From Rhizobium subbaraonis (lineage in GTDB: Bacteria > Pseudomonadota > Alphaproteobacteria > Rhizobiales > Rhizobiaceae), in assembly GCF_900220975.1 (NCBI RefSeq), contig NZ_OBQD01000023.1, positions 1-64,000 of the forward strand: DNA of 64,000 nt, given 5' to 3'. A model generated the notes under the pieces. It was not told the origin of the DNA, did no database searches, and worked only from the letters and a program-made list of their open reading frames with translations. Of this stretch, positions 1-64,000 are shown piece after piece (within the stretch, counting starts at the first letter, position 1; each line of letters opens with the position of its first letter). Position numbers and translations under genes: made by a program.

Positions 1-1752
1 GCCGACGGCGACGTTCTCCTTGACGCTGGTGCCCGACAGCGCCAGCGAGGTCGGTGCCTCGTTGACGTCCTGGACGCCGATGGTGAAGGTCTTGGAAGTC
101 GTCTTGCCGCCGATGTCGGTCACGAGAACGGTGACCGAATGGCTTTTCGCCTTCTCGTAGTCGACCGATTTGGCCAGTTGCAGGCTGTTGCCCGAAAGCT
201 TGAAGATGCCGCCCGGATTGGACGACAGGCTGTAGAAGACCTCGCCGCCTTCCGGATCCTTGGCCGAGAGCGTGCCGACCGTGGCGCCGGCCTTGATGTT
301 CTCGGCAACCGAAGACTTGGACAAAGATGCCGCCGTCGGCGCCTCGTCCACATCCGTCACCTTGATGGTCAGCGCCTGGCTGATGCTGCTGCCGGCGCTG
401 TCCTTTGCCACGACGGTGATCGCATGCGACTTGGCCGTTTCGTAGTCAACCGCCTTGGCGAGTTGCAGCTTGTTGTCGACGATCTTGAAAATCCCGCCCG
501 GATTGGACGACAGGCTGTAGGTGATCTTGCCGCCTTCGGGATCGGTTGCCGAAAGCAGGCCGATTGTCGTGCCGACCTTGGCAGCCTCCGCGACCGTGCT
601 CTTGCTGAGCGCGAGGCCGGACGGCGCCTCGTTCACGTTTTGCACGCCGATCGTGAACTGCTTCTCGAAGGTGTTGCCGCGATCGTCCGCCACCTTAATC
701 TTGATGACGTAGCTCTTGGCCGTTTCGTAGTCGAGGCCCTTGGCGACCTGAAGCTTGTCGCCGACGATCCTGAAGGCGCCGCCGGCGTCGTTCACCAGCG
801 TATAGGTGAAGCTATCGCTGTCCGTATCGGTGGCCGTCAGCTTTGCCACCTGCGTCCCCACCACCGCGGTTTCCTTCACTGATGACGAGGAGAGCCCGAT
901 ATCGGTCGGGGCTTTGCCGGTGACGGTCTCCGTCCCCTCGCTCAGATCGATGATGCTGGTGCCGAACCGCGCGAACTCGACATTGTTCAGGAGCGTCGTC
1001 GCCCCGCTTGCCGTGTCTAGGATGGCAACGCTGCCGTTGGCGTTGTTGGTGATCGTGTAGCCGCTGCTCGCTCCGGCGAAAATGATCGTGTCGTCACCGA
1101 GACCGCCGTCGACGATATCGTTGCCGCCCCTGCCCTCGATCGTATCGTTGAAGCGGGTCCCGACATAGACGTCGTCGCCGGTCGAGCCGATGAAATGCTG
1201 GGCGTACTGGTCGAGCTGGTCGGCGAAGAGGTTTTGCCGGCTCTGATCGCCGTTCGGTCCGTACATGTGGCCAATGGCGAAGTTGTGGACCTCGCCGCTG
1301 GCCTCGATATCGGCTTCTTCGGTGCTGCTGGACGGGACCGCGTTGTAAAGGTCGAGGCCGGTGATGCGCAGCTGCGCATTGCCGCCGACGAAGTACCCAT
1401 TGCTGTCGTAGCTGCCCGTCCCGCGCGTGCCGTATTCGATCGTGTTGATGGTGCCGGCAACCGTGTGGGTATCGAACCAGTATTCAAGATCGCCGTGGGC
1501 GAGCACATATTTGGAGGCGCTGGTGCTGCCGTAGCCCATCAGCATCTCGGCGCCGCTGAACTGGCCGCCATTGTCGAAGACCGGCATGCCGATGCCGCCG
1601 ATCGCACCGGCATCAGCCAGGAATCCGCCGCGCAGGAATGCTTCCAGATCCATGCCGCTGGAGCCGGATGCATCGATCGTGATCGTTCCCCTGGGCTCGG
1701 AAGCCTGCGACGCGTTCGAGGAATTGCTGTTGGCTGTGGCGGAATCGGACAT
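1..1752 (-). CDS. HasA-hemophore-like / RTX / cadherin-repeat secreted protein (C-terminus beyond window)
   Basis: The frame is open from ATG 1752 to the left edge (584 residues, no stop), so the protein is larger. Residues about 25-190 resemble the heme-binding domain of HasA: a GDLEYW segment with Y91, then DTHT with H96, match the hemophore's Tyr75/His83 loop, and GEVHNF with H156 matches its GVVHQV segment. A short RTX calcium-binding stretch follows (GRGGND...GGLGDD, about residues 205-220). Then come at least four cadherin-like repeats of about 95 residues, each opening with an APT/APS-type linker and containing DPEGG and VDYE(T/K)AKS motifs. There is no Sec signal, which fits type I secretion. 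Likely role is heme capture and/or adhesion at the surface; the domain order is seen, the role is inferred. Confidence 0.75.
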   Translation of the reverse strand, partial: MSDSATANSNSSNASQASEPRGTITIDASGSSGMDLEAFLRGGFLADAGAIGGIGMPVFDNGGQFSGAEMLMGYGSTSASKYVLAHGDLEYWFDTHTVAGTINTIEYGTRGTGSYDSNGYFVGGNAQLRITGLDLYNAVPSSSTEEADIEASGEVHNFAIGHMYGPNGDQSRQNLFADQLDQYAQHFIGSTGDDVYVGTRFNDTIEGRGGNDIVDGGLGDDTIIFAGASSGYTITNNANGSVAILDTASGATTLLNNVEFARFGTSIIDLSEGTETVTGKAPTDIGLSSSSVKETAVVGTQVAKLTATDTDSDSFTYTLVNDAGGAFRIVGDKLQVAKGLDYETAKSYVIKIKVADDRGNTFEKQFTIGVQNVNEAPSGLALSKSTVAEAAKVGTTIGLLSATDPEGGKITYSLSSNPGGIFKIVDNKLQLAKAVDYETAKSHAITVVAKDSAGSSISQALTIKVTDVDEAPTAASLSKSSVAENIKAGATVGTLSAKDPEGGEVFYSLSSNPGGIFKLSGNSLQLAKSVDYEKAKSHSVTVLVTDIGGKTTSKTFTIGVQDVNEAPTSLALSGTSVKENVAVG

Positions 1753-2717
1753 CTCTGGCTCTTCATCGAAAAGGGCTGGTGGCGGTTGCGATCGCCGCGC
1801 CCAGCCGCGACGACAATGCTCAAGGTTGCTCTGCCGAAGGATCAGGTTGCTGCCGACGCCGCCCGGCGAAGCAGCTATCGACAGTCGAAAAGCAATGTAA
1901 CCCCCTGAAAAGCCAGCCTCATCCGCCCGCCCCAAAAGTAGGTAGAAGCCAAAGCTCCGCCATCCGACACGCAAAAGCGGTCGGCAAAGACCAAAAATCG
2001 TATGTATGCTTTCGATGGCAGCGTGTCAGAAAACGTCCGTGGCCGAACGTGCCTGCGCGACGCGCCTCTCCGGCCCCGAGTGTGAGCAATTCTCGAAATC
2101 GCGCACCATCCGAGCCGAAACAACCATTAGTTATCATGAATTTTGTAGTCAAGTATCAAATCAGGCGGAACGGCATTTGTTCATCGGGAGTTGAAGACCG
2201 ACTCACGCGGCCCGGAAACGGCGGCAATTGAATTGTCGATGTGGCGAAAAAGCATCAGGGCCTTTCGCCGACGCGGCTTTCACCGCAAGAAACAAATTTA
2301 AATTACGCATTTGAATATAATAGCATTTCTTTGAAAGCGGCGGGGCGCTTCCTGCCAGCACACCATCACTTGCGCGGCAAAAGCTTGGCGGAAATGCGAC
2401 CGCGGTATTGACGTTGCGCAATTGTGGTCCCTACCTGTAGCGAGGTCATCGAGCGCTGCCGATGAACCGAGGACAACCGCTCGTGGCGGTGCTGTGGCCC
2501 CGGATGGTCTATCCCGGGTGCAGCCGGGTCGCCACGCCGCTCGGGCGACAGCGACGATGATGCTGTATCCCGCCTGCCGGCTTTGTTGCCGGGGCCGGAT
2601 CGATGATACGCCTGCGAAATTCTGAGACATCATTTTTATGACGGATGCGCTGCCGCGATCGCTGTCCCGCCCCGTCGCACCCCTATTCCGTGAAGTTCTT
2701 CGAGACGAGGCAAGCCC
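1753..2717. other. Non-coding gap upstream of the RND operon
   Basis: This 965-base stretch holds no convincing gene. Open frames on both strands are short, have atypical composition and mostly lack ribosome sites. It includes AT-rich patches at about 2120-2160 and 2290-2335 that could carry promoters for either flanking gene. Notably no TetR-type regulator is present beside the efflux genes. Confidence 0.5.
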
Positions 2718-3887
2718 ATGACGAAGCCTTTCGCATTCGCCACCGTCCTGATCGCACTGGCAGCCGTCCTCCCGGCCAGTGCTTTCGCCCAGAATGCGCC
2801 ACCTTCCGTGACCGTCGCCAAGCCGATCGTGCGCGAGGTCATCGACAACGATGAATTCATCGGCCGTTTTCGCGCCGTCGACGAAGTCGCCGTCCGCTCC
2901 CGCGTCGGCGGCTACCTGCAGGAGGTACACTTCAAGGACGGCACGATCGTCAAGAAGGGCGATCTCCTCTTCGTAATCGACCAGCGACCGTTCCAGACTG
3001 CGCTCAACGAAGCCAATGCCGCACTCGAGGTCGCACGCTCGACGCTCACCTTCGCAGACGCCCAGTTCAAGCGTGCCGATGCCCTTGTAAAGAGTGGCAG
3101 CCAGGCCATCCAGACACTTGACGACCGCCGGCGCGAATTCGCTTCTGCCGAAGCCAATGTGCGCGGCGCCGAAGCCGCCGTCGAACGCGCCAAGCTCGAC
3201 CTGGAATATACCAACATCACCGCTCCGATCTCCGGTCGCGTGGACCGGCGTCTGATTTCGCCGGGAAGCCTGGTGCAGACGGACCAGACGGTGCTGACGA
3301 CGATCGTCAGCCTGGATCCGATCGACTTCTACTTCGATGTCGACGAGCGCCGCCTGCTCTCCTACGCCGACACGGCGCGCGCGGCGGGAACGCAGTTGCA
3401 GGAAGGCGGAAGCGAGTTGCCGGTGACCGTGACCATTGGCGACTTCCAGCAATCCGCCTTCGACGGCAAGCTGAACTTTGCCGAAAACCGCGTCGACGAC
3501 CAGACCGGCACCATGCGCATCCGCGCACGCCTACCCAATCCCGACTACATCCTGCAGCCAGGCCTCTTCGGCCGCATCCAGATCGGCGGTTCCCTGCCCT
3601 ACCGCGCGATCCTGGTGCCCGACGAGGCCATCGGATCGGACCAGAACGAGCGTGTCGTCTACGTGCTGGCCGAAGACGGCAGCGTCAGCACCAAGCCTGT
3701 CCGCACCGGGCCGCGCCTCTACGGCTATCGCGTCATCCGCGACGGCATGACCGGCGACGAGACGATCGTGGTCAACGGGCTGATGCGCATCCGGCCCGGC
3801 ATCAAGGTCGCCGCCGAGAGCATCACCCTTCCGCCCGAACGCCAGGACGACGTTCCCGAAACGATCAGCGCGGAGCAACTCCAGTGA
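2718..3887 (+). CDS. RND efflux periplasmic adaptor (membrane fusion protein, AcrA/MexE/BepF type)
   Basis: This 389-residue protein links the inner-membrane RND pump to an outer-membrane channel in a tripartite multidrug exporter. A signal peptide is clear (residues about 1-25, ending ASAFAQ). It is followed by the lipoyl/barrel half motif RVGGYLQEVHFKDG, an alpha-helical hairpin (about 95-165), the second lipoyl half (YTNITAPISGRVDRR) and the beta-barrel and membrane-proximal domains. There is no lipobox Cys, so it is probably a soluble or signal-anchored form. Length is normal for the family. The stop overlaps the GTG start of the pump gene by 4 bases, so the two are translationally coupled. 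The substrate cannot be read from the sequence. No TolC-type gene is adjacent. Confidence 0.93.
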   Translation: MTKPFAFATVLIALAAVLPASAFAQNAPPSVTVAKPIVREVIDNDEFIGRFRAVDEVAVRSRVGGYLQEVHFKDGTIVKKGDLLFVIDQRPFQTALNEANAALEVARSTLTFADAQFKRADALVKSGSQAIQTLDDRRREFASAEANVRGAEAAVERAKLDLEYTNITAPISGRVDRRLISPGSLVQTDQTVLTTIVSLDPIDFYFDVDERRLLSYADTARAAGTQLQEGGSELPVTVTIGDFQQSAFDGKLNFAENRVDDQTGTMRIRARLPNPDYILQPGLFGRIQIGGSLPYRAILVPDEAIGSDQNERVVYVLAEDGSVSTKPVRTGPRLYGYRVIRDGMTGDETIVVNGLMRIRPGIKVAAESITLPPERQDDVPETISAEQLQ

Positions 3888-6800
3888 GATTTGCCCATTT
3901 CTTCGTGGACCGCCCGATCTTCGCTTCGGTCCTCTCCATCGTGCTGCTCATCATCGGCAGCATCGCTTACTTCCAACTGCCCGTGGCGCAATATCCGGAA
4001 ATCGCGCCGCCGACGATCGTCGTCCGGACGTCCTATCCAGGCGCCGACGCCCAGACGATCGCCGACACCGTGGCTACGCCCATTGAGCAGGAAATCAACG
4101 GCGTCGAGAACATGCTCTACATGTCCTCCTACTCCACCGCCGACGGCTCTATGGCGCTGACGATCACCTTCAAGCTCGGCACCAATCTCGATCAGGCGCA
4201 GGTGCTGGTGCAGAACCGCGTCGCGATCGCCGAGCCCCGGCTCCCCGAAGAGGTCCGCCGCATCGGCATCACCACGGCGAAAAGCTCGCCGGACCTGATG
4301 ATGGTGGTCCACCTGCTGTCGCCGAACGACCGCTACGACCAGCTCTACATATCCAACTACGCCAAGTCGCGCATCCGCGACCGGCTGGTGCGCCTCGACG
4401 GCGTCGGCGACGTCACCCTGTTCGGCGAACGCGAATATGCGCTTCGCATCTGGCTGGATCCCGAAAAGCTCGGCGCCTACGGCATGACCGCCAGCGACGT
4501 GGTCCAGGCGCTGCGTGACCAGAACGTGCAGGTCTCCGGCGGCGCGATCGGCGGACCGCCGACCTCGGGCACGAACGCCTTCCAGTACACGGTCACGACC
4601 GAGGGCCGGTTCTCCGATCCGCGGCAGTTCCGCTACGTCATCGTGAAGTCCACCGACGCAGGACGCCTGGTGCAATTGCAGGATGTCGCCCGCATCGAAC
4701 TCGGTGCCAAGGATTACGTCTCCAACAGCTATCTCGACGGCAAGCCCGCCGTCGCGATCGGAATATTCTCACGTCCCGGCACCAATGCGCTGGAGGCGGC
4801 CGCCTCCATCCAGAAGGTCATGGACGAGGTATCGCCGGACTTCCCGCCGGGCCTCGAATACCGCATCGTCTACAACCCGACCGAGTTCATCTCGGAATCG
4901 ATCAACGAGGTCTACAAGACGATCATCGAGGCGGCCATTCTCGTCGCCATCGTCGTGCTCGTCTTCCTGCAGTCCTGGCGTACGGCACTCATCCCGATCA
5001 TCGCGATCCCCGTGTCTCTGATCGGCACCTTCGCCTTCCTGCTTGCCTTCGGCTTCTCGCTCAACATGCTGACGCTGTTCGGCCTGGTGCTTGCGATCGG
5101 CATCGTCGTCGATGACGCGATCGTCGTCGTGGAGAACGTGGAACGCAACCTCGCGCTCGGCATGACGCCGAAGGAGGCAGCACACGTGACGATGAACGAG
5201 GTCGGCGCCGCCGTCATCGCCATCTCGCTGGTGCTGATCGCCGTTTTTGTGCCGACTGCGTTCATCCCCGGCATTTCGGGACAGTTCTACCAGCAATTCG
5301 CCGTCACCATCGCGGTCGCAACCGCGATCTCGGCGCTGAACTCGCTGACATTGTCGCCCGCGCTGGCCGGTATACTGCTGCGGCCGCATTCCCAGGAAAA
5401 GCACAGCAGCAATCCGCTGACGCGCGTCGTCCGAAAGCTCTCTGACGGCTTCAACCATGGCTTCGACCGGCTCAGCGAAGGCTACGCCTGGATCGTCCGC
5501 CACCTCGTCAAGAGCTGGACCGCGATCGCAGCCAGCGTGCTCGTCTTTGCAGGCCTCCTCTATGCAACCTGGCACATGGGCCAGGTGGTGCCCCGCGGCT
5601 TCATCCCCACCATGGACCAGGGCTATGCGATCGTCGTCGTGCAACTGCCCGAAGGCGCCTCGCTGGCACGTACCGATGCCGTCGTGCAGCGCGCATCCGA
5701 GATCATCCAGAAGACGCCGGGCGTGCAGAACGCCGTCGCCTTCTCGGGCTTTTCCGGAGCGACCTTCACCAACGCCTCCAACGCGGGCGTCATCTTCGCA
5801 AGCTTTTCGAGCTTCGAGGAGCGGCTGAAGAATGGCGAGGATGCCAACCGGATCATCGGGGAGCTCTACGGCAGCCTGCAGAGCATCCAGGAGGCCTTCA
5901 TCATCGCCGTCCCGCCGCCCTCGATCCGCGGCATCGGCAATTCCGGCGGCTTCAAGATGCAGCTTCTGGATCTCGAAAGCGCCGACATGCGCCGCGTGCT
6001 GGGTCTCGCCTACCAGATGATGGGAGCGGCGAACCAGACCGAGGGGCTAACCGGCGTCTTCACGACCTTCTCCGCCTCCAGCCCGCAATACTTCCTCAAC
6101 ATCGACCGCGACAAGGCACGCGCCCTGAACGTGCCGATCCCGAACATCTTCGAGACGCTGTCGATCAACCTCGGCACCTCCTACGTGAACGACTTCAACG
6201 CCTTCGGTCGCGTCTACCAGGTCAGGGCGCAGGCGGACCAGCAGTTCCGCCTGGACCAGGAAGACATCCTGGCGCTGAAGGTGCGCTCGGCAACGGGCGC
6301 GCTGGTGCCGCTCGGCACGCTGGTGGACATCCGCGACGCCAGCGGGCCGACGCTCGTCCAGCGCTACAACATGTACGTATCGGTTCCGCTGCAGGGCAAT
6401 CCCGCCCCCGGTGTGTCGACCGGGACGGCGCTGGACAAGATGGAGGCGCTGGCCAAGGAGATGCTGCCAGCCGGCACCTCGTTCGAATGGACGGAGCTTG
6501 CATTCCAGGAACGGGCGACCGGCAACACGGCGGTCTACATCTTCGCCCTGTCCGTCATCTTCGTCTTCCTGGCACTTGCGGCGCAATATGAAAGCTGGGT
6601 GCTGCCGCTCGCGATCATCCTGATCGTGCCGCTTGCGGTGCTCGCAGCGCTGATCGGGGTACACCTGCGCGGGATGGACAACAACATCCTGACCCAGATC
6701 GGCCTGATCGTGCTGATCGGTCTGGCGGCGAAGAACGCGATCCTGATCGTCGAGTTCGCCCGCCAGGCCCAGCGCGAAGGAAAGACGGCGGTCGAGGCGG

Positions 6801-7075
6801 CGGTGGAAGCGACAAGGCTTCGCCTTCGCCCCATCCTGATGACCGCGTTCGCCTTCATCTTCGGGGTGGTCCCGCTGATGATCGCAACCGGCCCCGGCGC
6901 GGAAATGCGCCAGTCCCTCGGCACGGCCGTCTTCTCCGGCATGCTGGGCGTGACCTTCTTCGGCCTGTTCCTGACGCCGGTGTTCTTCGTCGCGCTGCGC
7001 TCGCTGGGCCGCCACAAGGCCGAGGCGGTGGCTGAACGACGCAAGGACGCGGCCCTGGAGGCGGCAGACCTTTGA
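3884..7075 (+). CDS. RND multidrug efflux permease (HAE1 family, AcrB/MexF/BepG-like)
   Basis: A proton-driven inner-membrane exporter of 1063 residues, full length for the HAE1 family. The first transmembrane helix follows the typical RFAHFFVDRPIFA start. The proton-relay aspartates are present in GIVVDDAIVVVENVE (D410-D411), and the partner lysine is in GLAAKNAILIVEFA (K950). Two large periplasmic loops and about 12 membrane segments are evident. Wording such as LPEEVRRIGITTAKSSPDL resembles the MexF/BepG branch more than AcrB. The GTG start at 3884 overlaps the adaptor stop. A hairpin follows the gene. Likely substrates are hydrophobic drugs, phenolics or host compounds, but the sequence does not decide this. 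Confidence 0.95.
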   Translation: MRFAHFFVDRPIFASVLSIVLLIIGSIAYFQLPVAQYPEIAPPTIVVRTSYPGADAQTIADTVATPIEQEINGVENMLYMSSYSTADGSMALTITFKLGTNLDQAQVLVQNRVAIAEPRLPEEVRRIGITTAKSSPDLMMVVHLLSPNDRYDQLYISNYAKSRIRDRLVRLDGVGDVTLFGEREYALRIWLDPEKLGAYGMTASDVVQALRDQNVQVSGGAIGGPPTSGTNAFQYTVTTEGRFSDPRQFRYVIVKSTDAGRLVQLQDVARIELGAKDYVSNSYLDGKPAVAIGIFSRPGTNALEAAASIQKVMDEVSPDFPPGLEYRIVYNPTEFISESINEVYKTIIEAAILVAIVVLVFLQSWRTALIPIIAIPVSLIGTFAFLLAFGFSLNMLTLFGLVLAIGIVVDDAIVVVENVERNLALGMTPKEAAHVTMNEVGAAVIAISLVLIAVFVPTAFIPGISGQFYQQFAVTIAVATAISALNSLTLSPALAGILLRPHSQEKHSSNPLTRVVRKLSDGFNHGFDRLSEGYAWIVRHLVKSWTAIAASVLVFAGLLYATWHMGQVVPRGFIPTMDQGYAIVVVQLPEGASLARTDAVVQRASEIIQKTPGVQNAVAFSGFSGATFTNASNAGVIFASFSSFEERLKNGEDANRIIGELYGSLQSIQEAFIIAVPPPSIRGIGNSGGFKMQLLDLESADMRRVLGLAYQMMGAANQTEGLTGVFTTFSASSPQYFLNIDRDKARALNVPIPNIFETLSINLGTSYVNDFNAFGRVYQVRAQADQQFRLDQEDILALKVRSATGALVPLGTLVDIRDASGPTLVQRYNMYVSVPLQGNPAPGVSTGTALDKMEALAKEMLPAGTSFEWTELAFQERATGNTAVYIFALSVIFVFLALAAQYESWVLPLAIILIVPLAVLAALIGVHLRGMDNNILTQIGLIVLIGLAAKNAILIVEFARQAQREGKTAVEAAVEATRLRLRPILMTAFAFIFGVVPLMIATGPGAEMRQSLGTAVFSGMLGVTFFGLFLTPVFFVALRSLGRHKAEAVAERRKDAALEAADL

Positions 7076-7082
7076 TACAGGC

Positions 7083-7107
7083 GCGGCGCCGGATCTTCCG
7101 GCGCCGC
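7083..7107 (+). terminator. Strong hairpin after the RND operon
   Basis: A perfect 11-bp GC-rich stem (7083-7093 with 7097-7107) with a 3-base loop starts 7 bases after the pump stop codon. No T-run follows, so it may be a terminator without a U-tract or a 3'-end stabiliser. Confidence 0.6.
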
Positions 7108-7228
7108 TCGCTTGCGGCCGCCTCGCCGGCGCGTGCCTTGGGCCGCAAACTCGCCGGCGCGTTCTCCGGCAATACCGCGCTCGCTGCGAACGAATGGCAG
7201 GAGTTCTAACCAGCACCAGGAAGTTAGC

Positions 7229-7255
7229 GGGCGGCGGCCCTTGGCTCCGCCGCCC
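7229..7255. terminator. Hairpin between convergent genes
   Basis: A perfect 9-bp G+C stem (7229-7237 with 7247-7255) and 9-base loop lies between the convergent RND pump and GntR genes, with no T-run on either side. It could act as a bidirectional terminator. Confidence 0.4.
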
Positions 7256-7349
7256 GATCGATTGCGTCGGCAACGGACGAGCACGCCGCTTCGGGCCTAC
7301 TATCCGGCCAGATTCAGGCAAACCTGCCAGCGCACGGCAACCGCAGGAA

Positions 7350-8048
7350 CTAGCTGCGATGGGTGGCAGCGAATTCCTGCGCGGCGGTCTCCAGAAACTG
7401 CGCGCGTCCGATATCGCCTGCCCCGTCCTGGATATCGGCCGCGATTGCCGCCTTCAGTGCTGCGGCGTCCTGCGTCCTGATCGCTTCGAGCGCTTCGGCA
7501 TGGCGATCGACCAGATAATGGTCGTGGAGATTTTCGGCCGCAAGCCGCATGAACGGACCAAGCCGCAGCCACAGGGATTCGATCAGCGGCAGCAGCACCG
7601 CGCTGGAGCGCGCCTCGTAGAGGCAGCGATGGAAGTCGAAATTGGCGGCGATCCCGCCTTCTATATCCCCCCGCCCATAGGCCTCGTCGACCAGGCGATC
7701 GAGGTGTTGCAGATGGGCGAGCCGGATAAAATCGATATGTGCCAGCGCCCGCTCGGCGGCGACCGTTTCGAGCGCGATGCGGGCAGACAGAATCTCATCG
7801 AACCTGTCGGGGTCGATCAGCGGAACGCGAACCCGCCGGTTATCCAGAAGCTCGATCGCGCCGTCTGCAACGAGGAACTGCAGCGCTTCCCGCACCGGCA
7901 TGGCGCTGACATCGAGCATTTCGGCAAGTCCGTTGATGGTCAGCGGATGCCCGGGCCTGAAGCGGCCGGTCATGATGGCATGGCGCAGCGTGCGGTACAC
8001 CCATTGCTTGATGGACTCCGTCGCCTGCCGCCCTTCGATCACCATCAT
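7350..8048 (-). CDS. GntR-family regulator with FCD effector domain
   Basis: A 232-residue regulator of the FadR/FCD branch of GntR. The N-terminal winged helix-turn-helix is seen around residues 10-75 (IKQWVYRTLRHAIMTG, then AEMLDVSAMPVREAL), followed by an all-helical FCD ligand/metal domain (about 85-215) with the expected DFHRCLYE and HYLVDRHAEALEAI helices carrying metal-type His/Asp residues. The longest frame reaches 8252, but the extra 68 residues look non-coding. The ATG at 8048 is preceded by AGAGGGG at good spacing and gives the normal family length. It is divergent from the polyamine transport operon and most likely represses it, with a polyamine or derivative as inducer (inference). 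Confidence 0.88.
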   Translation of the reverse strand: MMVIEGRQATESIKQWVYRTLRHAIMTGRFRPGHPLTINGLAEMLDVSAMPVREALQFLVADGAIELLDNRRVRVPLIDPDRFDEILSARIALETVAAERALAHIDFIRLAHLQHLDRLVDEAYGRGDIEGGIAANFDFHRCLYEARSSAVLLPLIESLWLRLGPFMRLAAENLHDHYLVDRHAEALEAIRTQDAAALKAAIAADIQDGAGDIGRAQFLETAAQEFAATHRS

Positions 8049-8164
8049 GTGGATGCCCCTCTTGCAACGCAAGCCTGCAGACGATCTAGTGAAGTTCCAG
8101 AGCTGAAGGTGCGTTATCCCCTGACTATTTTTCACGCATGCACAATATTTGCCCTTTGCAGTTT

Positions 8165-8191
8165 TGATCAAATTATGATTTGTTGTGATCA
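8165..8191. promoter_or_regulatory. Twin TGATCA palindromes, candidate GntR operator
   Basis: Two identical 6-bp palindromes TGATCA at 8165-8170 and 8186-8191 are 21 bp apart (two helical turns). They sit in the AT-rich intergenic region between the GntR gene and the ATPase gene. Position and spacing suit a dimeric repressor site. Confidence 0.4.
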
Positions 8192-8298
8192 TATTCAAGA
8201 AAAGACTATCACAACATCGAAAAGAGCCGCAGAAGCGGCCGAATGCCACCACCGGACGACGGCGAGGAAACCGCAGTCCGGATGAGACAGGGGATCAG

Positions 8299-9399
8299 AT
8301 GGACCAGTCCAGCGCGACTGCATCCCATGGCGGCGCCATAGGTATGCACGGCATCAAGAAATGGTTCGGCAACTTCCAGGCCGTCAATGATGTGAGCCTG
8401 GAAATCCGGTCTAACGAGTTCTTCACCCTCCTTGGCCCTTCCGGCTGCGGCAAGACCACGCTCCTTCGCATGATTGCGGGCTTCGAATTGCCCTCGGAAG
8501 GCAGCATCAGGCTGGATGGCGCCGAAATCGCGCACCTCATGCCCAACCAGCGCCCTGTCAACACGGTCTTCCAGAACTATGCGCTCTTCCCGCACCTGAC
8601 GGTCGCCGAAAACATCGGCTTCGGGTTGAAGATGCTGGGAAAGCCGAAGGCGGAGATCGAGGCCGTCGTCGCGGAGATGCTGAAGCTCGTGCACCTCGAG
8701 GCACGCGGCAACAATCTCGTCACCCAGCTTTCCGGCGGCCAGCAGCAGCGCGTGGCGCTGGCCCGCGCACTGGCGCCGCGGCCGAAGGTGCTATTGCTCG
8801 ATGAGCCGCTGTCGGCGCTCGACCTGAAGCTCAGGAAGTCGATGCAGATCGAGCTGAAGCGCCTGCAGGCCGAAACCGGCATTACCTTCGTCTTCGTCAC
8901 CCATGACCAGGAAGAGGCCCTGACGATGTCGGACCGTATCGCGGTCATGTCGCAGGGGGAGGTCCGCCAGGTGGGCGCGCCCTGGGAAATCTACGACCGC
9001 CCGGCCGAGCGCTTCGTCGCCGACTTCATCGGCGAGACCAATTTCATCGACGTCGACGTCGTCTCCGTCGGGACCGACCGGGCACTCGTGCGCCTGCCCT
9101 CCGGTGCCGAGATCCCGGCGACGTTCCCGGCCGGAACGCAGCCGAGCGGAAAGGTCACGATCGTCATCCGCCCGGAACATGCCAGCGCCACGGCATCGGC
9201 CGCTACCGCGCCGCTGAGCGGCACCATCCACGACATCGTCTATCTCGGCACGGATACGCACCTGCACGTCCGCCTCGCCGATGGCAGCAGCTTCATGATC
9301 CGCCTGCAGAATGCCCGCAGCGGTCCTTGCGGATATTCCGTCGGCGAGGAGATCGGCATCGAAATCAGCGACGACGTCGCCCAGATCCTGAGGGACTGA
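8299..9399 (+). CDS. Polyamine-type ABC transporter ATP-binding protein (PotA-like)
   Basis: The ATPase of an importer, 366 residues from ATG 8299 (the frame opens earlier at 8185, but a Shine-Dalgarno-like ACAGGGG precedes 8299). Walker [10 protein letters not shown] covers residues 46-54 with K52, the signature is [14 protein letters not shown], and Walker B ends in D168-E169 ([11 protein letters not shown]). The switch histidine is in FVTHDQEEA. The C-terminal part (about 250-366) is a TOBE/MOP-like regulatory domain typical of PotA/FbpC proteins. It is the first gene of an apparent operon with two permeases and a binding protein. Family knowledge plus its neighbours point to spermidine/putrescine or a derivative. 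Confidence 0.93.
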
Positions 9400-9400
9400 C

Positions 9401-10327
9401 ATGAGCGTCGACGCCGCGGAGCTGAATGAAAAACTGCACAGGAAAGACATTCGCGATCGCTGGTTTCTGAGCGCTCCGGCCCTTATCCTCATCGGGGTCG
9501 CCAGCGTCGGACCGCTGCTGATCGTGCTGCTCTATTCGTTTCTGGCGCCCGGCAACTACGGCGACGTCAAGTGGGCGTTCTCGACGGACGGCTGGTTCAA
9601 CGTCTTCTTCTCCCGCGACATCTTCGACGACACCGTCTCGCTGGCGGACGCCCATTTCACGATCTTCTGGCGATCGATCCGGCTGGCGCTGGCGACCACA
9701 GTGCTGTGCCTGATCTTCGGCTTCCCCACGGCCTACTTCATCGCCACGCGCCCGCCGCAAAACCGCTCGATCTGGCTGTTTCTGATCACCATTCCGTTCT
9801 GGACGAACATGCTGATCCGCGCCTTCGCTATCCAGGAAGTGATCCGCGGCGAAGGCCTGATCAACACGCTCCTGATCAAGCTCGGCATCATCCAGGCGCC
9901 GATCCAGATGCTGTTCACCGATTTCGCCATCCTGCTCGGCATGACCTATGTGCATCTGCCGCTGATGGTGCTGCCGCTCTATGCGAGCCTCGAGAAGCTC
10001 GATTTCCGGCTGATCGAGGCGGCCTACGATCTCTACGCTTCCCGCTTCAACGTGTTGATGAAGGTCATCGTGCCGCTGGTGAAGCCCGGCATCATCGCAG
10101 GCTCCATCCTGGTGTTCATCCCCGCGCTCTCGTCCTACGTCATTCCCCGTGTGCTTGGCGGCGGCAAGAACCTGATGATCGGCAACCTCATCGAACTGCA
10201 GTTCGGACAGGGACGAAACTGGCCGCTCGGCGCCGCGCTCTCGGTGACGCTGGTCGTGATCGTGCTGTTCGCCATGCTCTATTACGTCCGAAACGCCGGA
10301 AAGAGCGGAGGCAGCGCCCATGGCTAA
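9401..10327 (+). CDS. Polyamine-type ABC transporter permease 1 (PotB-like)
   Basis: A 308-residue inner-membrane permease with about six transmembrane helices (first at about residues 28-50). It carries the binding-protein-dependent permease EAA-type loop LDFRLIEAAYDLYASRFNVL, where the ATPase docks. The start lies 1 base after the ATPase stop and the stop overlaps the next permease by 8 bases, so translation is coupled. Homology class and gene order match PotB of spermidine/putrescine importers. Confidence 0.92.
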   Translation: MSVDAAELNEKLHRKDIRDRWFLSAPALILIGVASVGPLLIVLLYSFLAPGNYGDVKWAFSTDGWFNVFFSRDIFDDTVSLADAHFTIFWRSIRLALATTVLCLIFGFPTAYFIATRPPQNRSIWLFLITIPFWTNMLIRAFAIQEVIRGEGLINTLLIKLGIIQAPIQMLFTDFAILLGMTYVHLPLMVLPLYASLEKLDFRLIEAAYDLYASRFNVLMKVIVPLVKPGIIAGSILVFIPALSSYVIPRVLGGGKNLMIGNLIELQFGQGRNWPLGAALSVTLVVIVLFAMLYYVRNAGKSGGSAHG

Positions 10328-11132
10328 GAACTTCTCCATCCGGCGGCAGCCGGGCTTCGCCACGCTCGCGATGTTCAGCTTCTTCGTCCTTTACCTGCCG
10401 ATCGCGACACTGGTGGTCTACGCCTTCAACTCCGGCACCTCGATCGCCACCTGGGAAGGCTTCTCGCTGCGCTGGTTCCAGAGCGCATGGCAGAACCAGC
10501 AGGTCATCGAAGCGTCGATCCGCTCGCTGCAGATCGCTTCGATCGCCGCGGTGATCGCTACGGCCTGCGCCACGCTGGCGGCGCTCGCAACGACGCGGAC
10601 GGCTCCCTACCGCGGCCTGACGTTCAAGTATTCCATGGTGAACATGCCGCTGCTGGTGCCGGAGATCGTCACCGCCGTCGCCCTTCTCATCCTGTTCTCC
10701 CGGATCAAGGTGTGGACCGGATATTCCGGCCTCGGCTACCTCATCCTCGCCCACTCCGCCTTCTGCGTTCCCTTCGCCTATCTCCCCATCCGCGCGCGGC
10801 TGGAAAGCATGGACCTGTCGCTGGAGCGTGCGGCGGCGGATCTCTACGCCAACGCCTTCCAGACCTTCCGCTATGTCACGCTGCCCCTGTTGTGGCCCGG
10901 CATCCTCGCCGGATTGATGCTCGCCTTCGTCATTTCCCTGGACGACGTGGTAATCACCGAATTCGTCAAGTCCGGCGGCCAGGACACGCTGCCGACCTAC
11001 ATGCTGGGCCAGTTGCGCCGTGTGGTCACGCCGGAAATGAACGCGATTTCGACCGTTTTCCTGATGCTGTCGCTCGCCATCGTCACGGTCTTCTTCTTCC
11101 TCAGCCGAAATCCGCAGAAAGACGACAGATAA
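10320..11132 (+). CDS. Polyamine-type ABC transporter permease 2 (PotC-like)
   Basis: A 270-residue inner-membrane permease with about six helices and the EAA-type loop [20 protein letters not shown]. It overlaps the end of the first permease by 8 bases and precedes the binding-protein gene by 22 bases, which include an AGGAGA ribosome site. The two permeases form the heterodimeric channel. Length and order match PotC. Confidence 0.92.
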
Positions 11133-11154
11133 CAACGCACCACAGGAGAACAGC

Positions 11155-12189
11155 ATGAAGTTGAAACTGGGAATTGCCGCCTTCGCCGCCGGCCTGATGG
11201 CTTCCACCGCCATCGCGCATGCCGCCGGCGAACTGAACATCTTCAACTGGGGCAACTACACCAGCCCCGAGATGATCAAGAAGTTCGAGCAGGCCTATGA
11301 CGTGAAGGTGACGATTACCGACTACGATTCGAACGACACGGCATTGGCGAAGGTCCGCCAGGGCGGCCACGGCTTCGACATCGTCGTTCCCTCCGCAAGC
11401 GTCATGCCGATCTGGATCTCCGAAGGGCTGCTGCTGGAGTCGCGCCCCGACCAGATGGAGAACTTCAAGAACGTCGATCCGCAGTGGGTGGACGTCCCCT
11501 TCGATCAGGGCCGCAAATATTCCGTTCCGTGGCAGTGGGGCACGACGGGCGTAACCGTCAACAAGTCGGTCTACTCCGGCGACATCAACACCTCGACCAT
11601 CTTCATGGACCCGCCGCCGGAGCTCGTCGGCAAGGTCAACGTGCTGCCTGAAATGTCCGACGTCATGCACATGGTCGTGACCTATGCCGGCGGCGAGCCC
11701 TGCACCGGCGACCTGACCGTGCTGAAGAAGGCACGCGACATGCTGATCGCCGCAAAGCCGAAGTGGCTTTCGATGGACTACGGTAACATCGAGAAATACG
11801 CCAAGGGCGACATTGCGGCCGGCACCAACTGGAACGGCGCATCCTTCCGCTCCCGCCTGCAGAACCCGGACGTCGTTTACGGCTACCCGAAGGAAGGCTA
11901 CCCGATCTGGATGGACAACGCCGCCATCCTCGCCGACGCCAAGAACGTCGACAACGCCAAGCTTTTCCTGAATTTCGTCATGGATCCGGAAAACGCCGCG
12001 ATGCTGTCCTCCTTCGCCCGCTATGCGAATGGCATCAAGGGCTCCGAAGCCTTCATGCCCGAAGACATGAAGACCGCACCCGAGATCGTCATCCCCGAGG
12101 AATTCAAGGCCGCCGGCAAGTTCAACCTCGCCTGCGCGCCGGAAGTCCAGGAACTCTACACGAAGATCTGGACCGAACTGCAGAAGTGA
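11155..12189 (+). CDS. Polyamine-type periplasmic substrate-binding protein (PotD/PotF-like)
   Basis: A 344-residue periplasmic binding protein. The signal peptide spans residues 1-23 (cleavage after AIAHA). The mature start [21 protein letters not shown] is typical of PotD/PotF, as are [16 protein letters not shown] and the DIVVPSA strand. Aromatic and acidic residues expected to cage a polyamine are plentiful ([22 protein letters not shown]), but exact specificity cannot be assigned by eye. A terminator-like hairpin follows directly, suggesting higher expression of this gene than of the downstream hydrolases. Confidence 0.92.
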
Positions 12190-12199
12190 GAAACACTCC

Positions 12200-12229
12200 C
12201 GCACCCCCGGAATTCCTTCCGGGGGTGCG
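12200..12229 (+). terminator. Strong hairpin after the binding-protein gene
   Basis: A perfect 13-bp stem (12200-12212 with 12217-12229) with loop TTCC lies 10 bases after the stop. No T-run follows. It may attenuate transcription into the hydrolase genes or stabilise the transporter message. Confidence 0.65.
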
Positions 12230-12338
12230 GCAATATCAATCTGTCGCAGCGCCCGTCGCCTCACGCGATGCAACGGTGCTGCCGTGAGGAGGAACGCCGG
12301 CGGCTCGGTCAGTCCGCAAGGGCCGGCGCATATTGAAA

Positions 12339-13520
12339 ATGACCCCCACCTTCAAGGACGACAACGGCTTCGCCCGTCGTGACGTTACGCTCGCCAACTG
12401 GCGAACCGCCCCTTACAGCCGATGGGCGTTCCACAATCTCAGGAGCCTCGTTCCAACGGCAGAGATAAGCTGCGCGAGCACGGAGCGGGAGGTGGCGCTG
12501 GAAAGCGGCCACCTGCTTGCGACGAAGATCAAGACCGACGTCGAAGGCGTCGACACGATCAGGGGCATGCTGGAGCACGCCCACACCAACGGCTTCGTGG
12601 TCATGCGGGAAGGCCGCGTCGTCTGCGAATACTACGCGCCGCATTCGGACGTGAACGACCGCCACATCGTCTTTTCCGTTTCCAAATCTCTCACAGCCAT
12701 CGTCTCCGGCATTCTAGAGGCCGAGGGCGTCATCGACCCGGACCATCCGGTGACCGACTACCTGCCGGAAGCCAAGGGCAGCGTCTACGGCGACTGCACC
12801 TATCGCGACGTGCTGGACATGCGCGTCAGCCTGGATTTCGAGGAGGCCTACCTTGATCCGAAGGGCGCCTTCGCCCGCTATCGCCGGGCCATGCTCTGGA
12901 ATCCGCCCGAGCCCGGCGAACAGCCCGAAAACCTCGCCGACTTCCTGCTGACGCTGCAAAAGGCCGACCGGCCGCATGGCGGCCCCTTCTACTATGCCTC
13001 GCCCAACTCGGATCTGCTCGGCGTCATCATCGACCGGGTAACCGGCCGTCCCTTCCCCGAACTGATGTCGGAACTGCTCTGGCGGCCGATGGGCGCGAAG
13101 AACGACGCCTATGTCGCGGTGGACGCGATCGGCACCGCGCGCACCGCCGGCGGCATCTGCGTCACCGCACGCGACCTCGCCCGTGTCGGCGAGATGCTGC
13201 GCCAGGGCGGCAGGGTCGATGGCCGCCCTGTCGTTTCGGCGGCCTGGATCGACGACATGGCGGCAAACGGCGACCGCGACGCGTGGCAGGCCGGCCGCAA
13301 CGTCGATCTGCCGAACGGACGCTATCGCAGCCAGTGGTACCAGTCCGGCGAGGCCGACGGCGCTTTCTGCGCGATCGGCATCCACGGCCAGTGGCTCTAT
13401 GTCGACCCTTCGACAGCGACCGTGATCGTCAAGCTTTCCTCGCAGCCCGACCCGCTCGGCGACGAGACCAACCAGGACAGCTTCGGCTTCTTCCGAACCA
13501 TATGCCAGTTGGCGTTCTGA
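12339..13520 (+). CDS. Serine hydrolase, class C beta-lactamase/esterase family
   Basis: A 393-residue cytoplasmic-looking protein (no signal peptide) of the beta-lactamase-fold serine hydrolase family, which includes EstB esterases and 6-aminohexanoate-dimer hydrolase. The S-x-x-K nucleophile/base motif is S113-V-S-K116, with a Y219-A-S221 second motif (usually Y-x-N) and a late GIHGQW segment in place of the KTG box. Penicillin activity is unlikely; an amide or ester hydrolase acting on an imported conjugate is more plausible. A TTG at 12333, six bases upstream, has better spacing to AAGGG at 12318-12322 and could be the true start. It lies between the polyamine importer and two other amide-directed hydrolases. 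Confidence 0.82.
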   Translation: MTPTFKDDNGFARRDVTLANWRTAPYSRWAFHNLRSLVPTAEISCASTEREVALESGHLLATKIKTDVEGVDTIRGMLEHAHTNGFVVMREGRVVCEYYAPHSDVNDRHIVFSVSKSLTAIVSGILEAEGVIDPDHPVTDYLPEAKGSVYGDCTYRDVLDMRVSLDFEEAYLDPKGAFARYRRAMLWNPPEPGEQPENLADFLLTLQKADRPHGGPFYYASPNSDLLGVIIDRVTGRPFPELMSELLWRPMGAKNDAYVAVDAIGTARTAGGICVTARDLARVGEMLRQGGRVDGRPVVSAAWIDDMAANGDRDAWQAGRNVDLPNGRYRSQWYQSGEADGAFCAIGIHGQWLYVDPSTATVIVKLSSQPDPLGDETNQDSFGFFRTICQLAF

Positions 13521-13539
13521 TAGACAGGACCAGGAAACC

Positions 13540-15210
13540 ATGCAGAAAGAAGCAAGCTTCATCATTCGTAACGCCCGCATCCTCACCATGGACGAGGCCA
13601 ACCCGCGCGCCGAAGCGATCGCGCTTTCCGGAAATCGCATCCTGGCGGTCGGTTCGGAGGCACAGATCGATGCCTTTTCCGGTCCCGACACGCATGTGAT
13701 CGACGCGCGCGGCGCAACCGTGCTGCCCGGCTTCAACGAGGCGCACATGCACATCTTCGGCGGATCGGTGGAACTGACCGAACTGTCGCTCTATCGCGTC
13801 AAGGGCTTCGAGGCTCTGGAGAAGGCGGTGAAGGCCTACGCCGCCGCCAATCCCGACCGCCGCCTCCTGATCGCCCAGCATGCCGACTACACCATCCTGT
13901 CCGACGAGGAACGGCTGACCCGCCATCATCTCGACCGGATTCTGCCCGATCGGCCGCTGCTGATCGTCGCTCCCGACCATCACGTCGCCTGGGCCAACAC
14001 GATCGCCCTGAAGCAGGCGGGCATCCTCGAAGGCCGCGATGTCGGCGTCGGAAACGAGATCGTCATGGGCGAGGACGGCCTTGCGAACGGCGAGCTTCGC
14101 GAAAGCAACGCCATCCGTCCGGTCTCCGCATTGGGCGAGACCGGCGGGCGTGAAATGCTGGGCGTCGGCACCGGCGGCGAACCGGAAAACGTGACGCCGG
14201 AGGAACGAGCCGGCGATATCGAGGTCCTGAAGCAGGGCCTTGCCTATTGCGCGTCGCTCGGCATCACCTCCATCCAGAACATGGACGGCAACCTCTACCA
14301 GCTCGAAATGCTGGACGAGATCGAGAAGACCTCCGGGCTTCCGGTGCGCGTGCGCATGCCCTACCACATGAAGAACTTCATGCCTCTCTCCGACCTGGAG
14401 CAGAAGGCGGCGAAGTGGCGCGAGCGCTTCACCGGCGACCGGCTGCGCTGCGACTTCGTCAAGATGTTCATGGATGGCGTTACGGAAGGCGAAACCGCCG
14501 TCTTCGTCGACGACTACAGTCACAAGCCCGGCTGGAAGGGCGATCCGCTGTTCAGCCAGGAGCATTTCGACAGCATCGCCGTCGAGGCCGACCGGCTCGG
14601 CCTGCCCGTCGCCGTCCACGCGATCGGCGACGGCGCCGTGCGCATGGTGCTGAACGGTTACGAGGCGGCGATCGCGGCGAACGGAAAGCGCGACAGCCGC
14701 AACCGCATCGAACATATCGAGGTCGTCCATCCCGACGATATCCCGCGTTTTGCCTCCCTTGGCACGGTGGCATCCATGCAGCCGACGCACCCGCCGGGCA
14801 GCGCCGGGCTGCCGCTCGAACCCTACCTGTCGTTCATCGGAGAGGAGCGCTGGCCCTACGCCTTTGCATGGAAGACGCTGGTCGACGCCGGCGCCGAGAT
14901 CGTCTTCGCCACTGACTGGCCGGTCTCTCCGCTCGATCCGATGGGCTGCATCCGCGATGCGATGTCGCGCCAGCCATGGAAAGAGGGGCTTCCCGACCAG
15001 CGGCTGTCGCTGGAGCAAACGCTCGCCGCCTATACCAGGACCAGCGCCTGGCTCGAATTCATGGAAGATAGGAAAGGCGTGCTCAAGGCCGGATATCTCG
15101 CGGACGTGGTCGTTCTGTCGGGGGACGTGGAAGCGTCGGCAAGCGAGGATCTCGCCGCCATCCGTCCGGTCGCCACGATCTGCGACGGTCGCGTCACGTA
15201 TCAGGCCTGA
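13540..15210 (+). CDS. Metal-dependent amidohydrolase (YtcJ-like)
   Basis: A 556-residue amidohydrolase-superfamily enzyme. The N-terminal beta-sandwich (ILTMDEANPRAEAIALSGNRILAVG) leads to the metal-binding H-x-H motif (H69 and H71 in GFNEAHMH). Further expected elements are VHAIGDGAVRMVLNGYE, NRIEHIEVV and the late metal Asp in FATDWPVSP; the C-terminal strand returns to the sandwich (KAGYLADVVVLSGD). This subgroup is usually annotated YtcJ-like and hydrolyses amide, formyl or carbamoyl-type bonds, but few members have known substrates. Its place between a polyamine importer and aguB suggests it acts on an N-substituted amine (inference). Confidence 0.85.
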   Translation: MQKEASFIIRNARILTMDEANPRAEAIALSGNRILAVGSEAQIDAFSGPDTHVIDARGATVLPGFNEAHMHIFGGSVELTELSLYRVKGFEALEKAVKAYAAANPDRRLLIAQHADYTILSDEERLTRHHLDRILPDRPLLIVAPDHHVAWANTIALKQAGILEGRDVGVGNEIVMGEDGLANGELRESNAIRPVSALGETGGREMLGVGTGGEPENVTPEERAGDIEVLKQGLAYCASLGITSIQNMDGNLYQLEMLDEIEKTSGLPVRVRMPYHMKNFMPLSDLEQKAAKWRERFTGDRLRCDFVKMFMDGVTEGETAVFVDDYSHKPGWKGDPLFSQEHFDSIAVEADRLGLPVAVHAIGDGAVRMVLNGYEAAIAANGKRDSRNRIEHIEVVHPDDIPRFASLGTVASMQPTHPPGSAGLPLEPYLSFIGEERWPYAFAWKTLVDAGAEIVFATDWPVSPLDPMGCIRDAMSRQPWKEGLPDQRLSLEQTLAAYTRTSAWLEFMEDRKGVLKAGYLADVVVLSGDVEASASEDLAAIRPVATICDGRVTYQA

Positions 15211-15221
15211 GGACGAGCGCG

Positions 15222-16094
15222 ATGCGAAACGTTACCGTCGCAGCCACGCAGATGGCCTGCACCTGGGACACGGATGCAAACATCGCTCTGGCGGACAGTC
15301 TCGTCCGCCAGGCGGCTGAAAAAGGCGCAAACGTCGTACTCATACAGGAACTGTTCGAGACGCCCTATTTCTGCCAGGACCAGAATGCCGACTTCTTCGA
15401 ACTGGCCAGTCCCTTCGGGGGCAACGCCCTCATCGGCCATTTCGCGCGTCTGGCGGCGGACCTCGGCGTCGTGCTGCCCGTCAGCTATTTCGAGAAGGCG
15501 GGTCGCGCTTATTTCAATTCGCTCGCAGTCATCGACGCCGACGGGCGCGTGCTCGGCAACTATCGCAAGAGCCATACCCCCGATGGCCCCGGCTATACGG
15601 AGAAGTTCTACTTCTCCCCCGGCGATACCGGCTTCAAGGTCTGGAACACGCGGTTCGGCGCCATCGGCTGCGGCATCTGCTGGGACCAGTGGTTTCCCGA
15701 AGCCGCCCGCAGCATGGCGCTGATGGGCGCCGAGATCCTGCTCTATCCCACGGCCATCGGCAGCGAGCCGCACGACCCCACGATCGACAGTGCCGGCCAC
15801 TGGCAGCGGGCGATGCAGGGCCACGCCGCCGCCAACATGATACCGGTCGTCGCGTCGAACCGCATTGGCAGGGAGGACGGGCTCAACGGTACCTCCATCA
15901 CCTTCTACGGCTCCTCCTTCATCGCCGACCAGACGGGAGCGAGGGTCGCCGAGGCCGGTCGCACTGGCGAGACCGTCATCACCGCCACCTTCGACCTCGA
16001 TGCACTGGAGCGGCAACGCGCCGCATGGGGTCTGTATCGTGACAGAAGGCCGAACCTCTACACGCCGATCTCGTCCCTGGAAGGCAGGCACTGA
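15222..16094 (+). CDS. aguB: N-carbamoylputrescine amidase
   Basis: A 290-residue nitrilase-superfamily enzyme that hydrolyses N-carbamoylputrescine to putrescine, CO2 and ammonia. The catalytic triad is visible: E43 (IQELFETPYF), K116 (YRKSH) and C153 (GCGICWDQWFPE). The GYTEKFYFSPGDTGF segment and the overall length are diagnostic of AguB rather than of other nitrilases. The start is 11 bases after the amidohydrolase stop, so it closes the polyamine operon. No agmatine deiminase (AguA), which normally supplies its substrate, is in the window; either it lies elsewhere or the carbamoyl compound is imported. Confidence 0.92.
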   Translation: MRNVTVAATQMACTWDTDANIALADSLVRQAAEKGANVVLIQELFETPYFCQDQNADFFELASPFGGNALIGHFARLAADLGVVLPVSYFEKAGRAYFNSLAVIDADGRVLGNYRKSHTPDGPGYTEKFYFSPGDTGFKVWNTRFGAIGCGICWDQWFPEAARSMALMGAEILLYPTAIGSEPHDPTIDSAGHWQRAMQGHAAANMIPVVASNRIGREDGLNGTSITFYGSSFIADQTGARVAEAGRTGETVITATFDLDALERQRAAWGLYRDRRPNLYTPISSLEGRH

Positions 16095-16110
16095 GCCTGC
16101 GTTGTGGCCG

Positions 16111-17334
16111 TCAGTTGCTGTTGGGCGCAAGCATCATCTGCTCCGGCCTGAGCGTGACCTCGACCACGTCGTCCGGCAGGATCTCGGTGTCTTCGTCCGC
16201 CTCGATTCCGGTCAGCGCGCCGTCGACCTTTCGGTGGACCACCACGCTCAGGCCGGAGTTGTCGTCGCGTAGCTGCGCCTTGATGGCGCCGGTATAAAGC
16301 AGCTTCTCGCCCGAGGCGCGCAGCCGGCTGGAGAGCTTTTCCTTCTCGATCGTCGCCTCCCGCAGTCGTTCGTTCAACTGGGCACGGTGCTGCTCCTTCT
16401 GAAGCTCGATATTGCGGGTGAGTTCGGCGCGCGTGCGTTGCGCCATCACCAGCCGCGACTGGATGTCCACCTGCTGGCCTCGCAGCTCGGCGAGCGTCTG
16501 CCGTTCGTCGTCGACACGGCTGACCATCACCAGCCCCTTGGTGGCAGATCCCTCCATCCGGTCGACGGCAGCCTGCTGCAGGATAAGCGCCTGCGCATTG
16601 TGCTTGCGGCTTTCCGCAAGCGTCGAAAGTTCATCGTCGACGCGCCTGAGCGAGCTTTCGAGGAATGCCCTCTGGGTCACGAAAGCCGACCTGCGCATGG
16701 CAAAGTCCCGTCGTTCGAAATCCGCAAGCTCGTCGATGGACTTGCGGGAAAGCGGCGCAGAATAGGCTGGCGAGAGGTCGAACGTGTCCTGGTCGGCCAG
16801 TTCCGCGCTGAGGCTGATCGCGCGCGCCTCCTGGCGCACCAGGTCGATCCACAGCTCCTCGTTCTCGTTCTTCAGATCGGGTGCCGTCATCAGCGGATTT
16901 TCGGTGCGAAAGCGGAGGGCGTCGAACCCGCCGGCGAGCGCCACGGCATGGCGCACCGTCAGCCCCGGCCTGTAGGGCACGGCCCCTGGTCGCGACACGT
17001 CACCTGCGATGTAGAAGGGCCGGTACTCCAGAAGCTCGACGGTGACGTCGGCGGCCTCGATGCGGCCATCCTTCGTAAGCCTATCGCCCAACGACTGACG
17101 CAGGTCGCGAATGCTCAGCCCCTCCGCTTCGACCTCGCCCAGGAAGGGCACGGAGATGTCGCCATCGACGTTGACAGTGACCCGCCGTCCGAAATCGGCG
17201 ACGCCGAAGACGCCGATCTGCAGGATATCCCCCGGCGCCAGCCGGTAGGGCGCCCGTTCGGTAGCTGTGGCACAAAGGGGTATCACGGCCAGCATCGTCG
17301 CCAGGCTGACGGCGCGAAAGGCAAACGGCTTCAT
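16111..17334 (-). CDS. Polysaccharide export protein with SLBB/coiled coil (ExoF-like)
   Basis: A 407-residue periplasmic/outer-membrane export factor. The signal peptide covers about residues 1-25 (ending CATATERA). The Poly_export/Wza N-terminal motif YRLAPGDILQIGVFG begins at about residue 30, followed by an SLBB-like domain (FYIAGDVSRPGAVPYRPGLTVRHAVALAGG). Then come long coiled-coil helices (about 205-340) and a C-terminal DDVVEVTL strand, the layout of ExoF-type proteins. There is no lipobox Cys. Its ATG overlaps the stop of the flippase-glycanase gene by 4 bases. It is the last gene of the exopolysaccharide operon and converges on aguB with a 16-base gap. Confidence 0.88.
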   Translation of the reverse strand: MKPFAFRAVSLATMLAVIPLCATATERAPYRLAPGDILQIGVFGVADFGRRVTVNVDGDISVPFLGEVEAEGLSIRDLRQSLGDRLTKDGRIEAADVTVELLEYRPFYIAGDVSRPGAVPYRPGLTVRHAVALAGGFDALRFRTENPLMTAPDLKNENEELWIDLVRQEARAISLSAELADQDTFDLSPAYSAPLSRKSIDELADFERRDFAMRRSAFVTQRAFLESSLRRVDDELSTLAESRKHNAQALILQQAAVDRMEGSATKGLVMVSRVDDERQTLAELRGQQVDIQSRLVMAQRTRAELTRNIELQKEQHRAQLNERLREATIEKEKLSSRLRASGEKLLYTGAIKAQLRDDNSGLSVVVHRKVDGALTGIEADEDTEILPDDVVEVTLRPEQMMLAPNSN

Positions 17335-19616
17335 GGCTTGGTCTCCAGTTCTGCTTCCGGAATTTCGGACACCGGCTGACGCACCCGGATCCAGTCGACG
17401 TGGAAGGTCGCCGGAAAGGCCGTCGTCGCATCCGGCGATCCCGGCCAGTTGCCCCCGACCGCGAGATTGACCAGCAGGAACATCGGCTTGTGAAGGTCCT
17501 GCGGCGTCGGCGTCTCGAACACCGCCTGCCCGTCGAGCGTCCAGACCAGCCTGTCCGCGGTCCAGATCAGGCCGTAGACGTGGAAATCCTCCGATAGGTC
17601 AACCGTCGGCACCGTAGCTCCCGTTCGCGCGGATTTGTCGCCGGCGGGGATGGCGATGCCGCTGTGCGCGGTGACATGCAGGGTGTGGGTGTCGTGTCCG
17701 AGCACCTCGAGCACATCCAGCTCGGGCGGCCACGTCCGGTCGGTGGGAAGCAGCCAGAAGGCAGGCCACAGGCCGCGCCCGCGCGGCACCTTCGCGCGGA
17801 TTTCGACCGCGCCGTAAAGGAAACTCAGCCGGCGGTAGGGCGTCAGCAGGCCGGAGGCGTAGGCATAGCCGCCGCTCTGTGCCCGCAAGGCGTCAGGAAC
17901 CTTGTTCGCGCGGATTTCCAGCACGCCGTCCACCACGCGGTAAGGCTCCAGCGCCTGGACCTCCGGACTATCGCCAGCCGGTCGCGGATCGACGTAATAT
18001 TGCAGCTCGTTGTTGCCGGAATTGCTCCGCCCGCCGCCGGGATAGTACGGCAGCCAGATGCCGACATCACCGAGCTGCAGATCGAGCCGGTCGAAATCGT
18101 CCTCGAAGATGACCTTCCATCCGTCGGTCGATATGGGGACTGCCGCCGTCTGAGCCCTTGCCGGGGCCGGCGAGGCGACCGCGACGATCAACGCGAGCAC
18201 GCCCAGCACGCTCGCCTGCACGCCTATGATCCGGCAAAGCACCGGCCAACCCAGCATGCCGAGCCGGAACATGATCAGCGCCATTGCGACCAGCAGACCG
18301 AAGGCCGCCGCAGCATTGCCCCACGCCTGCCCCTCGATCCCGGCGAGCCGATTGCCCGCGATCATTGCCAGCGCCAGCGACAGGAAGCCGACGGCTGCGA
18401 GCATGGCCGCGTCGGCCATCGGACGATGCGACCGCACGACGATCATCGGCACCATCCAGGTCATCACGCCGAGCGGAACGCAGGCGGCCGCAAATGCGAT
18501 GGTCGAGGGCGTCGCCTCCGTAAACGCCGGGAAGGCGAAGCCGATGACCGGTCGGGCAAACAGAATCGCCGCAAGCGCAATGGCTGCAAGAAGTCCGGTC
18601 AAGGCCAGCAATTCCCTTTCCACGATCGCACCGGCCCCAGGTGTGACGGCGCCGGCAATGCCGGGTCCGGCTGTGCTGGCGTCAATGGTACTGGACCGCC
18701 CTTCCCCGATCTGCCCCATCTGCACGAGCAGCTTCGGATAGCGCACCTGCGCGATCGTCGACAGCAGGCCGAGGCCGATCATCGCCAGGCTGGCACCAAA
18801 GGAGAACAGGCCGAGATCGTGCGGCGATGACAGGGCGGACGCGATCCAGCGGTTTGCTCCGAGATAGAAGACCCAGACCGCGGTGAAGGCGAAGAGCGGC
18901 AACGACAGCCGCGCCATGGCCGCAAGCGACTTGAGACCAGGCAGCGACGACACGGGCCGAGCGAAGAGCAGTGCCAGGATAGCGTAGTAGACCGCCAGCA
19001 CCGCGAAGGTTCCCGTCACGCCGCCATAGAGGAGGCCGGCAAGTCGCGGCGCCGTCATGCCGAGTTGCAGGATCAGCGCCAGCGCCGTGAATTCCCAGAG
19101 CCGCGAAGCGGCCCGGTAGACCGTCACAGGGCCGTTCGCGATCATGGCCATCACCCCGCCACCGACGGCAAGGACTGTATCGAGCGGCGAGAACGCGATC
19201 TCCGCTCCCGCCATCAGCAGCGCGACCGGCACCGTCACCGCCATCGCAAGAAGGCCGACGAGCCAGAGCGCGCCGAGAATGTCGCGCGCAGCCTTTGTCG
19301 CAGCAGGCCCGGCCTTGCCCACGATCTGCTTGTCGGCCAGTTGCGACAGGCCGAGATCGACCCGGCCGGCATAGGTGAAAAGCGTCGTCAGCAGCGCGAA
19401 GCGGCCGAACTCGACGGGCCCCAGCAGCCGCGGCGCCATCAGGGTCGTGCCGCAGCCGAGCACGGTCAGCACGAGCGCACCCAGCGCATAGGTGGAGGGT
19501 CGTCCGATCCAGGCCGCCCGTTGCAAACCACTCAGCCAGGTCATCACAGCCGACGCCCGGCCGGCCACGAACTGCGGCGGCCCGCCTGCGCGGCAGGTGT
19601 CCGGCAGCGCGCTCAT
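17331..19616 (-). CDS. Wzx-like flippase fused to GH16 endo-beta-glucanase (ExoK-like)
   Basis: A 761-residue fusion. Residues about 20-480 contain around a dozen or more hydrophobic helices and resemble Wzx/PST oligosaccharide flippases (LMAPRLLGPVEFGRFALL near the start). Residues about 497-757 are a GH16 domain: FEDDFDRLDL, SGNNELQYY, AFWLLP and the catalytic signature E632-L-D634-V-L-E637, with both catalytic glutamates present. The junction reads like a signal peptide (hydrophobic stretch, then ASPAPARAQ), so the glycanase may be released into the periplasm by signal peptidase. The longest frame reaches 19943, but ATG 19616 overlaps the upstream stop as ATGA and removes 109 non-coding-looking residues; the stop likewise overlaps the ExoF-like start. 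Expected roles are moving lipid-linked repeat units and trimming the polymer. Confidence 0.88.
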   Translation of the reverse strand: MSALPDTCRAGGPPQFVAGRASAVMTWLSGLQRAAWIGRPSTYALGALVLTVLGCGTTLMAPRLLGPVEFGRFALLTTLFTYAGRVDLGLSQLADKQIVGKAGPAATKAARDILGALWLVGLLAMAVTVPVALLMAGAEIAFSPLDTVLAVGGGVMAMIANGPVTVYRAASRLWEFTALALILQLGMTAPRLAGLLYGGVTGTFAVLAVYYAILALLFARPVSSLPGLKSLAAMARLSLPLFAFTAVWVFYLGANRWIASALSSPHDLGLFSFGASLAMIGLGLLSTIAQVRYPKLLVQMGQIGEGRSSTIDASTAGPGIAGAVTPGAGAIVERELLALTGLLAAIALAAILFARPVIGFAFPAFTEATPSTIAFAAACVPLGVMTWMVPMIVVRSHRPMADAAMLAAVGFLSLALAMIAGNRLAGIEGQAWGNAAAAFGLLVAMALIMFRLGMLGWPVLCRIIGVQASVLGVLALIVAVASPAPARAQTAAVPISTDGWKVIFEDDFDRLDLQLGDVGIWLPYYPGGGRSNSGNNELQYYVDPRPAGDSPEVQALEPYRVVDGVLEIRANKVPDALRAQSGGYAYASGLLTPYRRLSFLYGAVEIRAKVPRGRGLWPAFWLLPTDRTWPPELDVLEVLGHDTHTLHVTAHSGIAIPAGDKSARTGATVPTVDLSEDFHVYGLIWTADRLVWTLDGQAVFETPTPQDLHKPMFLLVNLAVGGNWPGSPDATTAFPATFHVDWIRVRQPVSEIPEAELETKP

Positions 19617-20707
19617 GGGTTCACCGATACGATACGGGGACGAGCGGCCGGAACGGGTGCGGCTGCATATCGGTCGAAGGCCTCGGTCGAGCGGATGATG
19701 CCGCACATCAGCAGGTCGGCACTGGAACGATAGCGCCTGCTGTTCTCGTACATGAACGAAACGCTTTCGCATGTCTCGTGCAAGGCGGCGTAGCGGCGGT
19801 ATTCGACGCCGGCGTCCCAATGTTCGCCGCGACTGACCTCGCTGCGCGCCTTTTCGTCGAAGGTGGAAAACAGCTTGAAATGCAGAAGCGCCCCGGTGAC
19901 GGGCGCCACCGCCAGCGGTTCGGTCCGATGGTTCGTCGCCCACCGGCGCCCCGGCCTGCCGCGCATAAGCGGTACCTTGGTGATATCCGGCGGCAGCGAT
20001 CCGAGGCTGGAACGCTGCATGCCGATCAATTTGCCCAGGCGATGCTGCCGAAGATTGCGCATCGCCCGGGCGACCGCCATCTCCCAGGTGCTCATCCGCC
20101 GGTAGCGCGGATAAAACACCCGAAGCCGCGGCCCGCCGACGGCTTCGACGTCGAGAAAGCGATTGGAAAACGGCAGGCTGGCCTTCCGCCTGACGACGTA
20201 CTCCGCGTCGAAATAGGGACAGGTCTCAACGAACGGGGTCCCCCGGATATAGACGGCGTCGGCGACCGGGCCATCGGCGTACATGTCCACCATCGTGGCG
20301 AACATGCCCTCATGGCCGGATTTTTCCAGATACCGGCAGAACTGCCCGAGCCCGACCCTTTCGGCATGCGGATAGACCAGCAGTTCGTCCGCGTCGATGA
20401 ACAGGCACCAGCCGCTCTCGCCATGACGCGCCACCATCGCGTTGATCCAGTTCATGCCGCAGCCGGCTTCTCCGAACGAATCCTTGGTGTGGTAGACGAC
20501 GCAATCGCCCTGCGAGAGCAGGAATTCCGTGGAGCCGTCGTCCGAGCCGTTGTCGCAGACGAAGAAGCGCTCGACGCCGAGCCGGCGGTGATAGTCGAGG
20601 AGGTGCGGCAGCCGGTCGCCCTCGTTGCGCACGACGAGATAGGCGCCGATCACGCCGCCGCCGTCCTGTGATTGCCGTCCGTCGATACGCGCAAGCCTTG
20701 GCTCCAT
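19613..20707 (-). CDS. Glycosyltransferase, Glyco_tranf_2_4 type
   Basis: A 364-residue soluble glycosyltransferase of the Glyco_tranf_2_4/GT92-like group. The nucleotide-sugar fold is evident: GAYLVVRNEGDRLPHLLDYH, then DNGSDDGSTEFL and the metal-binding CLFIDADELLVYP motif (DADE). There are no membrane segments. It starts 1 base after the polymerase stop and ends overlapping the flippase start. It probably adds one sugar of the repeat unit on the cytoplasmic face; donor and linkage cannot be read. Confidence 0.87.
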   Translation of the reverse strand: MEPRLARIDGRQSQDGGGVIGAYLVVRNEGDRLPHLLDYHRRLGVERFFVCDNGSDDGSTEFLLSQGDCVVYHTKDSFGEAGCGMNWINAMVARHGESGWCLFIDADELLVYPHAERVGLGQFCRYLEKSGHEGMFATMVDMYADGPVADAVYIRGTPFVETCPYFDAEYVVRRKASLPFSNRFLDVEAVGGPRLRVFYPRYRRMSTWEMAVARAMRNLRQHRLGKLIGMQRSSLGSLPPDITKVPLMRGRPGRRWATNHRTEPLAVAPVTGALLHFKLFSTFDEKARSEVSRGEHWDAGVEYRRYAALHETCESVSFMYENSRRYRSSADLLMCGIIRSTEAFDRYAAAPVPAARPRIVSVNP

Positions 20708-20708
20708 G

Positions 20709-22142
20709 TCAGGCAGTCCTCATCTTTTTCAGCCTCGACGGCGCATGCGCGTCGCCGACAACGTCGGGCTGCGCCTCGCGAGCGAGAACAAGGAAGAAGG
20801 TGAAAGTCAAAAGGACCGGCAATGCGAGGATGCTGACTTCGGTCAGCCCCATCACCATCATCAGCAGAACGGGCTGGTCGCGTATCGCATCCGGCCTCGT
20901 CCACATCCGCGACACGAGAACGCCAAGAAGGGTGAAGATCGGCAACGCACCCAGAAAGCCAAGATTGAAGATCGCCTGAATATACATGTTGTGGGCATTG
21001 ACCGGCGCCCCCTGAAAAGCGCGCCCGACGCTTTCGATCAAAAGCGCTTCGGTTCCGCCGAATCCCCAGCCGAGAACCGGCTTTTGTGCGATCAGCTCTC
21101 CGGATACGATCCAGAGCTCGGTTCGACCGGTCAGCGTCACGACCTCGCTGATGGATCCCGTACGCGCCAGCGGTCCCAGGAGAAACGTCAGGTCCGGAAA
21201 CTCGCCCACGGCGAGAAGTGCCATGGCGAAGATCAGGCCGGCACCGCCGAGGGCCGCCATCGGGCCTAGCAGCTTCCGCTCGCGCAGCGATATCACCAAC
21301 CACACGACGATCGTCGCCGCGAGCATCGTGCGGCTGTCGGCGGCTATGATCGCGGCAAATCCCACCAAAAGTGCGGGTAGAAACAGCATGGCCGGCAGAC
21401 GCCGGTGCCGTCTAAGCACCACCGCTAGCGTGACCAGCAGGGCAGCCTGCGCCCCCAGCACGTTGGGATGTCCGGAGAAACCGCGCAGACGGTAGACGCT
21501 TTCTTCTGCCGAAGGCGGCAGCCATGCAATGTCCGGCAGTGCGATCCCGGATATAAGCCCGATCGTCAGGAAGACGAGCAGCGTTTGCGTCAGCAGGCGT
21601 ATCGTCGCCTCCGCACCCAGGACTGAGACGACGATACATGCCAGGATGAGGTAGGAGATCAGGCCGAGCGAATTGGCAGCGGTATAGGCGGGGATCAGCG
21701 ACCAGGCGGAGGACGCAAAGGCCACACAGCCATATATCAGTGCCAGCACAATGGTCTTTTCCCGCAGGAACGGTACCAGCCGGCGAACGTGAAACGGGAA
21801 GATCAGGAAGACCAGCAGCCAGGCGACGAGTTTCGTCATGTTCTGCCAGTCCATGCCGCCTGTGCGGGCATAACCATCCATCCGCATGCCGAAGCTCAAT
21901 CCGAAGAAGGCGAAGACGAAGAGCAGGGTGATCGCCCATTTCCGTCCGGCTGCGGCTGCGACCACGGCGACCGAACCAAAAGCGACCGCACCGAGCGCAA
22001 AGGGAAGCACAGCCGCGATCGACTGATTGGCCGAAAGCTGCGCCAGAATGAACACCGGAAAGACGCCCAGCACCAGCATCGCGCCAAACAAGATGTCGGG
22101 GACACGCCGCTCCATTCCGCCGCCGTATCCGGTTGCGTTCAT
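20709..22142 (-). CDS. O-antigen ligase/Wzy-type polysaccharide polymerase (ExoQ-like)
   Basis: A 477-residue inner-membrane protein with about 11-12 hydrophobic helices and a periplasmic loop containing RLRGFSGHPNVLGAQAAL, TGRTELWIVSGELI and GAPVNAHNMYIQAIFNLG, hallmarks of the O-antigen ligase/Wzy domain. It would join lipid-linked repeat units into polymer in the periplasm. The start overlaps the stop of the chain-length regulator by 4 bases (ATGA). Confidence 0.88.
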   Translation of the reverse strand: MNATGYGGGMERRVPDILFGAMLVLGVFPVFILAQLSANQSIAAVLPFALGAVAFGSVAVVAAAAGRKWAITLLFVFAFFGLSFGMRMDGYARTGGMDWQNMTKLVAWLLVFLIFPFHVRRLVPFLREKTIVLALIYGCVAFASSAWSLIPAYTAANSLGLISYLILACIVVSVLGAEATIRLLTQTLLVFLTIGLISGIALPDIAWLPPSAEESVYRLRGFSGHPNVLGAQAALLVTLAVVLRRHRRLPAMLFLPALLVGFAAIIAADSRTMLAATIVVWLVISLRERKLLGPMAALGGAGLIFAMALLAVGEFPDLTFLLGPLARTGSISEVVTLTGRTELWIVSGELIAQKPVLGWGFGGTEALLIESVGRAFQGAPVNAHNMYIQAIFNLGFLGALPIFTLLGVLVSRMWTRPDAIRDQPVLLMMVMGLTEVSILALPVLLTFTFFLVLAREAQPDVVGDAHAPSRLKKMRTA

Positions 22143-23605
22143 GACTTCATCAGCCTGTTCAGATCACGCCGGATCGCCGATGCGTTCATGGCGGCACCGG
22201 CAAGTCCGGCCAACCCCATTGACCCGATGCCATAGAGGATCACGTTCGGAAATACTGGCTTGTCGGGCGCAATCGGCTGAGAGATGACCTCGGCATCCGG
22301 CTTGAGCGCCCCCGTGGCCATGGCCCGGGCGGCTGCACGCGTATGGGCGTCGTTCAGCAGTTCCGCATCGATGGCGGCCTGGCGCCGAAGCTGTGCCAGT
22401 TGGAACGTCGCCTTCTCTCGTTCGACCATGGCGCGCCGGATCCGCGCGACCTCGCTGATGAGACGGCTTTCCCTTTCGACCCAGTTGTCGGCCTCCACGC
22501 GGGCGCTCCGAACGATGCGATCGCGCTCGTCGGCAGCCTGCTTGAGAATGTTGCGGGACTCCGTCGACATCACCGCGAGCCGCGACATGCTCTCCGTCAG
22601 GCTTTGGTTGAGCCGCTGGATCGTGGGCGAAGCAAGCACCTCCGGCGCACTATCGAGAGTGTTGTCGGCCTGCATCCGCGCCAGCGAATCCGCCCGCGTC
22701 TGGGCATCGATGAGGCGGGCTTGTGCTGTGGCGAGTTCGTCGCTGAGGGCACGCAACTGCGCCTCGAGCGCGATCTGCTCGCCCTGATCGATCAGACCAG
22801 AACTGATCATGAATTGCTCCACCGCCGCCGACGAGTGGTCGGCCTCGCGCTGCGCCTCGTCGATGCGATCCTTCAGCAGCGCCTTCATCGCGTCCGCATT
22901 CTGCGCCTTGCGCTCGACCTGCGAGGCCAGGAAGGCGCGCACGAGCGTGTTCGTCATCGCGGCGGCCTTGTCCGGATCGTTCGAGCGGAAGCCGACGCGA
23001 ACGGTGTAGGACTGCCGGTCGCGGCGAAGCACCATCTTGTCCAGGAGCTTTTCCTTCACACCGATCAGGACAACCTCGCCGCCCGAACGGTCGGTTTCGA
23101 GCGGCAGCATCTTCGGGTCTTCCCGGGCGATGCTCTCGGTGACCACGTTTCCGAACATTCCGGAGACGAACCCTGCGACCTTCGTCGCGACGCCGGGCTT
23201 GGACATGAATTCGTCATCGAAGGCCAGGCGATGGGTGTTGACCACGGCATCCGAAATGGCCTCCGAACGGAAGACGTCGAGCTCCGACAGGATGAAGCTT
23301 TCGTCCAGCGGCTGCCGGACGGCCTGGGGATAGTTCGCCTGCCCTTCCATATCCGTCGGCCTCAGCACCAGCGTGGCGGTCGATTCGAAAACCGGCGGCA
23401 GGAACGGCCAGGCGACCGCGGCCATCACCAGCACGGAAGCAGCCCCGTCGAAGAAACGTCGGACGGAATAGCGCGGCCTCGCCTCGATGGGCTCGTTCAC
23501 GTGAGCCTCCGGCGCCAAGAGCATCGGCGCGGACAGCTCCGGCAGAGACTCCGGGCCGTTTGACGGAGCACGCTGGCTTGCGGGTTTGCGGGTTCGCCTT
23601 TCCAT
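22139..23605 (-). CDS. Polysaccharide co-polymerase, Wzz/ExoP-like without kinase domain
   Basis: A 488-residue chain-length determinant. It has an N-terminal membrane helix (about 50-70), a periplasmic Wzz region beginning FESTATLVLRP, long alpha-helical coiled coil (about 230-420) and a C-terminal helix near PVFPNVILYGIGSMGLAGLAG. The cytoplasmic tyrosine autokinase domain found in full ExoP/Wzc is absent: the protein stops about 20 residues after the last helix. Polymer length control here would need a separate kinase or none. It is followed by the polymerase gene with an ATGA overlap. Confidence 0.85.
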   Translation of the reverse strand: MERRTRKPASQRAPSNGPESLPELSAPMLLAPEAHVNEPIEARPRYSVRRFFDGAASVLVMAAVAWPFLPPVFESTATLVLRPTDMEGQANYPQAVRQPLDESFILSELDVFRSEAISDAVVNTHRLAFDDEFMSKPGVATKVAGFVSGMFGNVVTESIAREDPKMLPLETDRSGGEVVLIGVKEKLLDKMVLRRDRQSYTVRVGFRSNDPDKAAAMTNTLVRAFLASQVERKAQNADAMKALLKDRIDEAQREADHSSAAVEQFMISSGLIDQGEQIALEAQLRALSDELATAQARLIDAQTRADSLARMQADNTLDSAPEVLASPTIQRLNQSLTESMSRLAVMSTESRNILKQAADERDRIVRSARVEADNWVERESRLISEVARIRRAMVEREKATFQLAQLRRQAAIDAELLNDAHTRAAARAMATGALKPDAEVISQPIAPDKPVFPNVILYGIGSMGLAGLAGAAMNASAIRRDLNRLMKS

Positions 23606-23612
23606 GGCACCC

Positions 23613-24521
23613 TCACGGTTTGCTTCTTACGAGTGAATAAAGCCTGCTACGCATCGGCCCCGAAATGAGCCTGAAGCCGGAATAGAGCGTCGTCACCATC
23701 AGGAATTCGCGCAGCGTCAGGAAGCCGGCCCTGAAGACGTGCGTGCGGAAGCGGACGTCGTTGACCAGATAGCGGAATCCGCCTCGCCGCTCGTTCAGCC
23801 CGGCGCCGGCGCGCGCGCGCACCAGCACCTTCGGAATGATGTGGAATTGCGCGCCGGCAAGCGCCAGCCGGATCCAGAGATCATAGTCTTCGAGCAGCCC
23901 GAAGCGCGAGCTGTAGCCCCCGACGGAGCGCAGCAGGTCGGCCCGGACCGCGACCGACTGGTGCACGATGACGTTGCGCCACCGCAGCGCCTTGATGATC
24001 GCATCGTGCACGGTGGGCGCGATGCGAAGCCGCACCGCCGGGCTTTCGTCATCGAACTCTTCGGCCCAGGCGGCGACGATATGCACCTCCGGATGAGCGT
24101 CGAGGTAGCGGTACTCGATCTCGATGCGATCCGGCAGGCAGATGTCGTCGCTGTCCATGCGCATGATCACCGGCATCGTGCAGGCCGTGAGGCCCGCGTT
24201 TAGCGCGGCGGCCAGTCCGCCGTTCTTCGAAAGCCGCACGACGCGGAACTCCCAGGCGCTTCCGATCGCGGCAAAGCCTTCGATCACCTGCTCCTGGTCC
24301 GCCCCGATCGGGCCGTCCACGACGAGGACGATCTGCGCGGGCGGCAGCGTCTGCGCCCGCAGGCTGTCCAGGCAGGCGGCCAGGTTGGCCGCCTTTTCCT
24401 TCATGTAGGTGGCGATCAGGACGGAGACCGCCGCAGTGACCATCGCGGTGCTTTTGGCGTGATGCCTGCCGGAGGCGCATCCGCCCTCATTCTCCGGCTG
24501 CGCGGGAAGGTTCCTGTGCAT
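23613..24521 (-). CDS. Glycosyltransferase family 2
   Basis: A 302-residue GT-A glycosyltransferase: SVLIATYMKEKAANLAACL, VLVVDGPIG, GGLAAALNAGL and the metal motif MRMDSDDICLPDR, then GLLEDYDLWIRLA for acceptor binding. The frame can start at GTG 24536 (overlapping the upstream sugar-transferase stop) or ATG 24521; the GTG has no properly spaced ribosome site, so 24521 is used. It probably extends the lipid-linked sugar laid down by the ExoY-like enzyme. Confidence 0.86.
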   Translation of the reverse strand: MHRNLPAQPENEGGCASGRHHAKSTAMVTAAVSVLIATYMKEKAANLAACLDSLRAQTLPPAQIVLVVDGPIGADQEQVIEGFAAIGSAWEFRVVRLSKNGGLAAALNAGLTACTMPVIMRMDSDDICLPDRIEIEYRYLDAHPEVHIVAAWAEEFDDESPAVRLRIAPTVHDAIIKALRWRNVIVHQSVAVRADLLRSVGGYSSRFGLLEDYDLWIRLALAGAQFHIIPKVLVRARAGAGLNERRGGFRYLVNDVRFRTHVFRAGFLTLREFLMVTTLYSGFRLISGPMRSRLYSLVRSKP

Positions 24522-24525
24522 GAGC

Positions 24526-25200
24526 TCACTCAGCACCCCTGCGAGACCAGACCACGCCCGGTGTCCTGAAGAGGATCTTCAGGTCCAGCAGGATCGAGCG
24601 CTTCTTCACATATTCGCGGTCGTATTCGACACGGCGGTCGTAGCTGACATCGTTACGCCCGCTAACCTGCCACAGGCCGGTAATCCCGGGCAGGACGCTT
24701 GCATATTCGCCGACGTGCTGTTTGTAGTGCGCCAGTTCCGCGTTGGTCACCGGCCGCGGCCCGACCAGGCTCATTTCGCCGCGCAGCACGTTGAAGATCT
24801 GCGGTATTTCGTCGAGGCTGGTAGAGCGGAGGAACTTTCCGATCGGCGTGATGCGCGGATCGAAGCCGAGCTTCTGGCGCTCCTTCCATTCGAAACGAGC
24901 GTGTGGATGGTGGAAGAGATATTCCTGGAGGCATTCTTCCGCCCCGACGATCATGGTCCTGAACTTCAGGCAGCCGAACGGCTTCGTCTGCTTTCCGATC
25001 CTTGTATGCCTGAACAGTACAGGGCCGCCGTCGAGCGCCACGAGCATGGCGATCAGGACGAAGAGCGGGGCAAGCAGAACCATCAGCATTCCGGCGACGA
25101 CCACATCAAGCGTGCGCTTGAAGGCCTGGCCGGCAGTCTCGAAGAAACCGGCATTTCGCCATGCCGGCATCGCATAGGCGAGTTTTCGCAGCTCGTTCAA
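24526..25200 (-). CDS. exoY: Undecaprenyl-phosphate sugar-1-phosphate transferase (ExoY-like)
   Basis: The priming enzyme, transferring hexose-1-phosphate (galactose-1-P in ExoY) to undecaprenyl phosphate. The family core is complete: KRTLDVVVAGMLMVLLAPLF membrane hairpin, KFRTM, LRSTSLDEIPQIFNVLRGEM, SLVGPRP and GLWQVSGRNDVSY. The longest frame starts at 25500 but gives an unlike, Cys-rich leader. A TTG at 25200, preceded by AGGGGAGGG, gives 224 residues, the usual ExoY size; an ATG at 25170 is an alternative. First gene of the seven-gene minus-strand exopolysaccharide operon. Confidence 0.88.
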   Translation of the reverse strand: MNELRKLAYAMPAWRNAGFFETAGQAFKRTLDVVVAGMLMVLLAPLFVLIAMLVALDGGPVLFRHTRIGKQTKPFGCLKFRTMIVGAEECLQEYLFHHPHARFEWKERQKLGFDPRITPIGKFLRSTSLDEIPQIFNVLRGEMSLVGPRPVTNAELAHYKQHVGEYASVLPGITGLWQVSGRNDVSYDRRVEYDREYVKKRSILLDLKILFRTPGVVWSRRGAE

Positions 25201-25762
25201 AGCACCCTCCCCTTCTTGTTTTTCAAGCGGTACTGCGGAGATGCGTCTCCGCGTTCGAGCGCCCCAAGGACACCACTCGCGCCTGTCGCTTTGCAAGGAA
25301 ACAGAAGGGCTACCCCTTGAGAGGGGAGCGGGAGATATACTTATTTCGGGACATAACCAGTTCGAGCATCGCGGATTGAGAACCGCGCAGGGAACCTCAA
25401 CCAAATTGGTACGGCATGACCAAGCCTGGTACGCCGAATTCATCAGGCAGGATCTAACCTCGTCGAGGCCGTCCTCCCACTTAGGTATAGCTTCGGTCAA
25501 ATTTTGGGGAGCATGGGCCTGCGCGATACATTAGGAAAAAACAATTGATGCAAAAATGGGCGCATGCTATAAATATTTTTCTACAGACAAATAGAAACAC
25601 CCACATTAGGTATCTATAAAGTTTGTTATTTAGTATATTTTTGATTATGTATAACTTCTACGCAACTTAACTTCTCTCGTTAACTATATCGTTCTGCGTT
25701 TGACTTCGGGAGAATTCAGGCGAGCGAATGTCGCGCCATACGTGATGATCTTGGAGAGACGC
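25201..25762. other. Divergent regulatory region between exoY-like and luxR-type genes
   Basis: A 562-base intergenic region without a convincing gene. About 25530-25690 is strikingly AT-rich compared with its surroundings and must hold the promoters. A near-palindrome ACCAA-A-TTGGT lies at 25400-25410, and the adjoining stretch repeats TGGTACG twice; either could be a regulator site. Confidence 0.5.
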
Positions 25763-26545
25763 ATGACGCATCACATTTATATGCTTGAGACATGCCGATT
25801 ATTTCGGGAGGGAACACGTATCCTGCTCGATTCGTTTGCGTTTGAAGTCGTCGGCGTGGGAGAGACGCTAGCCGATATCGGCAAGTTGCCGGATGCCGGC
25901 ACATCCCTTTTGTTCATCGTGGGTACGCTCGAAGACGCCACCGCATCAGATGCCATAGCGGCCATTCTGAATCTCAATCCCAGGGCCAGGATCGTCGTTC
26001 TCGCGGACAACTACGACCCCGAGGCCGCCGACACGGCCGTCATGCTCGGGGCCAAGGGCTACCTGCACAAAGGCCTGTCGGCGGATAACTTCATCAAGGC
26101 CCTGCAGCTCATTGCTGACGAATGCTCGGTGGTCTCGGGCAGTGGGACCGGTAGCAGGAACATCACCCCGGAAGCGGACGCGAGGGTGGAAGCCGCATCG
26201 CCGCCTCCGGCAGCAGATGCCCCCGTTGCAACCGCACTCGACGAATTCGCACTGCAGACCGATCTCGGCGCTGCGCCGCAACACGCACACGCTCCACCGC
26301 CACCGCTCGGCGATGGCCGCGGTGGCCTGTCTCCCCGCCAGAAGGCGATCCTGAAGCTTGTAACCGCAGGCGCCTCCAACAAGGAGATCGCGCGCAATCT
26401 CGATATCAGCGAAGGCACCGTGAAGGTGCATATCAAGGCGATCCTGCGCAGGATCGCCGTGAAGAACCGCACACAGGCTGCCATCTGGGCGCTGGCTGCA
26501 AAGCACTCGGAACCGTGGACACGCGACAGCACCAATGATCGATGA
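25763..26545 (+). CDS. LuxR/NarL-type regulator with degenerate receiver domain
   Basis: A 260-residue regulator. Residues 1-120 have a receiver-like fold (YMLETCRLFREGTRILLDSF at the start and GAKGYLHKGLSADNFIKAL at the end, conserving the late Lys). The N-terminal acidic pair and the phospho-acceptor Asp position are not recognisable (TSLLFIVGT where D-x-x-MP is expected), so it may not be phosphorylated. A proline/alanine-rich linker (about 135-185) leads to a normal LuxR HTH (LSPRQKAILKLVTAGASNKEIARNL...GTVKVHIKAIL). ATG 25763 follows GGAGAG; an upstream ATG at 25700 is less likely. It is divergent from the exopolysaccharide operon and is its likely regulator. Confidence 0.87.
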   Translation: MTHHIYMLETCRLFREGTRILLDSFAFEVVGVGETLADIGKLPDAGTSLLFIVGTLEDATASDAIAAILNLNPRARIVVLADNYDPEAADTAVMLGAKGYLHKGLSADNFIKALQLIADECSVVSGSGTGSRNITPEADARVEAASPPPAADAPVATALDEFALQTDLGAAPQHAHAPPPPLGDGRGGLSPRQKAILKLVTAGASNKEIARNLDISEGTVKVHIKAILRRIAVKNRTQAAIWALAAKHSEPWTRDSTNDR

Positions 26546-26570
26546 TTTGAAACCTCTTCATCGATCATTG
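26533..26570. terminator. Perfect hairpin spanning the luxR-type stop codon
   Basis: A 13-bp perfect inverted repeat (26533-26545 with 26558-26570) encloses a 12-base loop. The left arm contains the regulator's last codons and TGA. It lies between convergent genes and lacks a T-run, so it may serve both directions or protect the 3' end. Confidence 0.5.
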
Positions 26571-26614
26571 CTGTAAGGGACGGGCGATCGCTTCCGCTGC
26601 GACGCTCGGCCGGC

Positions 26615-27343
26615 TCAGCGCTTCACGCAGAGCGCGGCGCGAGGGACGCCCGAGGCATCGAAGAAAAACCGGGCGCTGGAATAGCCGGTGGTCCGCGTGA
26701 CCAGTGCCAGGGTCTGGCGCTCCTGCCCTTCACCGAATTCAAAGGCCAGCGCGCCACCGGGTCGCAGAAAATCGAGCGCGTCGTAGATCAGCCGCTGGTG
26801 GATCGCGATGCCGTAGGGGCCGCCGTCGAAAGCCTCACGCGGCTCGTGCTCCAGAAGGTGGGCGCGATCGGCCGTCAACCGGCCGCTGGAAATATAGGGT
26901 GGATTGCAGACGACCATGTCCACCATGCCTTCCAGGCCCTGGTGCCGGATGTTCTCGAACAGATCGCCCTGCACGACCGTGACCCGGTCCTCCAGAGAGA
27001 AGCGCGCGACGTTGCGGCGCGCAACCTCCACCGTTTCCGGCGTCAGATCGCAGGCGTAGACCCGCGCTCCTTCAATGTTGCGGGCAATTGCAATACCAAG
27101 ATTACCGCTGCCGCAGCACATGTCGATCACGACGGGTTCGGCCACCCCCTGCGCCACGTGCTCCACGCAGACATTGCCCAGAAGCTCCGTCTCCTCGCGC
27201 GGCGCCAGAACGTTCGGCCCAAGCTCGAAATCCATCCCCATGAACCGGATCAGGCCGGAACCGGCGTCGACTGCACCGAAGGGAACTCCGGCGCCTGCAC
27301 CCGCGCCTGCCGGCCCGGTATCCATCGTGTGATGTGACGACAT
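26615..27343 (-). CDS. Class I SAM-dependent methyltransferase, PrmC/HemK-like (NPPY)
   Basis: A 242-residue methyltransferase. SAM motif I is VVIDMCCGSGNLGIAIA, and the catalytic N147-P-P-Y150 motif marks N-methylation of an amide or amine (release-factor glutamine in PrmC). The N-terminal 25 residues are Gly/Ala/Pro-rich and the helical recognition domain of true PrmC is largely missing; no prfA gene is adjacent. A frame extends to 28996 but is spurious: ATG 27343 has a perfect AGGAGG 8 bases upstream. It is divergent from the asparagine-synthase operon and may methylate a product or carrier of that pathway (inference). Confidence 0.8.
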   Translation of the reverse strand: MSSHHTMDTGPAGAGAGAGVPFGAVDAGSGLIRFMGMDFELGPNVLAPREETELLGNVCVEHVAQGVAEPVVIDMCCGSGNLGIAIARNIEGARVYACDLTPETVEVARRNVARFSLEDRVTVVQGDLFENIRHQGLEGMVDMVVCNPPYISSGRLTADRAHLLEHEPREAFDGGPYGIAIHQRLIYDALDFLRPGGALAFEFGEGQERQTLALVTRTTGYSSARFFFDASGVPRAALCVKR

Positions 27344-27682
27344 GCGCAATCCTCCTAGTGCCAGCGTCTGGTGGCGGGGCTTGCCGGTTTCCAGCCATGG
27401 TCCCGTCTGGGACAGGCATCCGGCGCCAGCCCGATGTTCATACCGGGCATCACCAGCGTAAAGACGGCCGCGCCGGGGCATCAGGGTTAACCCGTACGGA
27501 AACGGCATCGCTCTCATTGGGTAGCCCGTTTGCGCCGTTGCTCGGACAGGTGGCATCGACAACACTCCAACGCCAGGCGTGAGGGACGCCAGGTGCGGGG
27601 GCACCTGTATCCACAACATCGTGCCCAGAACACGCGCCGGGAAAACCGAGCATCGCGAAGCAAAAAGCACGAAGGGACCGCT
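27344..27682. other. Divergent promoter region of the asnB operon
   Basis: A 339-base spacer between the methyltransferase and asparagine-synthase starts. It holds both ribosome sites (AGGAGG for the methyltransferase, GAAGGG for asnB) and presumably both promoters. I see no additional gene and no clear operator. Confidence 0.5.
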
Positions 27683-29659
27683 ATGTGCGGAGTGATCGGA
27701 TATTTCGGCGATCGAGTGCCGACCCAAGAGGCGAGGCATCTCCTGCATCGCATGGCCGTTTCCGTCCAGCACCGCGGGCCCGACGATGCCGGATTCTACA
27801 TTGGCGACGGCATCGGCTTCGCCCACCGGCGGCTCTCCATCGTCGGCATCGCCGACGGTCATCAACCCATGGCGAATGTCGAGGGATCGCTCGTTGTCTG
27901 TTTCAACGGCGAAATCTTCAACTATGTCGAGTTGCGCGACATGCTGGAGGCGCGTGGCCATCGCTTCCGCACCACGTCGGATACGGAAGTCATCCTGCAC
28001 CTCTATGCCGACAGGGGCGACGAATGCGTCGACCATCTGAACGGCGATTTCGTCTTTGCCCTCTGGGATGCCTCGCGCCGCCGCCTGCTGATTGCGCGGG
28101 ACCGGATGGGCGTGCGCCCGCTCTTCTATGCCCGCCGCGAAAATACGCTTTTCTTTGCCTCGGAGGTAAAGGCGCTGCTCGGCGTTCCGGGCTTGAGCGC
28201 AGAAATGGATCCCTTCGCTCTGGATCAGGTCTTCACCTTCTGGGCCCCCGTCCCGCCCCGGACAATCTTCAAGGACATTTCGGAACTGCCGGCCGGCCAC
28301 CTTCTCACTGCAGACGACGGCGGGATGACGGTGCGGCCCTACTGGGATATTGCCTTCCCCGACGCGGCGGAGCGCGAGGATGGTCGCGCGGAGGCCGATG
28401 TCGCAGACGAGGTGCTGGCCCTGCTCGACGATGCCACGGCGATCCGCATGCGGGCCGACGTGCCGGTCGGCGCCTATCTCTCCGGCGGCCTCGATTCCTC
28501 CATCACCTGCGCGCTCGCCAAGCCCTATGCGCAAAGTGGTCTGCGCACCTTCTCGGTCACTTTCGGCTCGCAGGAGCACGACGAGAGTTCCTACCAGCGC
28601 GAAATGGTCCGTGCCCTCGGCACCGAACATTCCTCGATTTTCTGCGGATCGGACGAGATCGCCGAAGCCTTTCCCTCTGTCGTTCTGCATACGGAAAAGC
28701 CGGTGGTCCGCACCGCGCCCGCCCCGCTCTACCTCCTCTCCCGCCACGTCCGCGACGAGGCGATGAAGGTGGTCCTGACCGGCGAAGGCGCCGACGAGGT
28801 CTTTGCCGGCTACGATATCTTCAAGGAAGCGAGGGTCCGGCGCTTCTGCGCCCGCCAGCCCGGCTCGCAGCGGCGCTGGCAGCTGTTCCGCCGCCTCTAT
28901 CCCTATCTGCCGGGCCTGCAGCAGCAATCGCCGGATGCGCTTGCCGCCTATTTCGGCGCGCATGACGACGACCCCGCCGACCCACTGTTTTCGCACCGAC
29001 CGCGTTTTCGCAGCACGGGTGCGGCGAAGATCTTCTTCTCCGCAGCGCTTCGCGAAGAGCTAGCCGGCTACGATGCGGCCGATGAGCTGCTGGCGCGCAT
29101 ACCGGCCGATTTCGCCCGCTGGCACCCGCTGCACCAGGCGCAGTATCTGGAAACCAAGTTTCTCCTGCCGGACTACATCCTGTCGAGCCAGGGGGATCGC
29201 ATGGCGATGGCACATGGCGTCGAGGGGCGCTTCCCGTTCCTCGATCACAGGCTCGTAGAGCTTGCCGCCCGGATCCCGCCCGCCATGAAGCTCAAGGGCT
29301 TCGTGGAGAAGAGCATCCTGCGCAAGGCGACGGAGGGCCTGCTGCCGCCAGCGATCAACACACGCGTCAAGCAGCCCTACCGCGCCCCGGACAGCGCCTC
29401 CTTCTTCACCGGCGCCGAACCGGACTATGTCGGCCGTCTCCTCAACCGGACGGCGGTCGAGAAGACCGGGCTGTTCAATCCGCTCGCCACGGAAAAGCTG
29501 CTTTCCAAATGCCGGCGGCAGGCCAACGGCTTCCGCGACAACACGGCCTTCGTCGGCGTCCTCTCGACGCAACTCTGGCACGAAGCCTTCACGAAACGGT
29601 CTGCCTGGCAGCCCGGACACCATGAACCGTCACGAACAATCCAATATGGAGACGCATGA
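27683..29659 (+). CDS. asnB: Asparagine synthase (glutamine-hydrolysing) family
   Basis: A 658-residue class II amidotransferase. The start at 27683 gives M-C-G-V-I-G, exposing the nucleophilic Cys2 of the glutaminase domain (about 1-210; HRRLSIVG, FNGEIFNY, SDTEVILHLY). The synthetase domain has the PP-loop S267-GGLDS-S273 and VVLTGEGADEVFAGYD. Family enzymes form amides from a carboxylate via an acyl-adenylate and glutamine nitrogen; members outside primary metabolism often build amide bonds in natural products or modify surface glycans. The ACP gene follows with an ATGA overlap, so these genes belong to one pathway and the true acceptor may not be aspartate. Confidence 0.93.
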   Translation: MCGVIGYFGDRVPTQEARHLLHRMAVSVQHRGPDDAGFYIGDGIGFAHRRLSIVGIADGHQPMANVEGSLVVCFNGEIFNYVELRDMLEARGHRFRTTSDTEVILHLYADRGDECVDHLNGDFVFALWDASRRRLLIARDRMGVRPLFYARRENTLFFASEVKALLGVPGLSAEMDPFALDQVFTFWAPVPPRTIFKDISELPAGHLLTADDGGMTVRPYWDIAFPDAAEREDGRAEADVADEVLALLDDATAIRMRADVPVGAYLSGGLDSSITCALAKPYAQSGLRTFSVTFGSQEHDESSYQREMVRALGTEHSSIFCGSDEIAEAFPSVVLHTEKPVVRTAPAPLYLLSRHVRDEAMKVVLTGEGADEVFAGYDIFKEARVRRFCARQPGSQRRWQLFRRLYPYLPGLQQQSPDALAAYFGAHDDDPADPLFSHRPRFRSTGAAKIFFSAALREELAGYDAADELLARIPADFARWHPLHQAQYLETKFLLPDYILSSQGDRMAMAHGVEGRFPFLDHRLVELAARIPPAMKLKGFVEKSILRKATEGLLPPAINTRVKQPYRAPDSASFFTGAEPDYVGRLLNRTAVEKTGLFNPLATEKLLSKCRRQANGFRDNTAFVGVLSTQLWHEAFTKRSAWQPGHHEPSRTIQYGDA

Positions 29660-29931
29660 TGGCGACCCTGAATGAAGAAATCCGAGCGTTCATCGTCGAG
29701 AGCTTCCTCTTCGGCGACACGTCCAGAACACCGGGCGACGACGATTCCCTGATCGAGAACGACGTGGTGGATTCGACCGGCATCCTCGAACTGGTCGCCT
29801 TTGTCGAAGACAATCTCGGAATTCCGGTCGCCGATGCGGAGATCCTGCCGGCCAACTTCGATTCCATCGCCAAGCTCGCAGCCTTCGTCACGTCCAAGCG
29901 CGGCGGGCTCCAGCAGGACGACGCGGCCTGA
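29656..29931 (+). CDS. Acyl/peptidyl carrier protein
   Basis: A 91-residue acidic carrier protein. The phosphopantetheine attachment site is Ser40 in NDVVDSTGILELVAFVED, and the rest follows the four-helix carrier fold (LNEEIRAFIVESFL; FDSIAKLAAFV). The start overlaps the asnB stop by 4 bases; a second ATG lies 3 bases on. It is a stand-alone carrier, not a housekeeping AcpP (context and sequence differ), and is expected to be loaded by the AMP-dependent ligase encoded next. Confidence 0.88.
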   Translation: MMATLNEEIRAFIVESFLFGDTSRTPGDDDSLIENDVVDSTGILELVAFVEDNLGIPVADAEILPANFDSIAKLAAFVTSKRGGLQQDDAA

Positions 29932-29998
29932 TCAAGGCACCCGCGGTCCAGCGTTCCTGCCGAACGCGGCCGAAACGATAACCTTGCGAGGATCAGGC

Positions 29999-31552
29999 AT
30001 GCGCGTCGAAGAGTTCCTGCGCAACAGCGCCCGTCTTCACGGCGAGAAGATCGCCCTGGTTGCAGGCGCGAACAGGTTGAGCTTTGGCGAGCTCGACGCG
30101 GTTTCCGACCGCCTTGCTGCAGCGCTGCAGCGGGCCGGTCTGGAGCCCGGCGACCGCGCGCTCGTCTTCATGGACAATTGCTGGGAGGCGGTGGTCTCCA
30201 TCTTCGCGATCCTGAAGGCCGGCTGCGTCTTCAGCCCGATCAATTCTTCCACCAAACCGGACAGGCTTTCCTACATCCTGCGCAACTGCCGCGCCCGCGC
30301 CGTCATCACTCAAGCGAAACTGGAAGGCATCGTGGAGGCGGCGAGGCCGGGCTCGAGCGTCGATTGCGTCATTGTGGCCGGCGCCGCCGGTGAGAGCGGC
30401 AAAGATGTCATGCGCTTTTCGGACTGCATCGCAGATCCTGGAGCCACGCCCCGTCACGGCGGCATTGATATCGATCTCGCCATGCTGATCTACACGTCCG
30501 GTTCCACCGGTCGGCCGAAAGGGGTCATGATGACCCATCGCAACGTCGAGGCGGCAGCGACCTCGATCACCACCTATCTGGAGAATACGTCCGACGACAT
30601 CGTCCTCAACGTGCTGCCGATCGCCTTCGACTACGGTCTGTACCAAGTCCTCATGGCAATCAAGATCGGCGCAACCATCGTACTCGAAAATTCCTTCGCC
30701 TTCCCGCAGGCGATCTTCGACACGATACTGCGCGAAAAGGTCACCGGCTTTCCGCTCGTACCGACGATGGCGGCGATGATCCTCAACATGCGCGACCTGC
30801 GCCCGGGCTTCCTGCCGGGCCTTCGCTACATCACCAACACGGCCGCCGCCCTGCCGGTGGAGCATATCGGCCGCCTGCGCCGGCTCTTTCCCGGCGTCAC
30901 GCTCTATTCCATGTACGGGCTGACCGAGTGCAAGCGCTGCACCTGGCTGCCGCCGTCGCAGCTCGACGTCCGGCCCGGCTCCGTCGGCATCGCCATTCCC
31001 AACACCCAAGCCTATGTGGTCGACGACGAAGGCCGCAAGGTTGGTGCGGACGTTGTGGGCGAACTCGTCATCCGCGGGCCGCACGTCATGCAGGGCTACT
31101 GGGAGGACGAGCAGGCGACCGCACGGGTGCTTCGACCCGGTCCTCATCCATGGGAGCGCGTGCTTCACACCGGCGACCTCTTTCGCACCGATAGCGACGG
31201 CTTTCTCTACTTCGTCGGCCGTAAGGACGACATCATCAAGTCGCGCGGCGAGAAGGTCGCGCCGAAGGAGGTGGAGGCAGCGCTGCACGCCTGCCCCGGC
31301 GTGTCCGAGGCGATCGTCTTCGGCATTCCCGATCCGGTTCTCGGACAGGCCGTGCATGCGGTTGTCGTGGTGAACGATCCCGCGCTGAGCGAACAGGTCG
31401 TGATCCGCCACTGCCAGAAGAACCTCGAGGATTTCATGGTGCCCCGCTCGGTCTCGTTCACGAATGAGCTGCCGAGAACCGACACCGGCAAGCTGAGCCG
31501 CCGGCTGGCGGCAGACGAATTCAACAGACAAGAAACGGAGATGGCGAAATGA
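29999..31552 (+). CDS. AMP-dependent acyl-CoA/acyl-ACP synthetase
   Basis: A 517-residue ANL-superfamily ligase. The P-loop YTSGSTGRPKGVMMTHRN, the YGLTE motif (SMYGLTECKR), the HTGDL motif and the hinge VGRKDDIIKSRGEKVAP are all intact, as is the C-terminal catalytic Lys region (PRTDTGKLSRR). The family activates a carboxylic acid as acyl-AMP and passes it to a pantetheine thiol; the preceding ACP is the natural acceptor. The frame opens at 29801, but ATG 29999 matches the family start. Its stop overlaps the next ORF by 4 bases. Substrate not assignable. Confidence 0.9.
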   Translation: MRVEEFLRNSARLHGEKIALVAGANRLSFGELDAVSDRLAAALQRAGLEPGDRALVFMDNCWEAVVSIFAILKAGCVFSPINSSTKPDRLSYILRNCRARAVITQAKLEGIVEAARPGSSVDCVIVAGAAGESGKDVMRFSDCIADPGATPRHGGIDIDLAMLIYTSGSTGRPKGVMMTHRNVEAAATSITTYLENTSDDIVLNVLPIAFDYGLYQVLMAIKIGATIVLENSFAFPQAIFDTILREKVTGFPLVPTMAAMILNMRDLRPGFLPGLRYITNTAAALPVEHIGRLRRLFPGVTLYSMYGLTECKRCTWLPPSQLDVRPGSVGIAIPNTQAYVVDDEGRKVGADVVGELVIRGPHVMQGYWEDEQATARVLRPGPHPWERVLHTGDLFRTDSDGFLYFVGRKDDIIKSRGEKVAPKEVEAALHACPGVSEAIVFGIPDPVLGQAVHAVVVVNDPALSEQVVIRHCQKNLEDFMVPRSVSFTNELPRTDTGKLSRRLAADEFNRQETEMAK

Positions 31553-32544
31553 GACCGGATGCACGCATGGACGCCGCCTTCTCCGCCGAAGCGCTGAAGC
31601 TCGATCCGGCCCGCGAGGTGGCCCGCATAGCAGAAGCGCTGCGAGATCAGGTCCGCACGCGGATGCGTCGCAGGGGGCTGGTGCTGGGCCTCTCCGGCGG
31701 CGTCGATTCCAGCGTCTGCGCGGCGATCGCCGTACACGCGCTGGGCGCCAAGAACGTCTTTGCCCTCTATATGCCCGAACGCGATTCCGACCCCGAAAGC
31801 CTGTCGATCGCCCGCGAGGTCGCCGACACCTATGGCATTGCCGGAGAAGTGGAGGACATCGGCCCGACGCTGGATGCCATGGGCTGCTATCGCCGCCGCG
31901 ACGCCTTCATCCGCGAGGTCGAGCCCGCCTACGGCCCCGGCTGGGCCTGCAAGGTCTCGATATCGAGCCCGCTGGAAAGCGATCACTTCGCCATCTCGAC
32001 CCTTGTGCTGCAGGCGCCCGACGGCTCCATCCACCGCAAGCGCATGCCGGCCTCGGTCTATCTCGGCATCGTGGCCGCCACCAACATGAAGCAGCGCACC
32101 CGCAAGCAGATGGAATACTATCACGCCGACCGGCTCAACTATGCGGTTCTGGGTACCCCAAACCGGCTCGAGTACGATCAGGGCTTCTTCGTCAAGAACG
32201 GCGACGGTGCTGCCGACGTGAAGCCGATCGCCCATCTCTATAAGTCCCAGGTCTATCAGCTCGCCGAATATCTCGGCGTGCCAGAGCGCGTCGTCGCCCG
32301 CCCGCCCACGACCGACACCTGGTCGCTCGCCCAGACGCAGGAGGAATTCTACTTCGCCCTGCCCTACGACCGGATGGACCTGTGCCTCTTCGCCTTCAAC
32401 GAGAACATACCGGCGCGGGAAGCCGCGGAAGCTGCTGGCCTGTCGCCCGATCAGATCGAGCGCGTCTGGCAGGATATCCAGTCGAAGCGCAAGACGACAC
32501 GGCCTCTGCACCTGGCGCCGCTCCTCGTGGAACAGGTCTTCTGA
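31549..32544 (+). CDS. NAD synthase-like ATP-pyrophosphatase amidase
   Basis: A 331-residue protein with the NadE fold: PP-loop S49-GGVDS-S55, MPERDSDPESLSIAREVA, VLGTPNRLEYDQGFFVKNGDG, DVKPIAHLYKSQVYQLAEYL and the late Q-x-x-E-F-Y segment (TQEEFYFALPYD). No nitrilase/glutaminase domain is fused, so it would use free ammonia or ammonia from a partner such as the AsnB-like protein. Inserted segments (about 105-150) differ from housekeeping NadE. Tight coupling within a carrier-protein operon argues for a dedicated amidation step rather than general NAD synthesis (inference). Confidence 0.85.
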   Translation: MRPDARMDAAFSAEALKLDPAREVARIAEALRDQVRTRMRRRGLVLGLSGGVDSSVCAAIAVHALGAKNVFALYMPERDSDPESLSIAREVADTYGIAGEVEDIGPTLDAMGCYRRRDAFIREVEPAYGPGWACKVSISSPLESDHFAISTLVLQAPDGSIHRKRMPASVYLGIVAATNMKQRTRKQMEYYHADRLNYAVLGTPNRLEYDQGFFVKNGDGAADVKPIAHLYKSQVYQLAEYLGVPERVVARPPTTDTWSLAQTQEEFYFALPYDRMDLCLFAFNENIPAREAAEAAGLSPDQIERVWQDIQSKRKTTRPLHLAPLLVEQVF

Positions 32545-33534
32545 ATGCCTGGGAGCGATGTCGCGATGAACGAAAAGGTCGAAAACGAGAACCCGGACGA
32601 AAAACGTGCCCGCCGCCTCGAAAAGCTCAGGCACTGGCGCAAGGCCTGCGCCGACGAAAGCCTCGAACTGAAATCCTACAATCTCGAGCCCGGCTGCAAC
32701 CCGCTGCTTCTGTTCCACGGCGACTTCGACATGGGCGGCGTCTATGTGCGAAAGCTCGCCAACGACTGCGCCCATCCCCTCATCGCCTTCGCGCCGCACG
32801 GCATGAACGACGACAACGTCAAGCCCAGCATCGAGTGGATGGCACGCGAACGCCTTGCCGACATCTTCGCGGTGCGCTCGAACGGCCCCTATCGCCTCGC
32901 CGGTTACTGCAACGGCGCGCTGGTGGCCTATGAATGTGCTCGCCTGCTGCAGGAGCGGGGCTGCACGGTAGAATTCGTCATCATGATCGAGCCTTCGTCC
33001 CTCAATGCGCGCCCGGGATACCGGCTGATCCATCGCGCGCTGTCGTCCTTCTTCCCCCCGCCGGCCGAGCGCTCGGACAAGGCACAGGAACGGCTCGGCG
33101 TGATCATGCGCAAGGTGTGGAATGCCGGCCGCGTTGCCCATCTGTCGCCGGCCGAGATCGCCGCTCTCGCCCGCAGCATGAAGGAGCGGCGGCTCAAGGA
33201 GCGCCAGCGCCTGGCCGAAGACCTGCAGTCAAGAAGTTCGAGCGAAAAACAGCTCCAGGAGCGCTATGCCGGGCTGATCCACGTCTATACCGCAGCGCTC
33301 GCCTCCTATGTCCCCCAGCCTTCCACCGTCCCGGTCGTGGTCCTTTCCACCGGGCGCGACGGCCAGGGCCGGCAATGCGGGTTATACGACGGAAAGCAAT
33401 GGGGCAGGCTTGCCCGCAATTTCCGTCATATACAGATGCCGGGCCACCACTCGACCTGCCTGTCGGTCCATGCCGGGGAACTGGTCGCGAACCTGCGCTC
33501 GATCCTCGCCGCCCATCCGGCGCAGTCCGCTTGA
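32545..33534 (+). CDS. Thioesterase-domain alpha/beta hydrolase with Cys nucleophile
   Basis: A 329-residue protein resembling the thioesterase domains of non-ribosomal peptide/polyketide systems. Seen are LLLFHGDFDMGG near residue 55, the nucleophile elbow LAGYCNGALVAYECA with C122 in place of the usual Ser, and a late His in MPGHHSTCLSVH (H301/H302). An Arg/Lys/Glu-rich helical insert lies at about 205-245. Cys at the elbow favours transacylation to an amine or slow release (known for some thioesterases and dienelactone hydrolases). Start is directly after the upstream stop; ATG 32566 is an alternative. Last gene of the operon. Confidence 0.82.
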   Translation: MPGSDVAMNEKVENENPDEKRARRLEKLRHWRKACADESLELKSYNLEPGCNPLLLFHGDFDMGGVYVRKLANDCAHPLIAFAPHGMNDDNVKPSIEWMARERLADIFAVRSNGPYRLAGYCNGALVAYECARLLQERGCTVEFVIMIEPSSLNARPGYRLIHRALSSFFPPPAERSDKAQERLGVIMRKVWNAGRVAHLSPAEIAALARSMKERRLKERQRLAEDLQSRSSSEKQLQERYAGLIHVYTAALASYVPQPSTVPVVVLSTGRDGQGRQCGLYDGKQWGRLARNFRHIQMPGHHSTCLSVHAGELVANLRSILAAHPAQSA

Positions 33535-33623
33535 AAAGACGAAACCATGCACGCGGCGGCAGTCTCAAGCGCGGAAGCGTGTCGCGCAAGAGTCTGAAGC
33601 CGACGACAGCGACAGGACCTGCT

Positions 33624-34106
33624 TCAGGATATCTCGATAATCTCGATTTCGCGGTCCCCGACGCTCATCACGTCACCGACGGCTTTTCCGAGAACGATCC
33701 TCGCCACCGGCGATACATAGGAAATCGACCCCGTTTTGGGATCGGCTTCGTCCTCCCCCACGATGCGATATTTCTGGATACGCCCGTCGTCGCGGCTGAA
33801 GGTGACAGTGCTTCCGAATGCGACGGTCTCGCGCGATTCCGGATCCGCGACGAGCTGGGCGGTGCGCACCCTTTCGGCAAGGTAGCGCACATCGCGCAAC
33901 GGTCCCGCCATCTGCCGCCGCCGTTCGTTCACGTCTTCCACGACATTTGCCGCCTCATAGGCCGCGCGTGCCTGTTGCAGTTCGCGCTCCAGCGCGCTCA
34001 ATCCCGTCTGCGTGACAAGGTTGGGATGGGGCGAAATCGGACGATCCGGCAGAACGGTTTCCGCGGCCGTTTCGGCACTCTCTTCCTTGACAAAGGCGAC
34101 GCTCAA
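33624..34106 (-). CDS. GreA/GreB-family transcript-cleavage factor-like protein
   Basis: A 160-residue GreA/B relative: helical N-terminal part (LVTQTGLSALERELQQARAAYEA...NERRRQMAGPLRDVRYLAERVRTAQLV) and the C-terminal FKBP-like half (VAFGSTVTFSRDDG, RIVGEDEADPKTGSISYVSPVARIVLGKAVGDV). The start is TTG 34106, supported by AAGGAG 7 bases upstream. The acidic coiled-coil tip that stimulates RNA polymerase cleavage is not obvious, so it may be a Gre-like accessory factor or polymerase-binding antagonist. It converges on the thioesterase gene. Confidence 0.87.
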   Translation of the reverse strand: MSVAFVKEESAETAAETVLPDRPISPHPNLVTQTGLSALERELQQARAAYEAANVVEDVNERRRQMAGPLRDVRYLAERVRTAQLVADPESRETVAFGSTVTFSRDDGRIQKYRIVGEDEADPKTGSISYVSPVARIVLGKAVGDVMSVGDREIEIIEIS

Positions 34107-34257
34107 ACCGTGGCTCCTTCAATTGCGACGGGCACCAGCTTCGGTGGCGGGGCCGATACATAAACTGGGACTTCGAGATGACAATGTCCAGTTTCGTTGC
34201 CGAACGCGGCCGCGAAGTGCGCCGGGACGCGCCGTGAAACTGGCCAAACGCGAGTGG

Positions 34258-35754
34258 CTATCGCGCCGTCGACGCCGCCGCAGCGCGTGGTGCCGGCACC
34301 AGGGACGAAGCCTCGGCCTCGGATGCGAATGCAAGCGCAGCCCCCGCCGTCACCAGTGCGAACAGACCGGAAGTGACCCTTTTGCGGACATCGGTCCACG
34401 AAGCCTCGGCGTTGCTTTTCAGGGCAACGTTCTGCGCGACGAATTGCCGGAATTCGGGGAACCGCTCATCCCCTTCGAACATGTCCGCAAACAGCCTCGC
34501 CTGCGCCTCGACGAAATGGCGACCCAGCAGCCTGTCGGTTTCAATGCCAAACTGGTGAAATCCACCCGGGCGCGGCGAGAACTCGCCGAAAACCAGACCA
34601 TCCCCAGAGCGGTAGAAATCGATGCGGATGAAGGGAGCGGGGATCTTGCGACTGAAGTTTCCGGCAAACTCCAGCAATTCCCGGTCGATCGGCGATGCGG
34701 CAAGAACGGTATCGTCATATTTGCCCGTCCTGACCGGGGCACCCTTGCCGTCATACCAATAGCGGACGTTCTGGCGACCGGTTCGGATGACTTCGAGCAC
34801 GAGCGGCACTTCGCCATAGAAGCAGTAGAACTTCAGATCGCTCGCAGGCTCCTCATTGGGGCCATAGACGATCTCCTCAGTGTTCCAGCGGTCCTTCTCC
34901 TTCTTCTGTGCGACAAAAGCGGCCGCCTCGGTGCGCAGTTCGGCAATGGACGAGATCACGCTCTTGTCGCGAACCGAAAAGATCCTGTCTTCCGAATGGA
35001 TCAGAAAAACACCGCGTGCGCCGGCCGCGTTGCTGGGCTTCACTGCCAACCCCGGCCGAAGCTCGAGCTTTTCAAGCGGCTGGTTGAACTGGGGCGTTGC
35101 CGGACACCGCATGCCGAGGATACGCGCAAATTCCTTCCCCCGCTGCTTGTCCGCCAGAACGTCCTCCGGCGCGTAGCCGATGCGGGCCGATTGCTTTTTC
35201 CGGATGAGGGTCTGGGTCCACATGGACGAAGAGAAGGAAGCGACGGCGTCTTGCGTGCGAATGCCGGGAAACTGCAGCAGGCGCTGGCTGATAAACTCCG
35301 ACGGCACCTTTTCCACAAGCCGCCTCAACCTGTCGTCATCCGCCTTCCAGGCGACCCGGACCATGGTGCCGACAACCTCTCCGAACTGGCGCCGCAGGAA
35401 CGGTATGGTGTTTTCGAGCGAGGAAACCAACGAATTGTGCGGCCGCTGCTGGCCGGCGGAGGAAAGGAAGAACTCCGTGTAACCATGGCATGCGACATTG
35501 GCGATATGAACGTGGGCGAGCTCTCCGATGAGCCCGCCGGAAAGCAAGCTGTCGACAAAGGTTCTGATTCGTTCGGGCTCGCCTTCGACGTGGATCTGCA
35601 AGCTCGCTCCGGACGCAAGATCGCGAACCCAGCCGGAAAGTTCCAAGGAACGGGCCAGCGACGCAACGGCACCGCGCGAAGCCGCTCCGTCAAAGCCGCC
35701 CTCGCATGTGATGACCCGTGCCACCAGTTTCGCCCGATCAAGACCCTCGCGCAT
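34258..35754 (-). CDS. Degenerate acylphosphatase domain fused to TupA-like ATP-grasp
   Basis: A 498-residue fusion. Residues 1-75 follow the acylphosphatase fold (LARSLELSGWVRDLASGASLQIHVEGE...IRTFVDSLLSGG), but the phosphate-binding G-x-V-Q-G-V-x-F-R loop is replaced and the catalytic Asn after GWV is Asp, so hydrolysis is unlikely. Residues about 170-450 resemble TupA-type ATP-grasp proteins of surface-polymer synthesis: LADKQRGKEFARILG, LAVKPSNAAGARGVF, DLKFYCFYGEVPLVLEV and the metal/ATP motif FIRIDFYRSGDGLVFGEFSPRPGG. The C-terminal tail (about 460-480) is hydrophobic, Ala-rich and could anchor a membrane. The expected reaction is ATP-dependent carboxylate-amine ligation; the substrate is unknown. 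Monocistronic. Confidence 0.8.
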   Translation of the reverse strand: MREGLDRAKLVARVITCEGGFDGAASRGAVASLARSLELSGWVRDLASGASLQIHVEGEPERIRTFVDSLLSGGLIGELAHVHIANVACHGYTEFFLSSAGQQRPHNSLVSSLENTIPFLRRQFGEVVGTMVRVAWKADDDRLRRLVEKVPSEFISQRLLQFPGIRTQDAVASFSSSMWTQTLIRKKQSARIGYAPEDVLADKQRGKEFARILGMRCPATPQFNQPLEKLELRPGLAVKPSNAAGARGVFLIHSEDRIFSVRDKSVISSIAELRTEAAAFVAQKKEKDRWNTEEIVYGPNEEPASDLKFYCFYGEVPLVLEVIRTGRQNVRYWYDGKGAPVRTGKYDDTVLAASPIDRELLEFAGNFSRKIPAPFIRIDFYRSGDGLVFGEFSPRPGGFHQFGIETDRLLGRHFVEAQARLFADMFEGDERFPEFRQFVAQNVALKSNAEASWTDVRKRVTSGLFALVTAGAALAFASEAEASSLVPAPRAAAASTAR

Positions 35755-36109
35755 CGAATACCCCCGAAATGCCTTTTACTTGCAATATCAGAAGTTGCAG
35801 CTTTAGCCAGAGGGTGAATTTCGGCCGGATGCAATTCAGGAACGGTGGTGAGAGCGCTGCAGATCTCCATCCACGTGCCAGCAGGCAGGGCGTAGCGAGG
35901 GGCACGTCCCGAGGTTCACTGGTCACAGGAGAAAACGGCCCTATCGTGAAGAAGAAAACAGGTGTCCCGAAAGCCGCGAAGCGCGGTGGTCGCCCAAGGA
36001 GCGTCGTCCGCAAGAAGGCAGCCAAAAGGAGGGGAACGCTGGTACCGGATGGCTACTTGGGAATAGCCTCAACCGCCCTACATACATCCAAGAGCCAAAG
36101 GAGGAACCC
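35755..36109. other. Intergenic region with basic-peptide frame and strong downstream ribosome site
   Basis: 355 bases without an assured gene. A GTG-started frame at 35946 encodes a Lys/Arg-rich stretch containing an AT-hook-like RGGRPR, but it lacks a well-spaced ribosome site and runs out of frame into the 26-residue gene. The last bases hold the AGGAGG of that gene. Confidence 0.4.
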
Positions 36110-36190
36110 ATGGCCGAGGATCTACCGATGTTCCTGCTGCAGGCGGCAGTTCTCACCCTTTTGGCGGGTGCTTTCTTTATTAGACTGTAG
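36110..36190 (+). CDS. 26-residue single-helix membrane peptide
   Basis: ATG 36110 is preceded by AAAGGAGG at ideal spacing. The frame encodes MAEDLP followed by a hydrophobic run (MFLLQAAVLTLLAGAFFI) and ends Arg-Leu-stop, the profile of a small one-pass membrane protein. It is too short for routine gene calling. No neighbour is close enough to suggest an operon. Function unknown; regulators of transporters or stress-induced membrane peptides have this form. Confidence 0.6.
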   Translation: MAEDLPMFLLQAAVLTLLAGAFFIRL

Positions 36191-36377
36191 GTCTGCCCGT
36201 TGCTGCCGACGTGCTGCGATCGCAAGCTAGGATCGGGCACGCACGCGACGGGTCGCGCTCACAGGACCGATGGTCCTCGGTCGACATTTTTGCAATGTCC
36301 TCTATCGGAAGGCTCCCGGCCGAACGCCATTTCCATCCATCCAGCCGGGGGGGGCCTCGCCCGCAAACTCTCCGTCC

Positions 36378-36560
36378 TCAATGGACGCGCGGTTCTCGCG
36401 TAACGTTGTATCGAAGTTCGCATTCCGTCGCATAGCGGCCGAACAGGCGCAGCAGCTTGGCCTCCTCCGGCTTTGCGATCTTGTATTCCTTGCAGAAATC
36501 CGCGACCGACAGCACGCGCGTGGCCGAAGCGGCGATCGCCAAACGGTTGATCTGATGCAT
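36378..36560 (-). CDS. Small hypothetical protein (60 aa)
   Basis: ATG 36560 has GGGAGGA six bases upstream, a near-ideal ribosome site; the longer frame to 36593 lacks one. The product is basic and soluble (VLSVADFCKEYKIAKPEEAKLLRLFGRYATECELR). The sequence reads like a short helical or HTH-like protein of the kind common in rhizobial genomes. I do not recognise a family. Confidence 0.7.
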   Translation of the reverse strand: MHQINRLAIAASATRVLSVADFCKEYKIAKPEEAKLLRLFGRYATECELRYNVTREPRVH

Positions 36561-36609
36561 ATTTGTCCTCCCTGACACGAGGACTAATACCAAAGTCTAA
36601 ATTAGGGGG

Positions 36610-36933
36610 CTATAAATTCTGACATGCCGCTATTTCCATAGCGCGGCAATTCCGAGCAATTGTCAGCTTCCGCTCGCGGACGGAAATTTGTCGATCAGTT
36701 CCAGAAGGTAGCCGATGCGAAATCTGGAGGATGAACACCATCAGGAACGTGATGATGGTGGTTCCGGCATTGACGACGAGTTGCAAGGTCTCCGAAAAGC
36801 CGAAGAACGGCCCGGAGATTCCCCAGATCAGCACCAACGCGACCGCACCGACAAATGCGGTCGGATGCCCCGCCCAATCGGCGAACCGGGTGGCGAATTT
36901 CGCAAATACACCTGCTTCGGCATGCGCGCTCAT
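36610..36933 (-). CDS. Low-affinity iron permease family protein, C-terminus degenerate
   Basis: A 107-residue protein whose first 75 residues match the small low-affinity iron permease/Fet4-type family: FADWAGHPTAFVGAVALVLIWGISGPFFGFSETLQLVVNAGTTIITFLMVFILQ, with two membrane helices. Homologues continue with a Q-N-T-Q-N-R-D stretch and an amphipathic L-D-E-L-I helix; here that part is missing. The following bases read ...LLELID... only in a different frame, suggesting a small deletion or frameshift. Possibly truncated and partly functional. Confidence 0.65.
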   Translation of the reverse strand: MSAHAEAGVFAKFATRFADWAGHPTAFVGAVALVLIWGISGPFFGFSETLQLVVNAGTTIITFLMVFILQISHRLPSGTDRQISVRERKLTIARNCRAMEIAACQNL

Positions 36934-37098
36934 GGCTCACCCGATCTCAAGCCCTTCTTTCGCGCCCTTCTTTGGGGTCTTTCTTTAAGGCCTGTCTTTC
37001 AGGGATGAACTGCAATGACGCCGTGCGGTTCCGCGCGTCGGCGCCCACAGGGATGGAGGTAGCCCGATTATCGCTTTGGTTGGTTGCCGCCAGCTCTT

Positions 37099-37118
37099 CG
37101 GAGGAGCACACTCCTCCG
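37099..37118 (+). promoter_or_regulatory. Leader hairpin competing with a ribosome site
   Basis: A perfect 8-bp stem (37099-37106 with 37111-37118, loop CACA) lies just upstream of the next gene. Its right arm (CTCCTCC) could instead pair with the GGGAGG ribosome site at 37121-37126, so alternative folding may gate translation. Confidence 0.4.
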
Positions 37119-37134
37119 TCGGGAGGATAATAGG

Positions 37135-37392
37135 ATGTCAGATTTCCCCTGCCCACCCGCCTCTGCAAGGCCGGATGATCTCGCCAGGCTGCAGGAACTG
37201 TTCGAGACGTTGTGCCTGAAGGGCCATATTTCGCGCCATTCCGCCGTGGCCGACGAGGTCGCCAGGCGCATCATGCTGCTCTACCGGGCCGGCGTGCGTG
37301 ACAAGGCGGCGTATCTTGCCATCATCCACACCGAACACAAAGGTGCCGACCATTCGATGGATATCTGCAGACGCGGCAGCGTGCTGCACTGA
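37135..37392 (+). CDS. Small hypothetical protein (85 aa)
   Basis: ATG 37135 follows GGGAGG; the frame upstream to 37084 is ignored. The protein is soluble and helical (DDLARLQELFETLCLKG, SAVADEVARRIMLLYRAGV, DKAAYLAIIHTE) and ends SMDICRRGSVLH. It resembles conserved small proteins seen in Rhizobiaceae, but I know no function. It converges on the DUF3008 gene. Confidence 0.7.
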   Translation: MSDFPCPPASARPDDLARLQELFETLCLKGHISRHSAVADEVARRIMLLYRAGVRDKAAYLAIIHTEHKGADHSMDICRRGSVLH

Positions 37393-37441
37393 CGAACGAA
37401 CGACAGCATCCGAAGGTGTTCATCTGACGTGGCCCGGCTTG

Positions 37442-37624
37442 TCACTTGACGTGATCGGGCTTGCCCTTGTGCTTCCCCGTGGCGAATTCGCGAAGCTCCT
37501 TTTCGGTCATGGATTTTTCCATCTCCTTCGAGGCGCCCTTCAACTCGCTCTTTTTCATCTCACCGCGCTTGGCGGCGAGCGCCGCACCGGCAGCCTTCTG
37601 CTGCGCCTTTGACTTCGCTGGCAT
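37442..37624 (-). CDS. DUF3008 family protein
   Basis: A 60-residue, highly charged protein (MPAKSKAQQKAAGAALAAKRG, ELKGASKEMEKSM, ELREFATGKHKGKPDHV), which matches the DUF3008 family common in Proteobacteria and of unknown function. ATG 37624 follows GAGGAA at 7 bases; an in-frame upstream ATG at 37642 is possible. Likely a stress-related nucleic-acid-associated protein, by composition only. Confidence 0.88.
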   Translation of the reverse strand: MPAKSKAQQKAAGAALAAKRGEMKKSELKGASKEMEKSMTEKELREFATGKHKGKPDHVK

Positions 37625-38054
37625 GACAACGTTCCTCATCAAGCGAGAAAAGGGGAAGCCTCGATAGGACCGTTTGTTCCGGGTGGCCTCGCTGACCTCG
37701 ACTCTTTTGCCTTCCCAAACTGATCAGTTCCATCGTCGCCGCGGCGGCCTGCTCCGGGCCCTGCTGCATCATGTCGTCCCATCGCTTCATGACCGCGTCG
37801 GCCATCAACTCCGGATTGCCGTCCGTGAGCTCGGAAATCGCGCCCATGCCGTCGGAATGGTTGGAGACGGCAATCCACTCCAGCGGCCGGCTGAGGCGCA
37901 CGGGCTGGCCGGTGTTCGACGTGACCTCTTCACCGAGCTTCGCAACAGTCGCGGAATCGATCTCGCCCGCTTCCATCAGCGCTTCCTGGGCCGGAAGCGG
38001 GGTGGCGATGAAAATGGTCAGAAGAGAAACGGTATAGGCAAGCTGCTTGGACTT
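37560..38054 (-). pseudogene. Probable decayed periplasmic protein gene
   Basis: The frame encodes a plausible protein core (SATVAKLGEEVTSNTGQP, PLEWIAVSNHSDGMGAISELTDGNPELMADAVMKRW, QAAAATMELISLG). Upstream in the same frame is a signal-peptide-like stretch (KQLAYTVSLLTIFIATPLPAQEA), but no ATG/GTG/TTG precedes it: an AAG sits at 38054, just after a GGGAGGGGGG ribosome-like run. The only ATG (37976) is downstream of the signal. The tail after about 37715 has unlike composition and overlaps the DUF3008 gene. Start-codon loss plus C-terminal decay fits best; non-canonical initiation cannot be excluded. Confidence 0.45.
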
Positions 38055-38346
38055 CCCCCCTCCCTGGACTGGGTGTCATGCATGTCGTTTTCGCAAGTCG
38101 GTTGAAGTGCATTACGGATGTGCGGGGACGTCCATCAAGGCACAGCCAGGGAGCAACAACACGTACTATGGATACGCAAGGCTCAACGTCTTCCGTCGGC
38201 GCGTAAACTGTTCTACCTCTCCTTTCAAGCCACGCAGACGGGAAGCTTTCAGGAGCCCGCAGGGTCGCTTGAATGGCCGGAATGACGGCGCAAAGGAGAC
38301 ACGACTTCCGCCTTTGGCCCAAAGCGGTCGAAAGCGTTGCATGAGA
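38055..38346. other. Intergenic gap
   Basis: About 290 bases between the decayed gene and the convergent-side end of the TetR gene. I see no gene, tRNA or clear hairpin. Confidence 0.4.
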
Positions 38347-39000
38347 TCAGTCGAAAGACAGTTTCGAGGCCGCGGTCCTGATGGCTGGGAGGTCATCCGT
38401 CCTTGCCAGAATAGACCGCATCAATAGCGATGCCATTTCGTCAGGATCAACATCGCTGGTCTGACCCCTGTTCCACCGGACGACGCCCATGAGAGCAGCG
38501 TCGAACAGGCGTGCGACGATCTCCGGATTTGCGGCTATGAACTCTCCGGAAGCCATGCCCTCGACGATCAATAGACGCGCGTTCGCAATGGCTCGATCGT
38601 ATTCTGTTTTCCAGAAGACGAATTCCTCTTCGTCCAGAGCGTCGGTGAGGTAAAGGCCCCTCAGTTCATATCGACTTGTCAGTTCGACGAGGATTTCCGC
38701 TCGAATTGTCTGGTACATCCTGACTGACGGCGTCGCCGATATCGAACCCAGATGTCCTTGCAAGATCGGAGACCGAAGTCGGTCGTATTCGAGAAGGTGC
38801 TGCGCAATCACCGCCTTCGATGCGAAGTGGTGGAACAGCGAGGGCTGGCGGATACCGACTGCGTTGGCGATCTCGCGTGTCGACGTGCCGTGGTACCCCC
38901 GTAACGAAAAAAGCCGGCCGGCCTCTTTCAAAATGATGTCGGGTGTAGACCCTTCGACAATTGCCATTGTCTCATCCAGCGGGCTGCCCCGAGTTTCCAT
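38347..39000 (-). CDS. TetR-family transcriptional regulator
   Basis: A 217-residue regulator. The N-terminal HTH is clear (ILKEAGRLFSLRGYHGTSTREIANAVGIRQPSLFHHFASKAVI, about 23-65), followed by an all-helical ligand domain. ATG 39000 has GAGGA nine bases upstream. It is divergent from the permease/dimethylformamidase-like genes across a 66-base gap, so it very likely controls them and itself; the inducer may be the substrate of that pathway. Confidence 0.9.
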   Translation of the reverse strand: METRGSPLDETMAIVEGSTPDIILKEAGRLFSLRGYHGTSTREIANAVGIRQPSLFHHFASKAVIAQHLLEYDRLRSPILQGHLGSISATPSVRMYQTIRAEILVELTSRYELRGLYLTDALDEEEFVFWKTEYDRAIANARLLIVEGMASGEFIAANPEIVARLFDAALMGVVRWNRGQTSDVDPDEMASLLMRSILARTDDLPAIRTAASKLSFD

Positions 39001-39066
39001 CGCATCACATCCTCATGTCTCGATCTCTCCCTATCTATCGATAGGCTAAAAACAAGAGGGGTTCCA

Positions 39067-40524
39067 ATGAACAGCAATACAACCGCCACGGCTGGCGATG
39101 GACTAGCCGAACGCAAGGGTACGCTGCGAAAAGGGGCTATCGAGGCGCGACACCTGGTGTTTTTCGTGGTCGCGGCCGCTGCCCCGCTGACAGTGCTGGC
39201 AGGGTTTGCGCCGCTTGCATTCCTCGTGGGCGGCGACATTGCACCAGCGGGATATCTTCTGGCGGGCGTGGTCTACGGGCTCTTCGCCGTCGGCTTCACT
39301 GCCATGAGCCGATATGTCCGAAACGCTGGCGCATTCTATGCATACATCACTCAAGGTCTCGGCAGATCGGCGGGGGCGGGTTCGGCGCTCGTGGCCTATG
39401 TAGCTTACACATTGGGAGAGATCGGCTTCTGTGCGGCGGCCGGGCTTTTCGCGTCCACCACGCTCCGATCGCTGGCCGGCGTTGCCGTGCCCTGGAGTGT
39501 CTGCGCCTTGCTGCTGGGCGTCGTGGTTTGTGTCGTTGCCTATCGCAGGGTTGAGGCAGGCGCTCGACTGCTCGCCATTCTGTTGCTGGCCGAAATCGGT
39601 ATCCTTTTGGTTCTTGCTTTCGCCATCCTTTGGGCGGGCGTCCCCGAGGGCTACTCGGCGGCGGCCTTTTCGCCGGCCAACTGGTCTTGGTCGCTCCTCG
39701 GCCCGCTCTTCGTGATGACCTTCGTGGTCTATATCGGCTTTGAACAGACCGCGGTCTACAGCGAGGAAGTCGCCGATCCCTCGAAGACAGTTCCGCGGGC
39801 GACATATGTCGCCGTCGCGGTCCTCACATTCCTCTACACGTTCATGTCCTGGATTTTTCTGATGGCGATTGGGCCCTCCAACCTCACCGCTGCGCTCGGA
39901 GCCGATCCGTCCATGCTGGTCTTCGGGATCAACACGACGTTTGCCGGCGCGTTCATGACAGATGTCATGCAGGTGCTGATCGTCACCAGTTTCGTTGCAG
40001 GTGTTCTGGCACTGCACAATGCCGGTTCGCGCTATCTGTTTTCTCTTGGACGCGAAGGCCTTTTGCCAGCAAAACTCGCCACTACTGGTGCCGAAACCGC
40101 CAGCCCGACCACGGCCGTGATCGTCCAGTCGGCAATACTGCTCGTTTCGCTCCTCGCCTTCGGTCTGTCCGGTCTCGATCCCTATACCCAGATCGTGGTG
40201 TGGACCAACACCCCAACGTTGGTGGGCGTTCTGTTCCTACAGATTCTGACATCGATCGCGGTGATTCTCTATTTCGCCCGTAATTCGAACCATGAAAGCC
40301 CCTGGCACCGACTGGTGGCCCCCGGTCTCGCCGCTATCGCCCTGATCGTCGTCCTCTGGCTGGTTTGCACCAAGATGGACCTGCTGACGGCGCTGGGCAA
40401 TGTTGGAAACCTGTTGATCAACCTCCCGCTGATCCTTGCCTTCGTGTTGGGCGTGTTCAGGGCGTCCCAGCTCCGACGCAACAATCCGAATGCCTGGATC
40501 GCGCTCGGCCAGGGCCAGGCATAA
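39067..40524 (+). CDS. APC-superfamily amino acid/amine permease
   Basis: A 485-residue transporter with about 12 membrane helices. The first helix carries the APC motif (HLVFFVVAAAAPLTVLAGFAPLAF), and FVVYIGFEQTAVYSEEVADPSKTVPRATY is the conserved helix 6-7 region of amino-acid transporters. ATG 39067 follows AGAGGGG. First gene of a set with the amidase-like enzyme and cupin, so it probably imports an amide- or amine-containing substrate for them. Confidence 0.9.
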   Translation: MNSNTTATAGDGLAERKGTLRKGAIEARHLVFFVVAAAAPLTVLAGFAPLAFLVGGDIAPAGYLLAGVVYGLFAVGFTAMSRYVRNAGAFYAYITQGLGRSAGAGSALVAYVAYTLGEIGFCAAAGLFASTTLRSLAGVAVPWSVCALLLGVVVCVVAYRRVEAGARLLAILLLAEIGILLVLAFAILWAGVPEGYSAAAFSPANWSWSLLGPLFVMTFVVYIGFEQTAVYSEEVADPSKTVPRATYVAVAVLTFLYTFMSWIFLMAIGPSNLTAALGADPSMLVFGINTTFAGAFMTDVMQVLIVTSFVAGVLALHNAGSRYLFSLGREGLLPAKLATTGAETASPTTAVIVQSAILLVSLLAFGLSGLDPYTQIVVWTNTPTLVGVLFLQILTSIAVILYFARNSNHESPWHRLVAPGLAAIALIVVLWLVCTKMDLLTALGNVGNLLINLPLILAFVLGVFRASQLRRNNPNAWIALGQGQA

Positions 40525-40536
40525 GGACCAAAGAGT

Positions 40537-42171
40537 ATGAACGATAGAATTCTTCCCGGACCGTCGACCGAGACCCTGCGCGCACGCTATGCGTGGTCCG
40601 TTCCCAACTTTGCCATCGAACGGCCAAGCGGCGATCCTGCCCAACCCGAGCTGTGGTGCTATGCCGACCGCTTCAGCTACGATCCCGGCGATGTCGTGAA
40701 TGTCCATGTCCACACGACGGCGGTACAGTATGACGTTCGCGTGCTGCGCGACGGTGCCAATCCGACGGCCGTGTGGGAGGCGAAAGGCCTTCCCGGACAA
40801 ACACAGGAGACGCCCGATAACGCATATGAGGCTGGATGCGGCTGGCGGGTTTCTTTTTCAATCCCGATCGACGACAACTGGCGTTCGGGATTCTACCTGG
40901 TCATCCTATCCATGGAATTCGAAGGCCGTATCTACGAACGCGAGGGCTTCTTCGTTCTTCGGCGGGCGGCATCCTCGCACCCGAAACCTTACGTTCTTGT
41001 TCTGACGACGAGCACTATGATTGCGTATAACGATTGGGGCGGTGCGAACCACTACCGGGGCCTGGGAGATGACCCCTATACCGATATCGCCGCCCCACGT
41101 CTTTCGACGCAGAGACCTGTCGCGCGCGGCATGCTGCGGCAGCCGCCAGGCACGCCAAGGGCCTCCAATCCGACCACGCCAGGTCCCGGATATGTGCCAC
41201 GACATCCAGCCTATGAATGGGCGCATGTTCATGGATATTCACGGCATGCTTCGGATGCGTTCTGGTCGAGCTACGAACGTCCCTTCGTCGTTTGGGCCGA
41301 GGAACAAGGCTACGACCTCGACTTTCTCACCCAGCAGGACCTTCATGAATCCCCTGACTGTCTCTCGGGCTACTCGTGCGCGATATTTGTGGGGCATGAC
41401 GAATATTGGACATCTGAGATGCGGGACCGTGTGGATTCCTTCGTCGATCACGGCGGCCACGTAGCACGCTTTGCTGGGAATTTCCTTTGGCAGGTGCGGC
41501 TTGAAGACAACGGTACCCGACAGATTTGCTACAAGGACCCGACACTCGATCCAATCTTTGCGGCCGAACCGACCAGGACGACGACCGCCTGGGATGCGCC
41601 ATTCCTGGAACGGCCGGGAGCGGCAACCATGGGCCTTACCGGGCTTGCGGGGTGTTACAACCGCTATGGAGCGACAACGCCTCGATCGTCAGGCGGGTTC
41701 ACTGTCTTCCGGCCAAGCCATTGGGCCTTCGAGGATACCGATCTCTATTACGGCGACGTCTTCGGCAATGCGCCCATCTGCGTCGCGGCCTTCGAGTTGG
41801 ATGGTGTGGACTACACCTTCCGCAAGGGGCTCCCTTACGCGACCGGGAGTGATGGTGCTCCAGCGAACCTCGAGATCATTGCCATGGCTCCGGCTGTTAT
41901 CGGCGAGATCGACAAATGGAATGGAGCCGTTCCGATCGGAGCGCCGGCCGACGAGGTCAAAGGCATTATCGAAATGCTGTTCGGCGATCAGATACCCGAC
42001 CGCTTTACCGGCGAGTTCTACGGCTCGGGAATGATTGCAACGTTCGAGCGGGGCGCAGGCTCGGTCTTCAATGCCGGCACGACAGATTGGGTCAACGGCC
42101 TGATTCACGCGGATCCGTTCACTGAAAAAATCACCCACAACGTTCTGAACCGGTTTGGGTCCAGGAAATGA
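40537..42171 (+). CDS. N,N-dimethylformamidase large-subunit-like protein
   Basis: A 544-residue protein resembling the catalytic beta subunit of N,N-dimethylformamidase (DMF to dimethylamine and formate). An N-terminal beta-sandwich (about 40-145) precedes the catalytic fold with TMIAYNDWGGANHY (Y164), GYDLDFLTQQDLH and the signature FVGHDEYWTSEMRD (H287, E289). The characterised enzyme uses a two-tyrosine, one-carboxylate iron site; Y164 and E289 are candidate ligands. It is shorter than the roughly 760-residue Paracoccus subunit, and no alpha-subunit gene is adjacent. Substrate may be another N-substituted amide. The stop overlaps an ATG of the cupin frame. Confidence 0.8.
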   Translation: MNDRILPGPSTETLRARYAWSVPNFAIERPSGDPAQPELWCYADRFSYDPGDVVNVHVHTTAVQYDVRVLRDGANPTAVWEAKGLPGQTQETPDNAYEAGCGWRVSFSIPIDDNWRSGFYLVILSMEFEGRIYEREGFFVLRRAASSHPKPYVLVLTTSTMIAYNDWGGANHYRGLGDDPYTDIAAPRLSTQRPVARGMLRQPPGTPRASNPTTPGPGYVPRHPAYEWAHVHGYSRHASDAFWSSYERPFVVWAEEQGYDLDFLTQQDLHESPDCLSGYSCAIFVGHDEYWTSEMRDRVDSFVDHGGHVARFAGNFLWQVRLEDNGTRQICYKDPTLDPIFAAEPTRTTTAWDAPFLERPGAATMGLTGLAGCYNRYGATTPRSSGGFTVFRPSHWAFEDTDLYYGDVFGNAPICVAAFELDGVDYTFRKGLPYATGSDGAPANLEIIAMAPAVIGEIDKWNGAVPIGAPADEVKGIIEMLFGDQIPDRFTGEFYGSGMIATFERGAGSVFNAGTTDWVNGLIHADPFTEKITHNVLNRFGSRK

Positions 42172-42182
42172 AGGAGGTCCAT

Positions 42183-42548
42183 ATGAGAATTCCTGACGTA
42201 ACTGACATCGTCGACATCCGTGTCGGTCAGGGAAAGCCCGTCAGCCCCGAATGGGGTGGCGACAATGCAAGCCCGACTTGGCGGGAAACGGAATGGCGGG
42301 CATTCGGAGACAGCGAGCAGGAACCCTACGGCGGGGCATGGGAGGGTCAGCCAGGCACATTGAAACTGGATGACTACCCTTATGATGAGGTGTGCGTGAT
42401 GCTGACGGGGGAAGTCGCGCTCGTGGATGCAAAGGGCGGCCGCCGCACCTTCAGGGCGGGACAGGCATTCTTCGTGCCCAAGGGGTTCAGCGGCGCATGG
42501 GAGACCATAGAGCCATCGACCAAGGTGTTCATAGCGCTTCCTCGGTAG
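42183..42548 (+). CDS. Small cupin (Cupin_3/EutQ-like)
   Basis: A 121-residue single-domain cupin (DDYPYDEVCVMLTGEVALVDAKGG...FRAGQAFFVPKGFSGAWETIEPSTKVFI), close to the Cupin_3 group. The metal-binding histidines are mostly absent, so it may be a binding or structural partner rather than an enzyme. The frame can start at 42168, overlapping the previous stop, but ATG 42183 is 5 bases after AAGGAGG and is chosen. It could substitute for a small subunit of the dimethylformamidase-like protein (inference). Confidence 0.85.
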   Translation: MRIPDVTDIVDIRVGQGKPVSPEWGGDNASPTWRETEWRAFGDSEQEPYGGAWEGQPGTLKLDDYPYDEVCVMLTGEVALVDAKGGRRTFRAGQAFFVPKGFSGAWETIEPSTKVFIALPR

Positions 42549-42652
42549 CAAATATTAGTCGACGACCGTCATTGGCGCTGAGCGGCAGACGCCTCTCGGC
42601 CCATAGCGGTCGTGTCCTAACTCCCGGCTGATGGCTTGCATCAGGGTGGAGT

Positions 42653-45157
42653 TCAACTCGGAAGATATTCTCCGCTCCAGCTTTCGCTAAGCGTCCGGCT
42701 AGCGATGAGCTCATCGACCGCTGCGTCGCTTAGGCCTAGCGCCTTCATGACTTCCCGTGTCGAGGCACCGTATTTCTGCGCCGACGTCCGCGCGTATATT
42801 TTGCTGTGGGCTGGTCTGACTGCGTACGGATCGAGATGCGTCACCGTATGGCCGCTCGGATGGTCCGCGTAGACCGAGAAGGAATAGCTACCGCGCTCCG
42901 TGCCCGATGTGCCGTCGGCAGGCCGAGCAGTCGCTGCACGGATCGCCTCGATGTTCTCGCAGATCGCTGCTCCTACGTCCGCCTTTTGAAACCGCTCCAT
43001 CCAGACATCAGCCGGAGCGCCGGCGATGATCGCGCTCAGGACCTCGACGCGTTCGGTCTCGGCGAGTTCGGCCAGTCCCTCCATGCCTTCGACGTCCTTG
43101 AAACGCGGCAGGTCCCTCTCAGACGCGGCGATGACGATCCAACGATCCTCAGCGCGGTAGAGGCGATGAAGCGCGTGGTATCCGCGAGCGGCAGGACCCG
43201 AGGGCTCATTGAAAGGAGCACGGCCCTGGTAGTCGAAGCAGAACGGTATCTGGGCCAGCCCGCTCAAGGCGGAGAGCGATGTCCTCGCACGACCGACCTT
43301 TCCAGTCATCTGCTTCTGGTAGAGCGCTGCGGCCACCCCAAGCGCGGCACCGAAACCGCACATCACGTCGATCGTGCCGACATGGGCGTGTTCCTCGGGG
43401 GTCTTCATGCCCCCCCCGAAACGGAGCATGATCCCCGTCGCTGCCTGTACCAGATCGTCATAGCCAAGGTAGTTCGTCCTTGGTCCCTTGCGAATGCCGC
43501 CAAAGCAATCCATCTGGCAGAAGATGGCATCGGGATTGAGCTTCCTGAGGCCTTCGGCATCGAGGCCTTTCGACTTCACCTGGCGGTCGGTGGCGTTCCA
43601 GACCACGACGTCGACCGAACGGACGAGTTCCTCGAACAGCTTGCGCCCGTCCGGTGAGCCAATGTCGAGCAGCACCGACTTCTTTCCCCGCATATGGGTC
43701 ATGCCGAAGATGACGGTGTTCCAGCAGTCGAACAGCGGCGTCGCCGGATCGATCTTGATGACCTCGGCACCGAAACGCGAGAGATACGAGACCGAATGCG
43801 GTCCGGCGATGACGTTGCAAAGGTCGAGAACCCTCACTCCATCAAGCCAACCCGATTTCTTTTCGCCTGTCGCAACGCTTGTTGGAAGGGAGGAGGAGAC
43901 CGCGCGCAAGGTCGAAACGGCTTCTTCGAATTCAACGTTCCGCCGGGGCGTCGGCGTCAGCATGGCCTCGCCGCTCTCCTCGAGCCAGGCCATCGGGCCC
44001 GGCTGGATCATGCGGCCGTAGACTGGGTCGTCGACTTCGATCATCAGGCCCGCCATCTCGGCATGGTCGTCGCTGATCCATTCCTGCAGCCAGCGATGCG
44101 GCGCGCCGGGAAACTGACCCCTGCCGAAGATGCGTTCCCATTCCTTTGCCGTCCGGGTGAGGAAGACGGCCCTCATCCGCTCGGAAATCTTGTCGGCCCA
44201 GAACTTGGGCAGGGGATAAACCCCGAGCGAGACATCCGATGACCACTTCGAAGCCGGGAGATAGGTGTCTGGTTCTTCATGAAGCCCTTCGGCGACGAGT
44301 TCGTCGTATATGCCGAGCGTCTGGAGGCAGCGCTTGGCATGGAATTTATGGCTCGGGCAGACGACATAGAAGCTGCGGCCGTCCTTGCACGGATAGCTTC
44401 GATAGAAGGGGTCGAGGAATGTCTGGAGGGCGTCATATGTGACGTCCATCGGCAGCCCTTCGCTGCGCCGTCTTTCGATCTCCCGCTCGCGCTGCGTCTG
44501 ATAGCGCAGCGGATAGTCCTCGATCTTGATCGAATTGTAGCAAAGCCCTTCCATGACGGCGCTGGCGAGCGGGACTTCGATCTGGTCGCCTCGCCCCGTC
44601 CGTGCCCGCGCTTGAAGGGCGAGAGCCGCCGCTGACGCGGCCAGCATCGTGCCATAGGCGGAAGCCAGCGGCAGCGGTGAGAAGGAAGGGTTCACACCCA
44701 TCAGCACCCGGTTCAGCCCCATGTCGGTGAAGACGCCGGAGGATGCCGCGATGACGGATTCGAATGCTCTCCATTCGCGGCGAAGTTCATCATTGGAGGC
44801 GAAGCCCGGGATTGACACGGTGATGAGCTCAGGACGCGCCTGTTGCAGGGCGGCGAAGTCTATGCCGAGGCGCTTCATGACGCCGGGGCGGAAGTTCTCG
44901 ATGACGATGTCGGCCTCCGCGATGAGCGCAAGGGCTCTTGCCCGACCGTCTTCCGACTTCAGATCGAGTTGCACCAGCAACTTGTTTCGGTTCAGTATGG
45001 CGTTGGCCGGACTGTCCCAAAGGGAACCTGTTGGCGGATCGATATGAACAACGGTCGCGCCGAGATCGCCGAGGATCATGGCGACGGCCGGACCCGCGAT
45101 ATATTGCCCGAAATCCACGACCTTGACCCCGTAAAAGGGAAGAGCCTCGCGTTTCAT
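42653..45157 (-). CDS. Tandem class III CoA-transferase (CaiB/BaiF x2)
   Basis: An 834-residue fusion of two CaiB/BaiF domains. Domain 1 (about 8-400) opens GVKVVDFGQYIAGPAVAMILGDLGATVVHI; domain 2 (about 447-834) opens GVRVLDLCNVIAGPHSVSYLSRFGAEVIKI. The catalytic Asp that carries the acyl anhydride is present in domain 2 (D597 in VGTIDVMCGFGAALG), but the equivalent site in domain 1 reads PLASAYGTM with no Asp. Thus one half is probably structural, with CoA bound across the interlocked pair. It is downstream of the GMC oxidoreductase (33-base gap) and converges on the cupin gene. Substrate unknown. Confidence 0.88.
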   Translation of the reverse strand: MKREALPFYGVKVVDFGQYIAGPAVAMILGDLGATVVHIDPPTGSLWDSPANAILNRNKLLVQLDLKSEDGRARALALIAEADIVIENFRPGVMKRLGIDFAALQQARPELITVSIPGFASNDELRREWRAFESVIAASSGVFTDMGLNRVLMGVNPSFSPLPLASAYGTMLAASAAALALQARARTGRGDQIEVPLASAVMEGLCYNSIKIEDYPLRYQTQREREIERRRSEGLPMDVTYDALQTFLDPFYRSYPCKDGRSFYVVCPSHKFHAKRCLQTLGIYDELVAEGLHEEPDTYLPASKWSSDVSLGVYPLPKFWADKISERMRAVFLTRTAKEWERIFGRGQFPGAPHRWLQEWISDDHAEMAGLMIEVDDPVYGRMIQPGPMAWLEESGEAMLTPTPRRNVEFEEAVSTLRAVSSSLPTSVATGEKKSGWLDGVRVLDLCNVIAGPHSVSYLSRFGAEVIKIDPATPLFDCWNTVIFGMTHMRGKKSVLLDIGSPDGRKLFEELVRSVDVVVWNATDRQVKSKGLDAEGLRKLNPDAIFCQMDCFGGIRKGPRTNYLGYDDLVQAATGIMLRFGGGMKTPEEHAHVGTIDVMCGFGAALGVAAALYQKQMTGKVGRARTSLSALSGLAQIPFCFDYQGRAPFNEPSGPAARGYHALHRLYRAEDRWIVIAASERDLPRFKDVEGMEGLAELAETERVEVLSAIIAGAPADVWMERFQKADVGAAICENIEAIRAATARPADGTSGTERGSYSFSVYADHPSGHTVTHLDPYAVRPAHSKIYARTSAQKYGASTREVMKALGLSDAAVDELIASRTLSESWSGEYLPS

Positions 45158-45189
45158 CCTCTGCCTCGTTCGAAATCGTGATGATGTGA

Positions 45190-46869
45190 TCAGGCACGGC
45201 GCGCGGCGCGGGCGTCTTCGACGATGAAGCGTGCCGCTTTCTCCGCGATCATAAGGGTGGGTGAATTGGTGTTTCCGCTTACGATCGTCGGCATAACGCT
45301 CGCGTCCACGACCCTCAGGCCGTCGACGCCGAAGACCCGGAGCCGACTGTCCACCACCGCGGTGTTGTCAGAGGCGACCCCCATCTTGGCAGTACCGGCC
45401 GGATGAAAGATAGTGCTTGCGATGTCCCCGGCGAGCTTGAGAAGCTCCGCGTCCTTCTCGAACTGAGGCCCCGGCTTCCACTCCTGCGGCCGATATCTGG
45501 CCAAAGCAGGCTGGGAGGCGATCTGTCGCACCTGGCGAAGGCTTGCCACGGCGACGCTGCGGTCCTCGTCCGTGCTGAGATAGTTGGGCGTGATCGCCGG
45601 AGCGTCTTCCATCCGGCTCGAGCGCACCCGCACTGACCCTCGGCTCGTCGGATTGAGATTGCAGACACTGGCAGTCAGGGCCGGGAAATTGTGCAGCGGT
45701 TCGCCGAAGGCGTCCAGGCTCAGTGGCTGGACATGATATTGGAGGTTGGCGTGCGGTCGGGATGGATCGGATTTGGTGAACGCGCCGAGCTGTGAAGGCG
45801 ACATGCTCATGGGGCCAGTCCGCTTCAGGGCGTATTCCAGCCCGATCATCGCCTTACCGACGAGGCTGTTTGCCATGGTGTTCAGCGTTCGGGCACCATC
45901 GACCTTGTAGACGGTTCTGATCTGAAGGTGGTCCTGGAGGTTCTCGCCCACTCCCGCCATGTCACGCAGCACATGGATACCGTGTTCCTGGAGAAGGGCC
46001 GCCGGACCCAGACCCGAAAACTGCATGATCTTGGGGGTGTTGATCGCGCCAGCGGAAAGGATCACCTCGGAGCGGGCCTTGAACTTCGTCGCGCGACCAT
46101 CGCGGACGATCTTCACCCCGCGGCAGACGGGGCGACCCGACGCAGCTCTTTCGAAAATCAGCCCGTAGACATGAGCTTCGGTCACGATCTGCAGGTTCTT
46201 GCGGCCTCGCGCTGGCCTGAGGAATGCCTTTGAAGCGTTCCAGCGCCAACCGGAACGTTGGTTCACCTCGAAGTAGCCGACACCCTCGTTGTCGCCGCTG
46301 TTGAAGTCATCGCTACGCGGAACACCCGCCTGAACGGCGGCCTCCGCAAAGGCCTCCAGGATGTCCCACTTCAGGCGCTGCTTTTCGATCCTCCACTCGC
46401 CGCCATGGCCATGCATGTCGGAGAAGCGGCTGTTGCCTCCTGTGGCGGGATCGGCACCGAAGTCCATCCGGTAGTGATCCTCGTGCGCCTTGAAGTCGGG
46501 CACGACGTTGTCCCACGACCAAGCGTCGTCACCCGTCGCCATGGCCCAGGTGTCGTAGTCACGGGCCTGTCCAAGCATGTAGATCATGCCATTTATCGAT
46601 GAGCATCCACCGAGGGTCTTGCCGCGCGGATAGCGGAGGGACCTGCCATTGAGCCCCGGGTCGGCTTCAGTGTTATAGAGCCAGTCGGTCCTTGGATTGC
46701 CGATGCAGTAGAGGTACCCGACGGGTATGTGAATCCAGGGGTAATTGTCCTTCCTGCCTGCTTCGAGAAGTAGGACGCGCTTTGAAGGATCACGGCTGAT
46801 GCGATTGGCCAGCAGGCAGCCCGCCGTTCCCGCGCCGATGATGATGTAATCGAATGAGTCCTCGATCAT
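45190..46869 (-). CDS. GMC-family FAD oxidoreductase (choline/alcohol dehydrogenase type)
   Basis: A 559-residue flavoenzyme with the ADP-binding motif YIIIGAGTAGCLLANRIS at the N-terminus. The GMC signatures are RGKTLGGCSSINGMIY and VILSAGAINTPKIMQFSGLG, with the C-terminal catalytic block STIFHPAGTAKMG and SGNTNSPTLMIAEKAA. It oxidises a primary alcohol to an aldehyde. ATG 46869 is chosen; a TTG at 46878 adds three residues. It is co-directional with the CoA-transferase gene, suggesting an alcohol-to-acyl-CoA route, and divergent from a LysR regulator. Confidence 0.9.
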   Translation of the reverse strand: MIEDSFDYIIIGAGTAGCLLANRISRDPSKRVLLLEAGRKDNYPWIHIPVGYLYCIGNPRTDWLYNTEADPGLNGRSLRYPRGKTLGGCSSINGMIYMLGQARDYDTWAMATGDDAWSWDNVVPDFKAHEDHYRMDFGADPATGGNSRFSDMHGHGGEWRIEKQRLKWDILEAFAEAAVQAGVPRSDDFNSGDNEGVGYFEVNQRSGWRWNASKAFLRPARGRKNLQIVTEAHVYGLIFERAASGRPVCRGVKIVRDGRATKFKARSEVILSAGAINTPKIMQFSGLGPAALLQEHGIHVLRDMAGVGENLQDHLQIRTVYKVDGARTLNTMANSLVGKAMIGLEYALKRTGPMSMSPSQLGAFTKSDPSRPHANLQYHVQPLSLDAFGEPLHNFPALTASVCNLNPTSRGSVRVRSSRMEDAPAITPNYLSTDEDRSVAVASLRQVRQIASQPALARYRPQEWKPGPQFEKDAELLKLAGDIASTIFHPAGTAKMGVASDNTAVVDSRLRVFGVDGLRVVDASVMPTIVSGNTNSPTLMIAEKAARFIVEDARAARRA

Positions 46870-47029
46870 TATAGGCAAATCCGGATTTCCACCGCGGAAG
46901 AAGCGGCCTCCTCATGGGCAATATCTGCCATAAAACACCTCCCCGCGGCATGTCGGAAAATATCATGTCGCCATTACTTTTTTCGATGGTAAAGTCGGAC
47001 TTGAGTGTCTTCGCCTTCTTGGAGCTTTC

Positions 47030-47935
47030 ATGCGTGGTCTGCCGCCTCTCAAAGCCCTCCGTGCATTCGAGGCGTGTATCCGGTTGGGAACGTTCACCGC
47101 CGCGGCGCGCGAATTGAATGTTGGCCAACCCGCGATCAGCCACCAGATTCAAACGCTCGAGAATGACCTCGGCTTGACGCTGTTCGAGAGGAATGGCGGG
47201 GTTACCAAACCAACCGCCGAGGCGCTTGCGTATCATGCCAGGATCGCGTCCGCCCTGACCGACATTGCGATGGCTACACGATCGTTGCGCGAACGAGCCA
47301 AAGGCCCCAGCCTGACGCTCGGCACCTATCCTGGTCTGGCGATGTTCTGGCTGATGCCCAAGCTCGCGAACCTGCGAAGCAGCGATAGCGAGCTGTCCGT
47401 CAGGGTCGTGACCGCCGAGCGTGACGAGCACATCTCCTTGGACAGCGTCGATTGCGCGATCCTCTTTGGTGATGGCCGCTGGAACGGCATGGAAGCCAGA
47501 ATGCTGATCCCCGAAGTTGTCGTGCCTGTCGCGGCTCCGTCGGTCGCCACCAAGCTCGCCTTCCTCTCGCGAGAAGACATCTTCGCACAGGGGCCCCTGA
47601 TCCATCTCGATGACCCGGAAAGGCGATGGTTCAACTGGGATGATTGGAAGTTGCGCCGCGCTCCAAAAGCGAGCCGTGGCGCGAATGGCATCGAAGTGTC
47701 CAATCACGGCATCGCCATCCACGAGGCACTGATGGGCCACGGGGTGGCCCTTGGGTGGCGGGGGGTCATCGATGACTTGGTGTCGAATGGGCTACTTGTT
47801 GAATTGGACCAAGAGCCTTTGATATCAGAGCGCGGCTACTATCTCGTCGCACCTGAAGACTTCATCAATTCGCGTCTCGCGGCCGAACTTCTGACGGCTA
47901 TTTCTGCGAGAGTTTCGCCAACTTCGGCACAATAG
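47030..47935 (+). CDS. LysR-family transcriptional regulator (GcvA-like)
   Basis: A 301-residue LysR regulator. The HTH (LKALRAFEACIRLGTFTAAARELNVGQPAISHQIQTLENDLGLTLFER) is canonical, and LPPLKALRAFEA is the GcvA-like opening. The periplasmic-binding-like effector domain follows from about residue 92. GGAG lies 5 bases before ATG 47030. It is divergent from the GMC/CoA-transferase operon across 160 bases and is its probable activator. Confidence 0.92.
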   Translation: MRGLPPLKALRAFEACIRLGTFTAAARELNVGQPAISHQIQTLENDLGLTLFERNGGVTKPTAEALAYHARIASALTDIAMATRSLRERAKGPSLTLGTYPGLAMFWLMPKLANLRSSDSELSVRVVTAERDEHISLDSVDCAILFGDGRWNGMEARMLIPEVVVPVAAPSVATKLAFLSREDIFAQGPLIHLDDPERRWFNWDDWKLRRAPKASRGANGIEVSNHGIAIHEALMGHGVALGWRGVIDDLVSNGLLVELDQEPLISERGYYLVAPEDFINSRLAAELLTAISARVSPTSAQ

Positions 47936-48118
47936 CAGTGGTAGCCTTCACCGCCTTCGAAATTCGTTCCAATTTGGTATAGGGCCGCAGTGGAGACCGA
48001 CCGCTAATGCGTCGTTGACGTCTCCTATTGGCGCTTCAGAGACTTGGAAAAACGGCTCATCTTGGCCCAAACCGGTCATTCGCAGTCGGCAAAATGGTAG
48101 CGAAAATCCTGACTTTTG

Positions 48119-48598
48119 CTACAGGGGCGGCAGGCGTCGATTGACGGACGTCCCTTTGATGACCGCTGTGCTAGTGACCGCGTGCTCGGAGAGGGCTTCG
48201 AGAACATCGTCCATCTGCTCGATCGTGTGCACCACGAGGCGAGCAAGGAAAGGATCGTCGCCGGTGATCTTGTCGCATTCGACGAACTCCGGCCGCTCCT
48301 GAATAAGCCGCTCGACAAGGTGGAGCTTGCCGGGTAGCGGCCGGATTCTCACCATCGCCCTGATCTGGTAGCCGATGGCGCGCGTGTCCACATCGACGGT
48401 GAAGCCCCGGATGATGCCAGCGGCCTCAAGCCGGCGCACGCGCTCTGACACGCTCGGCGCGGACATGCCGACAAGGCGGGCAAGCTCGCTCATCGATAGG
48501 CGACCATCGGCATCGAGTGCGGCAAGAATCCGGGCGTCCGTCGCGTCCAGCGTTGATTTTGCAGTTTGTAAGTTATGTGGTGATTTTGCCTTCGACAT
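48119..48598 (-). CDS. Lrp/AsnC-family regulator
   Basis: A 159-residue Lrp/AsnC protein: HTH (LDATDARILAALDADGRLSMSELARLVGMSAPSVSERVRRLEAAGII) and a C-terminal RAM domain (IRAMVRIRPLPGKLHLVERLI...CDKITGDDPFLARLVV). A longer frame to 48661 exists, but ATG 48598 gives normal family length. It is divergent from the DMT exporter gene 86 bases away and probably controls it in response to an amino acid. Confidence 0.92.
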   Translation of the reverse strand: MSKAKSPHNLQTAKSTLDATDARILAALDADGRLSMSELARLVGMSAPSVSERVRRLEAAGIIRGFTVDVDTRAIGYQIRAMVRIRPLPGKLHLVERLIQERPEFVECDKITGDDPFLARLVVHTIEQMDDVLEALSEHAVTSTAVIKGTSVNRRLPPL

Positions 48599-48684
48599 AG
48601 CGGTCAAACTAAGCGATTTGCTCTTACCCTTCCATATAAATCGAGACGAGCGGCATTGCATGATGGCTCCAACAGGAGAACATC

Positions 48685-49632
48685 ATGCTGCTTGGAATTG
48701 TCGCCGGCCTCACCACTTGCGCCCTCTGGGGGCTGACTTTCATCGCACCGCGCGCCATCGCGCCGTTCACGGCATGGGATTTGACCATAGCCCGCTATGG
48801 CATCTTCGGCCTGGCCTGCCTGCTGTTGATGGCCGACCGACGTTTCCGGCCAATCGGGATTATCCCCTCACGGGTTCTACTCGGACTGATCTTGGGAGGT
48901 GTGGGATATGTCGGATACTTCATCAGTACGGCCTTTGCCGTCCAGCTCGCCGGCGCGGCCGTTCCGCCTGTCATCATCGGGACCATGCCGGTGTTCCTGG
49001 CGATCATCGCCAATATTCGGGACCGATCCGCACCATGGAAGGCGCTCGCGCTTCCCCTGGCGCTGGTCGCGATCGGCGTGGCGATCGTAAACGCCGCGAC
49101 GGTCGGCACGGCCGACGCTGCGGCTACGCCATCGATCTTCCTCGGTGTTCTGGCCAGTTCGGCGGCGCTGGTGATCTGGATCGCCTACGGTATGGCAAAC
49201 GCGGCTGTCATGCGGTCGGCCGACGCGCCGGACGGTCTGCAATGGACAGGGCTGCAAGGCATTGGCGCGGCGATCGGGAGCCTACTCTTGTTACCGCTTG
49301 CCTCGTTCGACATCGCGGACACTGCATCCGCCTTAGAAACCGCCCGCTTCGCCGCATGGGCGCTGGTGATGGGGCTGGCCGGCTCGTGGTTTGCAACCTG
49401 GTGCTGGGTCATCGCTTCCCGTCGCCTGCCGCTGGCGCTCGCCGCCCAGCTTATCGTTGCCGAAGCCGTCTTCGGCCTCGCCTATGGATTCATGTTCGAG
49501 GGCCGGTTTCCTTCTCCCGCCGAGGCTATTGGAGCGGCTATGCAGTTCGTCGGCGTCTGTTCCGCCATCGCAGTTTTCAGCAAACCGCGTGCGCCGTCCA
49601 GTTTGTCGCAAATGTCAGTCGCACAAATCTGA
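48685..49632 (+). CDS. EamA/DMT-superfamily transporter
   Basis: A 315-residue inner-membrane protein with about ten helices arranged as two EamA repeats (GLTTCALWGLTFIAPRAIAPFTAWDLTIARYG; IFLGVLASSAALVIWIAYGMANA). ATG 48685 follows AGGAGA. Members export amino acids or metabolites. With the adjacent Lrp gene this is a typical amino-acid-responsive exporter unit. Last intact chromosomal gene before the mobile-element remnants. Confidence 0.9.
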   Translation: MLLGIVAGLTTCALWGLTFIAPRAIAPFTAWDLTIARYGIFGLACLLLMADRRFRPIGIIPSRVLLGLILGGVGYVGYFISTAFAVQLAGAAVPPVIIGTMPVFLAIIANIRDRSAPWKALALPLALVAIGVAIVNAATVGTADAAATPSIFLGVLASSAALVIWIAYGMANAAVMRSADAPDGLQWTGLQGIGAAIGSLLLLPLASFDIADTASALETARFAAWALVMGLAGSWFATWCWVIASRRLPLALAAQLIVAEAVFGLAYGFMFEGRFPSPAEAIGAAMQFVGVCSAIAVFSKPRAPSSLSQMSVAQI

Positions 49633-49649
49633 CTTTTGCGCCTGATATT

Positions 49650-49775
49650 GGAGTGCGCCCCTGAGAGTGGACAGATAAGCTTGATGAATTGACCGGGCTT
49701 GCCGGGCTTCCGAAAGTGGAACCCATGGCAAAACACCGCATTCACAGTATGGAATTCAAACGGCAGGTCACGCTA
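49650..49775 (+). mobile_element. Insertion-sequence remnant with start of transposase OrfA
   Basis: The stretch begins with a terminal-repeat-like CTGAGAGTGGACAG and leads to ATG 49725, encoding MAKHRIHSMEFKRQV, typical of the first residues of IS3-type OrfA transposases. After about 15 codons the similarity ends abruptly (TLTVTNFQST...). No right end or second transposase frame follows. It is therefore a truncated 5' end. Family assignment is from memory of the sequence type. Confidence 0.55.
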
Positions 49776-49849
49776 ACCGTAACGAACTTTCAATCCACAG
49801 ATAAATGGGCGAAGCTCACCGTCGATCAAATCAGATCGGAGGCGAGTAA

Positions 49850-50167
49850 ATGCGATCTGAGCCCTTCAAACTGGACCGATTTTGGCTAGAGTTTTCCGAG
49901 AAGTCCCTGACGGGCCGGATGGCAGACTGGACGAAGAGCGCCGGCATGCCGAAGAGCTGCACGATGCACGGCCTGCGCAAGTCGCTCGGCAAGATGCTGG
50001 CCGAGACCGGCTCGACCACGCGGCAGCTCATGGAGACGCTCGGACATGATAATATCGAGCACGCCGAACTCTACAGCCGCGAGGCTGAGCAGCAACGACT
50101 CGCCCGTGACGCCATGACCCGCCTCACCCGCAGCCTGCAACTCAAAAAGCCACGTGGTGCTGTTTGA
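49850..50167 (+). pseudogene. Tyrosine recombinase/phage integrase C-terminal remnant
   Basis: A 105-residue frame preserves only the C-terminal catalytic part of a tyrosine recombinase: HGLRKSLGKMLAETG (H-x-x-R), LMETLGHDN (G-H) and the nucleophile Tyr in HAELYSREAEQQRLARDAM. The N-terminal arm and core-binding domains and the first catalytic Arg are missing; upstream sequence is unrelated. It marks an older integrated element that has been largely deleted. Confidence 0.75.
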
Positions 50168-50943
50168 CACTGATCTCCGGAATTCGTGGGAATATCCGAG
50201 AATATGCGGGAACAGCCGGTAAACCCTTAGAAATCAGACGATTGCAGCGAAGGGAGCGTGGCACGCCAGATCGCGACTTTGACACCAGGAGCGGCCGAAC
50301 GCGGCAAAATCGCCGCTCGTCGAGGCGGAGACTGGCAACCGGCCAGCGCGGGCATGAAAATCCCTTAAAGGCCCTTCAACGCGTCTTCAAAGCATTGATT
50401 TTTATAGAACTCGCCGGCATCAAGGATTTTGTCCACGGGGCAGCTTGAACGCCGAAATCCGGCAGATTTTCCAATTTAGAAAAGCCCAACCTGAACTTTT
50501 CCATGTGAAAAGCGACATTGCATAGGAAAATCAGTCCCTTACCCTCGTTCGGAGGCTGAAGAGAAAAGTTCACGGCTTCCATTAACCGCAATCTCGCAGG
50601 AGCCGATTTATCGGTTTGCTCGCTTGCGGCCGCCCTCCATAAAAGTGCTGGGCTTGAACACCCTGACTTCACATAGGCGCGCCGCCGTAGCGGCGGCCGA
50701 ACACATGCGCAGCTTGGCGGCTGGCGCATTCGCCGTGGCCTTTCGGCCGGGGGCGATGTGCCATGTCCAGGCTCCGGCTAAAAGCGCATCGGCGTGTCTG
50801 TGAAGCGCGTGATAAACCCCCGGCTCCGGCGCCGACTGCCGGTATCGCAGTGAGGCCAGGGCGACGCGTCCAAATCTCCAGAGTTCCCGCGTTTACCACG
50901 AGGTTAAGAGCATTCTTGAATGCTTTTGGCCCAGACCTTAGCC

Positions 50944-50958
50944 TTAACAGATACTTAA
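50944..50958. promoter_or_regulatory. Perfect CtrA-binding box TTAA-N7-TTAA
   Basis: TTAACAGATACTTAA matches the full alphaproteobacterial CtrA consensus (TTAA, seven bases, TTAA). It lies in the non-coding gap; a second TTAA occurs nearby at about 50904. The controlled transcript is not evident. Confidence 0.5.
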
Positions 50959-50986
50959 TGGGCATTTGAGGGCATTTCAGAGTTGA

Positions 50987-51071
50987 TCGCATAACCAGCA
51001 TACGCCAGTCATTCGGAAGCTCACGCTTCCCTTTCCATCTCGTCGATGCATTTCACCCGGTTCGCATAACC
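50987..51071. repeat. Direct repeat TCGCATAACC x2
   Basis: The decamer TCGCATAACC occurs at 50987-50996 and 51062-51071, in the same orientation, 75 bases apart, just outside the repressor gene. Mu-type left ends carry several direct transposase-binding sites, so these are candidates. Confidence 0.35.
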
Positions 51072-51074
51072 GGG
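51056..51074 (-). terminator. Hairpin downstream of the phage repressor
   Basis: A perfect 7-bp stem CCCGGTT / AACCGGG (51056-51062 with 51068-51074, 5-base loop) lies about 50 bases past the repressor stop on the minus strand. It could end the repressor transcript. Confidence 0.4.
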
Positions 51075-51124
51075 AACGCTCGGCTCTGCGCCAGATTCGC
51101 GAACGTTCAGACATGGTTTTACAA

Positions 51125-51637
51125 TCATGAGGCCTCGCGTTTCCCAGTACCAGGCGCGGCATTAGCGATCCGTTCCTTGAAGCGCTGGCGCAGCACCGGT
51201 ATCAAAGCCGTCACCACCGCCTTGTCGCGAATGTCCGCGACCATCCCCAGCAGCTGATTGTAGAGTTCGCCCGCCTCGGCGGTCACAGCGCGAGGCGGCG
51301 GCGTCTGCTTGCACTCGACGAAGACGGCCTGGACCGCGTCGTGGAGCTGCTGGAGCAGGACGATATCGACGCCGGTGCTCGGCGCCGGTCCCTTAGACGG
51401 ATCGCCGAGCATGTTGCCATGCCCGGTGATGACCCAATTGCCGTTCACTCCGTGGCTCTCGGAAAGCCAGTGGAGCAGCGAAATCGGTATTTCACGAGCA
51501 CCTTGCTCATACTTTGCGATGGTCGGCTCCGCCAACCCGACTTCATTGGCGAAGGCCAGTCGGTCGTAGCCGGCGTGTTTTCGCGCGGCAGCGAGGCGCT
51601 TGCCGGCAGCCTTCCAAAGTTCCCTGTCTGTCGCCAT
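51125..51637 (-). CDS. Mu-like prophage repressor, HTH_XRE
   Basis: A 170-residue repressor with an XRE-type HTH at about residues 10-62 (RLAAARKHAGYDRLAFANEVGLAEPTIAKYEQGAREIPISLLHWLSES) and a helical C-terminal part that may mediate multimerisation or ClpXP sensitivity as in Mu c. There is no LexA-like Ala-Gly cleavage pair that I can see. Two palindromic operators lie directly upstream of its start. It should maintain lysogeny by repressing the rightward early promoter. Confidence 0.85.
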   Translation of the reverse strand: MATDRELWKAAGKRLAAARKHAGYDRLAFANEVGLAEPTIAKYEQGAREIPISLLHWLSESHGVNGNWVITGHGNMLGDPSKGPAPSTGVDIVLLQQLHDAVQAVFVECKQTPPPRAVTAEAGELYNQLLGMVADIRDKAVVTALIPVLRQRFKERIANAAPGTGKREAS

Positions 51638-51644
51638 TCAATGA

Positions 51645-51681
51645 ACCCATTTTGGGTGTTGTCATGACACCCATTTTGGGT
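51645..51681. promoter_or_regulatory. Paired palindromic operators between repressor and ner
   Basis: The 13-base palindrome ACCCATTTTGGGT occurs twice, at 51645-51657 and 51669-51681, centres 24 bases apart. The first lies 8 bases upstream of the repressor start. These are the evident operators for the repressor and/or Ner-like protein at the divergent early promoters. Confidence 0.75.
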
Positions 51682-51764
51682 TACTCCTTTCTGTGTTCGC
51701 AGACTACATCACCCCAAAAAAGGAGGCCGGCCAGGGCCTCCCCATCTGGATCAAGGATTTATTT

Positions 51765-52097
51765 ATGCATCGTGCCTCCACGAGCGACAAGACCAGCCGC
51801 GCCGAACGCCGCCGTCTTGAAGAGGTTGCCCGCATCCGCGGCCGCCTTACCCTTGCGAAGCTCACCCTTACAGGTATCGACAAGGCCTACAATCTTCCGG
51901 CAGGGACGGCAGGCAATGCCGTCCACGAGCCCCATCTTGCGGGCGAGCGCGCCATCGCCGCGGCACTTAAGACCCGCCCCGAGTATCTCTGGCGCACGCG
52001 CTATCACGCCGATGGCCGCCGCATCACGCCCCAGCCGGCAGAGAACTATCGCCATACGCGCCGTCGTTCTTTGGATGCTGCGCAGGAGGCCGCGTGA
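51765..52097 (+). CDS. Ner-like DNA-binding protein
   Basis: A 110-residue protein matching Mu Ner/Nlp (SfsB-type) HTH proteins: LTLAKLTLTGIDKAYNLPAGTAGNAVHEPHLAGERAIAAALKTRPEYLWRTRYH, with the Ner-type ending RPEYLW..RY. The first residues are basic. ATG 51765 follows AAGGA; the frame upstream to 51693 is dropped. Ner turns down early and repressor transcription after induction. The stop overlaps the next small gene (ATGA). Confidence 0.85.
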   Translation: MHRASTSDKTSRAERRRLEEVARIRGRLTLAKLTLTGIDKAYNLPAGTAGNAVHEPHLAGERAIAAALKTRPEYLWRTRYHADGRRITPQPAENYRHTRRRSLDAAQEAA

Positions 52098-52273
52098 TGG
52101 ACCGCGCGGACCTCGACGAACGAGAAGCAAGCGCCCGCCAGAAGCGCGCGCGGCGAGCATATGCCGCCGCAGCAAAAGCCGCTGCCCGCTCCATCACCGG
52201 CGAAGATATATCCGCGCTTTATTCGGCCGCGGTCGCCGCTGCCTCGGCTAGTCCGGAAGGTAGTCATCAATGA
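52097..52273 (+). CDS. Small Ala-rich prophage protein (58 aa)
   Basis: ATG 52097 overlaps the Ner-like stop as ATGA. The 58-residue product is helical and Ala/Arg-rich (DLDEREASARQKRARRAYAAAA, SITGEDISALYSAAVAAA). No family recognised. Its last 26 bases overlap the end of the opposing minus-strand gene. Confidence 0.55.
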   Translation: MDRADLDEREASARQKRARRAYAAAAKAAARSITGEDISALYSAAVAAASASPEGSHQ

Positions 52274-52604
52274 TCTCACGCCTCTTCTCAGCCACTGATC
52301 GCACGATTTCCGGCGGGGCATCGGTAGCAGCCGACGCGCCTGCCTGGATGCCGTCCTCAATGAGGTGGATGCCGCGCTTAAGCTTCTCAACGGTGAATTC
52401 GGGGATCAGATACTGCAAATGCTGCAGCAGATGCATGATGATCATCTGCTGGATCTCCAAGCGATCTGCCACAGTCGCATCCGCTCCGGTCCAGTTCCCG
52501 TCCTCATCAGCGCCCGTCCAGTGCTCCAACTGCTCGATGCGGCGCTCAAGGCCGGCTATCCGCGCCTCCAACATCTGCTCCCGCGTCAGCCGATCTTCAT
52601 CCAT
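52248..52604 (-). CDS. Hypothetical prophage protein on the opposite strand (118 aa)
   Basis: The only minus-strand gene after the repressor. The product is acidic with an N-terminal coiled coil (LTREQMLEARIAGLERRIEQLEHW) and further helices (LEIQQMIIMHLLQHLQYLIPEF, EIVRSVAEKRREIIDDYL). Codon use supports coding, and AAAGGA lies upstream of ATG 52604. Opposite direction within the early region suggests expression in the lysogen, possibly a lysogenic-conversion or exclusion gene. Function unknown. Confidence 0.65.
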   Translation of the reverse strand: MDEDRLTREQMLEARIAGLERRIEQLEHWTGADEDGNWTGADATVADRLEIQQMIIMHLLQHLQYLIPEFTVEKLKRGIHLIEDGIQAGASAATDAPPEIVRSVAEKRREIIDDYLPD

Positions 52605-52665
52605 TCCCGATTCCTTTCACTTGCTGTCTGTCCCCCGACCCTCCCCGATTTCAGGGCCTTCGCCA

Positions 52666-52818
52666 ATGTCGAAACGACACTCGGAAATAGACAACCGCAA
52701 CCCATTCATTCCATCCCGCTCACCCGTGTGCCGGGTAGCCGACCAGGTGCTTTTGTTTTGCGTAGCCCTGGCCGGTCTTGTGGCCGCGATCACCTCTCTT
52801 GTGATGCGGGTGATGTGA
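52666..52818 (+). CDS. Small membrane protein (50 aa)
   Basis: ATG 52666 starts a 50-residue frame with a polar N-terminus (MSKRHSEIDNRNPF) and one hydrophobic helix (VLLFCVALAGLVAAITSLVM). Its TGA shares a base with the next ATG (TGATG), arguing that it is translated. Function unknown. Confidence 0.5.
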   Translation: MSKRHSEIDNRNPFIPSRSPVCRVADQVLLFCVALAGLVAAITSLVMRVM

Positions 52819-53174
52819 TGGTGAACCGTTACGACCAGAAGGCGCTCTATGAGGCCTGCATGCATGTCTGCACCGTCGCGGTGCGTGATGGCTTCCCGCA
52901 TCTGTCCGCCGCGGACATTCTCGACCCGCCGCACGAGTGGTTCGATGCCGCCCTCGCCCGCCAAGTCGTCATGCACCTGATGATCCGGGAATGCGGCTGG
53001 CCGAAGCGGCGCGTCGTCGAGATGGAGGAGCGTTCCCGCGAGGCCATCAACCGAGCGCTGCGCACCATCGACGCCCGCCTGCAGTACCCGCGCTTTGCCA
53101 ACCATTACCAGACGATCAAGGAGCACGCGCGTTCGCTGCTGGCACTGATCGCATCGCAAGAGGAAGCAGCGTAA
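52818..53174 (+). CDS. Hypothetical prophage early protein (118 aa)
   Basis: A 118-residue soluble protein with DnaA-C/HTH-like character: VVMHLMIRECGWPKRRVVEMEERSREAINRALRTIDARL resembles chromosomal-replication-type HTH segments. ATG 52818 overlaps the preceding stop. It may be a DNA-binding early regulator; assignment is tentative. Confidence 0.7.
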   Translation: MVNRYDQKALYEACMHVCTVAVRDGFPHLSAADILDPPHEWFDAALARQVVMHLMIRECGWPKRRVVEMEERSREAINRALRTIDARLQYPRFANHYQTIKEHARSLLALIASQEEAA

Positions 53175-53177
53175 GCC

Positions 53178-53999
53178 ATGCTTAAGTCCATTCCCCTCAC
53201 CCAAATTCTTGTCGGCGACCGTGCTCGTCCGGTGGACCTAGAGCACGCGGCGGCTATCGCCGGGAACATGGTCGACCGTGGCCTAATCAACCCGATTACC
53301 GTACGCGCGACGCCCGCCGCCGGTGGTGGCAAGACGCCCTATACGCTGATTGCCGGCGGCCACCGCCTGGAAGCTGCCCGGATGAACGGCTGGGAGGAGA
53401 TCGAGGCGATTGTGGTCTCGGCCGACGCCGCCGAGGCGCAGTTGATCGAACTCTCTGAGAACATATTTCGAAACGATCTATCGAAACTCGATCGCGCAAT
53501 CTTCGTCGTGAAGTTCCGCGAGATATTCGAAGAGAAACACGGCAGGATCGACCCGAAGGGCGGGCGGCCGAAAAAACAGGCCAACGATTGGCCAGTTATT
53601 TTCGCTCCCGGCAAGGAGCTTTCACAGAGGGTTCAAGACCGCCTCGGCTTTGGTGCGAGCACCTACAAGAACGTCACAAAGATCGGCCTCAAGCTGCACC
53701 CCATGCTGCGCGCCGCCCTGCGCGGCACGGGCTATGAGCACGATCAGAAGCTTCTGCTGAAGCTGGCCGGCATGCCAGTTCACGAGCAAACCGGGATTGC
53801 CGCCGCGCTGAAATTCGAGCCGGACCTGAAGAAAGTTCTGGCGACGGACAAGGCTCCGAAGGCCGTCGTCGATGCGCAGGAGGCGATTTTCGCCAAGGTC
53901 TGCAAGCTGCTCGAAAAGGCCGACGACGCCACGATCCGCCGCGTGCTCGACCATATCGGCGAGACCTCCGACCTTTCCTTCCTGGAGGCCGCGGCATGA
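53178..53999 (+). CDS. ParB/RepB-like nuclease-domain protein
   Basis: A 273-residue ParB-N-type protein: IPLTQILVGDRARPVDLEHAAAIAGNMVDRGLINPITVR, then TLIAGGHRLEAARMNGWEEIEAIVV and LIELSENIFRNDLSKLDRAIF, the ParB box order (G-x-H-R is GGHR). A linker and helical C-terminal region follow. Such proteins occur in the early region of many alphaproteobacterial Mu-like phages and are probably involved in DNA binding or transposition control rather than partition. ATGA overlap with the next gene. Confidence 0.87.
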   Translation: MLKSIPLTQILVGDRARPVDLEHAAAIAGNMVDRGLINPITVRATPAAGGGKTPYTLIAGGHRLEAARMNGWEEIEAIVVSADAAEAQLIELSENIFRNDLSKLDRAIFVVKFREIFEEKHGRIDPKGGRPKKQANDWPVIFAPGKELSQRVQDRLGFGASTYKNVTKIGLKLHPMLRAALRGTGYEHDQKLLLKLAGMPVHEQTGIAAALKFEPDLKKVLATDKAPKAVVDAQEAIFAKVCKLLEKADDATIRRVLDHIGETSDLSFLEAAA

Positions 54000-54454
54000 A
54001 GCGCGATCACACCCAGCTCGACTTCTTCCTGGAACCGGTATTCCCGGTTCGCGACCCGGCGCAGAAACTCGACCTCGACCGCTACCGCGCCAAACTGAAA
54101 CGGGCGATGGCGCGCGCCATCCGCGAATGCCCCTATGACAGGCCGACCATCGCCGCCCGCATGGCGCAATATCTAGGCCTCCCGTCGATCAACAAGGCCA
54201 GCCTGGACGCCTACACCGCCGAGAGCAAGAACCACGATATCACCTTGCCGCGCTTCGCCGCCCTTGCTCACGCCACCGATGCGCTGTGGCTTTGGGACGA
54301 GGCCGCATCCCTTCAGGGCGTCACGGTGCTGATCGGCGAAGAGGCCGTGCTCGCAGAGATTGCCTTCTGCCGCCAGGAGCGGCGGCGCCTCGACGCGGAG
54401 CTTAAGCGGCTCACGGCGAAACCGATCCGTCTGCAATCGCGGGGCAAGCGCTGA
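53996..54454 (+). CDS. Hypothetical Mu-like early protein (152 aa)
   Basis: A 152-residue soluble protein starting MKRDHTQLDFFLEPVF and containing a helical HTH-like segment (DRPTIAARMAQYLGLPSINKASLDAYTAES). It lies between the ParB-like and transposase genes with overlaps at both ends. This position is usual for accessory transposition proteins in the group. No firm family. Confidence 0.75.
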   Translation: MKRDHTQLDFFLEPVFPVRDPAQKLDLDRYRAKLKRAMARAIRECPYDRPTIAARMAQYLGLPSINKASLDAYTAESKNHDITLPRFAALAHATDALWLWDEAASLQGVTVLIGEEAVLAEIAFCRQERRRLDAELKRLTAKPIRLQSRGKR

Positions 54455-56493
54455 TGGATCGCTGGTTTACGATTGATGCCCTGTTCGATCTGCGCCTGCC
54501 GGGTCTGCCCGCCAGCATTTCCAGCCTGAAGCGCCTCGTGAACGAGGCCGGTTGGCGCAGCCGGCCGGACCTTGCCCGGCAGGTGCCGACCAGCACCAAG
54601 CCGGCGTGGGAATATCATGTCTCGCTGCTTCCTAGCCTTGCCCAGGCGAAGCTTGCACAGATGGCGCAGCGTGACGCCACGCTGGCCGAAACGCGCGAGG
54701 CGCGCCGGGCTCTCTATTGGAAAACCTTCGAGGCCATGACGGAAGAACACCGGCAGGTGGCGCATCAGCGCCACGCGCTGATCATTTCTGCCGAAGACGC
54801 CTTGGCAAAGCGTGAAGCTGCCGGTTCGCTGCTGACTGTTGAAGAGACCTTGGCACCGGTTCTGCGGAAGTTCGGGGTATCTTCGTCGACCTATTACGAC
54901 CTGCGGAAGAAGCTTTCTGCGGTCCCTCGCGAAGACTGGCTGCCTGCCCTCGCGCCTGCCTATGCCGAGGACGGCACCGTTTCGAACACCGCACCCTGCC
55001 ACGAACTGGCATGGTCTGCGCTGAAGTCCGATTACCTGCGCTCAGAAAAGCCGACGTTTTCGTCTTGCTACCGGCGCATGAAGGCTGCTGCCGAGAAAAA
55101 CGGCTGGGCCCCAATCCCCGAAGAGCGCACACTTCGCCGTCGCATGGAAGCGGAAGTGCCGCGTGCGGTGCAGATCCTGACACGGGAAGGCCGCAAGCGC
55201 GCCGAGCAGCTGTATCCGAGCCAGATCCGCACCAAGTCGCACCTGCACGCGATGGAGATCACCAACACCGACGGCCACAAGCTCGACCTGTTTGTGCAGG
55301 TGCCGTGGAAGTCCGCCGAAGCGTCGGGCAAGGTGACGGATCGCGTCATCCTGCTCGGCATTCAGGATATTTACTCCGGCAAGATCCTGTCCTGGCGGCT
55401 ATGCGAGGCCGAGACGTGGGACGTCGTGCGCGCCTGCGTCGGCGACATGGTCGAAGACTACGGCATTCCCGACCACCTCTACATGGACAACGGTCGGGCC
55501 TTCGCGTCGAAGATGATTTCGGGCCGCGCCGCCAGCCGCAACCGGTTCAAGAAGATCGAAGGCGAAGTAGCCGGTCTATTGAAGACGCTCGACATCGAGC
55601 CGCATTTCACGAAGCCGTATTCGGGCCAATCGAAGCCGATCGAGCGCGCCTGGAAGGATCTGGCCGAGGAGATCTCGAAGCACCCTGCCATGTCCGGCGC
55701 CTATACGGGCAACAAGCCGGAAAACAAGCCCGAAAATTATCGCCAGTGGGCCGTCCCTCTCGACGTTCTGGAACGGCATGTGGCCGAGCGGATCGCCGAG
55801 CACAACGCCCGCCCCGGCCGCCGGTCTGAGACGGCGAAGGGCCGCAGCTTCGACGAAACGTTTGCAGAAAGCATGCGTCATCCCGCCACGATCGTGCGCC
55901 GGGCGACAGAGGCGCAGCGCTCGCTCTGGATGCTTGCCGCGAAGGTCATCAAGACGCGGGCGCGCAACGGAGAAATCCACTTCCAGCGCAACGTCTATTG
56001 GGCGCCGGAGTTGAACGAATGGATGGGCCGACATGTGACCGTCCGTTTCGATCCCGACAAGCTGCACCAACCGGTCAAGGTCTATGATCCGGACGGCCGC
56101 TTCATCTGCGATGCGCCCTGCACCGAGAAAGCAGGCTTCAACGAGCAGGCCGCGGCCGCCCGCCATGAGCGCAACCGCCGCAACCTCGTCAAGCTCAACA
56201 AGGCCAAGGCGAAGCTGCACAAGCAGCTCACGCCATCGCAACTCGGCGAACTCTACATGGACGAGACGCCGGCCAAGGCCGAGCCGATCCGCCCCACCAT
56301 CACCCGCCTCGTGACCGGAAACCTCGCCGTAGAGGCGATCGCGGATACCGATGTCATGACGGCGGACGAATACGAGGCCGGGCTTGCCCGCGGCCTTTCC
56401 CTGATTTCGGGCGACAGCTCGATCATACCATTCCCGCAAGGGGATCGGCCGGCAAGTCGCGCGTCCGGCCGCAAGCGCAGAACCGAAAAGTAG
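54454..56493 (+). CDS. Mu-type DDE transposase (MuA)
   Basis: A 679-residue MuA homologue. N-terminal DNA-binding region (MDRWFTIDALFDLRLPGLPASISSLKRL) matches the Mu DNA-binding fold; the catalytic core has D273 (ITNTDGHKLDLFV), D345 (LYMDNGRAFASK) and E397 (GQSKPIERAWKDL), a complete DDE triad. PAMSGAYTGNKPENKPENY and the C-terminal Mu-transposase barrel (WAPELNEWMGRHVTVRFDPDKL) follow. It cuts and joins the phage ends during integration and replicative transposition. Intact length, no frameshift. Followed by a hairpin and muB. Confidence 0.96.
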   Translation: MDRWFTIDALFDLRLPGLPASISSLKRLVNEAGWRSRPDLARQVPTSTKPAWEYHVSLLPSLAQAKLAQMAQRDATLAETREARRALYWKTFEAMTEEHRQVAHQRHALIISAEDALAKREAAGSLLTVEETLAPVLRKFGVSSSTYYDLRKKLSAVPREDWLPALAPAYAEDGTVSNTAPCHELAWSALKSDYLRSEKPTFSSCYRRMKAAAEKNGWAPIPEERTLRRRMEAEVPRAVQILTREGRKRAEQLYPSQIRTKSHLHAMEITNTDGHKLDLFVQVPWKSAEASGKVTDRVILLGIQDIYSGKILSWRLCEAETWDVVRACVGDMVEDYGIPDHLYMDNGRAFASKMISGRAASRNRFKKIEGEVAGLLKTLDIEPHFTKPYSGQSKPIERAWKDLAEEISKHPAMSGAYTGNKPENKPENYRQWAVPLDVLERHVAERIAEHNARPGRRSETAKGRSFDETFAESMRHPATIVRRATEAQRSLWMLAAKVIKTRARNGEIHFQRNVYWAPELNEWMGRHVTVRFDPDKLHQPVKVYDPDGRFICDAPCTEKAGFNEQAAAARHERNRRNLVKLNKAKAKLHKQLTPSQLGELYMDETPAKAEPIRPTITRLVTGNLAVEAIADTDVMTADEYEAGLARGLSLISGDSSIIPFPQGDRPASRASGRKRRTEK

Positions 56494-56517
56494 TGAGTAC
56501 GGTTCCGACAAAAAATC

Positions 56518-56540
56518 GGGCGGGTCCGTGAAACCCGCCC
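56518..56540 (+). terminator. Hairpin between muA and muB
   Basis: Perfect 8-bp stem GGGCGGGT / ACCCGCCC (56518-56525 with 56533-56540). No T-run; probably attenuation or mRNA protection within the early transcript. Confidence 0.45.
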
Positions 56541-56568
56541 AATCGATAGCTCAATAGGAACCTTTGTA

Positions 56569-57591
56569 ATGCTTGATCTTATAAATGCAATCCCTGCCAC
56601 ATGGGACCTGCCTGAACCGGTGGCGAAGTTCGTCGCCAAGCACTCGGCCGAGGAAGTGGCCACTTGGGAACGCTTGCGCGAGAGCGTTGCCACCATAGCA
56701 GCGAAAAATAGCTGGACCAAAGTCGAGACGGGCCGACGCATCGGCATGGCGGAAAGCTCGTTCTCGCAGTGGTTGTCGGGCACCCTCCTGGGCGTCCTCG
56801 ACAACCAGAACAGCATCGTCGAGCGCTGGCTCGACGCGGTCGAGGAAAGCGCCGCGGTCGAGGCTGCAATGCCCGAAGGGCCGAACTTCCTGCGGACGCT
56901 GGCCGCGCGGGAAATCCACGCCACCTTGCTTCTGGCGCAGACCATGACCGGATTCGTGACCATTACCCTGGTCGCCGGGCGAGGCAAGACGACAGCATGC
57001 CGCGAGTATCATCGCGTCAAGCCGCATGTGCATATGGTCACCCTCAACCCGAAGGTGAAGTCGGTTCACGGCGTCATGAGTCTGCTCGCCCGCCGGCTCG
57101 GGGTGCGCGTCTACAATCCGGCCGAACTCGTGGATGTGGTCGGCGAGCGGTTGTCGCGGGCAGGCGATCGCGCGCTTCTCATCATCGATGAGGCGCAGCA
57201 CGCAAGTGCTGAGAGCGTCAACCAGCTGCGGTACTTCTCCGACAATTATCGTGTCGGCATCGCCCTGGTGGGCAACGAGGAAGTTCGCAAGAAGATGTCG
57301 CAGGCGATCGACCAGACCGCCAGCCGTGACCAGATCCTCAGCCGTATCGACAAGAATCTAAAACGCGATCCGGGTCTCGGCGCCGATATCCGCACCTTCA
57401 TTGAAGCATGGGGCGTGACCGATCCTTCCTGCGTCAAGACGCTGGTCGGCATCGGCCAGAAGGGCGGCGCGCTCCGCCAGATCGACCGCACGATCAAGAT
57501 GGCTTGCCTCGCCACTCAGCGCCGGGCATCAGAACTTGAGCGCAAGCATCTGGAAGCTGCTTGGGCGAACCGCGAAGTGGAGGGCGAATAA
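56569..57591 (+). CDS. MuB-like AAA+ transposition-target ATPase
   Basis: A 340-residue protein. N-terminal HTH (VETGRRIGMAESSFSQWLSGT, about 52-75) precedes an ATPase core with a relaxed Walker A (LVAGRGKTTACREY), Walker B ALLIIDEAQH and sensor region GIALVGNEEV. It coats target DNA, stimulates MuA and gives target immunity in Mu. The Walker A lacks the usual small residue at its first position but keeps GKTT. Start 1 operon step after muA. Confidence 0.92.
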   Translation: MLDLINAIPATWDLPEPVAKFVAKHSAEEVATWERLRESVATIAAKNSWTKVETGRRIGMAESSFSQWLSGTLLGVLDNQNSIVERWLDAVEESAAVEAAMPEGPNFLRTLAAREIHATLLLAQTMTGFVTITLVAGRGKTTACREYHRVKPHVHMVTLNPKVKSVHGVMSLLARRLGVRVYNPAELVDVVGERLSRAGDRALLIIDEAQHASAESVNQLRYFSDNYRVGIALVGNEEVRKKMSQAIDQTASRDQILSRIDKNLKRDPGLGADIRTFIEAWGVTDPSCVKTLVGIGQKGGALRQIDRTIKMACLATQRRASELERKHLEAAWANREVEGE

Positions 57592-57890
57592 TGGCCGCCC
57601 GCCCACTCCCCAGCGAACACCTGGACGCCCTCGTCCGCGAACTGAGCCCCCATTGTGGTGGTGATGAGGTCAGCTTCCCCGGCGCCGATTTCGACAAGCT
57701 GGTCGAACGGCTCGCGACCATTCGGAAAATGGTGGCCGTCACGGAACGTGAAGTCGGGGCGCTTCGCCTTGCCGAGGTCGCTCGCTCGGGCCGCGTGATC
57801 GTCGAAAACCTCGCGACCGAACACCTTCAGCACATGGCGGAAGATGCCGACGGAAAGATCGTTCGGCCGGATTTTGGGAGGAAAGGATGA
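57591..57890 (+). CDS. Small prophage protein (99 aa)
   Basis: A 99-residue helical acidic protein (HLDALVRELSPHCGGDEVSFPG, DFDKLVERLATIRKMVAVTEREVGAL). ATG 57591 overlaps the MuB stop by one base. No family recognised; the operonic position indicates early expression. Confidence 0.7.
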   Translation: MAARPLPSEHLDALVRELSPHCGGDEVSFPGADFDKLVERLATIRKMVAVTEREVGALRLAEVARSGRVIVENLATEHLQHMAEDADGKIVRPDFGRKG

Positions 57891-58084
57891 GCACGCATCT
57901 TTCCGACCACCTGAAAGAAACCCGTGACGCTCTGATCCGGCGCTTCAATACCTTCATCGCCATGGCGGAGGAGTTGGAAGACGATCTCGACCTCGCCGAA
58001 CTGAAGCTGCGCGACGCTTGCGGGACTAGCGCGAAAATCCTGCCGTTCCCGCGCTCGCCGACCGATGGCGGGAGCGCCGCGTGA
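57887..58084 (+). CDS. Small prophage protein (65 aa)
   Basis: A 65-residue acidic helical protein (SDHLKETRDALIRRFNTFIA, EELEDDLDLAELKLRDACG) overlapping both neighbours by 4 bases. Function unknown. Confidence 0.68.
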   Translation: MSTHLSDHLKETRDALIRRFNTFIAMAEELEDDLDLAELKLRDACGTSAKILPFPRSPTDGGSAA

Positions 58085-58386
58085 GCGCCATCGATCTCAC
58101 CTTCGCTATTTCGAAGGACGTCCTGCTGGACCGGCTTGCGCCGGAAATCGACGGGATCGTGAGAGATCGCATGGCCGCCATCAACGGCGAAACCGCGGCG
58201 TCGAAAGAACGGCGCCGCAGCCTCGACGAAGCGCTCGAACAGGCGATCAAGAACGTCACGCGGGCCGTCGCCCGCGTCGACAACTCCCGACACACGCGGG
58301 ACGAGGTGCCCGCCATCAACGCGCTTGTCGCGGCCGCATCCGGACTGCGCCGTGCCTATCGCCAAAGCCGAGAAGGACCGAAATAA
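58081..58386 (+). CDS. Small helical prophage protein (101 aa)
   Basis: GTG start at 58081 overlaps the previous stop. The 101-residue product is rich in charged helices (SKERRRSLDEALEQAIKNVTRAVARVDNS). Function unknown. Confidence 0.68.
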   Translation: MSAIDLTFAISKDVLLDRLAPEIDGIVRDRMAAINGETAASKERRRSLDEALEQAIKNVTRAVARVDNSRHTRDEVPAINALVAAASGLRRAYRQSREGPK

Positions 58387-59039
58387 TGGAAGCTGTAATC
58401 CTGGAAGAAACGCCGGCCGAGGGCGTCACAATCGTCAATGGCCGTGAATACATGCACGATGCCAAGGGCAACCTCGTCCCCGCCGTCAACATCAAGCCCG
58501 AAGATAGGCTTGAGGACGAGATGGTGCGAAAGATCATCGCCTTCGCTACCGACCTCAGCGCACGCATTACCCGCTTCCGCGACCATACGATGGCGGACAT
58601 TTCCTCCTTCGATCAGCTGCTCGCCCAGGAGTATGGGGCGTCGATCGGCGGCAAGAAGGGCAACAAGACGTATCAGTCGTTTGACGGCCTGATGCGTGTC
58701 CAGGTGCAGGTCGCCGACCAGATCGCGTTCGGGCCGCAGCTTCAGATCGCCAAGGCGCTCATCGACGAGTGCCTGAATGAATGGTCGATCGAGAGCCGGC
58801 CGGAAATTCAGACGATCGTCACCCGTGCCTTCAACACCGACAAGGAAGGCCAGATCAACAAGTCCGAGCTGTTCATGCTGCTGCGGCTGGAGATAGACGA
58901 CACGCGCTGGAAGAAGGCCATGGAAGCTATTCGCGCTTCGATCCGCGTTACCGGGTCGAAGGAGTATGTGCGCTTCTACGCTCGGCCGACACTCGATGCG
59001 CATTGGGCAGCCATCACTATCGACTTGGCCAAGGCGTGA
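58386..59039 (+). CDS. DUF3164 family prophage protein
   Basis: A 217-residue protein recognisable as DUF3164 (NIKPEDRLEDEMVRKIIAFATDLSARITRFRDHTMADISSFDQLLAQEYG...GLMRVQVQVADQIAFGPQLQIAKALIDECLNEWS), a family that sits near muA/muB in Mu-like phages of many Proteobacteria. It may act in phage DNA metabolism; no biochemical role is established to my knowledge. Confidence 0.88.
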   Translation: MEAVILEETPAEGVTIVNGREYMHDAKGNLVPAVNIKPEDRLEDEMVRKIIAFATDLSARITRFRDHTMADISSFDQLLAQEYGASIGGKKGNKTYQSFDGLMRVQVQVADQIAFGPQLQIAKALIDECLNEWSIESRPEIQTIVTRAFNTDKEGQINKSELFMLLRLEIDDTRWKKAMEAIRASIRVTGSKEYVRFYARPTLDAHWAAITIDLAKA

Positions 59040-59048
59040 GGTGCGGCG

Positions 59049-59462
59049 ATGACCAGCTACAACATGGCACTATTCGAGGAAGAGGCTCGCGTCGCCGGGA
59101 TCTTCCCGCTTGGAATGATCGGGGCCCCTGACAGTCCTCCGGAATGGTTGCGAGAGCTCTACGACGATTGTGATGAGCCGACACTTCCAATTTTCGCAGC
59201 GCTGCCAGAACTAAAGCATGACGACGACGGCGTGGAAGATTGGGCAGAGGCGCTAATTTCCGCCTCTCGCAGCGGTTTTGTCGTCAAGTATGAGGTTTGC
59301 GTTCGCCGCTACAATCGTGACGGGCTGTTCTTCCTGAGTGGCTGGGGATACTTCCGCGTTGGCTATCTCTATGTCGAAAACTTCGAAGAGATCGGGCCGG
59401 CGGTCATCAATATCGCTCGCACTCAGCACGAAGCCGAGCAGGCACAGGCAGGTGCGGCATGA
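59049..59462 (+). CDS. Hypothetical prophage protein (137 aa)
   Basis: A 137-residue acidic soluble protein (LPELKHDDDGVEDWAEALISA, FLSGWGYFRVGYLYVENF). Ends overlapping the next gene by 4 bases. No family recognised. Confidence 0.65.
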   Translation: MTSYNMALFEEEARVAGIFPLGMIGAPDSPPEWLRELYDDCDEPTLPIFAALPELKHDDDGVEDWAEALISASRSGFVVKYEVCVRRYNRDGLFFLSGWGYFRVGYLYVENFEEIGPAVINIARTQHEAEQAQAGAA

Positions 59463-59692
59463 CCATGGCTTACATCCGCGATGCTTACCGTGTGCCCGCA
59501 AAGCGCGGCGACCGCATCGAATACACCGGCGACAAAGCCGGCCCGCGCCTCGGCACGATCATCGGCACTTATAGCGCCAAGCTCAAAATCCGTTTGGACG
59601 GTGAGACCCACGCGGGCAGCTATCACCCGACTTGGAAGCTCCGCTACCTCAACCCGGATGGCAGCGTGGCGATCGGAGGCGATCATGGCTGA
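59459..59692 (+). CDS. Small KOW/SH3-like prophage protein (77 aa)
   Basis: A 77-residue beta-rich protein (DAYRVPAKRGDRIEYTGD, GPRLGTIIGTYSAKLKIRLDGE, YHPTWKLRYLNPDG). The pattern suggests a small SH3-like barrel binding nucleic acid or protein. Overlaps the next gene by 8 bases. Confidence 0.65.
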   Translation: MTMAYIRDAYRVPAKRGDRIEYTGDKAGPRLGTIIGTYSAKLKIRLDGETHAGSYHPTWKLRYLNPDGSVAIGGDHG

Positions 59693-60614
59693 AAACTCCG
59701 CCATCTCGTGGACACGTCACACCTGGAACCCGTGGATGGGCTGCACCAAGCTCACCCCGGCCTGCGACGGTTGCTATGCCGAGGCTCTCATGGACAAGCG
59801 CTATGGCAAGGTCCAGTGGGGCAACCATCCGCGCGTCCGCACCGGCAAGCACACCTGGAACGATCCTGTTCGCTGGCAGCGTCAGGCCGAGAAAGATGGC
59901 GACCGGCCGTTTGTTTTTTGTGCCAGCCTTGCCGACATCTTCGACAATCAGGTTGATCCGCAGTGGCGAGCCGACGCGTTCGAGGTGATGCGGAAGACGC
60001 CGAACCTCGTCTACCTTCTGTTGACGAAGAGGCCTCAGAACATCGTCAAGCTCGCGGACGAGGCCGGCGGCCTGCCGGCAAATGCCGCGCTGGGCGCCAC
60101 CTGCGAAGATCAGCCCCGTGCGGACGAGAACCTACCGGCACTCCAGGTGGCGAAGATTGAGTTGCAGCCGCTCTTCACGTTCGGCTCATTTGAACCGCTG
60201 ATCGGCGAGATAGTCGCTACGCCGTCATGGCTGCCAGACTGGATCATAGTCGGCGGCGAGACCGACCAGGGCGGGCACAAGGCACGACCGACGCACCCGG
60301 ACTGGATGCGCAGCCTTCGTGACCAGGCCGCTGCAGCCGGCAAGCCGTTTCACCTCAAGCAGTGGGGCGAGTGGGCTCCGCAGCTCGGCTCGGTAGACCT
60401 CCCCGACAACCCGGAAATCAGCCGCTACCAGTGGGCAGAATGGGACGGAGAGGAATGGGAGTTCTGGGACCGCCCGATGTGGTGCGATGAACTCGACCCC
60501 GAACACAGCATGATTCGGGCTGGCAAGAAGCACACGGGCAGAATGCTCGACGGTGTGACCCACGACGCCTTTCCCACCGTTCCCGCAGTCAAGTCGATCG
60601 GAGGTGCAGCATGA
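59685..60614 (+). CDS. Phage Gp37/Gp68 (DUF5131) family protein
   Basis: A 309-residue protein of the DUF5131 family found on phages and plasmids. The opening ISWTRHTWNPWMGCTKLTPACDGCYAE has three cysteines (C20, C27, C30; C-x6-C-x2-C), reminiscent of an iron-sulfur/radical-SAM-like cluster. Further family blocks are CASLADIFD, LLLTKRPQN and GGETDQGGHKARPTHPDWMRSLRDQ. Role unknown; the cysteine cluster and TIM-barrel-like order suggest an enzyme, perhaps of nucleic-acid modification. ATG 59685 chosen by family start. Confidence 0.88.
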   Translation: MAENSAISWTRHTWNPWMGCTKLTPACDGCYAEALMDKRYGKVQWGNHPRVRTGKHTWNDPVRWQRQAEKDGDRPFVFCASLADIFDNQVDPQWRADAFEVMRKTPNLVYLLLTKRPQNIVKLADEAGGLPANAALGATCEDQPRADENLPALQVAKIELQPLFTFGSFEPLIGEIVATPSWLPDWIIVGGETDQGGHKARPTHPDWMRSLRDQAAAAGKPFHLKQWGEWAPQLGSVDLPDNPEISRYQWAEWDGEEWEFWDRPMWCDELDPEHSMIRAGKKHTGRMLDGVTHDAFPTVPAVKSIGGAA

Positions 60615-60805
60615 GACACTTCCCCAATCGGCAGGCCTTTGTCGAAGCCCTCGTCGAACTGTTTGAGGAGCACGGCGTCCGCATCGTCCAGCGCGACAGC
60701 GAAAGGTTCGCGCTCTTCCTGGACGATGACCCTTGCGCCCCCATGCCAGTGGCGAGCGTGTCCATCGACATGTTCGCCGCCACTCTCGAAAGGAAGCTGT
60801 CATGA
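60611..60805 (+). CDS. Small prophage protein (64 aa)
   Basis: A 64-residue protein (FPNRQAFVEALVELFEEHGVRIV, VSIDMFAATLERKL) overlapping both neighbours by 4 bases. No family recognised. Confidence 0.65.
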   Translation: MRHFPNRQAFVEALVELFEEHGVRIVQRDSERFALFLDDDPCAPMPVASVSIDMFAATLERKLS

Positions 60806-61440
60806 CCTCCGCGATCGCCGCCATCCACACCGGTTGCAAGCAGCTCGGCATCGACGAAGACGGTCGTCGCGCTATTTATGAGCGCGTCACCGGCAAGCCC
60901 AGCCTCACGCTGATGTCTTCGACCGAAAAGGACGCCGTCGTCACCGAGCTGCGCCGCCTCGGCTTCAGCACGGCCGATCGTCGCCCAGGCGGCCGTCGCC
61001 AGCTCACAGGCAAATACGCGAAGAAGCTGCAGGCGCTGTGGATCGCCGCGTGGAACCTTGGAGTTGTTCCAGACGCTGACGATGCGGCGCTCATCGGCTT
61101 CGTTAAACGCCAGACACCGGTGGACGATGTGCGCTTCGTCCACCATTGGGAAGACGCTCGCGCCGTCATCGAAGCTATCAAAGCGCGCATGAAGCGCGAT
61201 GCACGCGTCGACTGGAGCAACGATCGCACCGGCACGCCCTGGGCGAACCTCGATGCCTTCAAGATAGCTTCTGCACAATGGGCGATCCTTTGCCCCAACG
61301 GCGCATCCGACTTCTGGCCCGTCGTTACCGATCTCATCGACCGGGATGAAACTCACCGCAATCTGACCAGCGCTGAGTGGATCACGGTCATGAACGAACT
61401 CGGCAAGCGCGTACGCGCCGCCAGGAAGGCGGGCAAGTGA
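60802..61440 (+). CDS. GemA/gp16-like regulatory protein (DUF1018)
   Basis: A 212-residue protein matching Mu GemA (gp16): IHTGCKQLGIDEDGRRAIYERVTGKPSLTLMSSTEKDAVVTELRRLGF followed by QLTGKYAKKLQALWIAAWNLGVV. GemA modulates host transcription and DNA topology during Mu development. ATG 60802 overlaps the previous stop; an earlier frame from 60733 is ignored. Confidence 0.88.
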   Translation: MTSAIAAIHTGCKQLGIDEDGRRAIYERVTGKPSLTLMSSTEKDAVVTELRRLGFSTADRRPGGRRQLTGKYAKKLQALWIAAWNLGVVPDADDAALIGFVKRQTPVDDVRFVHHWEDARAVIEAIKARMKRDARVDWSNDRTGTPWANLDAFKIASAQWAILCPNGASDFWPVVTDLIDRDETHRNLTSAEWITVMNELGKRVRAARKAGK

Positions 61441-61673
61441 TGAATTCCGAAGAGCAGCTCCAGCGGATCGGCGAAGTCCTCACAACCGCCTTGCAGCACA
61501 AGCGGGAAATGATCGCGGCATCCGAGCGGCAGCGAATTGCCGAGTGCCCACGTTGCGGGGGTAGCCTACGGTTCGCGCTGGTTGGTCCCAAAAACCATCT
61601 TCGCATGTTCTGCCGCGGCAACCCCACCGACCCTGAAAACATGCCGCATTGCGGCATGAGCCTGATCGAGTAG
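61440..61673 (+). CDS. Small zinc-ribbon prophage protein (77 aa)
   Basis: A 77-residue protein with a four-cysteine ribbon: C36-P-R-C39, C58 and C71, after an N-terminal helix (EEQLQRIGEVLTTALQHKREM). Probably binds zinc and nucleic acid. ATG 61440 shares a base with the GemA stop. Confidence 0.7.
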   Translation: MNSEEQLQRIGEVLTTALQHKREMIAASERQRIAECPRCGGSLRFALVGPKNHLRMFCRGNPTDPENMPHCGMSLIE

Positions 61674-61677
61674 CCGG

Positions 61678-62427
61678 ATGAACGCGCTCACGTCCTCGGC
61701 GGTAATGGCCCAGCGCTCGCATCCTCGCGGGTCGCTGGACTATTTCCCGACGCCGCCATGGGCGACGCGCGCACCGATCAACGAGGTGCTGCGCCCATAC
61801 GGCATCGACACAAAGACCAAGCGTGTGCGCGACCCTGCAGCCGGCGGCGGCCACATGGTTGCAGCGCTGCGGGAATCCTTCGGCGCCGTTGACCTGTCCG
61901 ACGTGCACGATTGGGGCATCAATCCCGAGATCCGCGACTTCACATTCGAGACCCGCGAGACGCTTCTCGCCGATGGTCACCAGCTGCCAGACTGGATTTT
62001 CTGCAACCCACCATTTCAGATCGCGTCCACCTTCCTTGAGCGCGCCCTATCGATCGCGACGGAAGGCGTTGCCTTCCTCTGCCGTCTCGGCTGGATCACC
62101 GGCCAGGAGCGGCACGACACCATTTTCGGGCCGTGCCCGCCCCGGTTCTTCTGCCCCTTTGCCGAACGCGTCCCTATGATCGAGGGCGTTTGGGATCCGG
62201 AGGCAAGCAGCGCCACGGATTACGCCTGGTACATCTGGCTGCTCGACGAAGAGCACGCCGGCCGCACCGAGGTCTGGCACCTGCCGCCGGGCATGGAAGA
62301 CCGCTACACCCGCGACGCCGATCGCGCGCTTGCCACGCCGGGCGAAGCCGCCCGCCGCGCCGCCGAGCGCAAGAAGAAAAATGCATCAGAGAATGAAACG
62401 CCCACGCTATTCGAGGTGTCGATATGA
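61678..62427 (+). CDS. Phage DNA N-methyltransferase (NPPF)
   Basis: A 249-residue class I methyltransferase. YFPTPPWATR and RDPAAGGGHMVAALRE form the SAM-binding start, and N110-P-P-F113 is the catalytic motif of adenine-N6 (or cytosine-N4) DNA methyltransferases. The C-terminal part is Lys/Arg-rich. No restriction endonuclease accompanies it, so it is an orphan modification enzyme, probably for evading host restriction or timing replication, as with Mu Mom/Dam-type functions. Confidence 0.82.
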   Translation: MNALTSSAVMAQRSHPRGSLDYFPTPPWATRAPINEVLRPYGIDTKTKRVRDPAAGGGHMVAALRESFGAVDLSDVHDWGINPEIRDFTFETRETLLADGHQLPDWIFCNPPFQIASTFLERALSIATEGVAFLCRLGWITGQERHDTIFGPCPPRFFCPFAERVPMIEGVWDPEASSATDYAWYIWLLDEEHAGRTEVWHLPPGMEDRYTRDADRALATPGEAARRAAERKKKNASENETPTLFEVSI

Positions 62428-62636
62428 CCAGCCGAATGCATGCCGCCGTTTGCCTGCCTCTCTTCGATCGCTCCGAGCTGGACCGGGTTCGAGCCCAGCG
62501 TGAAGAGCTTTTGAAGCGCCTTCAAAAGGGCGGCCGTGACGCCCGCTCCCGCATTCGCATGGAACAGCGGGTTATCAATCTGACAGCCGAACAAGTGCGC
62601 CTCGAGTCCAAGCTTGGCATCTGGAGGCCGCAGTGA
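62424..62636 (+). CDS. Small basic prophage protein (70 aa)
   Basis: A 70-residue helical protein (ELDRVRAQREELLKRLQKGGRDARSRIRMEQRVINL), overlapping both neighbours by 4 bases. Function unknown. Confidence 0.65.
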   Translation: MTSRMHAAVCLPLFDRSELDRVRAQREELLKRLQKGGRDARSRIRMEQRVINLTAEQVRLESKLGIWRPQ

Positions 62637-63052
62637 CCAACGCTGCCCAGGCCGATCGCGCATGGATGACGCCCCTTCTCAACCGCATCGCCGACGTTGC
62701 GGGTGAACGGGCGGCACTTATCCTCGGCACCGAAAAGGCCGGGCAGCAGATCTATATCCCGGTCAAGGTCGATAGCGACCATTGGCTGGCCGGCCTGATC
62801 AGCTACGAAAGCGCACTGGCCCTCGTTGGCGTTTTCGGCGGAAACAACATCACCATTCCGCCCGTCATGGCAGGCGACAAGCGTCGTCGCGCAAGAGCGC
62901 TTGCCGATCTGATCGCCAGAGGGTATTCCATTAACAAGATCGTCTCTCTCACCGGCGTGGCCCGTTCCACCGTGATCGAGCATCGGGCCAGAAACCCCAA
63001 GGCGATCGCCAATCTCCTCGACGAAGACGACGACCAGGGCAAACTGCTCTAG
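62633..63052 (+). CDS. Mor/C-like middle transcription activator
   Basis: A 139-residue protein with the Mor-type order: a helical N-terminus, IYIPVKV and ITIPPVM beta segments, then an HTH (ARALADLIARGYSINKIVSLTGVARSTVIEHRAR). Mu Mor/C activates middle and late promoters. It is the last gene of the overlapping early block; the 79-base gap and endolysin gene follow, consistent with a transcription switch here. Confidence 0.7.
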   Translation: MTNAAQADRAWMTPLLNRIADVAGERAALILGTEKAGQQIYIPVKVDSDHWLAGLISYESALALVGVFGGNNITIPPVMAGDKRRRARALADLIARGYSINKIVSLTGVARSTVIEHRARNPKAIANLLDEDDDQGKLL

Positions 63053-63100
63053 CTAGTCCGATTTCGGTCTAGTGATCGCGGTAACGTAACAGCCCACTGT

Positions 63101-63123
63101 CCCTTCAAGTTCATCTTGAAGGG
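63101..63123 (+). promoter_or_regulatory. Hairpin sequestering the endolysin ribosome site
   Basis: Perfect 9-bp stem CCCTTCAAG / CTTGAAGGG (63101-63109 with 63115-63123). The right arm contains GAAGGG, the ribosome site of the endolysin start at 63132. Folding would block translation until opened. Confidence 0.55.
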
Positions 63124-63131
63124 TTCCTTCC

Positions 63132-63959
63132 ATGCTCACCTCCCGTATCACCGCTTCGACGCTGAAGGCGATTGCGCCAATCGCGCCGAAGCTGAAGGCG
63201 GCCGCGCAAGCCGACATCATCCAGAAGTTCGGCGATCTGTTGCCAAGCCTGCTGCCCGTTGCGGATATTTCGAGTGCGTTACGCGTGTCGCACTTCCTCG
63301 CCCAGGTCGCCCATGAGAGCGACGGTTTCTGCACGCTCGAAGAGTATGCCTCCGGAGCCGCCTATGAAGGGCGCGCCGATCTCGGCAACACCCAGACCGG
63401 CGACGGAAAGCGATTTAAGGGCAGAGGCCCGATCCAGCTGACCGGCCGTGCCAACTACCGCGCGTTCACGATCTGGATGCGCGCCCGCGCGCCCAAGGCT
63501 CCGGACTTCGAAACGTCCCCCGAACTGGTCGCCACATGGCCGTGGGCCGGCTGGGCAGTGATCTTCTTCTGGCAGACCAAGAAGCTCAATGCAGTCGCCG
63601 ATCGCGACGACCTGGTCGCCGTGACGAAGATCATCAACGGCGGGAGGAACGGCCTCGACGATCGCGCCCGCTTTCTTGCCCGGGCAAAGCCCGTCATCCA
63701 GACCCTCGTCGCCGATGCGCTTTCGGCAGAACAGGACTTCCCGGTCCTGCGGCGCGGGATGAGGGGCGAGCCGGTCGACCGCCTTCAGAGCGCGCTGCGC
63801 AGCGCCGGCTTCTACTTCCTCACGATCGACGGCGATTTCGGGCCGGGCACCGAAGGCGCCCTGATGGGCTTCCAGCGTGCGAACGGTCTCGTCGTTGATG
63901 GCATCTTCGGCAGCAAGTCCTTTGCCGCCCTCCAGCCCTACTTCGGAGAACAGGCATGA
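63132..63959 (+). CDS. Phage endolysin: GH19-like lytic domain plus peptidoglycan-binding domain
   Basis: A 275-residue cell-wall hydrolase. The GH19 chitinase/lysozyme domain (1-195) has FLAQVAHESDGFCTLEEY with catalytic E62, and FKGRGPIQLTGRANYRAF. The C-terminal PG_binding_1 domain (about 200-272) has LRRGMRGEPVDRLQSALRSAGFY and DGDFGPGTEGALMGFQ. No signal peptide, so release needs a holin, probably the next gene. ATG 63132 follows GAAGGG and opens the late lysis module. Confidence 0.92.
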   Translation: MLTSRITASTLKAIAPIAPKLKAAAQADIIQKFGDLLPSLLPVADISSALRVSHFLAQVAHESDGFCTLEEYASGAAYEGRADLGNTQTGDGKRFKGRGPIQLTGRANYRAFTIWMRARAPKAPDFETSPELVATWPWAGWAVIFFWQTKKLNAVADRDDLVAVTKIINGGRNGLDDRARFLARAKPVIQTLVADALSAEQDFPVLRRGMRGEPVDRLQSALRSAGFYFLTIDGDFGPGTEGALMGFQRANGLVVDGIFGSKSFAALQPYFGEQA

Positions 63960-64000
63960 GCCTCCTTATCGGCACCCTCACCGGCATCGCAGCCAAAGTC
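63956..64000 (+). CDS. Start of next lysis-module gene (partial, holin-like position)
   Basis: ATG 63956 overlaps the endolysin stop as ATGA. Only 15 codons are visible (MSLLIGTLTGIAAKV), hydrophobic at the start. Position suggests a holin or phage lysis accessory protein; the window ends before this can be tested. Confidence 0.55.
   Translation, partial: MSLLIGTLTGIAAKV

Follow-up and report, generated by a model that had tools for sequence, protein, structure and literature searches.

The window, that is, the whole stretch of 64,000 nucleotides of Rhizobium subbaraonis DNA analysed here (positions 1 to 64,000 of contig NZ_OBQD01000023.1), carries a compact group of six genes, hereafter the cassette. 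The first one lies on the minus strand (26615..27343) and encodes, according to profile models, a PrmC/HemK-like N-methyltransferase of 242 aa. A divergent intergenic region (27344..27682, from the gene models) separates it from five genes on the plus strand, which code for an AsnB-like glutamine-dependent amidotransferase (27683..29659, 658 aa; PF00733 and PF13537), a stand-alone carrier protein with a DST phosphopantetheine site (29656..29931, 91 aa), an AMP-forming acid ligase (29999..31552, 517 aa; PF00501 and PF13193), a NadE-like PP-loop amide synthase of the PRK00876 subfamily (31549..32544, 331 aa; NF002048), and a thioesterase-domain alpha/beta hydrolase with a Cys nucleophile (32545..33534, 329 aa; PF00975). 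The AsnB and carrier genes overlap by 4 bases, as do the ligase and NadE-like genes, the NadE-like and thioesterase genes abut with a gap of 0 bases, and 67 bases separate the carrier from the ligase. The identities and coordinates given in a preliminary description of this DNA, as well as the tight and partly overlapping spacing it reported, were all borne out by gene models and domain searches. Its remark that ketosynthase and NRPS modules are lacking also holds for the six genes, among which Pfam detected no multidomain NRPS modules.

The AsnB start is placed at ATG 27683; a start at the beginning of a longer TTG open reading frame was rejected. The promoters of the methyltransferase and AsnB genes are presumably both located within 27344..27682. 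A promoter scan of positions 26400-33800 found no sigma-70-type consensus, and no tRNA or Rfam matches were detected within the window. A gene for a LuxR-type regulator (25700..26545, plus strand; GerE, PF00196) is found in the same position in relatives L004-L010 and is part of the locus in window-type relatives; the N-terminus of this regulator gives a weak receiver-like match below cut-off. The catalytic motifs of the cassette enzymes are intact, including AsnB Cys2, the PP-loops, the carrier Ser, the NPPY motif of the methyltransferase, and the Cys and His of the thioesterase.

The AsnB-like protein exceeds the cut-off of TIGR01536 (504 bits) and possesses both AsnB hallmarks, an N-terminal Cys glutaminase domain and a PP-loop synthetase domain. 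Cys2 is kept in 103 of the 107 loci with a match, the alignment giving no coverage at that position in the other four. Its closest solved structure is 7ylz, a "hydroxyamidotransferase", and the genomic context would argue against free aspartate as its substrate. The carrier protein has no Pfam match and only weak NCBIfam matches (NF052616 and NF058660, both below cut-off); its closest solved chain is 2my5, a peptidyl carrier protein, and the phosphopantetheine Ser is present in 107/107 loci with a match. Among solved chains, NRPS adenylation domains and oxalate/oxalyl-CoA ligases come closest to the ligase, which presumably loads the carrier.

The NadE-like protein shares with canonical NadE the fold, the PP-loop and the GDGAAD/PT motifs. 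A structure model (pLDDT 87.1) shows the NAD synthetase fold, with 2e18 as the Foldseek match (E 2.9e-18). In contrast to canonical NadE, it carries an insertion after the second strand (67 residues vs 14 in 2e18, that is, about 50 extra residues), whose Trp132 and Lys135 are kept in 108/108 loci with a match. Moreover, the C-terminal His-Lys of both 2e18 and the NadE encoded on contig C28 of the same genome, which we take to be substrate-binding in canonical NadE, is replaced. The protein scores above cut-off with two models, NF002048 (516 bits vs 313) and TIGR00552, the nadE model (157.9 vs 63.65). Because of the latter score NAD synthase activity is possible; judged by these profiles, the NF002048 subfamily describes the protein better.

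The methyltransferase exceeds the cut-off of TIGR00536 (141.2 vs 115.5) and falls below that of TIGR03534 (172.9 bits vs 199.1). It lacks the PrmC N-terminal domain, since its phmmer alignment begins at residue 86 of 1sg9. PrmC proper, i.e. a release-factor methyltransferase, was therefore rejected, given the missed TIGR03534 cut-off and the absent N-terminal recognition domain. The NPPY motif is kept in all 60 loci with a methyltransferase match among the 110 loci searched.

Two of these enzymes score above the cut-offs of housekeeping models (TIGR01536 and TIGR00552), which would fit an accidental adjacency of AsnB, NadE and PrmC paralogs serving asparagine synthesis, NAD synthesis and release-factor methylation. 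The rest of the genome makes this explanation very improbable. Contigs C55 and C28 encode stronger TIGR00552 matches, and C79 a weak one that still exceeds the cut-off; C53 carries a separate PrmC gene that scores above the TIGR03534 cut-off, and C73 a second gene of the AsnB type. The presence of these separate genes indicates a dedicated pathway rather than a housekeeping one, and the cassette methyltransferase departs from PrmC as described above. Furthermore, 379 of 397 genomes of the phylum have no NadE-like match above cut-off, yet the gene adjoins those for the carrier and the ligase in 28/28 sampled genomes fetched across the order and phylum.

Co-conservation points in the same direction. 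Of 80 related loci (those retained from 310 found), 78 have the AsnB-like, carrier, ligase and NadE-like genes grouped on the same strand, and so do 26 of 28 further genomes drawn from across the order and phylum; the core thus recurs in many rhizobia and in other proteobacteria. Three gene orders of the core were observed, plus a fourth one in Azospirillum. The adjacency of the four core genes is not due to chance, and the core is well supported as a biosynthetic unit. The preliminary description had set co-conservation against scattering of the orthologs, and the genes are co-conserved even where their order is shuffled; its proposal of a dedicated carrier-based amide/acyl pathway is upheld by this fact together with the other NadE, PrmC and AsnB-type genes of the genome. 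In the two exceptional genomes an AsnB-like gene is located elsewhere (its product being 62-63% identical to the AsnB of a relative). There, the gene overlaps a Wzx gene and heads a Wzx-GNAT-Wzz-Wzy-deacetylase-GT4 operon.

The last enzyme of the cassette varies among loci. The thioesterase of the window matches PF00975 with 54 bits, and the Cys of its GYCNGA motif is invariant in 9/9 thioesterase orthologs; the alignment comprised six Cys-type orthologs and five Ser-type thioesterases, the 565-aa ligase of L109 being left out because it has no thioesterase domain. In three relatives (L103, L108 and L111) a protein of 911-930 aa combines an adenylation domain with the thioesterase as its C-terminal part, as judged by Pfam for L103 and by similarity for L108 and L111. 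A carrier-like stretch was seen in these fusions by eye only.

Either the thioesterase or a GNAT-type acyltransferase (c3/F35) stands beside the core: one kind was found in 96 of 108 loci, both in none, and neither within the stretch in 12. In 64/80 loci and in 13/28 of the further distant loci a tandem GNAT is found where others have the thioesterase, c3 being counted apart from its paralog c9 (L024 was counted in and L064, with c9 only, out). The window genome has the thioesterase and shows no match for this GNAT family. A structure model of the GNAT partner (pLDDT 93.1) displays a tandem acyltransferase-like fold, the top Foldseek matches of which are Eis2 and N-myristoyltransferase (E about 1e-12, TM-scores 0.45-0.59); the family profile gave no match against solved sequences, so that these relatives were found by fold search only. 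The replacement of a thioesterase by a tandem GNAT suggests transfer rather than hydrolysis, and the exchange points to an amine as the acceptor of the carrier-bound acyl group. The earlier proposal that the Cys thioesterase transfers or releases the product is thus strengthened, transfer being the outcome predicted from the comparison of loci; the thioesterase could also merely hydrolyse its thioester.

A polysaccharide cluster adjoins the cassette, all on the minus strand. It encodes a Wza-type polysaccharide export protein (16111..17334; PF02563), a Wzx-type flippase fused in one open reading frame to a GH16 glycosidase domain (17331..19610; PF01943 and PF00722), a glycosyltransferase (19613..20707; PF13704), a Wzy-type polymerase/ligase (20709..22142; PF04932), a Wzz-like chain-length protein (22139..23605), a family 2 glycosyltransferase (23613..24536; PF00535) and an initiating sugar-phosphate transferase (24526..25500; PF02397). 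The Wzz-like protein has no Pfam match and is assigned by its weak similarity to the Wzz-type proteins of the broader group, the identity being 22-33% and in part confined to short stretches. Hence the cluster contains the set of a Wzx/Wzy-dependent system (initiating transferase, glycosyltransferases, Wzx, Wzy and Wza), Wzz by weak similarity. No polysaccharide deacetylase was found among its scanned proteins. In Azospirillum thermophilum, genes in the order deacetylase-ACP-ligase-AsnB-NadE-GNAT are located inside one polysaccharide cluster.

Polysaccharide markers are enriched near distant cassettes, since they are present in 7 of 17 cassette stretches vs 1 of 32 control stretches (p 0.0014), a count made without seeds taken from the tested loci and without L104; the controls represent 16 of these 17 genomes, G253 being left out because its contig is too short. 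The preliminary description had left the choice between a small amide metabolite and a substituent of the neighbouring polysaccharide. The latter is favoured by the adjoining Wzx/Wzy cluster, the enrichment of markers and the split-off AsnB, from which a polysaccharide acceptor would follow.

The association is not strict. With the seeds used, no polysaccharide marker was detected within about 10 kb in the other 10 of the 17 distant cassette stretches, nor in 32/80 Hyphomicrobiales loci (in the latter count some seeds came from tested loci). The former observation would fit a small diffusible amide metabolite, such as a signal, a metallophore or an antimetabolite, that the thioesterase releases as a free acid or amide, the polysaccharide genes being incidental. 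The fusion of the thioesterase behind an adenylation domain in three relatives is reminiscent of small-molecule assembly, and the solved structures closest to the carrier and to AsnB, a peptidyl carrier protein and a hydroxyamidotransferase, agree with it. Against such a metabolite stand the replacement of the thioesterase by a tandem GNAT in many loci, which suggests transfer, and the retention of the split-off AsnB with a polysaccharide operon. We consider a small metabolite unlikely, while giving it a real share of the probability. Modification of a lipid, or of an outer-membrane component other than an exported polysaccharide, is improbable. The carrier resembles weakly the ornithine-lipid carrier model NF052616, with a score (42 bits vs a cut-off of 130) that is far under the cut-off; lipid-type genes occur some kilobases off in one plasmid relative, Shinella L086, while the recurrent neighbours identified are mainly polysaccharide genes.

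The idea that the GNAT-containing polysaccharide operon depends strictly on the cassette was not upheld either, since 12 of 183 genomes of the order have the GNAT family and no NadE-like gene over cut-off. The stretches fetched from these genomes gave no match to AsnB, carrier or ligase in any of the 12 cases (E 1e-4). One of them, G055, shows a weak NadE-like match (27%). In G537 much of the polysaccharide operon is present and a NadE-like gene over cut-off is absent (the fetched stretch was the ground between its two GNAT matches, the matches themselves lying outside), which indicates that the polysaccharide operon can dispense with the cassette.

Several known systems share parts of this gene set. 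XrtA/PEP-CTERM exopolysaccharide loci resemble the cassette in that related families of AsnB-like amidotransferase and AMP ligase occur there in the setting of polysaccharide genes; a carrier protein, alpha/beta hydrolases and a PLP decarboxylase are also encoded in them. To our knowledge, they lack a NadE-like enzyme, a PrmC-like methyltransferase and a tandem GNAT. Membership in this group was rejected, because the AsnB-like protein falls below the TIGR03108 cut-off (448.4 bits vs 816.9) and the ligase below that of TIGR03098, its top NCBIfam model (449.5 bits vs 592.35). The exosortase XrtA model (TIGR03109) had no match in the R. subbaraonis genome; likewise, 0/14 control genomes gave one over cut-off, so that the search had no positive control.

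In the butirosin side-chain pathway and in Dlt D-alanylation, a stand-alone ligase and a carrier produce an acyl thioester for an amine or a polymer; neither is known to us to include an N-methyltransferase or PP-loop amide synthases like those of the cassette. The Caulobacter holdfast proteins HfsK and HfsH are a tandem GNAT acyltransferase and a polysaccharide deacetylase, respectively. Similarly, relatives of the cassette have tandem-GNAT proteins and an HfsH-like deacetylase among Wzx/Wzy genes, the latter scoring below the NF050820 cut-off (172 bits vs 400), whereas the window genome has a thioesterase instead. The portion of the HfsK literature covered here makes no mention of a carrier pathway as the acyl donor. 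In floc-forming bacteria, two asparagine synthetase genes belong to a conserved cluster that is reported to serve exopolysaccharide biosynthesis (PMC9012009). The main text of Haft 2006 (PMC1569441) contains no occurrences of the gene names. No description of the cassette gene set was found in the open-access literature searched, and nothing found there contradicts the earlier view of the cluster as undescribed.

We consider it an even call that the carrier pathway builds an amide-bearing acyl group and delivers it to an amine, most likely that of an amino sugar in the adjoining Wzx/Wzy polysaccharide. The ligase would adenylate a di- or polycarboxylic acid, or an amino acid, and load it onto the phosphopantetheine Ser of the carrier. 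AsnB, using glutamine-derived ammonia, would then amidate a free carboxylate of the acid bound to the carrier, and the NadE-like enzyme may adenylate a second carboxyl group (or the amide) to form a second C-N bond. Where its gene is present, the PrmC-like enzyme could methylate an amide nitrogen, by analogy with PrmC acting on glutamine. Finally, the Cys thioesterase, or the tandem GNAT in other lineages, would move the acyl group from the carrier to the amine. The loading of the carrier by this particular ligase, the order of the three middle steps, the N-acylation and the sugar acceptor are what we infer.

A more specific proposal is tentative, its chances being somewhat short of even. Two PP-loop enzymes, AsnB and a repurposed NAD synthase, would give a carrier-bound acid two amide bonds (or an amide plus an amidine or imide bond), a repurposed release-factor methyltransferase would N-methylate it in some lineages, and a Cys thioesterase or tandem GNAT would pass it to the amino sugar of a secreted polymer, a previously undescribed polysaccharide decoration.

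The whole NF002048 subfamily, labelled "NAD(+) synthase", apparently consists of enzymes with a specialised biosynthetic role. Sinorhizobium, Ensifer and Rhizobium are examples of the soil and symbiotic bacteria that possess genes of this type. If polysaccharide decoration is the true role of the cassette, the PRK00876 "NAD(+) synthase" subfamily would acquire a new function across Pseudomonadota. If the product is a side group of a surface polymer, the cassette would clearly illustrate how a thioesterase and a GNAT can carry out one and the same last step, and it would offer an unexplored handle on biofilm and plant attachment.

The six genes that the preliminary description had assigned to the cassette (26615-33534) were all confirmed with their coordinates. 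Five of them, coding for an AsnB-like amidotransferase (start codon ATG 27683), a carrier protein, an AMP ligase, a NadE-like protein and a thioesterase (TE), form a head-to-tail array on the plus strand. AsnB and carrier, as well as ligase and NadE, overlap by 4 bases, the carrier and ligase genes are spaced by 67 bases, and the NadE/TE gap is 0. The methyltransferase gene is divergent from this array, with an intergenic region of 339 bases. Upstream of the cassette, the minus strand carries a polysaccharide cluster of the Wzx/Wzy type, composed of genes for a Wza-like exporter, a Wzx-GH16 fusion, a glycosyltransferase (GT), Wzy, a Wzz-like protein (an assignment based on weak evidence), a GT2 and the initiating sugar transferase, the latter followed by a plus-strand LuxR regulator gene. 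The fusion (17331-19610, minus strand) is a single ORF in which a flippase domain of the Wzx type is combined with a GH16 glycosidase domain, an arrangement of which we know of no description. Another single ORF (34258-35754, minus strand), with a homolog at the equivalent position in the close relative L104, joins an N-terminal acylphosphatase-like domain to a TupA-type ATP-grasp domain. At 53178-57591 (plus strand), ORFs resembling a ParB-like protein, a Mu-type transposase and an ATPase were recognized by eye, as in a Mu-like prophage.

When the NadE-like protein was used as query against genome contigs, 310 relatives were obtained, of which the best 80 were kept; 79 of these belong to organisms that we take to be Hyphomicrobiales, L055 being assigned only to Alphaproteobacteria. 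AsnB, carrier, ligase and NadE genes are present together, on one strand and in one order, in 78 of these best 80 of 310 loci, the other two being a 3-kb contig (L017) and a locus where no ligase was found (L040). Whole genomes were also sampled in order to avoid selection by similarity. Of 397 Pseudomonadota genomes, 18 gave an NF002048 match above cut-off, as did 16 of the 199 genomes sampled from the order; five genomes were common to both sets of matches, leaving 29 distinct ones including our own, and the neighbourhoods of the 28 others were fetched (one, L104, is closely related to the window, with 92-99% identity in most genes). Carrier, ligase and NadE genes occur together in 28/28 and AsnB accompanies them in 26, in the orders AsnB-ACP-LIG-NadE (18), NadE-AsnB-LIG-ACP (7) and AsnB-LIG-ACP-NadE (1), while an Azospirillum thermophilum plasmid record shows ACP-LIG-AsnB-NadE. 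A common function is the simplest explanation for core genes being kept together despite this shuffling. The biosynthetic cluster proposed initially is supported by its co-conservation. The cassette is almost certainly a specialised biosynthetic unit of wide but sporadic distribution. Among 14 named control genomes, Methanosarcina acetivorans was the sole NF002048 match above cut-off, so the NadE-like subfamily extends to archaea.

Among families that have a name, the XrtA-associated amidotransferase and ligase come closest, with the cassette proteins scoring below their cut-offs. No description of the gene set was found in the open-access full texts searched. Our genome (6.58 Mb, 85 contigs) carries further TIGR00552 matches, at 211 bits on C55, 194 on C28 and a weak 67 (cut-off 63.65) on C79, a second AsnB-type gene on C73, and PrmC above cut-off on C53. 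The window methyltransferase is below the PrmC cut-off and devoid of the PrmC N-terminal domain. Catalytic motifs are intact across loci. The NadE-like protein shares its fold with NAD synthetases but has an extra stretch, 67 residues against 14 at that place in the solved chain 2e18, modelled with three strands at 133-165. Trp132 and Lys135 of this stretch are invariant in the 108/108 loci with a match; a C-terminal His-Lys, present in 2e18 and in the C28 NadE, is replaced. The nearest solved relatives of the ligase are adenylation domains and oxalate/oxalyl-CoA ligases. The presence of two amide-forming enzymes suggests that two C-N bonds are made on one carrier-bound acid, and the PrmC-like enzyme, encoded in 51/80 and 9/28 stretches, would methylate one of these amides.

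The gene next to the core varies. The stretches fetched for the 80 loci contain a Cys-type TE (7), a GNAT of family c3 (64) or neither (9), and those of the 28 genomes a Ser-type TE (7), a Cys-type TE (2), the c3 GNAT (13), F35 (3; a separate GNAT-like family named from the annotation of an Azospirillum homolog) or neither (3). TE and GNAT never share a locus in the 80 + 28. The c3 gene starts less than 3 kb from a core gene in 58/64 loci and 13/13 distant genomes. The polysaccharide operon includes a paralog of c3, c9, which is also present in 32 of the 64 c3 loci and stands alone in L064, one of the nine loci with neither; hexapeptide acyltransferases are found near two of the three such distant loci. 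No Pfam family matches the c3 protein, whose structure model (pLDDT 93.1) resembles Eis2 and N-myristoyltransferases, tandem GNATs that act on amines as acyl acceptors, over nearly the full length (E about 1e-12; moderate TM-scores of 0.45-0.59). In window-type TEs Cys replaces Ser in 9/9 orthologs, and Ser is kept in the five NadE-first-type TEs aligned. Directly before the NadE-like gene, L103 (2359-5115), L108 (10459-13251) and L111 (6781-9516), also of the NadE-first type, encode proteins of 911-930 aa in which a Ser-type TE is fused behind an adenylation domain (Pfam scan for L103 only). In our reading, TE and GNAT are alternative ways of carrying out a single step, the passage of the acyl group from carrier to amine, and transfer of the cassette product to an amine is probable. 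The closest concept is HfsK/HfsH of the Caulobacter holdfast, for which acyl transfer to amines exposed by the deacetylase has been suggested (PMC5362036).

With marker seeds from the window, L033, L072 and L085 only, at least one polysaccharide marker was found in 7/17 distant cassette stretches versus 1/32 control stretches of the same contigs (Fisher p 0.0014; 6/16 and p 0.0036 when L104 is left out), the 11 order-sample stretches being left out of this count. At least one marker also occurs in 48/80 loci, a set with no control of its own and from which some seeds were drawn. Against a link, many cassettes have no polysaccharide marker nearby, and the GNAT family is present in 12 of 183 order genomes without the NadE-like gene, in whose fetched stretches AsnB, carrier and ligase were not found at or above E 1e-4. 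However, the GNAT accompanies the NadE-like gene in 10/16 order genomes, so that their co-occurrence is far above chance (p 1.7e-7, genomes of one order not being independent). In G055, a weak NadE-like match (L191:13714; 27% over 271 aa) lies about 4 kb from a c3/c9-family GNAT, with AsnB, carrier and ligase matches absent from the stretch. The two genomes with a separate AsnB, G346 and G217 (one genus), are informative: ligase, carrier and NadE share one site, and AsnB (62-63% identity to that of a relative) heads a polysaccharide operon on a different contig, overlapping the Wzx gene by 4 bases and accompanied by GNAT, Wzz, Wzy, deacetylase and GT4 genes. Many loci of the Ensifer/Sinorhizobium type have homologs of these polysaccharide genes beside an intact cassette. 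Of the products first envisaged, a small amide or a polysaccharide substituent, the latter has about an even chance, with the polysaccharide as acceptor of the cassette product.
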